NCBI GenBank assembly: GCA_017615055.1
Contig: JAGAAW010000070.1
Span: 1-37,832 of the forward strand
Direction: 5' to 3'
Origin: Fibrobacter sp.
GTDB lineage: Bacteria > Fibrobacterota > Fibrobacteria > Fibrobacterales > Fibrobacteraceae
Length of the DNA: 37,832 nt
Part shown: positions 1-37,832 of the stretch, piece by piece
How positions within the stretch are numbered: the stretch's first letter is position 1
Layout: every line of letters begins with the position of its first letter
Program-made: the position numbers and the translations under genes
The notes under the pieces: model-generated
The model's input: only the letters and a program-made list of their open reading frames with translations
Told to the model about the DNA's origin: nothing
Database searches by the model: none

Positions 1-78
1 GGGCAATACGCAGATGCCAGAACGTGCAACGTGACGTGACGCGTGGCTAGTATCCTAGGGCAGGGCCCGCATATGAAG

Positions 79-110
79 AACCACCGGCTATGCCGGTGGG
101 TTCCTTTTTA
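79..110 (+). terminator. Intrinsic terminator for an element upstream of the window
   Basis: Perfect 8-bp stem CCACCGGC (81-88) / GCCGGTGG (92-99) with a 3-nt loop, followed on the plus strand by a T-rich tail (TTCCTTTTT). It would end a plus-strand transcript that starts before the window. No coding region or RNA family was recognised in bases 1-78. A short strong hairpin of this kind is also compatible with the end of an IS200/IS605-type element, but no transposase is present to support that. Confidence 0.55.
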
Positions 111-117
111 AAATCCA

Positions 118-342
118 GAACGAGCGGTCTCTCCGTGAGCAACAAAGCCCCAGTTATCAAACTGGGGCGGTTGCGACCTTTGGACACTTGCGCTTTAGCG
201 CTTAGTGTACATGGCCACCTTTAGGTGGGAGTGAGTGCTCGGTCTTCCCGTGAACGGAAAAGGCTCGTATTAACGAGCCTTTGCAGTGAGAGAGCACGAG
301 TTACCGGAGGTTCTACTCCAGAGACGTCGAGTGCTCGGTCTT
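118..342. other. Hairpin-rich non-coding array
   Basis: This gene-free stretch holds a series of stems: 147-168 (GCCCCAGT/ACTGGGGC, flanked by complementary GCAAC/GTTGC), about 186-209 (GCGC stem inside ACACT/AGTGT), 213-228 (CCACC/GGTGG) and 260-281. Two related 23-nt boxes (118-140 and 233-255, 16 of 23 identical) each sit beside a hairpin. A 14-nt direct repeat GAGTGCTCGGTCTT occurs at 233-246 and 329-342. GAGCAC at 292-297 can pair with GTGCTC at either 235-240 or 331-336, so the two pairings exclude each other. It may be a structured RNA, a 3' UTR with tandem terminators, or the remnant of a mobile element. I do not recognise the family. Confidence 0.4.
258..283 (-). terminator. Intrinsic terminator downstream of the 341-775 lipoprotein gene
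   Basis: Perfect 9-bp stem AAGGCTCGT (260-268) / ACGAGCCTT (273-281) with a 4-nt loop. Read on the minus strand it ends in TTTTCC. It lies about 60 nt beyond the stop codon of the minus-strand lipoprotein gene. The hairpin at 147-168 could serve as a second, backup terminator on the same strand (tail TTTGTT). Confidence 0.5.
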
Positions 343-775
343 AATTCGTTTGGAACTTGTAGGCTTCGCGGTAGTAAGCCATCATCTCGTTGGTGCTACC
401 GAAAGCCCTACGAGCGGCATTGCCTACTTCACGATCCTTTCTCAAGAGCTCGGTGATTTTCGTGTTCACGTCCTTGAAGAACAGGTCGTTGCTCGCCATG
501 TCGACATGGTTCTGCGTGTAGTTCATGTGGTAACGGCGTTCCAGCATCTGGAACAGTTCCGTCTGGCAGGCGTTAACGGGAGGATCCCTCTTGATGACAG
601 GCATGTAGCATGCCTGGATGTAATCCTGCTTCATTTCGACAATCATCTGGTCGATTGCAGGAATGTCATGACGGGAGTCGTGACTAGCAAGATCTGCTTT
701 TGGGGTTTTGATGCCAGAGCAGCCGGCCAACAGTGCTGCTGCGAGAATGAGAGAGGCCACATATCCAAGTTTCAT
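341..775 (-). CDS. Small lipoprotein, unknown function
   Basis: The 144-aa product begins MKLGYVASLILAAALLAGCS, a type II signal peptide with lipobox LAGC and acylated Cys19. The mature part (about 125 aa) is charged and mostly helical, with two further cysteines (near CYMP and NACQ) that could form a disulfide in the periplasm. No domain was recognised. The ATG has GGAG 13 nt upstream, a little long for a ribosome binding site. The gene stands alone: about 200 nt separate it from the M23 peptidase gene upstream on the same strand, and that gap carries a CRP-like palindrome and a possible promoter. It is probably a cell-envelope protein restricted to close relatives. Confidence 0.7.
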   Translation of the reverse strand: MKLGYVASLILAAALLAGCSGIKTPKADLASHDSRHDIPAIDQMIVEMKQDYIQACYMPVIKRDPPVNACQTELFQMLERRYHMNYTQNHVDMASNDLFFKDVNTKITELLRKDREVGNAARRAFGSTNEMMAYYREAYKFQTN

Positions 776-905
776 TTTAAATGTATCTCCGTGTTGGTTT
801 TCACGTACATTCCCATTTTCCCTAAACCATGGGTAAAGTTATTTAATTGTTGATTAGTTGGCGATAGTGAATTTGTAATTATTTCCTTACTAACGGCCCA
901 AAACA

Positions 906-913
906 GAAAAATA
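906..913 (-). promoter_or_regulatory. Possible -7 promoter box for the 341-775 lipoprotein gene
   Basis: On the minus strand this reads TATTTTTC, one mismatch from TAnnTTTG. It lies 130 nt upstream of the start codon and just downstream of the palindrome at 924-939. The low complexity of the stretch makes chance likely. Confidence 0.25.
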
Positions 914-923
914 AAAGTTTGGT

Positions 924-939
924 TGTGACACGTGTCACT
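924..939. promoter_or_regulatory. CRP/FNR-family-like operator palindrome
   Basis: GTGACACGTGTCAC (925-938) is a perfect 14-bp palindrome. With its flanks it reads TGTGA-N6-TCACT, one base from the classic CRP site TGTGA-N6-TCACA. It lies between the M23 peptidase gene and the lipoprotein gene (start 775), about 150 nt upstream of the latter. No regulator gene is visible here, so the binding protein is inferred from shape only. Confidence 0.4.
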
Positions 940-982
940 CTAATTTTCGGAACGATTTGTGACGTTACTCACAAAGGGCTTT

Positions 983-2500
983 TTAGGGGGTGTTCGGCTT
1001 GAATTTATAGTACCACGCGATGGGGTCTATTACTTTGTACTTAACGTTGCCGATGCGGCTGTTTCCGCGCCTGTCAATCACGCCTGTAACCACGTGCGCA
1101 TGCGGCCCCGTGGTGTGCCCTGTCATGCCTACAGTCGCGATCGGGTCGCCCTGCATAACCTCTTGACCATCAAGGTACAAGAGCTGGTCGCAGTGCATGA
1201 ATATCAGCACGTCCTTCTCGCGCACGAGCCCGATAATCACGCCGCCGCGTTCGTCCCTGCTGGTGTATGCCTTCGCGGAGAACGGGGCGAGAATGCGAGC
1301 GCCCTTGCGCGATGCGACGTCGATACCGTTGTGCTTGCGGCCGCCTATCCCGCGCTCGTTGTAGAACTCGGTAATGTAGGCGATGCTGTCGGAAAGGATG
1401 GAGGTCCAGTATTTCCACGCGGCGCCTATGGAATCCGCCGCAGTCTTGCCCAGGTTGTCGGGGCGCGAGAACTTGATGACCGTCCCTTGCGGCGGTACGG
1501 CGAGTGCGTTATCTTCCCATCCCTGGCCCTTGTAGCCGTTTTCGCTTATCGTCTCGTCCAGGTACTGGCGGATCATCTTGTCGTCCGAAATGACCGCGTT
1601 GAACCGCCCGATGGCATAGCGTGCGATGCGCCTCAGGTTCTCCTTCCCGTCGAACGTGTAGTCGAAGGAGGGTGCCACCGAGAGCTTGTTCCTTTCGGGG
1701 ATGCGGTCGCGCATGTTCGAGTGGCTGGTATCGATGCTGGTGGGGTAGATGAACGGCACGAGGAATGCTACCAGCAGGAACAGCGGGAACAGGTTCCTGA
1801 AGAGCCTCGAGAGGCCTTCCATCGGGTTCTTGCGGAGGATTTCTTCCTTCGTAATCCACTGCACGCATTCAGCGAGCGCTTCGGGGGCGCTTGCGATGCC
1901 GTTCTTGATTTTCGCCTTCTTGCGCACGTTCTTGCTGGCACCCTTGCGAACAGCCTTTGCGCACTTGGGGAAGCGCTTTTTTTCGGGCATGCGCTCGAGG
2001 AGCCAGATGATGTTCTTCTTGCGGAGAGGTGCGGAATCCTCGATAAACGCGGCCGCCTCGTCGGTGCTGTTGCCGTCCACGAGCACCACCTTCGCGATAT
2101 CGACAACCATGTCGTCAAGCGCGGTGGGGTCGTCGCCCGGGAGTATACCTACCGTGTGCGGTACGATTTTCTTGATGAGCTGCAGGTTGTGGTAAAACTT
2201 GCGGAAGTGCTCTTCGGAGCGGTCGGGCGTGCCGAAACCCGAAAAAATGAGCCCGCCCTGCTTTTTTTCTTCGAGGGCCTGCAGTTCGTCGTTCGTGAGG
2301 ATCCGCGTAAAGAGGTCGTGCAGCGGGATCCCTGTATTGCCTTCGCTCTTGAGCGAAAAGTCAAATACTACAAAAGACGCGCCAGCGTTAAGTGCCAGCG
2401 CGAATTTTTCTAAGGCCTCGTAGGGTGCCGGGTTTCCTGGGAAAACCGCGAGCACCAATTCGCCTTGAGCATACAGGTAGTTGAGAACCTGACGCTGCAT
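983..2500 (-). CDS. Membrane-anchored M23 (LytM-type) peptidase with a MinD-like N-terminal region
   Basis: The 505-aa protein has three parts. Residues 1-200 are cytoplasmic and resemble a degenerate MinD/ParA fold: a hydrophobic strand before PGNPAP where a P-loop would be, then FVVFDFS and VVLVDGNST strands, but no Walker lysine. Residues 237-253 form one transmembrane helix after a basic stretch. Residues 380-495 are a peptidase M23 domain with zinc-ligand motifs HNGID (His390, Asp394) and HAH (467-469), so it should be an active murein endopeptidase in the periplasm. It starts 6 nt after the stop of the 2507-2926 gene, and AAGG of its probable ribosome binding site lies just inside that gene's end. 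The M23 call is firm. The MinD resemblance is my reading of the pattern and needs a profile or structure check. Confidence 0.82.
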   Translation of the reverse strand: MQRQVLNYLYAQGELVLAVFPGNPAPYEALEKFALALNAGASFVVFDFSLKSEGNTGIPLHDLFTRILTNDELQALEEKKQGGLIFSGFGTPDRSEEHFRKFYHNLQLIKKIVPHTVGILPGDDPTALDDMVVDIAKVVLVDGNSTDEAAAFIEDSAPLRKKNIIWLLERMPEKKRFPKCAKAVRKGASKNVRKKAKIKNGIASAPEALAECVQWITKEEILRKNPMEGLSRLFRNLFPLFLLVAFLVPFIYPTSIDTSHSNMRDRIPERNKLSVAPSFDYTFDGKENLRRIARYAIGRFNAVISDDKMIRQYLDETISENGYKGQGWEDNALAVPPQGTVIKFSRPDNLGKTAADSIGAAWKYWTSILSDSIAYITEFYNERGIGGRKHNGIDVASRKGARILAPFSAKAYTSRDERGGVIIGLVREKDVLIFMHCDQLLYLDGQEVMQGDPIATVGMTGHTTGPHAHVVTGVIDRRGNSRIGNVKYKVIDPIAWYYKFKPNTP

Positions 2501-2506
2501 GCGCGA

Positions 2507-2926
2507 TTAGACCTTGGCTGCTCCTCTCGGGCCCCTCGGGTAGGTAAAGCCGGAAGGGGGAGCCGCGACGAACTTGTCTACCTGCATGTAGAGTTCCTCG
2601 GGGCTTGCGGAGGGGTTGAAGTAGATTTCCTGGTTGCGGTTCTGGCTACGGCCCTTGAGCGGTTCGCCACGGCGGCCGCGGGAAACCACGCCGAGCGGGA
2701 GCACTTCGAGCATCGGGAGCAGGCCGAAGTAGCGGAACAGGCTGAAGTTCTTCTGCCAGGTGGCGCGTTCGGCGAGGATGGCGAATGTGCCTTCCATGAC
2801 GGACTTGGACTGCAGCAGGTCATCGGAAGTCATCGTGACCAATTCGTGGTTCGTCGGGAAGTTGTTGACGAAGTTGACGAGGTCGCCCTTGAGGTAGTTG
2901 GCGTCGCAGAGGAATACGAATTTCAT
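2507..2926 (-). CDS. Conserved-looking protein of unknown function, partner of the M23 gene
   Basis: The 139-aa soluble protein has no signal peptide or membrane segment. It starts MKFVFLCDANYLKGDLVNFV, a beta-strand/helix opening like a Rossmann-type fold, and ends in a Pro/Gly/Arg-rich tail (PPSGFTYPRGPRG). The ATG has AGGA 7 nt upstream and a TATCTTTG promoter box 31 nt upstream. It is the first gene of a two-gene unit with the M23 peptidase (6-nt gap), so it may regulate or localise that enzyme. I do not recognise the family. Confidence 0.65.
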   Translation of the reverse strand: MKFVFLCDANYLKGDLVNFVNNFPTNHELVTMTSDDLLQSKSVMEGTFAILAERATWQKNFSLFRYFGLLPMLEVLPLGVVSRGRRGEPLKGRSQNRNQEIYFNPSASPEELYMQVDKFVAAPPSGFTYPRGPRGAAKV

Positions 2927-2957
2927 AGTTTGTCCTGGATTGGTTTATTTGTTTTCG

Positions 2958-2965
2958 CAAAGATA
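2958..2965 (-). promoter_or_regulatory. TAnnTTTG promoter box for the 2926-983 operon
   Basis: On the minus strand this reads TATCTTTG, with GTGACA 17 nt upstream as a -35-like hexamer. It lies 31 nt before the start codon at 2926. Confidence 0.55.
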
Positions 2966-3137
2966 AGTTTTTGCCCCTGTTCTGTCACTCTCGTTTTACC
3001 CCGTTTCTGTAATTTTCGGAACTTTTTGTTCCGTTTTTATGTAAATTTTTTGTAAATTCAGCACTTTTGGCCGATTTAGCGATTTTTCCGCATTTTGCTG
3101 CCTATTCCAACTTGGAACATTCCGTGGCATATTTGAT

Positions 3138-3164
3138 GTAAGTCGTTGACAATCAACGACTTAC
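3138..3164. promoter_or_regulatory. Perfect 12-bp palindrome overlapping a sigma-70-like promoter
   Basis: Left arm GTAAGTCGTTGA (3138-3149), loop CAA, right arm TCAACGACTTAC (3153-3164). The sequence TTGACA at 3146-3151 straddles its centre and is followed after 17 nt by TATTTT (3169-3174). A protein bound to the palindrome would cover the -35 element, so it looks like a repressor operator for the giant gene that starts at 3326. A hairpin in a longer transcript is the alternative. Confidence 0.5.
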
Positions 3165-3241
3165 GTGTTATTTTACGATTTCTCTTTCCTGGAATTGCCT
3201 TTTTTTTGCGAAAAAGGGCATTTTTTGTGAAATAAATACAT

Positions 3242-3249
3242 TATATTTG
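3242..3249 (+). promoter_or_regulatory. TAnnTTTG promoter box for the giant repeat gene
   Basis: TATATTTG, 76 nt before the start codon at 3326. No good -35 hexamer lies at the usual spacing. Confidence 0.5.
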
Positions 3250-3325
3250 GACTCCGAGATCATGTAATGATTTACAAGCGTCATTAGGAGATGCTTGTGG
3301 TATGTTTAATGGGAGATAGTAAAAG

Positions 3326-6300
3326 ATGAAAAGAATGAAATGGCCTGTAACTGCGCTTTTGGCATCGGCTGGAGTATTAGCCTCTGTCGTTATCGCGCAG
3401 GAAAATTCCGATAGTGCTCCGGCGGTAGAGAACAACGCTCCGTCGGTGAACGGGATTCCTGGCGAATCTATTAACGAGGGTGGCAAGTTCGCGCCGATCA
3501 AGCTCGACAACTATGTGTCCGACGACATGGACAAGCCGGACAAGCTCAAATGGAGCGTGTCGGGCAACAAGAGCATCAAGGTCAATATCTCGAACGACCG
3601 CGTGGCTACGCTGCAGGTGCCCGACCAGTACTGGAACGGTTCCGAAGACATTACCTTCGAGGCGAAGGACACCAAGGGTGCCGTTGGCTCCGAGACGGTG
3701 AACTTCACGGTCGAGTCCGTGAACAACCCGCCGGTGATGAAGGATATCCCCGAACAGACGATCGACGAAGGCAAGCAGTTCACCAAGATCAAGCTTGATG
3801 ACTTCGTGACCGACCCGGACCACCCGAAAGACCAGATTCTTTGGGAATTCGACATCCAACCGGCAGGCAAGGATCAAGCCGATGGCGACCTGAACGTGGA
3901 AATTGACCCGAAGCGTGTGGCGACCATCATTATCCCCGATACCAACTGGTACGGTGCGGCCAAGATTACCTTCACCGCGACCGACGGCGAGTATGCTAGC
4001 GACAAGAAGACGGCTCTCTTTACGGTGAAGCCGATCAACGACTCTCCGATTATCCAGAAGATCCCGGACCAGACCATCGAAGAGAAGAACGAATTCGAGT
4101 CCATCTCCCTGACCGATTTCGTGTCTGATGTCGATGACGACGTGTCGAAGATCAAGTGGACCATCGCGGGCAACAAGGACCTCAAGTTCGATATCGACAA
4201 GTACGGTACCGCGAACATCAAGATTCCGAACGAGTTCTGGAACGGCTCCGAGACCATTACCTTTACGGCGACTGACCCCGCAGGTGCGGCCGTGAGCACG
4301 AAGGCCACCTTCACGGTGAAATCCATCAACGACCCTCCGGAGTTCACGAAGGACGTGCCTGAACAGACTATCGAAGAAAAGCAGGAATTCAAGCCGGTCG
4401 AACTTTCTCAGCTCGTGAAGGACCCGGACCACAAGATGGACCAACTCAAGTGGGAAGTCTCCGGCAACAAGGACCTGAAGGTGAAAATCGCCGGCGGCGT
4501 TGCCACCATCAGCATCCCGAACAAGTTCTGGAATGGTTCCGAGACGCTCAAGTTCAAGGTATGCGACCCGGCTAACGCCTGTGCCGAATCCGAAGCCTCG
4601 TTCACTGTCAACTCCGTGAACGACAAGCCGGAATTTGCAAAGCAGATCCCGAACCAGACGATCGACGAGAAGAAGCAGTTCCAGAAGATTAAACTGGACG
4701 AATACGTGAAGGATGCCGACCACAAGAATTCCGAACTCTCCTGGGATGTGGACGTGAAGCACCAGGGCAAGGAACCGCAGTCCGGCACGCTCAACGTGAA
4801 CATCGATGAAAGCCGCGTGGCCTCCATCGAGATTCCGGATACTTACTGGAATGGTACCGCCATTGCAACGTTCACCTGCACTGACCCGGAAGGCGCTTCC
4901 ATCAAGCAGGCCGTTACGCTCACTGTTAATTCTATAAACGACAAGCCGGTGTTCACCAAGATTCCGGACCAGGAAGTCGAGGAAAAGAGCGAACTTTCCT
5001 CCATCGTGCTTGACGAATACCTCTCTGACCCGGACCACGACATCTCCAAGCTGAAGGTCGAGGTTTCCGGCAACAAGGATATCAAGGTCAACATCAACCA
5101 GAAGACCCGCGAGGTCACGTTCAAGACCCCGAACGAACTCTGGAATGGTTCCGAGACCGTCACGTTCACTGCGACCGACCCGGATGGGGGAGTCGCGAAG
5201 ACCTCCGTGAAACTGTCCGTGAAGTCCATCAACGACCCGCCGGTCATGAAGGATATCCCGGAACAGACCGTGAAGGAAAAGCAGGAATTCAAGCCTGTTG
5301 AACTCGACAAGTATGTGGACGACCTCGACCACGACAAGGCCAAGCTCAAGTGGACCATCACGGGCAACCGCGAACTCAAGGTTTCTGTGGATGGCAACCG
5401 CGTGATGAAGGTGACTCCGCCGAGCCCGCAGTGGAACGGCTCCGAAACGCTCACCATCAAGGTGACCGACCCGGAAGGCGCTACCGACGAACGCTCCGTG
5501 GCCTACACGGTGGAATCCGTGAACGACGTGCCTGAATTCGTAAAGCAGGTGAACCCGCAGACCATCAAGGAAAAGGAACAGTTCCAGCCCATCAAGCTTG
5601 GTGAGATGGTGCGCGATATGGATAACAAGGCCTCCGAACTGACCTGGAGCGTGGAAGTGAAGCCTGCTCCGGGTTCCAAGAAGAAGGAGACTGGCCTGAA
5701 CGTCGAAATCGATGCCCAGCAGGTCGCAAAGATTATTATCCCGAGCAAGCACTGGAACGGTGCCGAAGAAATTACCTTCACCGTGACCGACCCGGAAGGC
5801 GCCAAGGCTACCTCCAAGGCCGTGTTCACCGTGACCTCCGTGAACGACGTGCCGGTGCTCAAGAAGATTCCGGACCAGATGATCGAAGAAAAGCAGCAGT
5901 TCAATTCTGTGAACCTTGCTGAACTTGCAAGCGATGCCGACCACGACTTCAAGGACTTGAAGTGGACCGTTGCCGGCAACAAGCAGTTGAAGATCGATAT
6001 CGACAAGGCCGGTGTTGCTACCATCAAGACGCCGAGCCCGATGTGGAACGGTTCTGAAAAGGTGACCTTCACCGTGACCGACCCGGAAGGCGCCTCTGCC
6101 AAGACCGACGCCGTGTTCACCGTGAAGTCCATCAACGACGTGCCGGTGATGAAGGATATCCCGAGCCAGAAGATCAAGGAGAAGGAACAGTTCAAGACCA
6201 TCGCCCTCGACGACTTCGTGAAGGACGAGGACCACGACAACTCCAAGCTCAAGTGGACGTTCTCCGGCAACAAGGACCTGAAGGTCCAGATGGACAGCAA

Positions 6301-9300
6301 GCGCGTGGTGACCGTTACCGCCCCGAACAAGTTCTGGCATGGCGAAGAGACTGTCACGTTCACCGTTACTGACCCGGAAGGTGCATCTGATTCCCGCAAG
6401 GTCAAGTTCACTGTGGAATCTGTGAACGACCTGCCGGTGTTCACGAAGCCCATCAAGGATCAGACGATTCCTGAAAAGCGTGAATTCGCGATTATCAACC
6501 TCGCCGACATCGTGAGCGACCCGGACCACAAGCCCGAACAGCTCACCTGGAGTTTCGACGTGAAGGCCGCCAAGGGCGCTCCGAAGGGTTACACCCCGAA
6601 GCTCTCCGTGAAGGTCGAGAACCGTATGGCCCGTATCATCATTCCGGACAAGAACTGGAACGGTGCAGAAGAGATTACGTTCAAGGTGGAAGACCCGGAA
6701 GGCGGCAAGGCTACCTGCACCGCACTCTTTACCGTGACCTCCGTGAACGATGCTCCGACCATCGGCAAGATTGACGACCAGACCATCGAAGAGAAGCAGG
6801 AATTCGCTCCGATTGACCTCGCTTCCATCATCAAGGACCCGGACCATCCGTTCGAGAAGTTGAAGATTGAAGTGACTGGTACCAAGGAACTGAAGATTGA
6901 TATCGCCAAGGATGGCAAGGCTACCATCAAGACCCCGAACAAGATGTGGAACGGCACCGAGAAGGTGACCTTCGCCGTGAGCGACCCGGAAGGCGCTACC
7001 GCCAAGACCCAGGTGACTTTCACCGTGAAGTCCATCAACGACGTGCCGGTGATGAAGGATATCGTCGACCAGACCATCAAGGAAAAGGGCCAGTTCAAGC
7101 CGATCGAACTCGACAACTTTGTGGATGACCTCGACCACCCGAAGAACAAGCTCAAGTGGAAGATCGAAGGTGCTAAGGAACTCAAGGTGCAGATGGATGG
7201 CAGCCACAAGGTGACTGTTGTGCAGCCGAACCCGAACTGGCACGGCTCCGAGAAGGTCAAGTTCACTGTGACCGACCCGGAAGGTGCAAGCGACAGCCGT
7301 ACTGTTACCTTTACTGTGGAATCCGTGAACGACGCTCCTGAATTCGTGCGCGAACTCAAGGACCAGTCCATCGACGAGAAGAAGCAGTTCCAGCCCATCA
7401 AGCTAGCTGACCTCGTGAAGGACCCGGACCACAAGACTTCCGAACTCAAGTGGAGCTTCGATGTGAAGCCTGCGAAGGCCGGCGCTGCCGCCGCTCCGAA
7501 GAAGGGCAAGAAGGGCAAGGAAGAGGAGAAGGCTCCTGCAGGCGAATCTCTCAAGGTGAAGATTGACGCCCAGCAGGTCGCGACCATCGAGATTCCGAAC
7601 AAGTACTGGAACGGAGCCGCAAGCATCACGTTCACGGCTACTGACCCGGAAGGCGCGAAGGTCTCGAAGACCGCTCACTTCGAGGTGCGCTCCATCAACG
7701 ACGCGCCGAAGATTTCGGACAAGGCCCCGCAGGGTGAAACCATCCGCGAAGGTGGCCGCTTCAAGACGATTGACCTCGCAAGCCTCGCGAACGACCCGGA
7801 CCACCCGGCATCGAGCCTCAAGTGGACTGTCTCTGGCAACAAGCAGTTGAAGGTCGATATCCGCAAGGACAACACGGTGATCGTTGCCGTGCCTGACCCG
7901 CAGTGGTCTGGCCGCGAGATGCTCACGTTCACGGTCACCGACCCGGAAGGCGCTTCTGCCAACCACAAGATGACCTTCGAGGTGACCCGCGTGAACGACC
8001 CGCCGACGCTCGCGAAGAAGATTCCTGACCAGAAAATCAAGGAAAAGGAACAGTTCAAGCAGATCAAGCTTGATGAATACGTGAAGGACCCGGATAACAA
8101 GCCGAACGAACTCTCCTGGAGCATCTCCGGTAACAAGAAACTCAAGGCTGAAATTTCTTCGAGCCGTATCCTTACGGTTTCTGCCCCGGATAAGTACTTC
8201 TGGTGCGCCCCCGAGACGATGGTGCTTATCGTGAAGGACCCGGACGGTGCGGAAACCTCGCAGACGGTGACCTTCGAGATTACCTCCGTGAACGACGCTC
8301 CGGAAATGAAGGACATTCAGGGCCAGAAGATCAAGGAGAAGGGCCAGTTCAAGGAAATCGACCTGAACAAGTTCGTGAAGGACCCGGACCACAAGCCTGA
8401 ACAACTGACCTGGACGGCTACGGTCGCCAAGGCCGGTGGTGCTGCCCCCGCTCCGAAGAAGGCTGCCCCGAAGAAACCCGCTAAGAAGGGCAAGAAGGGT
8501 GCCAAGGAAGAGAAGGAAGAAGAAGCCGCTCCGGCTCCGGCCCCGGCTGACGACTTCCAGGTGGAAATCGACAACAGGAACATTGCCCGCATCAAGATTG
8601 CCGACCAGTACTGGCATGGCGAACGCAATGTGACCTTCACTGTGACTGACCCGGAAGGCGCGAAGGCCTCGAAGACCGCAACCTTCACGGTGGAATCCGT
8701 GAACGACGCTCCGGTAATCAAGCCGATTCCTATCCAGTCTATCCAGGAGAAGGAACACTTCAAGCCTATCGACCTCTCGCAGTTCGTGTCTGATCCGGAC
8801 CATGCCTTCGGTGCCCTCAAGTTCGAGGTGGGCGCAACCCGCTCTCTGAAGGCCTCCGTGAATAGCAAGAAGGAACTCGTGGTCACGACTCCGGACAAGT
8901 TCTGGAGCGGTACCGAGAAGGTGAAGGTCGACGTGCTTGACCCGGAAGGCGCCAAGGCATCTGTGCAGATTACCTTCGAAGTGACTCCGGTGAACGACCC
9001 GCCGGTTGTGCATAACATCCCGGGCCAGAAGATCAAGGAAAAGGAAAAGTTCGAGCCGATCGACCTCTCGAAGGCTGCGACCGACCCGGATAACAAGCCT
9101 GCTGAACTCAAGTGGTCAGTTTCTGGCAACAAGGACCTGAAGGTCGATATCAAGGGTAGCCGTGGCATGGTGGTGACCCCGAACCCGAACTGGTTCGGCA
9201 AGGAAACCATCACGTTCACTGTGAAGGATCCGTCTGGCGCATCTGCCTCCAAGACCGCTACCTTCGAGGTGACTCCGGTGAACGACCCGCCGACCCTCAA

Positions 9301-10666
9301 GCCGGTGCAGCCGTTCGTTATTGAAGAAAAGAAGCAGTTCCAGCCGTTCGACTTCAGCAAGGTGGTGAACGACCCGGATAACAAGCTCAGCGAACTCAAG
9401 TGGACGCTCGATAACGACAAGCCGGGTGCCAAGGATGCCCCTGCCAAGAAGGGTAAGAAGGGCAAGGCTGCCGAACCGGAAGCCGCTCCGACGAAGCATG
9501 AACTTATCTTCAACATCAGCGACAAGGGCGTGCTGACCTGCGAAACGCCGAACAAGTTCTGGTATGGTACTGAAACCGTGACGGTGAACGTGTTTGACCC
9601 GTCGGGCGAAAAGGCCTCCGTGAACGTGAAGTACACCGTGAAGCCGGTGAACGACCCGCCGGTCGTGAAGGAAATCCCGGGCCAGGAAACGCTTGAAGGC
9701 AAGTCCTTCAAGCCTATCAAGCTCGACCAGTACGTGAGCGACCCCGACCACAAGCCGCACGAAATCAAGTGGAAGGTGACGGGTGCCAAGATGCTCGACG
9801 TGATGATTTCTGGTGGCCGCGAAGCCGTAGTGAAGCCCAAGAAGCAGGATTGGTTCGGCGAAGAAACGCTCGTGTTCATGGCTCAGGACCCGTCCGGTGG
9901 TATGGACAAGACCGTGGTGAAGTTTGTGGTGAAGCATGTGAACGCCGCTCCGGTGATGCGTGACATGCAAGATTTCACCATCAAGGAAGACGACAACCAC
10001 GGCGTGCTTGTGGTACTCAAGACCGATCAGTATGCCCGCGACAAGGACCACAGGCCTGAAGAGCTCAAGTGGAGCTGGACTGGCAACAAGTTCCTTGATG
10101 TGAAGCATGACAAGTTCAAGAGGACGATTACTGTCGCCCAGCCGCACGAGAACTGGAACGGCAAGCCGGAACGCATTACCTTCACGGTCACTGACCCCGA
10201 AGGCGCGAAGGCATCGAAGACAGCCACCTTCACGGTGATTGCGGTGAACGACCCGCCGGTTGCGAAGTCCCAGACGTATATGACCCAGGAAGGCGAAGTG
10301 CTCAAGGTGCCCGCTTCCGAAGGCCTGTTCGCCGGCGTGCTTGACCCGGATGGCGAGAAGCCTGTATCGGCCCAGCTGGTGCAGCGTCCGCGCAACGGCA
10401 AGATTGACCTGAACGAACGCGACGGTAGCTTCACCTACACGCCGAACAAGGGATTCTCCGGCCTCGACGAATTCACCTTCAAGGTGAAGGACCCGGGTGG
10501 AGTCTACTCCAAGGTCGAGACTGCCGAAATCAACGTGACCTTCAAGATGAAGGACCTGCGTGGCGGCGAAAAGAAGCCTGCCCCGAAGGCCGAGGAACCG
10601 AAGAAGGAAGAAGAAAAGCCGGCTAAGGAAGACAAGAAGGGCAAGAAGAAAAAGAAGAAAAGGTAG
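3326..10666 (+). CDS. Giant secreted protein with 22 tandem cadherin/Ig-like repeats
   Basis: The 2446-aa protein has a Sec signal peptide (basic MKRMK, hydrophobic core, cleavage likely after VIAQ near residue 24). Residues 38-2309 hold 22 repeats of about 97-137 aa. The shared pattern is an IPxQTIxEKxxF start, a DPDH acidic loop, LKWxVSGNKxLKV, a PNxxWNGSE tryptophan turn, TFTVTDPEGA, and an FTVxSVND end. Acidic DPDH and VND motifs recall the Ca2+ linkers of cadherin-like domains. Residues about 2310-2410 form a different final module of the tandem-95 (Big_9/Cadherin_3) type, with DGSFTYTPNKGFSGLDEFTF. The last 35 residues are almost all Lys, Glu, Pro and Ala. It is probably a surface or matrix adhesin or a long envelope stalk. 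GGGAG lies 10 nt before the ATG and a terminator follows the stop. No anchor, sortase motif or enzyme domain was seen. Confidence 0.85.
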   Translation: MKRMKWPVTALLASAGVLASVVIAQENSDSAPAVENNAPSVNGIPGESINEGGKFAPIKLDNYVSDDMDKPDKLKWSVSGNKSIKVNISNDRVATLQVPDQYWNGSEDITFEAKDTKGAVGSETVNFTVESVNNPPVMKDIPEQTIDEGKQFTKIKLDDFVTDPDHPKDQILWEFDIQPAGKDQADGDLNVEIDPKRVATIIIPDTNWYGAAKITFTATDGEYASDKKTALFTVKPINDSPIIQKIPDQTIEEKNEFESISLTDFVSDVDDDVSKIKWTIAGNKDLKFDIDKYGTANIKIPNEFWNGSETITFTATDPAGAAVSTKATFTVKSINDPPEFTKDVPEQTIEEKQEFKPVELSQLVKDPDHKMDQLKWEVSGNKDLKVKIAGGVATISIPNKFWNGSETLKFKVCDPANACAESEASFTVNSVNDKPEFAKQIPNQTIDEKKQFQKIKLDEYVKDADHKNSELSWDVDVKHQGKEPQSGTLNVNIDESRVASIEIPDTYWNGTAIATFTCTDPEGASIKQAVTLTVNSINDKPVFTKIPDQEVEEKSELSSIVLDEYLSDPDHDISKLKVEVSGNKDIKVNINQKTREVTFKTPNELWNGSETVTFTATDPDGGVAKTSVKLSVKSINDPPVMKDIPEQTVKEKQEFKPVELDKYVDDLDHDKAKLKWTITGNRELKVSVDGNRVMKVTPPSPQWNGSETLTIKVTDPEGATDERSVAYTVESVNDVPEFVKQVNPQTIKEKEQFQPIKLGEMVRDMDNKASELTWSVEVKPAPGSKKKETGLNVEIDAQQVAKIIIPSKHWNGAEEITFTVTDPEGAKATSKAVFTVTSVNDVPVLKKIPDQMIEEKQQFNSVNLAELASDADHDFKDLKWTVAGNKQLKIDIDKAGVATIKTPSPMWNGSEKVTFTVTDPEGASAKTDAVFTVKSINDVPVMKDIPSQKIKEKEQFKTIALDDFVKDEDHDNSKLKWTFSGNKDLKVQMDSKRVVTVTAPNKFWHGEETVTFTVTDPEGASDSRKVKFTVESVNDLPVFTKPIKDQTIPEKREFAIINLADIVSDPDHKPEQLTWSFDVKAAKGAPKGYTPKLSVKVENRMARIIIPDKNWNGAEEITFKVEDPEGGKATCTALFTVTSVNDAPTIGKIDDQTIEEKQEFAPIDLASIIKDPDHPFEKLKIEVTGTKELKIDIAKDGKATIKTPNKMWNGTEKVTFAVSDPEGATAKTQVTFTVKSINDVPVMKDIVDQTIKEKGQFKPIELDNFVDDLDHPKNKLKWKIEGAKELKVQMDGSHKVTVVQPNPNWHGSEKVKFTVTDPEGASDSRTVTFTVESVNDAPEFVRELKDQSIDEKKQFQPIKLADLVKDPDHKTSELKWSFDVKPAKAGAAAAPKKGKKGKEEEKAPAGESLKVKIDAQQVATIEIPNKYWNGAASITFTATDPEGAKVSKTAHFEVRSINDAPKISDKAPQGETIREGGRFKTIDLASLANDPDHPASSLKWTVSGNKQLKVDIRKDNTVIVAVPDPQWSGREMLTFTVTDPEGASANHKMTFEVTRVNDPPTLAKKIPDQKIKEKEQFKQIKLDEYVKDPDNKPNELSWSISGNKKLKAEISSSRILTVSAPDKYFWCAPETMVLIVKDPDGAETSQTVTFEITSVNDAPEMKDIQGQKIKEKGQFKEIDLNKFVKDPDHKPEQLTWTATVAKAGGAAPAPKKAAPKKPAKKGKKGAKEEKEEEAAPAPAPADDFQVEIDNRNIARIKIADQYWHGERNVTFTVTDPEGAKASKTATFTVESVNDAPVIKPIPIQSIQEKEHFKPIDLSQFVSDPDHAFGALKFEVGATRSLKASVNSKKELVVTTPDKFWSGTEKVKVDVLDPEGAKASVQITFEVTPVNDPPVVHNIPGQKIKEKEKFEPIDLSKAATDPDNKPAELKWSVSGNKDLKVDIKGSRGMVVTPNPNWFGKETITFTVKDPSGASASKTATFEVTPVNDPPTLKPVQPFVIEEKKQFQPFDFSKVVNDPDNKLSELKWTLDNDKPGAKDAPAKKGKKGKAAEPEAAPTKHELIFNISDKGVLTCETPNKFWYGTETVTVNVFDPSGEKASVNVKYTVKPVNDPPVVKEIPGQETLEGKSFKPIKLDQYVSDPDHKPHEIKWKVTGAKMLDVMISGGREAVVKPKKQDWFGEETLVFMAQDPSGGMDKTVVKFVVKHVNAAPVMRDMQDFTIKEDDNHGVLVVLKTDQYARDKDHRPEELKWSWTGNKFLDVKHDKFKRTITVAQPHENWNGKPERITFTVTDPEGAKASKTATFTVIAVNDPPVAKSQTYMTQEGEVLKVPASEGLFAGVLDPDGEKPVSAQLVQRPRNGKIDLNERDGSFTYTPNKGFSGLDEFTFKVKDPGGVYSKVETAEINVTFKMKDLRGGEKKPAPKAEEPKKEEEKPAKEDKKGKKKKKKR
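3437..10252 (+). repeat. 22-copy tandem domain repeat with a three-domain super-repeat
   Basis: Repeats average 103 residues. Copies 2, 5, 8, 11, 14, 17 and 20 each carry an extra loop at the same place, between the LxW strand and the LxVxID strand. All other copies are short. This gives a super-repeat of three domains, about 900 bp (long-loop positions near 3853, 4750, 5656, 6559 and 7462). Copies 7, 10 and 13 share near-identical openings (PVMKDI) and closings (TVESVND), as expected if three-domain blocks were duplicated together. Confidence 0.85.
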
Positions 10667-10690
10667 CCCTTAGGCAGTAATGAAACTTTA

Positions 10691-10717
10691 AACCCGCGCT
10701 TATGGCGCGGGTTTTCT
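10691..10717 (+). terminator. Intrinsic terminator of the giant repeat gene
   Basis: Perfect 9-bp stem AACCCGCGC (10691-10699) / GCGCGGGTT (10705-10713) followed by TTTT CTG, 24 nt after the TAG stop. Confidence 0.85.
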
Positions 10718-10795
10718 GTATCTATAGAAAGACTTGTGTGTTGGGAATACTGCCTGTGCTTATGATGCTGCGGAGCATTCGCTTAATAAACGAAA

Positions 10796-10817
10796 AACCC
10801 TCTCTTTCGAGAGGGTT
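10796..10817 (-). terminator. Intrinsic terminator of the tRNA-Asp gene
   Basis: Perfect 9-bp stem AACCCTCTC (10796-10804) / GAGAGGGTT (10809-10817) with loop TTTC. On the minus strand it ends in TTTTTCG and starts 6 nt after the tRNA 3' end. Confidence 0.8.
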
Positions 10818-10823
10818 TTATCG

Positions 10824-10899
10824 CGGGATAGACGAGGCTTGAACTCGCAACCTCCGGCGTGACAGGCCGGTGCTCTAACCAAAATTGAGCTACCACCCC
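10824..10899 (-). tRNA. tRNA-Asp (anticodon GTC)
   Basis: Read on the minus strand, the 76-nt cloverleaf folds fully. The acceptor stem is GGGGTGG/CTATCCC (two G-U pairs). The D arm is GCTC/GAGC with GGTTA in the loop. The anticodon stem is CCGGC/GCCGG around CTGTCAC, giving anticodon GTC. The T arm is GCGAG/CTCGT with loop TTCAAGC. The discriminator is G73, as usual for aspartate. CCA is not encoded. The gene stands alone between a TTGACA-N17-TATATT promoter and its own terminator. Confidence 0.93.
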
Positions 10900-10931
10900 A
10901 GGTGGTTTGACTGATTTCTCAATCAACGTGC

Positions 10932-10962
10932 CAAATATATAAACCTTTTACCGTTCTGTCAA
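10932..10962 (-). promoter_or_regulatory. Promoter of tRNA-Asp
   Basis: Minus strand TTGACA, 17-nt spacer, TATATTTG (box at 10932-10939). This is the best complete promoter in the window and shows that the TTTG-extended -10 box is used with a normal -35 element. The box lies 32 nt upstream of the mature tRNA 5' end. Confidence 0.75.
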
Positions 10963-11012
10963 GTGAAAAAACGCCTTTTTCCCTCTTTTTTTAAGAAAAA
11001 TATTGCGTTGTT

Positions 11013-11085
11013 CTGGTCTAGATCCTTCGACTTCAACAAGAGATGGTGCTGAACTGTATGGATCCTCCTTGCGGAGGATGACCAG
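11013..11085 (-). repeat. Dispersed intergenic repeat, copy A
   Basis: Minus-strand copy of the GTCATCCT ... AGTCGAAGGATCT repeat. It is bounded by the inverted hexamers CTGGTC (11013-11018) and GACCAG (11080-11085) and contains a 7-bp hairpin (11062-11079). It lies just downstream of pgpH, where its hairpin may act as a 3' end. Confidence 0.6.
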
Positions 11086-11102
11086 TAACTCCGAACTAGT
11101 AA

Positions 11103-13388
11103 TTATTTCTGGCCGGGGTACTTGACGCGGGTGTGGAACGTGCCGTCTAGGCTATGCAGGAATTCCTTCTCGAGCTTGAAGAGTTCCCTGATGGAAAGGT
11201 CGCACTCGCTGAACTGCCCTTCATCGAACCTGCCGTGGATGGTCTTGTGGATCATGTCGGCAATGGCCTCGGGGCTCTGGTCGGTCATGGAGCGGCTTGT
11301 CGCCTCGATGATGTCGGCGAGCATGAGGATTGCCGTCTCCTTGGTCTGCGGCTTGGGCCCGTTGTAGCGGAACTTGGCCTCGTCGACGATCTTGCCTTCG
11401 GCCTTGGCCTGTTCGACAGCTTTGTAGTAGAAGTACTGTATGAGCGTGGTGCCGTGGTGCTCGCGGATACCTGCGGTAACGATATCGGGCAGCTTGTATT
11501 CCTTCGCGAGCATCGCGCCGTTCTCGACGTGGCTGACGATGATGGAGGCGGAGTATTCCGGCCTGTTGTCGTCGTGCGGGTTGATCCCCTGCTTCTGGTT
11601 CTCGGTAAAGTACTCGGGGCGTGTCGTCTTGCCTATATCGTGGTAGAGCGCCATGACGCGCACCAGCAGCGAATCAGCGCCGATACTGTCGGCGACCTTC
11701 TCGGCGAGGTTGGACACCTGGATGCTGTGGTGGAACGTACCCGGGGCAAGTTCGGAGATGCGCTTGAGCGCCGGACGGTTGAAGTCGGACATTTCCATGA
11801 GCGTAAGGACGGTCGTGATGCCGAAGATGCGCTCGATAAGGTGGATAAAGAACACGGAGGCAATCGCCGTGCAGATCATGATGTTCACGGAGCCCGCAAT
11901 AAGCGTCTGGTAGAAGGGAATGACTCCCATGCGGTTACGCAGCAGGAACATGACGCAGATGGCGCCTGCAAGCCCCACGATGCCTGCGATGATGGACCAG
12001 ATGAACTGGATGCGGTAGCGGATGCGCATGAGCGGGGAGGTGAGGATAGATAGCACGCAGAACACGGCGACCATTGCGGCGAGGTCGTAGCCGTTCAGGA
12101 TACCGAAGATGATGGACGAGAATGCGCTGAAGGCAATGCCTACGCGCTGTTCGTAGAGCACCATCGCAATGACGGGCGTGAGCGCGAACGGGTACACCCA
12201 CATGAGGTCGATGCCCTCGGGGAGCGGCATCATCTCGAGCTTGTTGAGGCTACCCGAGAAGTTGTGCATGAGCCAGAATACCGCGAGCTGGAGGGCGATG
12301 AGCGCCATGAGGCTCCAGAGCTGGCGCGGAGTGCGCAGCGACTTGGTGGCCGTGGAGAATGCGAAGAAGCAGAACAGCACGGTAATGATGATGAAGAACA
12401 CTAGCATCTGGCCGTAGGGGGCGGTAAGCGTGCGTGCGTTTTCTTCTTTCTGCTGAGCCTGCTGGAAGGCCTCGAGCTTTTCGAGGATTTCCTTGGTCAC
12501 GGGTGTACCCTGTGCTACGATTTCGACGCCGCGCGGGACCATACCCTTGATGAGGGTAACCTTGTTGCGGGCTTCCTGCTTGCGGGCGAGTGTCTCCTTT
12601 TCGAGGTAGAACACGTTGGGGAGCGTGAACACGTAGAGGATCTCATAGAATGCGCTCTGCAGGCCCTGTTCGGTGGGGAATGCGCGCTGCAGTTGGCTGA
12701 ACGCCTCTTCGATGCGGCGCTGGATGGGCTGGATCTCGCTCACTTCAAGCGTGTTCTCTTCGCTATCCTTGATGAGCGAGACTGTGGGCTTGTTGTAGAT
12801 GAGTGCCTTCGTGTTCTGCAGGTTGTAGTTGTTGCTGAACAGCTGCACTTCGGTTTCGGTCTTTGCGATGAGCGTGTTGGAAACGCCCTTTTCGAGCATG
12901 CGGTTGAATATCGCGAGGAGCGAGTCGCGCGCCTTAGAGTTCTGGCTGAGCGGGCGGATTGCCGTAACGGATATGCGCTGCTTCAATGTCTCGTAGATGC
13001 GGCTTGCCTGCTGCACCTTGCGCTGCAGGGAGTCGCTGTTCTCGCTGTTTGCCCCGTTCGCGCTAATCTGTGCCTGCAGGTAGCCGTACTGGGCTAGTTT
13101 CTGCAGGTATTGCTTGAGGTCTTCGCTGATGCGGTTTGTCTCGTCGGTGTTGTACCCGAAGATTGCGCTCACCTTCTCTTCGGCGCGCTGGCGCTCGGCT
13201 TCGATCTCCTGCTTGGACTTGGGAATGTCGAACTTGAGCGTAGACACGATGGTGCGCGTGCTCAACTGGCCCAGGTGCGGGTGTTCTGCCTGCAGGGCGA
13301 TGTTCTTGTCGGGGAAAAGGAAGATGGCGAGCGCTGTTATGAGCACCCATCCGATAACGAGGTGTAACCTTTTTTGCTTCTTTTTCAT
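11103..13388 (-). CDS. pgpH: PgpH-type 7TM-HD cyclic-di-AMP phosphodiesterase
   Basis: The 761-aa protein has the full PgpH architecture. There is one N-terminal membrane helix (about 10-26), then an extracytoplasmic 7TMR-HDED domain (about 40-320). Seven membrane helices follow (about 325-520), then a cytoplasmic HD domain with GTFHHS (His553-His554), YHDIGK (His583-Asp584) and REHHGT (His644-His645). Members hydrolyse c-di-AMP to pApA, controlling osmotic and cell-wall homeostasis. It overlaps phoH by 4 nt (ATGA), so the two are translationally coupled. The usual third member of this cluster, ybeY, is absent downstream. The family assignment is firm. Substrate specificity is inferred from family knowledge. 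Confidence 0.93.
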
Positions 13389-14335
13389 TTTCTCGTTTCC
13401 TTTTGTTCGTAGGCGAGGAGAATGTCTTTCACGAGCGGGTGACGCAGCACGTCGGTCGCGCCAAAGGTAATCTGCGCGATTCCGTGTATGCCCGAAAGTA
13501 TGCGCATGGCGTGCTTGAGGCCGGACTCTTCGCCCTTCGCGAGGTCGACCTGCGAGGTGTCGCCCGTTATGATGGCCTTGCTGTGCGGGCCGAGGCGCGT
13601 GAGGAACATCTTCATCTGCGCGACGGTCGTGTTCTGCGCCTCGTCGAGGATAATGAAGGCACGCTTGAGCGTGCGCCCGCGCATGTAGGCGAGCGGGGCC
13701 ACCTCTATGGCGCCCGTTTCCTCGTAGCGGCGGAGTTTTTCTGCCGGCAGGAGTTCGGAGAGGCTGTCCTGGATGGGGCGGAGGTAGGGGGCTATCTTTT
13801 CCTTGAGGTCGCCGGGCAAAAAGCCGAGGGTTTCGCCCGCCTCGACTGCCGGGCGGACCAGGCAGATGCGTTCGGCTTCGCGGTTCTCGAGGCTTGCGAC
13901 AGCGAGGGCCACGGCGAGGAAAGTCTTGCCAGTACCGGCGGGCCCCTTCGCGAATATGACGTCGTTTTTCGCGACCGCCTTCACCAGTTCGACCTGCGAG
14001 CGGGTCTTGGGCGCAATCGCGACGCCGAACCGGTTACGGATGATGGGCTCGGTCGGAATGCCTTCCAGTTCGTTCACGTTCTGGGGTTGGGGGCCGCCTA
14101 GGAGGCGCTCCACTTCGGCTGCGGTGAGGATGTCGCCCTGCTTTGCCACCTTCTTGAGCTGGTCGAGCACGGCAAACAAGCCCTGGGTATCGGCTTTTTT
14201 GCCCTCGACAATATTGAGCCCAGGAAGCCTTGTTTGTATTTCAACGCAAAAACGGCTCTCCAGTAACCGGAAAACCGCTTCGTTTTCACCTGAAATCATT
14301 CGCTTCAGGTTATCTGATATGGAATAATGTTCCAA
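13385..14335 (-). CDS. phoH: PhoH-family ATPase
   Basis: The 316-aa cytoplasmic P-loop protein has Walker A GPAGTGKT (131-138), Walker B FIILDEAQ (227-234) and a C-terminal arginine-bearing GATDVLRHP motif. It matches the usual PhoH/YbeZ length and is thought to act in RNA metabolism and ribosome maturation with YbeY. The start shown is TTG, 5 nt after the TAG of the upstream lipoprotein gene, with TAGG just before it. An ATG 12 codons later (MISGENEA) is the alternative. Its stop overlaps the pgpH start by ATGA. The operon order is lipoprotein, phoH, pgpH. Confidence 0.9.
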
Positions 14336-14340
14336 GTTGC

Positions 14341-14649
14341 CTACTCGGCGTCGGGACGTTCCACAGGAATACCGAGTTTATTCTTGGCCTCGAAGATTTC
14401 CTTGCGGAGCTTATGGTTTTCTTCGGTAGCGGCCATGGCTTCGTCTTCGGTCTTCTTCAGCTTGTTTTCGTCAATAACTTCCTTGGGGGCTGCGGCCTTC
14501 TTGCTGCTACCACCAGACACGGCGGCGGCATCGTCACCGTCATCAGCGTAGCCACTGTCGTCGCTACCACCGGAAGAACCGGCACAGGCGGTCAAGAGTG
14601 CAAAAGAAAGAGAGGCAAGGATAAGTTTCCATTTTTTTGTAAGAGACAT
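14341..14649 (-). CDS. Small lipoprotein, first gene of the phoH-pgpH operon
   Basis: The 102-aa product starts MSLTKKWKLILASLSF and has a type II signal peptide with lipobox LTAC. A Gly/Ser/Asp/Ala-rich linker follows, then a charged helix likely to form a coiled coil (about residues 60-95). An ATG 15 nt further upstream is in frame, but GGAG overlaps it and sits 9 nt before the second ATG, so I prefer the start at 14649. The stop is 5 nt from the phoH start. The envelope location suggests a structural or tethering role. No family was recognised. Confidence 0.7.
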   Translation of the reverse strand: MSLTKKWKLILASLSFALLTACAGSSGGSDDSGYADDGDDAAAVSGGSSKKAAAPKEVIDENKLKKTEDEAMAATEENHKLRKEIFEAKNKLGIPVERPDAE

Positions 14650-14721
14650 TTGTTCAGGCTCCATTCTAGTCTGTGATGCCTAAAATGTATATAATTTATG
14701 GAGAAAAAAGTGTAAAAAAGG

Positions 14722-14729
14722 TAAATTTT
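14722..14729 (+). promoter_or_regulatory. Possible -7 box very close to the pepP start
   Basis: TAAATTTT, one mismatch from TAnnTTTG, ends 4 nt before the ATG at 14734. If used, pepP mRNA would be leaderless. AAAGG at 14717-14721 is an alternative ribosome binding site on a longer mRNA. Confidence 0.3.
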
Positions 14730-14733
14730 ATAC

Positions 14734-16101
14734 ATGCAAACGCTCGAAAACCTTAAAAAGGCCTATTCGCAGGTCTTTATTTCGTCGCCGGATTACGATT
14801 CCAGGGCCATTTATGCCCGCCGCCGGCAGTTTATGCTCAAAAATCTCGACTCCTTCTGCATTTTTTCGGGTATGCCGATAGACCCGGGGAGCGAGGAGGC
14901 CTTTACCGAGACCTGGACGCGCTTTGTGCAGGAACCGTCGTTCCTGTACCTTACGGGCGTGAACCAGGCGGGCTGTTACCTGGTGCTGGACCCGAAAAGC
15001 AAGTCGGAAATTCTGTTCGTGCCGCGCAAGAACCCCTTCCGCGAATTCTGGGTGGGCAAGCGCCTCGGGTACCTGAAAAAGGATAGCGATGTCGCGAGGC
15101 TGACGGGAATCAGGGATGTGAGGCCGGTCGAGGAATTCGAGGCGGTGCTTGAGGGCCTTTGCAAGAAGTACGTCAATAAGGGCTTTGCCTACGCACTCTA
15201 TTTCGATACGCTCAAGGATGACCATAACGACAGGTTCTACCGCAAGTACAGGCCGTTCATGTCGAGATATTCGATAAAGCTGCGTTCCGTTGCCGAACTG
15301 CACTGGAAAGATAGGCTCGTGCTCGGGCCGGAGCGCATTGCGGATGCCCGCGTAGCGCAGGAGGCGACCGAGAAGGCCTTTAGGGCGGTGCTCCCGAAGG
15401 TGAAGGGCTTTAAGAACGAGCGGGAACTGTACCTCACGCTCAACTACGAGATGCAGATGCGTAGCGATGGCGACCTTGCCTTCCCGACGATATGTGCGGG
15501 TGGCGCGAACGCCTGTTGCCTGCACTACGTGAAGAATGACGAACAAATTAACGGGAACGACCTGATCCTCCTCGATTTCGGGGTGCGGTACGGTACGCTC
15601 CACAGCGATATATCCCGCACGATTCCTGCATCGGGCAGGTTTGACCCGCTGCAGGCGATGCTCTACCAGATTGTGCTCGATTCCGCCCGCGAGTACCAGA
15701 AGGCGGTAAGGCCCGGCGTTAGTTTGCGTGAAATCGGGGGTATCCCCTGGGAGTTCATTATGCGTGAACTCGAGACCCGCCTGGTGAAGGGCGCCAAGGG
15801 TAAGTACAAGTTGCTTTATGAGATGCGCCCGCATGGGGTAAGCCACTTTATTGGCGAGCAGATTCACGAGGGGGCTCCCGGGTCACGTTCGCTGGATAGC
15901 GTCCTTGAACCGGGTATGCTTATTTCGTGCGAGCCGGGGCTCTACGGGCACTTTGAGGCCACGATAGGCGGTAAGCGCTACTGTGAGCAGATCGGCATCC
16001 GCATCGAGGACGACTTGCTCATCACGAAGAACGGCTTTGAGAACATCTCTATCGCAATTCCTAGGGAAATCAAGGAAATTGAGAAATTGATGAAAGGCTA
16101 G
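14734..16101 (+). CDS. pepP: Xaa-Pro aminopeptidase (M24B)
   Basis: The 455-aa cytoplasmic metallopeptidase removes N-terminal residues before proline. Residues about 25-190 are the AMP_N domain. Residues about 205-440 are the pita-bread catalytic domain with the five metal ligands visible: Asp281 (LLDFGV), Asp292 (HSDISRT), His371 (VSHFIG), Glu400 (SCEPG) and Glu425 (RIEDD). The upstream His (PHGVSH) is also present. Length fits the family. It is transcribed divergently from the lipoprotein-phoH-pgpH operon across an 84-nt gap, and appears to be a single-gene unit. Confidence 0.92.
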   Translation: MQTLENLKKAYSQVFISSPDYDSRAIYARRRQFMLKNLDSFCIFSGMPIDPGSEEAFTETWTRFVQEPSFLYLTGVNQAGCYLVLDPKSKSEILFVPRKNPFREFWVGKRLGYLKKDSDVARLTGIRDVRPVEEFEAVLEGLCKKYVNKGFAYALYFDTLKDDHNDRFYRKYRPFMSRYSIKLRSVAELHWKDRLVLGPERIADARVAQEATEKAFRAVLPKVKGFKNERELYLTLNYEMQMRSDGDLAFPTICAGGANACCLHYVKNDEQINGNDLILLDFGVRYGTLHSDISRTIPASGRFDPLQAMLYQIVLDSAREYQKAVRPGVSLREIGGIPWEFIMRELETRLVKGAKGKYKLLYEMRPHGVSHFIGEQIHEGAPGSRSLDSVLEPGMLISCEPGLYGHFEATIGGKRYCEQIGIRIEDDLLITKNGFENISIAIPREIKEIEKLMKG

Positions 16102-16402
16102 CCCTGCAACTTCTTTTTTTCTCCAAAAATAAACATTCTAGATATTTGAACTGCATCGTTTAATTTCAGCAATAAACGATGCAGTTTAACGTATGGAAGG
16201 CGTCGGCCACCACCGGTCAAGGCGAGTGCCGCAGCCATACTTGTATGGCTATGGCCGAGCCGTAAGGTTGGCGCTTGCGCCATGATGGGGAGGGTGCAGG
16301 GAGGGGCCCGTGCGGCCTTCGCAACTCCGAGCGGGGGCCCCTCCCGCGTGTTTTTCTTACCTGACTTTTAGTGCCCTTTTTAGAAAGTGTGGGCTACTTT
16401 TC
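16102..16402. ncRNA. Structured intergenic region, possible small RNA
   Basis: This 300-nt gene-free stretch has clear structure. It holds a perfect 14-bp inverted repeat (AACTGCATCGTTTA 16149-16162 / 16173-16186, 10-nt loop), a stem AGCCATAC/GTATGGCT near 16233-16250, a small TGGCGC/GCGCCA stem near 16269-16282, and a very strong GC-rich terminator at 16299-16356. A GC-rich, hairpin-dense block ending in a terminator is what an independent small RNA of about 160 nt would look like. It could instead be the long 3' UTR of pepP. No known RNA family was recognised. Confidence 0.4.
16299..16356 (+). terminator. Strong GC-rich intrinsic terminator
   Basis: Perfect 11-bp stem GGGAGGGGCCC (16299-16309) / GGGCCCCTCCC (16335-16345), with a 25-nt loop, followed by GCGTGTTTTTCTT. 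It ends either pepP or the candidate small RNA and insulates the next gene. Confidence 0.75.
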
Positions 16403-16410
16403 TAAATTTG
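16403..16410 (+). promoter_or_regulatory. TAnnTTTG promoter box for the aas fusion gene
   Basis: TAAATTTG, 39 nt before the start codon at 16450. No convincing -35 hexamer was seen. Confidence 0.5.
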
Positions 16411-16449
16411 GGGGCAGTAAATTGTATCCTGTTTTACAAGGGATGAAAA

Positions 16450-19400
16450 ATGTGGAAAGTTAAAGGTTCCGTCCGCTATTTCTTATCGATTATCGCGACG
16501 GTGTTTGTGCAGGTGGGCGTGTTCATCTACGCCCAGAAGATCCTTTCGGGTTCCTTTAGCAACGCGGAGAGTGGCCAGACCTGGCAGACGTTCATGCTCC
16601 AGATCTTCTTTATCGCCCCCTACGTAGTCATGATCTGGCCTGCGGGGTTCTTCACCAGCAGGTTCTCCAAGAACAAGGTGCTGGCCTGGTCCTCGCTCTT
16701 TATGACACTCTTTGTTACGGCACAGGCGGTGCTCGTTACGTGCGGTTGCCCGCGTGTCGCCTTCTGGCTTACCATTGGCCTTTCCTCGGGTTTTGCAGTC
16801 CATAGTGCCGCCAAGTACGCCATTGTCCGCGAGATGTTTGGTGTCCATAACCTTAGTTACGCGAACGCATTCCTGCAGATTTTCTCACTGATAGGCATTA
16901 TCGTCTCGAGTTGGCTTGCCATTGTGGGCGTGAACCTGATTGACCTGAATGCGCTTGTCCGCTACGAGGCTGTCGGCGTCCTGATTTCGAAGTCGGTCGT
17001 TATTCCGTGGATTCTCGTTACGGTGAGCATACTCGGTACGGTCGCGAGCTTCCTTATCCCGAAGGTCAAGTACAACGACAAGAACATCAAGTTCTCCGTT
17101 GCTCGTCGTCGTCTGAGTTTCGGCTGGCGTCATCGCACTCTCCGTGCCTCTATTATCGCGCTTTCGATGTTCTGGGCGCTCGCCCAGGTGTTCACGCTCG
17201 TGTTCCAGGATGTTTCGGGCTCGCAGGCCGTCAACGTGTTGCAGAACTACCTCGCGTTTGCCGTTGCGGGCCTCGTGGTGGGGTCTATCATTGCGGCGCA
17301 TAATTCCAAGGACTTTATCGAGACGGGCTTTGTGCCGCTCGGCATGATTGGCGCTTCGCTTACCATGTTCCTTATCCCGTTCTTTGTGCACCCGGTGGCG
17401 CTTTCTATCCTCTACACGGCTATCGGTATCTTCGGCGGCATGTTCCTCGTTCCGGTGAATGCTTTGTTGCAGTACAACACCCGTCCCAACAATTCGGGCT
17501 GGGTCATTGCCCTTGCGAACATGATACAGGCCCTTGTGCTCGTGGTGTTCCTGTTCATCTATTCGAGCTTGGTGCGCTTTACATCGCTTGAGCCGCCGTA
17601 TTACTTTATTGGCCTTGCGCTCATTTCGGTGGGAGTGTTCTACTGGTCTATCTTGAACCTTCCGCAGGCGCTTGTCCGCTCGCTGTTGCGCCTGGTGTTC
17701 AGCCGTTACAAGATTCGCGTGCTCAACGTGGGCAATATCCCGAACGACGGTCCGGTGCTCCTGGTCGGTAACCACCACAGCTTTATCGACTGGGCGATGG
17801 TGCAGATGGCCTGCCCGCGCCCGCTGTGCATCGCTAGCAACAAGGACCATTTCGAGAAGTGGTACCTGCGCTCCATGCTTAAGCGCTTGGGGAGCATCCG
17901 TATCGATAACCGCCACCCCGAAGACGCCATGAAGAAGATTCACGAGAAGCTCATGGCGGGCCATGCGGTGGTGATTTTCCCGACGGGCGAGGTGGCCCGT
18001 TCTCCGCACGTGGAACCCTTCAGCATCGACTACTCAAAGGCCGTGGAGGGCACGGATGCGGCAGTGGTGCCGTTCTACATCCAGGGCCTGTGGGGCTCCA
18101 ACTACAGTTATAGCGGTTCCAACATGTACGGCGCCTCTGCGGAACGTACCGTGACGGTCGCGTTTGGCGAGTCCATCCCGGCGACGACGCCTGCAAACGA
18201 GGTGCGCACCATCATCCGCAACATCTCGATTAGTGCGTGGAACTATGCGGTTTCGTTCGTGAAGCCGATTGGCGACTGCTGGATCCGTACCTACAAGAAG
18301 TACGTGAAGCATGGTCCTGCCATATACAACCCCGACGGCGGGCATTTCTCCGGCTTCAAGCTGATGGGTGCCGTCATCGCGTTCAGCAGGCACCTGAAGA
18401 AGATTCTTGGCCCCGAGGAGAAGAACGTTGGTATTATGTTGCCGCCGAGCCCGGCGGGCGTCATCGTGAACTTGGCACTCTGGCTCCTGGGCAAGACGAA
18501 CGTGAACCTGAACTACACCTCGTCGGTGGACAACGTGAAGTTCTGTGCCGCCCGCGCCGACGTGAAGACGGTGATTACGAGCAGGCAGTTTGTCGAGAAG
18601 CTCAAGATGCGCGGCAACGACTACTCGAAGATTGCAAGCGACAAGCTCCGCATATTCTACGCCGAAGACTTCATGAAGGTTATCCCGAAGGCGAAGATAG
18701 CGTTCTTTATAGTGTTCTGCATCTTGATGCCGAGTTGGTTCATCAAGTTCTGCTTCCGCAAGCGTGTCAAGCTTGATGATATCGCCGCTATCATGTTCAG
18801 TTCGGGCTCCGAGGGCACGCCGAAGGGCGTTATGCTGAGTCACAGGAACCTGATGGGCAATATCCAGCAGCTCGCCTGTATTTTCAACGTGACCCGCGCC
18901 GACGTGATGCTTTCGGAACTCCCGCTGTTCCATAGCTTTGGCCTTACGGTGACTACGCTCTTGAACCTCACGGAAGGCTGCCCGATTGTGACCGTGGCCG
19001 ACCCGACCGACGTGAAAACGATGGCCCGCGTGTGTGCGGAATTCCGCGTTACGGCGTTTGTCGCGACTCCGACATTCTTGCGTGCGTTTACGATTAGCCG
19101 CTATGTGCACCCGATGGCGCTCAAGTACGTGCGCCTGATTATCGCTGGTGCCGAGGCCCTGCGCCCTGAACTTGCGACGGCGTTCCGCCTCAAGTTCGGT
19201 AAGGAAATCTACGAGGGCTACGGCTGTACCGAAACTGCCCCGGTGGCATCTATCAATACTGAGAACAACCTGCACAGCGACTACATGACCATGCAGGTGA
19301 ACAACAAGCCGGGTACCGTGGGCATGGCGCTCCCGGGCTCGCAGTTCCTGATTGTGGACCCCGATACGAACGAGCCGCTGCCGACGGGCGAGGCGGGCAT

Positions 19401-19881
19401 GATCCTCATCGGCGGTTGCCAGGTGATGGTGGGCTACCTCAAGGACGAGGAACGCACCAACAGCGTGATTACGATGATCAACGGCAAGCGCTACTACCGC
19501 ACGGGCGACAAGGGCTTCCTTGACGAGGATGGCTTCCTTACGATTGTGGACCGCTACAGCCGCTTTGCCAAACTTGGTGGCGAGATGGTGAGCCTCGGTG
19601 CCGTCGAGAAGAAGATTCAGGATACGCCGGTACTCGAGGGCTGTGACTACGTGGTGACCTCGATTCCGGATTCCGCGAAGGGCGAGAAGATCGTGCTCCT
19701 TTACCAGGGTGATAAGGACCCGAAGGACGTGCTTTCGGAACTGCGCGCAAGCGGATTCCCGCCGATTATGCTGCCTGCGGTGGCGTTCGCGGTGGAGAAG
19801 GTTCCGAAGCTCGGTACCGGCAAGGCTGACTTTACCACAGCGAAGAAACTCGCGAAGGAACTTGCGGGAGCCTCTAAATGA
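16450..19881 (+). CDS. aas: LplT-PlsC-Aas fusion: lysophospholipid flippase, acyltransferase and acyl-ACP synthetase
   Basis: The 1143-aa trifunctional protein has three parts. Residues about 1-410 are an MFS transporter of the LplT type with about 12 membrane helices. Residues about 425-610 are a PlsC acyltransferase with the HX4D motif (HHSFID, about 442-447) and IFPTGE in place of the usual FPEG block (about 510). Residues about 640-1135 are an AMP-dependent acyl-ACP synthetase with SSGSEGTPKG (about 786-795), GYGCTETAP (about 923), YRTGDKG and C-terminal GTGKADF. Together they would bring lysophospholipids inward across the inner membrane and re-acylate them with acyl-ACP made on site. 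In E. coli lplT and aas are separate neighbouring genes. AAGGG lies 8 nt before the ATG. Confidence 0.9.
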   Translation: MWKVKGSVRYFLSIIATVFVQVGVFIYAQKILSGSFSNAESGQTWQTFMLQIFFIAPYVVMIWPAGFFTSRFSKNKVLAWSSLFMTLFVTAQAVLVTCGCPRVAFWLTIGLSSGFAVHSAAKYAIVREMFGVHNLSYANAFLQIFSLIGIIVSSWLAIVGVNLIDLNALVRYEAVGVLISKSVVIPWILVTVSILGTVASFLIPKVKYNDKNIKFSVARRRLSFGWRHRTLRASIIALSMFWALAQVFTLVFQDVSGSQAVNVLQNYLAFAVAGLVVGSIIAAHNSKDFIETGFVPLGMIGASLTMFLIPFFVHPVALSILYTAIGIFGGMFLVPVNALLQYNTRPNNSGWVIALANMIQALVLVVFLFIYSSLVRFTSLEPPYYFIGLALISVGVFYWSILNLPQALVRSLLRLVFSRYKIRVLNVGNIPNDGPVLLVGNHHSFIDWAMVQMACPRPLCIASNKDHFEKWYLRSMLKRLGSIRIDNRHPEDAMKKIHEKLMAGHAVVIFPTGEVARSPHVEPFSIDYSKAVEGTDAAVVPFYIQGLWGSNYSYSGSNMYGASAERTVTVAFGESIPATTPANEVRTIIRNISISAWNYAVSFVKPIGDCWIRTYKKYVKHGPAIYNPDGGHFSGFKLMGAVIAFSRHLKKILGPEEKNVGIMLPPSPAGVIVNLALWLLGKTNVNLNYTSSVDNVKFCAARADVKTVITSRQFVEKLKMRGNDYSKIASDKLRIFYAEDFMKVIPKAKIAFFIVFCILMPSWFIKFCFRKRVKLDDIAAIMFSSGSEGTPKGVMLSHRNLMGNIQQLACIFNVTRADVMLSELPLFHSFGLTVTTLLNLTEGCPIVTVADPTDVKTMARVCAEFRVTAFVATPTFLRAFTISRYVHPMALKYVRLIIAGAEALRPELATAFRLKFGKEIYEGYGCTETAPVASINTENNLHSDYMTMQVNNKPGTVGMALPGSQFLIVDPDTNEPLPTGEAGMILIGGCQVMVGYLKDEERTNSVITMINGKRYYRTGDKGFLDEDGFLTIVDRYSRFAKLGGEMVSLGAVEKKIQDTPVLEGCDYVVTSIPDSAKGEKIVLLYQGDKDPKDVLSELRASGFPPIMLPAVAFAVEKVPKLGTGKADFTTAKKLAKELAGASK

Positions 19882-19981
19882 CACGCAGTGTCATCCTGAG
19901 CTATACGAAACTTAGAACTTTAGTTCTGTAGTTGAGTTATGCCCTTTGGGTAGAAGGGCGAAGCCCGTAGTCGAAGGATCC
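19882..19981 (+). repeat. Dispersed intergenic repeat, copy B (extended)
   Basis: It has GTCATCCTGAGC at one end (19890) and GTCGAAGGATCC at the other (to 19981). Between them are inner hairpins AGAAC/GTTCT and GCCCTT/AAGGGC. It fills the whole gap between aas and the next gene. Its terminal AAGGA (19974-19978) is the only ribosome-binding-site candidate for the next start codon, 11 nt away. Confidence 0.65.
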
Positions 19982-19989
19982 ATTGGCAG

Positions 19990-20874
19990 ATGAATGAAGA
20001 AAAGAAGATTAATGGCTTGACCCCGGTAAGGACGGCGCGGCTGATTGCCAGCATGATTGCCCTGGTGGGCATGGTGTTCCTGTTCCTGGAACGCCTGCTT
20101 TCTGCCGTACTCGTGATGGCTGCCGATGGTGTTAAACTCGGGCTTGCCCGCTACAACAACTTTACCGGACGCTTCGCCTCGCAGAACTTTGCGGAAGATC
20201 GTCAGTTGCTCAAACTCCTCAAGGAGGTCCAGGACCTTCTGCCGAATGCCGAGAGCGCGCTGACCGTATTTATGGTGATTGCGATTGTCCTGCTCGTGAT
20301 TGCGGTGCTGGGGCTTGCATTGCCCAAGCAGTTCGTGCATGTGCTCGTGGCATTGAAACTCCTCAAGTGGGAAACGGGCGAGGCCGCCTCGGAGGAGTCG
20401 GATGAATCCCTGCGCGAAGTGCTTGCGAAGGTCGGGAACATTCCGCTCAAGAAGATTGCGCTCCCCTGCGCTGTGGTGCTTGGAATCGTGATTGCCGTAT
20501 TTGCGGTGCGCAGTTGCCACGAGACGGTGAAGGCCGCGTCGGTTTCCGATTCCATCGCGGAGATGCAGCAGAAGGCGATTCAGTACATGGATGCCCAGAA
20601 GGCATTCTATGCGTCGAGCAAGGCGATTGGCAATGCGGCGGCCCTGCAGATTCCCGATACGCTTTCGACAAGCGCTTTTGAATACAAGGTAACGGGCGGC
20701 CGCTTTACGGCGGTGTCGAAGGTCCCGCTGGAAAATTGCCCCGCGGGGGCCAAGTGGAGCGTGAGCGCCTCTACGAAGGGATTCTTCGAGAAGGAACTCG
20801 TGCTGTACCGCAGCGCCCCGAAGGACAGCGCCTGCGCTAAGCTCACGCCCGACTTCAAGAAACTGGGCCGCTAG
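19990..20874 (+). CDS. Three-helix membrane protein with a pilin-like C-terminal part, unknown function
   Basis: The 294-aa protein has membrane helices at about 18-45, 92-112 and 155-172 and a charged acidic stretch (about 130-145) between the second and third. After the last helix comes a roughly 110-aa domain starting with a helix (SDSIAEMQQKAIQYMDAQKA), then strands with FEYKVTGGRF and two cysteines. The order of helix, YxxxxGxF-type strand and late Cys pair recalls the globular part of type IV pilins and pseudopilins, but the helix is not at the N-terminus, so this is only a resemblance. The start relies on AAGGA inside repeat copy B. A terminator follows. Confidence 0.6.
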   Translation: MNEEKKINGLTPVRTARLIASMIALVGMVFLFLERLLSAVLVMAADGVKLGLARYNNFTGRFASQNFAEDRQLLKLLKEVQDLLPNAESALTVFMVIAIVLLVIAVLGLALPKQFVHVLVALKLLKWETGEAASEESDESLREVLAKVGNIPLKKIALPCAVVLGIVIAVFAVRSCHETVKAASVSDSIAEMQQKAIQYMDAQKAFYASSKAIGNAAALQIPDTLSTSAFEYKVTGGRFTAVSKVPLENCPAGAKWSVSASTKGFFEKELVLYRSAPKDSACAKLTPDFKKLGR

Positions 20875-20905
20875 CGGATTCTGCACGCTTTTTACACACT
20901 TTTGT

Positions 20906-20931
20906 GCGGGCTTGAAAGGCCCGCTTTTCGT
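20906..20931 (+). terminator. Intrinsic terminator after the 19990-20874 gene
   Basis: Stem GCGGGC (20906-20911) / GCCCGC (20919-20924), then TTTTCGTTTTT. It lies 31 nt after the TAG stop and just before the next start. Confidence 0.75.
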
Positions 20932-20960
20932 TTTTACATAAAAAAGGATATATTCATAGT

Positions 20961-23210
20961 ATGAAAACGTGTAGGATGTTGGTTGGGATTGCCCTTTCGC
21001 TTGCCGCATTTGCGGGCGTATCTGTGGCGCAGTCGATAAACTGGAAGGGCGTATGCACGCAGAACGGGCACACGCTTATCGCTTCTTCGGACCATTTCGA
21101 GGTCTGCAAGAAGGCTACGTTCGATGACGGGAGCGCGAACAACGTGTCGATTTCCGATGCCGACGCGCAGGCCGCCATCAAGACGCTCGAGGGTGTTTTC
21201 TCGTTCTATCACGATTCCATCAAGTGGATGTACCCGCAGCCGAGCAATGCGACGACAAAACTCAAGAGCGTCGCCTATATTTTCGAAAGTTCCAAGATGG
21301 GGGCTCTTTATGGTGGCGGGAACACCGAGGCCTGCCAAAGTGGCGAGTGTTCTCCGGGGCTCTGGCTCGGGAGTGGCGCTCTCACGGATTACTGGGGCCT
21401 GGCGCACGAATACGCGCATGGCTTGCAGAGTGTCGCGGGCTGGATGGGCAACAACAGCCATACGGGCTGGATTGCGGAATCGCATGCGAACTGGATGGCG
21501 CACCAGGTGAATTCGGGCGATGCGCATTACTGCTCCGAGGCGCTCATCAACTTCCCGTACCTGTATTACGGCTCCACGCGTGACCGTTACTGCAATTGGC
21601 AGTTCATGGAACACCTGAAGGAGGAATTCGGTGGCGGATACGAGGGCGTACAGAAGGTGAACCGCATGTGGACGGAGTCTATCCGTGACGGTGAGGCTGG
21701 GCGTATGGAACAGACGCCGTTCAGCGCGATGCTGATGGCTTACGGCTGGACTCTCGAAGAATTGAATGAACAGTTCGGTAAGTTCGCGATGAAGAACGCG
21801 ACGCTCGAATATGCGCCTGCGAAGAAGAAACTTTACAAGAATACCTGGGGCGATTACGAGTTCAAGACTCGCCGTACGAGTAGCGGCTGGGGCGACATGT
21901 ACCGCAGGCACCCGCGTGTGACCATGTTGGACAAGATGGAGTGCGCGACGGGCGAGGAATGCGCCGACCGCTACATTTCGCCTTCTTACTGGGCGCCGCA
22001 GCGCTGGGGGTACAACCTGGTGCGCATCTACCCGGAAAAGGCGGGGAAGGTGACGGTCAAGTTCCGCGGGGTTGTTCAGGACAAGAAGACGGTCAACGGG
22101 TACACTTGCTTTGGTGACAATACCGACTGGTATATGGGCAAGAGTTACAACTGGTGCAATTTCTCTCCGGACAAGCTTCCGGACCCCGCATCGGGCTGGA
22201 CGGTAGGGCTTGTCGCCGAGGGTTCGGACGGCACTCCGCGTTACAGCGAGATGAAACACGGCACGGGATTCAACCTGGAAATCGAGACGAAGGACAGCGA
22301 CAAGGCCTTGTGGCTGGCTGTCACGGCGACCCCGACCGAGATGCAGACGATTCTCTGGGACCAGTTCTACTACAGCATCTACCGCTACCCGTACATGATT
22401 GAGGTCGAAAACGGCGCTCCCGAGGGCTATACCAAGGATTTCTGGAAGCCTGCGGGCTACAACGGTACGACGGCATCGGGCTATGCGCAGCACTCCAATG
22501 GCGGGGGCTGGGTAAGCAACAAGGCGAAGGTGGACGCGACCGTTTATGTGGGGCCCGATGCGGTCGTGAACGGCGGGACGATTTCGGGAAACGCGCGAAT
22601 CGAGGATTTCGCGGTCGTGGATGGCGGAACTATCAGCGGGAACGCTATTGTCCGCGGGCGAGCGCTCGTAACCGCCGGTACCATCGGCGACGATGCCATC
22701 CTGGAAGAGGATGCGTGGCTCGTGAGCGGGAGCATTACCGGCAAGGCGAAGGTCGGCGCGCTCTCGATTATCGTGAACACGACGGTAACGGACAACGCGC
22801 AGGTCTATGGCGTGATGTGGGCCGTCGCCGACAAGAAGCTCTCCGGCACGGCACAGCTGCGTGGCGACCTGGAGAACAACTTCACCAAGGAAATCTCGAA
22901 GGGAGTGTTCTACGGCATGGTCGACGACGGCATGCTCTCCAATGCGAATTACGGCGCGAACCTCACGACTCCGCCCACCGATGCTACGGCAAGCATCGAG
23001 AATGCAAAGTGGTATGCGGTAGTGGACGATTCTACGTCGGTAAGCCCCGGGGACGATTCGACGACGGTTAACCCGGTTCTTACGGGTAAGCGCGTTGTGA
23101 ATTCGCAGAAACCTAGACTCTACTTTGATTCGAAGGAGCAGACGGTATTTGTCCGCTACAAAAAGAACGGACGCGAGTACAGATACCGCGTGAGCGGCAG
23201 CAAGAAGTAA
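20961..23210 (+). CDS. Secreted Svx-like zinc metallopeptidase with beta-helix repeats and a basic tail
   Basis: The 749-aa protein has a Sec signal peptide (MKTCRMLVGIALSLAAFAGVSVAQ). The N-terminal half carries a gluzincin-type HEYAH (149-153) with a downstream Glu in GWIAESHANW (about 173), the layout seen in the Svx/AvrXca secreted family. A middle beta-rich part with several cysteines follows. Residues about 520-620 are left-handed beta-helix hexapeptide turns (for example GTISGNARI, GTISGNAIV, GSITGKAKV). The last 35 residues are basic (FVRYKKNGREYRYRVSGSKK), like the basic terminal domain described on secreted Fibrobacter enzymes. It probably cuts glycoprotein or plant cell-wall protein outside the cell. 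AAGGA lies 12 nt before the ATG. It converges on the next gene with a 3-nt gap. Confidence 0.75.
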   Translation: MKTCRMLVGIALSLAAFAGVSVAQSINWKGVCTQNGHTLIASSDHFEVCKKATFDDGSANNVSISDADAQAAIKTLEGVFSFYHDSIKWMYPQPSNATTKLKSVAYIFESSKMGALYGGGNTEACQSGECSPGLWLGSGALTDYWGLAHEYAHGLQSVAGWMGNNSHTGWIAESHANWMAHQVNSGDAHYCSEALINFPYLYYGSTRDRYCNWQFMEHLKEEFGGGYEGVQKVNRMWTESIRDGEAGRMEQTPFSAMLMAYGWTLEELNEQFGKFAMKNATLEYAPAKKKLYKNTWGDYEFKTRRTSSGWGDMYRRHPRVTMLDKMECATGEECADRYISPSYWAPQRWGYNLVRIYPEKAGKVTVKFRGVVQDKKTVNGYTCFGDNTDWYMGKSYNWCNFSPDKLPDPASGWTVGLVAEGSDGTPRYSEMKHGTGFNLEIETKDSDKALWLAVTATPTEMQTILWDQFYYSIYRYPYMIEVENGAPEGYTKDFWKPAGYNGTTASGYAQHSNGGGWVSNKAKVDATVYVGPDAVVNGGTISGNARIEDFAVVDGGTISGNAIVRGRALVTAGTIGDDAILEEDAWLVSGSITGKAKVGALSIIVNTTVTDNAQVYGVMWAVADKKLSGTAQLRGDLENNFTKEISKGVFYGMVDDGMLSNANYGANLTTPPTDATASIENAKWYAVVDDSTSVSPGDDSTTVNPVLTGKRVVNSQKPRLYFDSKEQTVFVRYKKNGREYRYRVSGSKK

Positions 23211-23213
23211 AAC

Positions 23214-23873
23214 CTACAGGAAAAACTTCTGGTTGATTTCGATTTCGAGGCCTGCGTATTGCGGGCCAAATTTTTTGCGAAGCGCCGTGGTAAGCCCGTC
23301 AGAAATTCCCTTGTACGGATAGTTGAATCGCACCTTCATTTCGGGGTGTAACCGCTTGATTTCTGCCTTGATGACCTGCGCAAGCTGGCGTTCTGCGGGG
23401 CGGCTCGGGTCGTACAGTATTCCGATGTCGGTATTGCGAACTTTGCCGTTTAGCATGGGCGTAAAGCTGTGGATGCCGAGGTGAACGATGGTTGGCGCGG
23501 ATTTTGCAACACGCTTCGGCTGGCTCAGCGAACTTGCTATGAATTTTTCAATGGCTGTGCGATATTCCGTCCAGTACTTTGTGGCCTGCGCTTTCGCTTT
23601 TTCTGCGGCAGGCTTGTTGCGGGTTTCAAGTTCGTCGTAATACTTACTGAATGCACTCTTGTTGGTGATGGTGCGGTTCAGGTCCACGAACAGGCGCGAA
23701 AAATTCCCTTCGCAGTGGAACTCGGGCTTGGCGAATTTTACCAGTTTGCGGAACACCTGCAGGGCCCCGATATCGTAGGCGCGGTGCGTTTGTTGCACGT
23801 CTGCCGGGATGGCCTTCTTGAAGGCGGCGGGCAGACGGTTGCTTGCATGTTCGCAGGTGGGCATCAGTTTCAT
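23214..23873 (-). CDS. N-formylglutamate amidohydrolase-like enzyme of the amidoligase cluster
   Basis: The 219-aa cytoplasmic protein is of the FGase family (PF05013 type). Recognisable blocks are CEHASNRLP (7-15), YDIGA (33-37), SRLFVDLNR (59-67), HLGIHSFTP (131-139), RNTDIGILYDP (146-156) and a late GLEIEINQ. These hold the likely zinc ligands (Glu8, His9, His131 or His135). In histidine breakdown the family releases formate from N-formylglutamate, but no hut gene is nearby. Related proteins in amidoligase clusters are thought to cleave an amide on a glutamyl product. The start overlaps the stop of the phosphatase gene (TAATG), so translation is coupled. It is the last gene of the cluster. 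Confidence 0.85.
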   Translation of the reverse strand: MKLMPTCEHASNRLPAAFKKAIPADVQQTHRAYDIGALQVFRKLVKFAKPEFHCEGNFSRLFVDLNRTITNKSAFSKYYDELETRNKPAAEKAKAQATKYWTEYRTAIEKFIASSLSQPKRVAKSAPTIVHLGIHSFTPMLNGKVRNTDIGILYDPSRPAERQLAQVIKAEIKRLHPEMKVRFNYPYKGISDGLTTALRKKFGPQYAGLEIEINQKFFL

Positions 23874-25231
23874 TATTTTAATCGATCCTTCAAATCGGAA
23901 ATTTCTTGGGGTGTCATTCCGAGCTTTTCGAGGAATTGCTCCGTAGCATTAGCCCAGTCCACGTCTCCAGAATTGGGAATGTCAACCCCTTTGGCATGGT
24001 AGACGGCCTTTAGATTCCTCAGAACGACTGCCTTGAAAAAATCAATTTGTTCTTCACTCAGGGCGACGTGCCTGCCATCGACGACGTTGTAGAAATTGCG
24101 GAATGTTTTTGAGTAGTCTGCCTGGATTTCTTCGGCGGTCGCTCCCATTAGCGCTTCCAGCACGGCGATGGAAAATCCGGTGCGGTCCATGCCGTAGGTG
24201 CAGTGTACCAGGTACGGCCCCTCGTGCTCGATCATGTAGCGTAAGCCTTTTACAAGCCCATCCTGGAAAGAACTTGAAAAGAATTCTGGAGGCACTCCCA
24301 AGAATATGGTGTTCTGTGTCGAGTAGTAGGTACTCTCGAAACCCATGTACGATTTGGCGTTTTTTTCCTGATCGGCAAAATTGATAAACGTGGCAACACC
24401 CGCTTCTTTCGCGAGGGAGTCGGCATAGTAGTTTCGCCCGAGGTACATGTAGATGGGACTGGACGAGCGGTACAGCTTGTTTTCACCCATGCCTGTAGTG
24501 CGGACGACCCTGAAGTTTGCAAAATCGTCAACTGAAAGGTCTGGGTAATTTTCGCGGTAGGTGTCCAGATACAAGGAGTGGCGCATGGTTTCAATGCCCA
24601 GCAGGTAGCCACCCTTTTCTTTCAAGGACATGACGACTTCTATGAGCTCGTCTTCGTCGGTTATTCCGATGATATCGGAAAAAGTGCCATTATTGACTCC
24701 TAGGCTCACGTAATCTGAGCCTGCTGTTGCTGAAACTAGGAACCCGGCAATGGGTACGTCGTAGGTGGATTCAACTATGGGCATTTCGAGCGTGTCGTAG
24801 CCGGCAATTTCTACGGTCACGACGTCTCCAATTTCGAATTTGGTCAAGAAGGTTTTAACTGGATACAGAAGATATATGTTGTTGGAGGGGGAGCGCATTC
24901 CCCATATGACAATGCGCTGGTCGGACGTGTCTATTGCGACGGTATCGGCTTTTGTGGTATCTGCGGGAGAGGTAGTATCTGCAGGTGCTGTAGTGTCTGC
25001 TTCTGTGGTATCTGCCGCTATAGAGTCGCATTCGACGGTGTCTTTTAGTATCGTGTCGGGTTCTGCAACTTGCTCTTGAGTAACCGTATCTGGTTCTGCA
25101 GGCTCTTTTTGCGAGATGGTTTCCGTTTCTGTAATGTTTTCTGCGGCATAATACGAAACGGAATTGCTACAGGCAAGAAACGCCTGTATGCAGATAATGA
25201 GCCCGGTGAGAATCGGAAGGGTCTTGTTCAT
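23873..25231 (-). CDS. Lipoprotein tyrosine phosphatase (Y_phosphatase3-like)
   Basis: The 452-aa product starts MNKTLPILTGLIICIQAFLAC, with lipobox FLAC and acylated Cys21. Residues about 35-105 are a Thr/Asp/Glu-rich linker with repeated ADTT units. Residues about 235-420 are a phosphatase domain with the P-loop HCTYGMDRTG (Cys344, Arg350) and upstream NFRVVRTTG and LYRSSSP blocks typical of the Y_phosphatase3 group. The enzyme would act outside the inner membrane on phosphotyrosine, phosphoinositide-like or other phosphate esters. A reading frame continues 47 codons further upstream, but those codons overlap the GCS2 gene and lack a signal peptide, so I start at 25231. A TATATTTA box ends 6 nt before this ATG, and no ribosome binding site is present within 20 nt. 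Confidence 0.82.
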   Translation of the reverse strand: MNKTLPILTGLIICIQAFLACSNSVSYYAAENITETETISQKEPAEPDTVTQEQVAEPDTILKDTVECDSIAADTTEADTTAPADTTSPADTTKADTVAIDTSDQRIVIWGMRSPSNNIYLLYPVKTFLTKFEIGDVVTVEIAGYDTLEMPIVESTYDVPIAGFLVSATAGSDYVSLGVNNGTFSDIIGITDEDELIEVVMSLKEKGGYLLGIETMRHSLYLDTYRENYPDLSVDDFANFRVVRTTGMGENKLYRSSSPIYMYLGRNYYADSLAKEAGVATFINFADQEKNAKSYMGFESTYYSTQNTIFLGVPPEFFSSSFQDGLVKGLRYMIEHEGPYLVHCTYGMDRTGFSIAVLEALMGATAEEIQADYSKTFRNFYNVVDGRHVALSEEQIDFFKAVVLRNLKAVYHAKGVDIPNSGDVDWANATEQFLEKLGMTPQEISDLKDRLK

Positions 25232-25237
25232 TAGGAA

Positions 25238-25245
25238 TAAATATA
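25238..25245 (-). promoter_or_regulatory. Internal promoter box before the phosphatase gene
   Basis: On the minus strand this reads TATATTTA, in the 19-nt gap between the GCS2 gene and the phosphatase gene, 6 nt before the ATG. It could give a leaderless transcript of the phosphatase and FGase genes independent of the upstream ligases. Confidence 0.4.
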
Positions 25246-25250
25246 TTCTT

Positions 25251-26477
25251 TTAGACTCCGTATAGCCTATTTTCTGCCAGACATTTCGCCAATTTCCCGT
25301 ATTCGTACACGAAATCGTCGCGGTCGGGGTCGGCTCCCACGGCCTTGACGAGTGCGCTTGCGAGCGTGCCACGCTTGAACATGCTTGCGAGCAGTTCTAG
25401 CGAGTGCGAAGAAATCTTGCCTTTTACCTTGTCGGTGATTTTCTGGACGAGTTCACCGGCAGTGATTTCGCTGACGTCTATTTTCCAGATCTTCAGAAAG
25501 TTGCGGTCGCTTATCACCGTTTTTTCTGCAGAACGCGTGGTGGCCAGCAAAATTTTGGCGAGGGCGTCCGTATCGAGGGCCCGGATTTCTGCTTCACTGG
25601 CGAATGCTCCGTCCACAAGGCCCTTCAAGACGGCGACTTCCCATTCGGCAATCGCGATGTCTGCATCGGGGCATTCCTGGATGTCGACCAGTCGGATTTC
25701 CACGGCTCCTCGGTCAAAGCGGGCTATTGCACCGCGGCTGTTCAAGAAGAAGTGGTTGAGCAGGTGTTCGGGGTCGTATGGCGCAATATCCGCCTTCACC
25801 CTGTTGAAAATCTGCTCTTCGTAATCCTTGTATGTGAATACCGCTTCGGGGATGACCTTCCCGGTGATGCTCGGAATCTTCTCCTGGTTGTGGCGGTAGG
25901 TTTCAATGCGTCCGTCCAGGTAACCGCAGTATTTGCTGTCCAAAAACGGGCTCGATGCTGCAACGGCGGGTATCAGCGGCAACAGCGCGCGTATCGCCCC
26001 GTGCAGTTTCCCGAATTCCTCGTCGCCGTGGAACGAGAGGTTGATGTGGGTGGATTGCAGGTTCGCCCAGCCGTGGCCCTTGCAGTTGAAAATGCGGTCG
26101 TATGCCTGGTAGATGTCCAGGCAGTCGTAGGGCCAGAGCTTCATTTCGGCTGGGTCCATAAAGGGGTGCGCCGCCGTGGGCAAGAGCATCGCGTTGATGC
26201 TCTTGAGCGATTCGTTCGCCTTCAGGATTTCCTTGTGGAACGTTTTTCCCAGGTGGTGGAGGCTGTCGACGGGTTCTGCGCACTTGAATTCCAGCACGTG
26301 GCTCACGAGTTCGTTCGAAAGCCCGATGGGGCCGTGTTCCACGTCCGAAAGCTGTTCGCCGTTCTTGTCTTTACCGAGGGGGACATCGGCACGCGGGAGC
26401 ACGTCGAGCGTGTTCTTGTCCACGATCATGTACTCCATCTCGATGCCGTAGCGTTGCCAAAGTTTGTAAGCGCTCAT
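25251..26477 (-). CDS. GCS2-type carboxylate-amine ligase (glutamate-cysteine ligase-like)
   Basis: The 408-aa cytoplasmic ligase has the GCS2 fold signature. GIEMEYMIVD near the N-terminus supplies Mg-binding glutamates, followed by ELVSHVLEFKCAEP, TAAHPF, the substrate-loop STHINLSFHG, AVAASSPF and a late AIARFDRGAVEIRLVDIQECP. The family couples the side-chain carboxylate of glutamate, or another acid, to an amine with ATP. Here it is probably not glutathione synthesis, because the neighbours are an RLAN ATP-grasp ligase and a peptidase. An ATG 9 nt upstream is possible, but the start at 26477 overlaps the stop of the ATP-grasp gene (TAATG), which favours coupling. Confidence 0.87.
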   Translation of the reverse strand: MSAYKLWQRYGIEMEYMIVDKNTLDVLPRADVPLGKDKNGEQLSDVEHGPIGLSNELVSHVLEFKCAEPVDSLHHLGKTFHKEILKANESLKSINAMLLPTAAHPFMDPAEMKLWPYDCLDIYQAYDRIFNCKGHGWANLQSTHINLSFHGDEEFGKLHGAIRALLPLIPAVAASSPFLDSKYCGYLDGRIETYRHNQEKIPSITGKVIPEAVFTYKDYEEQIFNRVKADIAPYDPEHLLNHFFLNSRGAIARFDRGAVEIRLVDIQECPDADIAIAEWEVAVLKGLVDGAFASEAEIRALDTDALAKILLATTRSAEKTVISDRNFLKIWKIDVSEITAGELVQKITDKVKGKISSHSLELLASMFKRGTLASALVKAVGADPDRDDFVYEYGKLAKCLAENRLYGV

Positions 26478-27982
26478 TAGAACCATTCCCTCTCGTGTTG
26501 CTGCAGTTTATGCTGGGCGGCGTTCATGCGTTCTTCGATGCGGTGGCGCAGTGACCTCATGACGGCGAGATACACCTTGCTTTTGCCGACACCGTCTTCG
26601 ATGCCCGCGTCTATACTCGGGTTGTCGTTCACTTCGATCACGATCGGGTGCCCGTGCCATTCCTTCAGGTCAACACCGTAGAGCCCGTTGCCAATCAGGC
26701 TGCAAATGCGGAGTGCCGTCTTCACGATTCCGTGCGGCACCATTTCGATAGGCACGCTCTCGCATTTGCCCGAGAAGGCTTCGCTCTGCTTGTCATTGCT
26801 TTCCCAGTTGTAGATTTGCCAGTGGCCCTTCGCCATGTGGTACTTGCAGGCGTAAAGCGGTTTGCCGTCGAGCACGCCCACGCGCCAGTCGAATTCCGTC
26901 GGGGTGAACTCCTGCGCGATAAGCAGGTCGCTGTGCTCGAACATCTCGTCGAGAATCTGTTCCAGTTCTTCCTTGTTGGTCGCCTTCTTCACGCCCATCG
27001 AAAAACTTGAATCCGGCGACTTGATGACCATCGGGAACCCGATTTCTTTCGCGAGCGTGTGGCGGTTTTCGGCATGCGCGATAATCGTCTTCGGGGAATG
27101 AATCTTGGCGGCCTGCATGAGTTCTTGCAGGTACACCTTGTTGGAGCAGCGCAGAATGCTGTCCGGGTCGTCGATGACGGCAATCCCGAGCGACTGCGCG
27201 CGGCGTGCAAAACTGTACGTGTAATGGTTCACGTTCGTCGTCTCGCGGATAAACAGCGCGTCGAATTCACCTACGCGCGGGTAGTCCTTGCGAGTAATCA
27301 TCTCCACGCGGAATCCCGTATCTTCTGCGGCCTTCACGAAGTGCTGTATGGCTTCGGCGTTGCTTGGCGGCTCCACCTCGTCGGGGTTCGTGAGGATGGC
27401 GAGGTCGTACAGGTAATCCTCTTCCTTGCTGGAGGCGTAGCGCGTTTTCTCGAAGTATTCCTGTGCGAACTTGTCCACGAATTCCATGTGCGATTCGGGA
27501 ATCTCGTCCACGCAAATCGGGCGGATGCTCTGGATGAACCACTTCTGCTTGAACACGAATTTCGCGCGCAGGAGCGGGGCCTGGAACAGGCGGTAGAGTT
27601 CCTGTGAAAGTTCCAGGTATTGCGGGCTCACGTTCTGCCCGAAGTAAATCGAGAGCACAAATTCCGTGCCCGTCAGTTTATGCAGGCTTTTCTGTATCAG
27701 GTTGTCGATTTCGTCGGAGATGTGCTTGATGACCGCGGGGGCCTTGAAGTCGCGCATGTTCTTGACGCCAGGAATCACCTTGTGCCCGCGGGCTTCCGCC
27801 AAAAGCGACACGTAGTAGCCCTTGCTCTGGTAGCTGTAATCGCGGCAGAGGTTGAAAACGCGCAGGTTGCGTTCGTTCGTGTACTTGCTGGAAATCAGGT
27901 AGTCCTGTGCCGACGTGATTTCGATTCCCGGAACGTGGAGCTTCCAGTTCTTCGGGTTGTTTACTACTATAAGTTTTTTCAT
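26477..27982 (-). CDS. RLAN-domain RimK-like ATP-grasp ligase
   Basis: The 501-aa cytoplasmic enzyme has an N-terminal RLAN-type region (about 1-190). Residues about 200-490 are an ATP-grasp domain like RimK, with nucleotide-binding FPMVIKSPDSSFSMGV (316-331), AQEFTPTEFDWRVGV (356-370) and the Mg-binding EVNDNPSIDAGIED (450-463). RimK relatives join glutamate or other amino acids to a carboxylate through an acyl-phosphate. The RLAN fusion is characteristic of predicted small-peptide pathways, not of ribosomal S6 modification. The start overlaps the C39 gene stop by ATGA and its own stop overlaps the GCS2 start by TAATG, so the three are produced together. The carboxylate and amine substrates are unknown. 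Confidence 0.9.
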   Translation of the reverse strand: MKKLIVVNNPKNWKLHVPGIEITSAQDYLISSKYTNERNLRVFNLCRDYSYQSKGYYVSLLAEARGHKVIPGVKNMRDFKAPAVIKHISDEIDNLIQKSLHKLTGTEFVLSIYFGQNVSPQYLELSQELYRLFQAPLLRAKFVFKQKWFIQSIRPICVDEIPESHMEFVDKFAQEYFEKTRYASSKEEDYLYDLAILTNPDEVEPPSNAEAIQHFVKAAEDTGFRVEMITRKDYPRVGEFDALFIRETTNVNHYTYSFARRAQSLGIAVIDDPDSILRCSNKVYLQELMQAAKIHSPKTIIAHAENRHTLAKEIGFPMVIKSPDSSFSMGVKKATNKEELEQILDEMFEHSDLLIAQEFTPTEFDWRVGVLDGKPLYACKYHMAKGHWQIYNWESNDKQSEAFSGKCESVPIEMVPHGIVKTALRICSLIGNGLYGVDLKEWHGHPIVIEVNDNPSIDAGIEDGVGKSKVYLAVMRSLRHRIEERMNAAQHKLQQHEREWF

Positions 27983-28677
27983 TTTTTATTTTCTATAACT
28001 AAAACATTCCCGTCGTAAGTCATTACCCCGAGCAAAATGCTGTGGAGCAGGCGGAACTTGTCCACCTTGTAGTATGGAGTCTTGTGCAACGGATTGGTGC
28101 CGTCGGGGTCGGCCACCATGAACTGTTTCTTTTCGTCGATGCCGTACACCACGACGAAATGCCCCATGGGCTCGCCGTGGATGTCGTCGAATACGGACTT
28201 GTCGTCCTTGCCGGTGAACTCGCGCATGCTGCGGTACAGGTAGGTGGCCGAAAGCCCGCAGAGCACGGGTACGCCCTTCTTGAAGTATTTCTCGAACATG
28301 GCGGCGCGCAAGTCCTCGAATGCAACCTTCCCGCCCAGGTCGATAAAGCGGATGTACGCCTCGATTGCCTTCCGGAGTTTGGGCGCGTGCTTTGCCTTGT
28401 GCAGCAGTTCCAGTTTTGCCTTCAGTTCGGGCATGCTGAGCGTGCTCCATGTGGGGTCAAGCAGCGTGAGGTTGTACGAATGTAGCGTGACCTTGAACCC
28501 GCGCTTGAGCGCGTCAATGCCAAGGAACACGCCGAGCGTTCCGCCGTCTTCCAAAAATTCAATTTCAGAGATGAGCTGCTTTAGGGAAATCTTGTAGCCG
28601 AGGCTGCTATACACTGCCTGCAGGCTGGTGGGCCCGCACGTTACGTCATCGGGCTGCTGTAGAATCTTGATGTCCAT
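27979..28677 (-). CDS. C39-like cysteine peptidase, first gene of the amidoligase cluster
   Basis: The 232-aa protein has a C39/papain-like catalytic set: Gln7 or Gln8 for the oxyanion hole, Cys14 in VTCGPTS, His173 in MGHFVVVYGID, and Asp190 in VADPDGT. There is no signal peptide or ABC-transporter region, so it acts inside the cell and not as a bacteriocin exporter. In this setting it may trim a precursor peptide or act as a transpeptidase on the product of the two ligases. AAAGG lies 7 nt before the ATG. A TATATTTG box 92 nt upstream, just beyond the dnaA stop, gives the cluster its own promoter. Confidence 0.85.
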   Translation of the reverse strand: MDIKILQQPDDVTCGPTSLQAVYSSLGYKISLKQLISEIEFLEDGGTLGVFLGIDALKRGFKVTLHSYNLTLLDPTWSTLSMPELKAKLELLHKAKHAPKLRKAIEAYIRFIDLGGKVAFEDLRAAMFEKYFKKGVPVLCGLSATYLYRSMREFTGKDDKSVFDDIHGEPMGHFVVVYGIDEKKQFMVADPDGTNPLHKTPYYKVDKFRLLHSILLGVMTYDGNVLVIENKK

Positions 28678-28769
28678 CGTATTGCCTTTATATGCCTTTT
28701 AAGCCGGAGGTTTATCCGTTCTCGTCTGGCGGCTGTCGGGATGTTTTCCCGGGTCGTCGATGGGTATGT

Positions 28770-28777
28770 CAAATATA
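28770..28777 (-). promoter_or_regulatory. TAnnTTTG promoter box for the amidoligase cluster
   Basis: On the minus strand this reads TATATTTG, 4 nt beyond the dnaA stop and 92 nt before the C39 start at 28677. The 92-nt leader holds a weak hairpin near 28737-28752. Confidence 0.5.
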
Positions 28778-28781
28778 AAAA

Positions 28782-30107
28782 TTAGTCGTGGATGGCGTTC
28801 TTGAGGCCTTCGATAAGGCGAGCAAAAGCGGCATCCGTCTCCATCTCCTTCTTGACGCTCTTGATGGCGTGAACCACGGTGGAGTGGTCCTTGCCGCCGA
28901 AGCGCGAGCCGATGCTCTGCAGGCTGATGGAGGAACATTCGCGCATGAGGTACATCGCGACCTGGCGTGCCTTGGAAATTTCTTTGGTGCCGCGGCCGGG
29001 TTCGGTGAGTTTGGCCTCGGGAACCTCGTAGTGCTGCGATACCGTGTGGAGTACGGCGTCGAGGCTTACGCGGCGGCGGAGTGTCGGGGCGATTTCTGCC
29101 GCGACCTTCTGCGCGATGCTCATGTCGATATCATGGTTCATCAGGCTCGACTGTAGCGTGAGCTTGATGATGGCGCTTTCGAGGCAGCGCACGTTGCTTG
29201 CAATCTTTTCGGCGAGGAAGTGCAGCACCTCGTCGCTAATCTCGAGGTGGCGTTCTTCGGCCTTCTTGTGGAGAATGGCCTCGCGGGTTTCCACGTCGGG
29301 CGGCTGGATGTCCACGGTAAGGCCCCAGGAGAAGCGGCTCACGAGGCGGTCGGAGAGGTTCTTCACTTCGCCTGCGGGCGCATCGGAGGTAAGCACGATC
29401 TGCTTGCCGGCCTGGTGCAGCGCGTTGAATATGAGGAAGAACTCGTTCTGCGTCTCGTATTTGCCGGTCCAGTTCTGGATATCGTCGATGAGGAGGATAT
29501 CGACCTCGTTACGGTAGAAGTCGCTCATCTCGGTCACGCGACCGTCGCGCAGGCACTTCATGTACTGCTGCGAAAAATCTTCGGAGGTGAGGTAGCACAC
29601 GCGCTTGTTCGGGTCTTCTTCGAGCACGTAGTTGCCGATGGCCTGCAGCAGGTGAGTCTTGCCGAGGCCCGAAGAACCGTAGATGAACAGCGGGTTGTAC
29701 TGCGAGCCGTCGGGGGTCTTTGCGACAGCAATTGCCGCATTAAATGCAAGTTGTGCCTTGTCGCCGGGCACAAAGTTCTCGAAGCGGAAACTGGGGGAGA
29801 GGGGCACGCTCGGCTTGAGGAAATCCCTGAAGCTGTTGTCGGTCTCGGTATTTGCCTTCGGGGCTACTTCCTGCGGCTGGAACTCGAATTCCATGGGGGT
29901 CTCGCTGTGGGTCGCTTCCTTCCAGCCGAGCTTGATGAGTTCCTTGTAGGCGGCATAGACCTTAGTATCCAGTCCGGGCTGCACCGAAATGACGGCGTGA
30001 CCGGTGGTCTGGTTTACCATCTTGGTTTGGGCGAAATAAGTCTTGTACACGGAATCGGAGAGCATTCCGCGCAGGTAGTTGAGGCATCTTTCCCATTCGA
30101 CTTGCAT
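28782..30107 (-). CDS. dnaA: Chromosomal replication initiator DnaA
   Basis: The 441-aa protein has all DnaA parts. Domain I (about 1-75, starting MQVEWERCLNYL) mediates oligomerisation. A short linker follows. The AAA+ domain (about 105-320) has Walker A YGSSGLGKTH (about 143-152) and Walker B ILLIDDIQ. Domain IV (about 345-441) carries the DNA-binding signature FGGKDHSTVVHAI. It binds DnaA boxes and opens oriC. A reading frame extends 17 codons further, but homologues start at this Met, and AAGGGA precedes it. dnaN is not adjacent. The upstream gap has two DnaA-box-like sites that could serve autoregulation. Confidence 0.95.
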   Translation of the reverse strand: MQVEWERCLNYLRGMLSDSVYKTYFAQTKMVNQTTGHAVISVQPGLDTKVYAAYKELIKLGWKEATHSETPMEFEFQPQEVAPKANTETDNSFRDFLKPSVPLSPSFRFENFVPGDKAQLAFNAAIAVAKTPDGSQYNPLFIYGSSGLGKTHLLQAIGNYVLEEDPNKRVCYLTSEDFSQQYMKCLRDGRVTEMSDFYRNEVDILLIDDIQNWTGKYETQNEFFLIFNALHQAGKQIVLTSDAPAGEVKNLSDRLVSRFSWGLTVDIQPPDVETREAILHKKAEERHLEISDEVLHFLAEKIASNVRCLESAIIKLTLQSSLMNHDIDMSIAQKVAAEIAPTLRRRVSLDAVLHTVSQHYEVPEAKLTEPGRGTKEISKARQVAMYLMRECSSISLQSIGSRFGGKDHSTVVHAIKSVKKEMETDAAFARLIEGLKNAIHD

Positions 30108-30431
30108 AAAGCGTTCTATCCCTTGTCCGGAGTTTTTCCGGAAACAAAAATCTATCAACAGTTAGACCATAAATTTATAAAAAAAGCCGTATTGTGTTGA
30201 TAAGTTCGCCCATGTAGCCCTAAAAAAGGCCCTTTTTGAGGTCGGACCGCCACCGTAAGTCCTTGATACACCGTAAGTTATGGTTTTGAGGCGGTTTTGT
30301 TCCGCGATTGCTGCCGAATCCCCCTGAAAATGGCGTTACAGACAAACTAACAACGCGGTTTGGTAAACGTTAGCGGCTGGGGCCCGGTTCTGGGCCAGCC
30401 TGTTTTGGGCCTTGTTTTTGGCTGAAATTTC
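30108..30431. promoter_or_regulatory. dnaA upstream region with DnaA-box-like sites
   Basis: This gene-free stretch between divergent dnaA and the 30447 gene holds two near-matches to TTATCCACA: CTATCAACA at 30152-30160 (plus strand) and TTATCAACA on the minus strand at 30195-30203. They face each other across an AT-rich segment. The 10-mer CACCGTAAGT is repeated directly at 30251-30260 and 30269-30278. A TCCGG/CCGGA stem lies at 30126-30142 in the dnaA leader. It may be the dnaA control region or part of oriC. The sequence alone does not decide. Confidence 0.45.
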
Positions 30432-30439
30432 TATATTTG
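30432..30439 (+). promoter_or_regulatory. TAnnTTTG promoter box 7 nt before a start codon
   Basis: TATATTTG ends 7 nt before the ATG at 30447, and no ribosome binding site lies upstream. Transcription would begin at or next to the ATG, giving a leaderless mRNA. Confidence 0.5.
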
Positions 30440-30446
30440 TGCCCGT

Positions 30447-31025
30447 ATGGAATACCTTGATAAACTTGATTACGTGATCTGGCTGCCCCTTTTGCTGTGG
30501 GGAGCCCTCTATTTTTGGTTCTGGCGTTTCTCGTACCCGCTTTTTATGCATAAAATGGTCAAGAAGGGGCAAAGGTGGGCCTATGTTTCGGGCTCGTCTG
30601 CCGAGATCCATTCGAGAAAGGCCAAGCTGCGCCTGCTGAATTTCGTATTCTCGCTCGTTGCCTCGGTGGCGCTCTCGGTGAGCGTGTGCTGGGTGTTCCG
30701 CAGGTTCGGCGTCTGCGAGCCGGTCTACGGGTTCGTGGCGATTGCCCCGGCGATGATACTTGCCGCCGTGCTCTACAGTATTGCGATGGGCCGGATTGCC
30801 GCGATGTTCACGTCCGCGTACTTCCTGGAATACCGCAGGGTGCGCTACGAGACCGAGAGCAAGGGCACGTTTATGAGCGAGCCCGATATTCACAACCGTA
30901 CCATCTGGAGTTACAACAAGAAGCTCCGCCACGCGCAGGAGCACAGGCGCTTTTGGAAGTACGTGAGGGCGATGGCGAAGACGAAGAAGATTCCGCCCGA
31001 TGTTTACGCCGAGACGATGTACTAG
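30447..31025 (+). CDS. Membrane protein of unknown function
   Basis: The 192-aa protein has membrane helices at about 10-28 and a hairpin pair at about 64-84 and 95-117. The C-terminal 70 residues are basic and helical and stay in the cytoplasm by the positive-inside rule. No family was recognised. It is divergent from dnaA and probably leaderless. The squalene-synthase gene starts 30 nt downstream on the same strand and has its own promoter-like box. Confidence 0.65.
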   Translation: MEYLDKLDYVIWLPLLLWGALYFWFWRFSYPLFMHKMVKKGQRWAYVSGSSAEIHSRKAKLRLLNFVFSLVASVALSVSVCWVFRRFGVCEPVYGFVAIAPAMILAAVLYSIAMGRIAAMFTSAYFLEYRRVRYETESKGTFMSEPDIHNRTIWSYNKKLRHAQEHRRFWKYVRAMAKTKKIPPDVYAETMY

Positions 31026-31040
31026 TCTTTCGGATTTTAT

Positions 31041-31048
31041 TACTTTAG
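31041..31048 (+). promoter_or_regulatory. Possible -7 box just before the squalene-synthase gene
   Basis: TACTTTAG, one mismatch from TAnnTTTG, ends 6 nt before the ATG at 31055. AGG within the same stretch could instead be a weak ribosome binding site. Confidence 0.3.
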
Positions 31049-31054
31049 GTACAA

Positions 31055-32179
31055 ATGGCGAATATACTGGATTCACTGGGCATGGGCGAGGAAGTCCTCG
31101 AAGGCAAGAAGGCGTGGCTGTACGCCGAGGAAATCCTGCTGCATGTTTCGCGTACCTTCGCGCTCAATATCAACGTGCTCAAGGGCAGGCTCCACAGGAG
31201 CATCTTGCTTGCGTACCTGTACCTGCGTATCGCTGATACGGTTGAGGACGACCCCGACATGAAGGCCTCCGAGAAGGAGGTGTTGCTCGGGAAATTCGCC
31301 GACATATTTAAGACCGCCGACTTGCCCGAAGGGGCGATTGCCGCGTTTGAGGATGCGCTCCCCGAAAGCTGGCGCAAGTCCGACCACCCGTACATGAACC
31401 TGTGCCTGCATACGCACGTGGTTGTGCCGCTCCTGAAGGAGTTGCCCGAGGTGTACGCCGCCCCCGTGCGCGCGGTGACCATCGAGATGTGCCATGGCAT
31501 GGCTAAGTTTGCCCTGCGTCAGGAGGCGGCGCTGAGTTCCGGCTGGTTTACGCTCGAGAGTGTCGCCGACCTGGACGAGTACTGCTATTACGTTGCTGGC
31601 ATTGTCGGGAAGTTGCTTACGAACCTGTTTGCCGCGGATACCTGCCTGATTGGCGATGCGCGCAAGGCCGAAATGCAGAAGCTCGACGTGAGTTTCGGGC
31701 TTGCGCTCCAGGTGGCGAACATAGTGAAGGACTGCATGGAGGATTCGACCCGCAGGGTGTGCTTCGTGCCCGAGGAAATCTGCCGCCGCCACGGCTTCGA
31801 GCATTCCTACGACATGTTCAACCTGCCGGTAGGGGTGGCTGACGAGGTGCGTGCCGACTTCGAGGCACGCCGTGCTGCTGTGATGGAGGAACTCGTGAAG
31901 AAGGCGTGGGGGCACCTGGACGATGCCATCGCGTACACGAAGCTCGTGCCGAACGTGAAGATGCGTACCCGGCTCTTCTGCCTGTGGCCGTTGTTCATGG
32001 CCGCAGAGAATATGAAATTGATCGGCGATGGCTCGGGCCTGTTTGCCGCCGACAAGAAGATGAAGATTACACGTGATACGGTGAAGCGTATCGTGAAGTC
32101 TACGTCGGTGCATTTCTATTCCGACCGCTGGATCGAGAGAAACTATTTGCAATTGAAAAAAGGGGTGATGTCATCCTGA
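31055..32179 (+). CDS. Squalene synthase / phytoene synthase family protein
   Basis: The 374-aa enzyme is of the trans head-to-head prenyl synthase family. It shows SRTFALNI (about 32-39), the first Asp-rich motif DTVEDDPD (61-68), YCYYVAGIVGKLLTNLF with the conserved Tyr, and the second Asp-rich region NIVKDCMEDSTRRVCFVP (about 222-240). The pattern is closer to squalene synthase (two farnesyl diphosphates to presqualene diphosphate and squalene) than to phytoene synthase. No squalene cyclase, desaturase or other isoprenoid gene is in the window, so the end product is open. The last residues (MSS) and the TGA stop are encoded by repeat copy C, so the C-terminus was probably reset by that repeat. 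Confidence 0.82.
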   Translation: MANILDSLGMGEEVLEGKKAWLYAEEILLHVSRTFALNINVLKGRLHRSILLAYLYLRIADTVEDDPDMKASEKEVLLGKFADIFKTADLPEGAIAAFEDALPESWRKSDHPYMNLCLHTHVVVPLLKELPEVYAAPVRAVTIEMCHGMAKFALRQEAALSSGWFTLESVADLDEYCYYVAGIVGKLLTNLFAADTCLIGDARKAEMQKLDVSFGLALQVANIVKDCMEDSTRRVCFVPEEICRRHGFEHSYDMFNLPVGVADEVRADFEARRAAVMEELVKKAWGHLDDAIAYTKLVPNVKMRTRLFCLWPLFMAAENMKLIGDGSGLFAADKKMKITRDTVKRIVKSTSVHFYSDRWIERNYLQLKKGVMSS

Positions 32180-32212
32180 GCGGAGTGCGTAGCACGAAGT
32201 CGAAGGATCTCC
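32169..32212 (+). repeat. Dispersed intergenic repeat, copy C
   Basis: GTCATCCTGAGCGGAGTGCG at the left end and GAAGTCGAAGGATCT at the right, with an inner GTGCG/AGCAC stem. ATCCT and AGGAT at the ends can pair. It overlaps the 3' end of the squalene-synthase gene, giving its last two serine codons and its TGA. Confidence 0.7.
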
Positions 32213-32240
32213 CTGTGAAATTAAGAGTATAAGGCAACGT

Positions 32241-32828
32241 ATGAAGTTCTACAACAAGTGGCCGTTCCATATTGGCGTAATTGTTTTTAGCATTGTGGCC
32301 GACCAGCTCACGAAACTGTGGGCGCTTGCACGGTTCACGAACGAGACTGGCGCCCCGAACCACGACGTGATAAACATCCTCGGCGAGTTCCTCCGCTTCC
32401 AGCTGGTGTTCAACAAGGGTGCCGCGTTCAGCAGCCGCCCGCAAGACCTGATGCCGTTCCTTTCGCCGACCGTGTTCTTTATCTTGATTTCGATTGTCGC
32501 CGTTGTGGTGATGGGCTGGTTCTATAGGAACATCGACAAGCGCGACTGGATGAGCCGCCTTGGCGTAGTGATGATTCTCGGCGGTGCGATTGGCAACTTC
32601 ATCGACCGCATGCGCCTCCAGATGGTCGTGGACTTTATCGACTGCGACTTGCCCGACTTCATCATGACCCGCTTCCCGACGTTCAACGTCGCGGATTCAT
32701 TCGTTACGGTGGGTGTCGCTATTGTAATCCTTTCTCCGTTTGTCCTGAAGAAGATTCACAGACAAATTAAGGAAGAAAAGGAACAGGCCAAGGAAGAGAA
32801 AGAACAGGCGAAGGCCGACCTACAGTAG
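32241..32828 (+). CDS. lspA: Lipoprotein signal peptidase (signal peptidase II)
   Basis: The 195-aa inner-membrane aspartyl protease cuts the signal peptide of acylated prolipoproteins. It has four membrane helices, VFNKGAAF (56-63) and the two catalytic aspartates Asp122 (GNFIDR) and Asp152 (FNVADS). The C-terminal tail is an unusual run of EKEQAK repeats (about 177-192). The many lipoproteins in this window are its likely substrates. AAGG lies 7 nt before the ATG. Its 3' end overlaps the convergent gene by 9 nt. Confidence 0.95.
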   Translation: MKFYNKWPFHIGVIVFSIVADQLTKLWALARFTNETGAPNHDVINILGEFLRFQLVFNKGAAFSSRPQDLMPFLSPTVFFILISIVAVVVMGWFYRNIDKRDWMSRLGVVMILGGAIGNFIDRMRLQMVVDFIDCDLPDFIMTRFPTFNVADSFVTVGVAIVILSPFVLKKIHRQIKEEKEQAKEEKEQAKADLQ

Positions 32829-33218
32829 GTCTTCCAGGGTATACCCGAACTTGACGATTGCTCCGGATTCGCGAATTCGGAGCATTTTCTTATGGGCGAG
32901 GCCTCCGATAATGGCGTCGTCGAGGCGTCCCTGTATCTCGTCTGATGTGCCCTCGAAGGAGATTTCTACGGGTTCCTGCGCGCCGTCGGGGAGCCAGTCG
33001 CTTGCGGGGATTCCGCCTGCTTCCTTGATGATGGCCGCAACGCGGTAGTCGGGGTCAATCTCGAAGATTTCCTCGTAGATAAACGTGTCGTCGTCGGGTG
33101 TGTTCGCCTTGCACGTGAATGGGGGCTGTGTCGAGAGCCTGAGTGCATTCGGGTCACATACCGAAACCGAGCCCTTGTAGCCCTGTGCGCTGAACCATTC
33201 CCAAAGCTTGTTTATCAT
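32820..33218 (-). CDS. Small acidic protein of unknown function
   Basis: The 132-aa soluble protein has no signal peptide. It is acidic, with a DDDTFIYEEIFEIDPDYRV stretch and a C-terminal IRESGAIVKFGYTLEDLL. No domain was recognised. AAAAGGG lies 5 nt before the ATG, a good ribosome binding site. It converges on lspA with a 9-nt overlap and is divergent from the next lipoprotein gene across a 60-nt gap. Confidence 0.65.
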   Translation of the reverse strand: MINKLWEWFSAQGYKGSVSVCDPNALRLSTQPPFTCKANTPDDDTFIYEEIFEIDPDYRVAAIIKEAGGIPASDWLPDGAQEPVEISFEGTSDEIQGRLDDAIIGGLAHKKMLRIRESGAIVKFGYTLEDLL

Positions 33219-33254
33219 AATACCCTTTTTTACGCGGAATAAACTTTCTTGCCC

Positions 33255-33262
33255 TATATTTA
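33255..33262 (+). promoter_or_regulatory. -7 promoter box for the small coiled-coil lipoprotein
   Basis: TATATTTA, one mismatch from TAnnTTTG, ends 16 nt before the ATG at 33279, giving a leader of about 10 nt. Confidence 0.4.
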
Positions 33263-33278
33263 TAATTAAATTTTGGAC

Positions 33279-33491
33279 ATGACAAGACCAATTCTTCTTT
33301 TATTTGCAATTATCCCTCTGTTTCTGTGCCTAGCCTGCTCGAACCCCGAAGTGGAAAACGAAATCCGCACGCTGGAGTCGAAGAAAACCGAACTGGAAGG
33401 CCAGATACAGGCGTTGCAGGTCCAGGTCGATTCCCTCCAGAAAGAAAACAAGAAAATGCAGGATAAGCTTTCCGCACTCGACATGAACTGA
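33279..33491 (+). CDS. Small coiled-coil lipoprotein
   Basis: The 70-aa product starts MTRPILLLFAIIPLFLCLAC, with a lipobox CLAC and an acylated Cys near residue 20. The mature 50 residues are almost entirely a heptad-patterned coiled coil, much like a murein lipoprotein (Lpp) in size and shape but without its terminal lysine. A TTG two codons upstream could also start it. It may oligomerise as a trimer in the outer membrane. A perfect 10-bp hairpin (33470-33499) spans its stop codon. Confidence 0.7.
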   Translation: MTRPILLLFAIIPLFLCLACSNPEVENEIRTLESKKTELEGQIQALQVQVDSLQKENKKMQDKLSALDMN

Positions 33492-33499
33492 GTGCGGAA
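33470..33499. other. Hairpin spanning the stop codon of the coiled-coil lipoprotein
   Basis: Perfect 10-bp stem TTCCGCACTC (33470-33479) / GAGTGCGGAA (33490-33499) around a 10-nt loop. TGA lies at 33489-33491. It sits between two convergent genes whose ends are 14 nt apart. No T-tract follows on either strand, so it is more likely an mRNA 3'-end stabiliser than a classic terminator. Confidence 0.5.
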
Positions 33500-33505
33500 C
33501 CTACC

Positions 33506-34006
33506 TTAGCCAATCCAGTTCATGCGCCCGTTGAACTGAATTTCTTCGGGGATAGCCTCGAAGGTGCAGCTGATTTCGACAGCGGCGTTCTTCGGGAGTG
33601 CGCTCACGCCGACCGCGGTGCGGGCATGCTTCCCGTTTTCACCGAGAATCTGGACAGCGAGTTCGCTAGCGCCGTTGAGTACGGCAGGCTGTTCGTGGAA
33701 GTCCGCGGCGGATTGCACAAAGCCCTGCATCTGCACGAGCTTGAGGGTCTCGCCGTGTTCGAGTTTTGTCATGGCGGCGGCGATGTTGTTCAGGAGGCAG
33801 ATGCGGGCGGCTTCGGTAGCCTTTTCAATGGAAAGTTCGTTCGGGACGGTGCCGCAATAGGCAGAAAAATCCCCCTTCACGGAAGGAAGCTGGCCCGATA
33901 CCGCAATCACGTTGCCGAAGCGCGTCGCGGGCACGTATGCGGCAAGCGGTGCGGGGCATTCGGGTAGGGTGAGCGCCAGTTCTTCGACTTTCTTCTTGAT
34001 ATCCAT
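33506..34006 (-). CDS. RidA (YjgF) family protein
   Basis: The 166-aa protein has the RidA-like fold signature: PLAAYVPA and VIAVSGQLP near the N-terminus, then a long helix with RICLLNNIAAAM, VQMQGFVQSA and a C-terminal RTAVGVSALPKNAAVEIS block. RidA proteins hydrolyse reactive enamine/imine intermediates from amino-acid metabolism. This one is of the longer subgroup (about 150-165 aa) and may differ in substrate. GGAG lies 7 nt before the ATG. It starts 44 nt after the small MetS-like gene on the same strand and may be co-transcribed with the transporter. Confidence 0.85.
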   Translation of the reverse strand: MDIKKKVEELALTLPECPAPLAAYVPATRFGNVIAVSGQLPSVKGDFSAYCGTVPNELSIEKATEAARICLLNNIAAAMTKLEHGETLKLVQMQGFVQSAADFHEQPAVLNGASELAVQILGENGKHARTAVGVSALPKNAAVEISCTFEAIPEEIQFNGRMNWIG

Positions 34007-34050
34007 AAAGTTCTCCTGTTATTCGTGTACAAGATAACAAAAATTATTGC

Positions 34051-34158
34051 CTACTTGTTCTTGAACACCTTGACAAAGCAAAATACGCACAGTCCAATGA
34101 TGGCCGCCCAGGACGAGAGCATAAAAACGAGTCCGCTAGTGGTGAATTCTGCATCCAT
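34051..34158 (-). CDS. MetS-like small subunit of the NSS transporter
   Basis: The 35-aa peptide starts MDAEFTTSGLVFMLSSWAAI and is one membrane helix with a short basic end (KVFKNK). It resembles the small subunit (MetS / methionine-alanine importer type) that pairs with bacterial NSS transporters. Its ATG lies 1 nt after the stop of the large subunit, so translation is coupled. It is shorter than most annotation size cut-offs. Confidence 0.8.
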   Translation of the reverse strand: MDAEFTTSGLVFMLSSWAAIIGLCVFCFVKVFKNK

Positions 34159-34159
34159 G

Positions 34160-35854
34160 TTATGCCTCCTTCTGAGTATCGGTTTCGTCGGAATTGCCCA
34201 TGGGCATCTTCTGTATGCCTGCGTTACGGCCCTGTTCTGCAGTGCCGCCCTTGCGCCATGCGTATGCGATGGCCACATTCAGGAGCACGATGACGAGCAG
34301 CAGGAACCCGCGGAATGCCCAGGTGAAGCCCTTTTGCGGGAACTCCATGCCGAGGAATGTGACCTTCGCGGAATCGGCGATGTTGCTGAGCGTAATAATC
34401 GGGAGGCCGTCGGTAAACGTGAACGAAACGAGCAGGATGATGAGGTATGCCGGGCACACGTATTGGATGATGGGCCTGAAGAAGCGGGGGAGTTTTAGCT
34501 TTGCACCCACGTTCATGAGACCGAAGGCGACGTTCTCGTTCGGGTCGCCGATGGTGTCTTCGCCCTGGTAGAACGATTCGTTCGAGATGACCGCCTTGCG
34601 GCGCCCGAGCACGAAACTGAAGATGATGGCCTGGATGGCACCGAACACCACGAGCAGGAACGTGCCGCCCCAGAAGTCGAGTTCGTCGACCGTACCTGCG
34701 GCAAGCCCGAAGATGGCGGTGAGTCCACCGATGAACGTGATGGTGCTGATGGTCACCACGGACTTTTTGCGGGTGAACTTGAGGTCGTCTTCGCAGAAAC
34801 TGATGAGCGGCTGGATGATGGAGATGGCGCTCGTGATGCCGGCGAAGAAGAGCATCGCAAACCAGATGGTCTGCAGCAGGCCCCCGAGCGGGAGCGTGCC
34901 GAACACGTAGGGCATGGTCTGGAAGCCGAGACCGAAGGTGCCGAGCTTTGCGCACTGCTCGATGTTTGCGCCCGCGATAAGCACGGCTATCGGGATGACG
35001 ACTGTACCACCGATGATGATTTCGGCAAAGCCGTTCGTGGCGCTAGCGGTAAGCGAAGAAAGCGTGAGGTCTTCCTTGGGTTTGAGATAACTCGCGTAGC
35101 AGAAGATGATACCCATGCCGAGGCTCATGGTAAAGAACACCTGGCCTGCGGCCGCCATCCACACCTTGGGGCTGGCGAGTTCGGAAAGGTTCGGGTTCCA
35201 CATGAAGGCGAGACCCTTGCCGATACCGTCGAGCGTGAGCACGCGTGCCACGAGAATGAGACCCATGATAAGGAGGATCGGCATGCATATCTTGTTTGCG
35301 CGCTCGATACCCTTGCGCACGCCGAACGAGAGCACGAGCATGTTGCAGGCGAACGTGATGAGGAAGAATATGAGGGCTACGGGAACGGGGCCCACGCAGG
35401 TCTTGAGCATGATGAAGTCGCTGAAGAACTGGGTGACCGCCTCGGGCCCGAGGGCGACCTTCTCCATGAGGGTGCCGTTGAGCGAATAGAATGCGAACGC
35501 GAGAATCCACGACTGGATGAACACGTAGTAGAACACGATGAATATGGGCGGCAGGAGCCCGATGGAGCCGAGATGCTTGGCCCAGCCCTTCTTCTTGTGG
35601 AAAATGATGTGGAAGGTGCTCGGTGCGGTGCCGTAGTTGTGGCTGCCCGCATAGCGCCCGAGGCTCCATTCCATCCACGCGAGCGGAATCCCGAGGAACA
35701 CGAACGCGATGAGGTAGGGGATGATAAAGGCGCCGCCACCGTTGGTGGCCGCCTGCACCGGGAAGCGTAGGAAGTTGCCAAGCCCGACGGCGGAACCTGC
35801 GACTGCGAGGATTACGCCCAGCTTGGAACCCCAGTTTTCACGATTGCCTTGCAT
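34160..35854 (-). CDS. Neurotransmitter:sodium symporter family transporter (MetP-like)
   Basis: The 564-aa inner-membrane transporter has about 12 helices. The first has the sodium-site signature GSAVGLGNFLRFP (about 20-32), with the unwound region typical of LeuT/MetP. The family moves amino acids with Na+. The following MetS-like gene suggests methionine, alanine or a similar neutral amino acid. A Q/E/D-rich soluble tail ends the protein. GGAG lies 12 nt before the ATG and a TAAATTTG promoter box 30 nt upstream. Confidence 0.9.
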   Translation of the reverse strand: MQGNRENWGSKLGVILAVAGSAVGLGNFLRFPVQAATNGGGAFIIPYLIAFVFLGIPLAWMEWSLGRYAGSHNYGTAPSTFHIIFHKKKGWAKHLGSIGLLPPIFIVFYYVFIQSWILAFAFYSLNGTLMEKVALGPEAVTQFFSDFIMLKTCVGPVPVALIFFLITFACNMLVLSFGVRKGIERANKICMPILLIMGLILVARVLTLDGIGKGLAFMWNPNLSELASPKVWMAAAGQVFFTMSLGMGIIFCYASYLKPKEDLTLSSLTASATNGFAEIIIGGTVVIPIAVLIAGANIEQCAKLGTFGLGFQTMPYVFGTLPLGGLLQTIWFAMLFFAGITSAISIIQPLISFCEDDLKFTRKKSVVTISTITFIGGLTAIFGLAAGTVDELDFWGGTFLLVVFGAIQAIIFSFVLGRRKAVISNESFYQGEDTIGDPNENVAFGLMNVGAKLKLPRFFRPIIQYVCPAYLIILLVSFTFTDGLPIITLSNIADSAKVTFLGMEFPQKGFTWAFRGFLLLVIVLLNVAIAYAWRKGGTAEQGRNAGIQKMPMGNSDETDTQKEA

Positions 35855-35884
35855 TGCTGTATATACTCCGTTTTGTATTCAAGA

Positions 35885-35914
35885 CAAATTTAATTATTTG
35901 TCACGGAGTGGCAA
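35885..35914 (-). promoter_or_regulatory. Promoter of the NSS transporter operon
   Basis: On the minus strand, TTGCCA, a 16-nt spacer and TAAATTTG (box 35885-35892), 30 nt before the start codon. It lies just inside the gap after the Sel1-repeat gene's stop, near 35920. Confidence 0.55.
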
Positions 35915-35919
35915 CTGCG

Positions 35920-36675
35920 CTACGGGTTTTTGTATTGCCCGTAAATTATGCAGGACGCTTCGAAACCCAAGTCACAGGCTTTCTTGAGATACTGCATGGC
36001 TTTTGTTGTATCGGCGGGTGTATTGATGCCAAGCATGTGTTTTCCGGCGACCATAAAACAACCTTGTCCATCATTTAACTCGCAAGCCTTTTCCAGGAAT
36101 ACGAAAGCCTTTGCCTTATTGACATCAACGCCTAATCCGTCGTGATAGATTGCCCCTATTTCAACGCATGCTTCCGGTGCATTTAGGATACAGCCATTCT
36201 CAAAATAGGGGATAGATTTCTCGTAGTACTTCAGGCGGGCGAGACGTTCACCGATGGCGTAGCAACCGTATCCATCCTTTAAACTGAGATTGCAAGATTT
36301 TTCAAAGTAAATATCGGCCAACGTAAAGTCTTGTTCGACACCAATGCCCTTGTAGTATATTGTCCCTAGTACGCCACACGATCTTGCACTCCATGGTTCG
36401 ATACCCATTTTGCAACTTTTTTCCAGATAAAGGGCTGCATTCCTGTAGTCTGCCATTGTTTCGTAGAATCCGCCAAGAGTATGACAACCATAGACGCTGT
36501 TCTTTTCGCATGCCTTTTCGGCATATTTCTTGATTTTATCTGGGGGGCCATTTTTGATTGCCTCGGCAACTTGGTCATCGAGTTCTTCAATGCTTGCTTC
36601 GGAACATGCTCCTAGTACAAGGCTTCCAAGCAGGGCCGAGAAGGCAATTAGGAATTTGACGGTCATTTTCTTCAT
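35920..36675 (-). CDS. Lipoprotein with Sel1-like repeats, Hcp-like
   Basis: The 251-aa product starts MKKMTVKFLIAFSALLGSLV and has lipobox LGAC with acylated Cys near residue 24. About five Sel1-like helical repeats of roughly 36 residues follow. Each has a cysteine in the A-helix and another in the B-helix (AEKACEKNSVYGCHTLG, KSCKMGI, KSCNLSLKDGYGC, KACELNDGQGC, KACDLGFEASC). This is the spacing of disulfide-linked repeats seen in Helicobacter cysteine-rich proteins. It is probably a periplasmic or surface binding scaffold. GGGGG lies 7 nt before the ATG and TATTTTTA about 25 nt upstream. Confidence 0.85.
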   Translation of the reverse strand: MKKMTVKFLIAFSALLGSLVLGACSEASIEELDDQVAEAIKNGPPDKIKKYAEKACEKNSVYGCHTLGGFYETMADYRNAALYLEKSCKMGIEPWSARSCGVLGTIYYKGIGVEQDFTLADIYFEKSCNLSLKDGYGCYAIGERLARLKYYEKSIPYFENGCILNAPEACVEIGAIYHDGLGVDVNKAKAFVFLEKACELNDGQGCFMVAGKHMLGINTPADTTKAMQYLKKACDLGFEASCIIYGQYKNP

Positions 36676-36698
36676 GTTTACCCCCTTCAGGATATCAA

Positions 36699-36706
36699 TA
36701 AAAATA
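36699..36706 (-). promoter_or_regulatory. Possible -7 box for the Sel1-repeat lipoprotein
   Basis: On the minus strand this reads TATTTTTA, one mismatch from TAnnTTTG, 23 nt before the start codon. Confidence 0.35.
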
Positions 36707-36757
36707 AACTGAAAAAGTGAATTGCGGTTGCGTAATTCAAAAAATGTTTTAAAAAAG

Positions 36758-36792
36758 AAAAAAAGCCCGAGAATATGCTGTATCCTCGGGCT
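36758..36792 (-). terminator. Intrinsic terminator of the aconitase / Fib_succ_major operon
   Basis: Stem AGCCCGAG (36764-36771) / CTCGGGCT (36785-36792) with a long loop. On the minus strand it is followed by TTTTTTTC. It lies 20 nt after the stop at 36813. Confidence 0.8.
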
Positions 36793-36812
36793 TCTATACT
36801 TTAGGGACGCGG

Positions 36813-37433
36813 TTATCGGTCTTTTACCAGACGGAGCGCGAGGGCCTGCGCCTTGTACGTCCTGAAACCGGTGAACTCTTCGCCTGCATACGTGCCGCCC
36901 CAGCGGATGGCGTAGACCTCGTCGACCTCGGTAGACGTCCAGAAATGTGCGCCCTTGCCGCCGTAGAGGTATTCGCCGTTAGGCATGTGGCGGCCCGACG
37001 GGAGGGCATTGAACCCGACCTCGTCGGTACCTGCGGGGCAGCCGTCCGGGTCTTTTTTCCAGCCCTTCCTGGACTTGAGCGCGGTCCCGAATTCGGTATC
37101 GGCGATGCTATCGACATACGCCTTGAGTTCCTTCCATTCGGCATCGCTCGGAATGTGCCAGCCCTCGGGTGCGATGCCCCTGTAGGTGGCACCCCGTTCC
37201 TCGTCGGTAGTGAACGCGACATTGTCGTTCATCTTGCCGTCGAAGCCCATCAGTTCCGCCCAGGTGTATAGCCTGCCGTACTGGGTCTCGTTCTGGGCCT
37301 TGTTCTCGTACACGACGCTGCCCGGGCAGTTGTAGTCGAAGTTCTCGGCGAACCATTCCTGGTTGCCAATCTTTACGGTACGGTACTGGTGGCCGTCCCT
37401 GGGGTCTGTAAAGGTGCTGAATTCCGGCTCCAT
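36813..37433 (-). CDS. Fib_succ_major domain protein
   Basis: The 206-aa protein matches the Fibrobacter succinogenes major paralogous domain (TIGR02145 type). Blocks in order are DGHQYRTVKIGNQEWFAENF, YGRLYTWAELMG, GIAPEGWHIPSDAEWKEL, GFNALPSGRHMPNGEYLYGGKGAHFWTSTE and GFRTYKAQALALRLVKD. The domain is related to FGE-sulfatase-like lectin folds. It usually follows a lipoprotein or Sec signal. Here there is none, so this copy would be cytoplasmic. Two in-frame ATGs are possible. AAGGGA is 1 nt from the first and about 7 nt from the second (37433), which I prefer. It starts 14 nt after the aconitase stop and would be co-transcribed with it. Confidence 0.85.
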   Translation of the reverse strand: MEPEFSTFTDPRDGHQYRTVKIGNQEWFAENFDYNCPGSVVYENKAQNETQYGRLYTWAELMGFDGKMNDNVAFTTDEERGATYRGIAPEGWHIPSDAEWKELKAYVDSIADTEFGTALKSRKGWKKDPDGCPAGTDEVGFNALPSGRHMPNGEYLYGGKGAHFWTSTEVDEVYAIRWGGTYAGEEFTGFRTYKAQALALRLVKDR

Positions 37434-37447
37434 AGGCATTCCCTTGC

Positions 37448-37832
37448 TTACTTGTTGTTCGCGCGGATGAGGTTGAGGGCCGAACCTGCCTTGAACCATG
37501 CCCACTGCTGTTCGTTGTAGGTGTGGCAGAGGGCGATGTTGTCCACGGAGCCGTCCTTGTGGTGGGCGACGAGCGTGAACTCGGAACCCGGGGCGAACTT
37601 GGTGAGGCCCACGATGTCGAACACATCCTGTTCCTGGATCTTGTCGTAGTCGGCCGCGTTCTTGAAGGTGAGGGCGAGCATGCCCTGCTTCTTGAGGTTC
37701 GTTTCGTGAATGCGGGCGAAGCTCTTCACGATCACGGCCTTCACGCCGAGGAAACGCGGTTCCATGGCGGCATGTTCGCGGCTGGAGCCTTCACCGTAGT
37801 TTTCGTCACCGATCACGATAGAGCCCGTGCCC
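37448..37832 (-). CDS. acn: Aconitate hydratase, C-terminal part (cut by window edge)
   Basis: The last 127 residues of aconitase, open at the window edge. The swivel-domain blocks [50 protein letters not shown] and [12 protein letters not shown] are those of the mitochondrial-type enzyme, including the substrate-binding SSREH arginine and SFARIHETN. The full enzyme converts citrate to isocitrate with a 4Fe-4S cluster, whose ligands lie outside the window. It is the first visible gene of the unit with the Fib_succ_major protein. Confidence 0.92.

Follow-up and report, generated by a model that had tools for sequence, protein, structure and literature searches.

A predicted amide-bond cassette of two ligases and two hydrolases next to dnaA in Fibrobacter

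The genes found downstream of dnaA in a contig from a gut Fibrobacter are probably best read as a widely conserved, horizontally spread amide-bond cassette, in which a pair of writer enzymes and a pair of trimming enzymes would act on one product. In the window (the whole stretch of 37,832 nucleotides that was analysed), five genes follow each other on the minus strand, as seen in an ORF check: a C39-like papain-fold cysteine peptidase (27979..28677, 232 aa), a ligase made of an RLAN domain and a RimK-like ATP-grasp domain (26477..27982, 501 aa), a GCS2-type carboxylate-amine ligase (25251..26486, 411 aa, or 408 aa from the second Met), a lipoprotein tyrosine phosphatase (23873..25231, 452 aa) and an FGase-like zinc amidohydrolase (23214..23873, 219 aa). 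All five proteins score above the curated Pfam cut-offs, in agreement with the earlier note, which had named five same-strand genes of these families. The first three are core members of the cassette, the FGase is a frequent member, and the phosphatase probably belongs to the dnaA locus instead; the four cassette families thus stand on one strand in the matching order with one extra gene inserted. The dnaA gene itself (28782..30107, minus strand; PF00308, 197 bits) lies upstream as context and is not a member.

Comparative work on amidoligases by Iyer et al. in 2009 reportedly predicted neighbourhoods of RLAN ATP-grasp, GCS2, C39 and FGase genes, and these have their protein families in common with the present genes. 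The cassette is, on this basis, a member of this predicted group. What is new here compared with that work is that the cassette falls into two independently placed gene pairs, that it was likely transferred into Fibrobacter and that the phosphatase is excluded from it. Searches of the literature for this set of genes turned up no description of it.

The genes are closely coupled. The peptidase and RLAN genes share an ATGA overlap and the phosphatase and FGase genes a TAATG overlap, both as previously claimed, and a gap of 19 nt separates GCS2 from the phosphatase. A second TAATG, claimed between the RLAN and GCS2 genes, holds if GCS2 starts at its second Met (26477); if the start is the ATG at 26486, which has GAGAGGG just upstream, the junction is a 10-nt overlap instead. 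The box TATATTTG, which the earlier note had placed before the first gene, occupies 28777-28770, some 93 nt ahead of the peptidase ATG and 5 nt beyond the dnaA stop. It was rejected as a promoter, being indistinguishable from chance: a sigma-70 consensus scan called no site at it, and its region contains 2 promoter-like sites versus 3.2 in shuffled sequences.

The RLAN-ATP-grasp protein matches PF14401 with 162.5 bits (cut-off 25) and the RimK family PF08443 with 41.6 bits (cut-off 21). Residues E450, N452, D438, K321 and K282 are invariant in the alignment of 42 homologues, and by analogy with other ATP-grasp enzymes, from which the residue roles are taken, E450, N452, D438 and K321 would form an intact ATP/Mg site. 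Its structure model (pLDDT 86.9, pTM 0.70) matches the fold of Ddl, LysX/ArgX and RimK over ~300 residues, and the closest NCBIfam models of the ATP-grasp half are rimK_fam and LysX.

The GCS2-type ligase (PF04107, 70.3 bits) retains G14, E16 and E18 of the GhExE signature (PMC2588565), all three invariant across its homologues. The best fold matches of its model (pLDDT 94.6) are YbdK and the Salmonella homologue of YbdK, with a probability of 1.00, followed by plant glutamate-cysteine ligase and GshA, while PafA/Dop are more distant. Equivalog scores fall far short for the related functions: 30.5 against a cut-off of 331 bits for S6-RimK, 30.3 against 249 for a GshA-type model and 27 against 299 for glut_syn (NCBIfam). 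Judged by sequence, neither ligase is a standard glutathione or S6-modification enzyme.

The peptidase shows similarity to PF13529 (Peptidase_C39_2, 40 bits) and PF03412 (33 bits). Q8, C14, H173 and D190 are invariant in 37 homologues, which preserves the catalytic Cys/His/Asp set (C14, H173, D190). The FGase scores 82.7 bits for PF05013 (cut-off 28.9) and keeps the family motifs, with C7 E8 H9, N66 R67, H131 and H135 invariant in 22 homologues; a relative of known structure is PDB 2odf. It is the only PF05013 protein found in the source genome, which is 77% complete. A Hut-type role is conceivable for it.

In the proposed scheme the GCS2-type ligase probably forms an amide bond between an amine and a side-chain carboxylate, for which the γ-carboxylate of glutamate is the likeliest candidate, and the RLAN-ATP-grasp ligase probably extends the product by one further ATP-dependent amide bond. 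The C39-like peptidase and the zinc FGase-like amidohydrolase would then cleave this product, or an adduct of it, so that the acidic residue is set free or recycled. We infer here a single product for all four enzymes, the direction of each step and glutamate as the residue.

A search of genome contigs with the RLAN protein confirmed at least 581 relatives, and the gene order was judged in the best 80 of these loci. Among these 80, the order C39-RLAN-GCS2-FGase recurs in Bacteroidota, Ignavibacteriota, Balneolota, Omnitrophota, Nitrospirota, Desulfobulbaceae/Desulfuromonadales and Pseudomonadota, and shorter cassettes are found in Planctomycetota, Verrucomicrobiota, Spirochaetota and Uhrbacteria. 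Where the flank could be judged in this set, C39 lies upstream of RLAN in 55 of 75 loci; downstream of RLAN, GCS2 is found in 61 of 74 and FGase in 36 of 63. Adjacent genes overlap or abut in 46 of 58 RLAN/GCS2 pairs and in 28 of 33 GCS2/FGase pairs. Given this conservation across phyla, the cluster minus the phosphatase is not a chance neighbourhood. The earlier note had named two outcomes that would speak against the cluster, and neither was found: many phyla keep both ligases and both hydrolases together, and the two ligases differ from the standard enzymes of glutathione synthesis and S6 modification.

Of 41 genomes, 27 have both RLAN and GCS2 and the other 14 have neither, counting strong RLAN matches alone, since the weak ones are other ATP-grasp proteins. 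RLAN occurs together with C39 in 24 genomes and without it in 3, and C39 occurs without RLAN in none. These counts include related, hence non-independent, genomes; they overstate the evidence, and their p-values are not to be taken at face value. Six related g5 genomes that are 90-98% complete have no FGase, nor do many other carriers, and C39 is absent from several RLAN carriers; the trimming pair is therefore not obligatory. RLAN genes without neighbouring partners were also observed (L086, L111, L119 and a P. aeruginosa plasmid).

Several other neighbours of RLAN were noted. In Uhrbacteria (L057, 5977-7325) RLAN-GCS2 is directly followed by two genes, one of the exo/endonuclease-phosphatase family and one for an Fe/Mn superoxide dismutase. 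In Verrucomicrobia (L089, 2080-6273) a GNAT gene overlaps RLAN, genes for a DAP-decarboxylase-like protein and DHDPS come next, and GCS2, C39 and FGase are all absent from the vicinity; in L095 a partnerless RLAN comes after an aspartokinase-homoserine dehydrogenase gene. For partnerless genes of this kind a link to the aspartate/lysine pathway is possible. In Azospirillum (L124) the gene immediately upstream of RLAN encodes a fusion of GNAT with a DUF3335 C39-like protein, a variant related to the DUF3335-GNAT fusions for which a role as peptide ligases or acetylases has been proposed (PMC10318531). The window, in contrast, contains no GNAT, and its peptidase is above the C39_2 and C39 cut-offs and below that of DUF3335.

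The cassette is recurrently split into two pairs. Fibrobacter genomes with a lone RLAN-GCS2 carry C39 and FGase paired elsewhere (G001, G004, G006, G013, G014 and G019); in G013, a bin with 6% contamination, the separate C39-FGase is a second copy. A three-way split is seen in G008 and G018, where FGase is located beside the phosphatase at dnaA. In the Planctomycetota G062 and G066 a separate C39-FGase pair is likewise found elsewhere in the same genome. Because of this split the system can be tested in halves, the product by assaying RLAN-GCS2 by itself and the breakdown of that product by assaying C39-FGase.

The RLAN of Fibrobacter groups with Bacteroidota in the tree (SH-aLRT 96) and not with the g5 genomes, which belong to its own class and with which it shares 43-44% identity; horizontal acquisition into Fibrobacter is therefore likely. 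The nearest non-Fibrobacter rows of GCS2 and C39 are also Bacteroidota, without starred support. A plasmid origin was rejected, as no plasmid match exceeds 46% identity, and so was a phage origin, the phage matches being ATP-grasp fragments annotated as S6 transferases.

The cassette may, tentatively, make and recycle an undescribed γ-glutamyl-type cofactor or tag across many phyla; RLAN-GCS2 is kept in Uhrbacteria with genomes of ~1.2 Mb, and the pairs are separable yet co-resident. A pathway kept in so many phyla is a good target in the search for a missing bacterial metabolite or protein tag. Fibrobacter is a major cellulose degrader of the rumen, and the product may for this reason matter there, with no link to fibre breakdown seen. 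The earlier note had the peptidase process a precursor or an intermediate; a precursor peptide is not supported: none of the small ORFs flanking the cassette is conserved beyond close relatives, and a precursor peptide or tag encoded beside the cassette was rejected.

A different and rather unlikely explanation is reversible tail modification, in which the C-terminus of a protein or peptide would receive glutamate-type residues from the RLAN ligase, as ribosomal protein S6 does from RimK, and would lose them again through FGase and C39, in the manner of RimB. It is in line with the likeness of the ATP-grasp half to rimK_fam and LysX and of its fold to RimK, LysX/ArgX and Ddl, and the RimK ligase with the RimB protease is an established writer-eraser precedent (PMC12239564). 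The RimK/RimB system of Pseudomonas likewise couples a RimK-like ATP-grasp ligase to a partner peptidase. However, the RimB protease is of the retropepsin-like aspartic type, neither GCS2 nor FGase belongs to the system as described (PMC12239564), and the window protein has an extra RLAN domain. Moreover, the S6-RimK score is far below its cut-off, a conserved small target ORF was not found nearby, and GCS2, which such a model does not need, tracks RLAN in 41 of 41 genomes.

Synthesis of a glutathione-like thiol is less probable still. Here GCS2 would make a γ-glutamyl-X, the ATP-grasp ligase would add the third residue, and C39 and FGase would degrade the product. The fold pair matches that of GCS2-type GshA and ATP-grasp GshB, in which a GCS-fold ligase is likewise followed by an ATP-grasp ligase, the GCS2 model resembles the plant glutamate-cysteine ligase, and the superoxide dismutase gene after RLAN-GCS2 in Uhrbacteria would suit such a role. 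The Fibrobacter genomes tested lack BshC and have only weak, partial GSH-S_ATP matches. However, the window proteins are far below the glutathione (GshA and GshB) cut-offs, BshC of bacillithiol synthesis is present alongside the cassette in g5 and Bacteroidota carrier genomes, and it is also absent from Fibrobacter genomes that have no cassette. The idea that the cassette product replaces bacillithiol was rejected on these grounds: carriers outside Fibrobacter can have BshC as well, and the Fibrobacter genomes lack it whether or not the cassette is there.

With the cassette still best read as two ligases and two hydrolases acting on one product, there remains the phosphatase. This protein (PF13350, Y_phosphatase3, 52.7 bits) shows by inspection a CX5R motif (HCTYGMDRTG) and a lipobox (LAC), and several paralogues exist. 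In part of the genus Fibrobacter, dnaA is found beside the cassette or the phosphatase. In L133, L134 and L139 the phosphatase adjoins dnaA without RLAN, GCS2 and C39, and in L139 also without FGase. The phosphatase keeps its place at dnaA in genomes whose cassette has another location, and so it probably belongs to the dnaA locus and is a bystander, with the cassette lying between dnaA and it. Synteny with dnaA in related genomes led to its rejection as a core member, and the five-gene cluster of the earlier note is reduced by this gene. A five-gene pathway, in which the lipoprotein phosphatase is a genuine functional member and links the product to a signal at the surface, is highly improbable: the TAATG overlap with FGase in the window and the adjacency of the two genes in G003, G008, G010, G012 and G018 speak for it, and against it stand the paralogues, the dnaA loci devoid of most or all cassette genes, the restriction of this neighbourhood to Fibrobacter (no locus outside the genus among the best 80 of at least 581) and the lack of association with RLAN in the genus (18 genomes with both, 3 and 3 with one alone, 1 with neither; p = 0.53, kinship ignored). 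The phosphatase may have a secondary link to FGase within Fibrobacter.

Several other genes of the window lie on the plus strand. A DUF6055 protein with a probable signal peptide (20961-23210, 203 bits) is convergent with the FGase gene. A 2446-aa protein (3326-10666), probably located at the surface or secreted, has at least 16 Big_9/cadherin-like repeats, and a 1143-aa protein (16450-19881) is a fusion of an MFS transporter, an acyltransferase and an AMP-binding domain. The only Rfam match within the window is one tRNA (10824-10899, minus strand). Beyond dnaA lies a squalene/phytoene synthase family gene (31055-32179, plus strand, 139 bits), and ORFs similar to it are found beyond dnaA in L021, L022, L133, L134 and L139.
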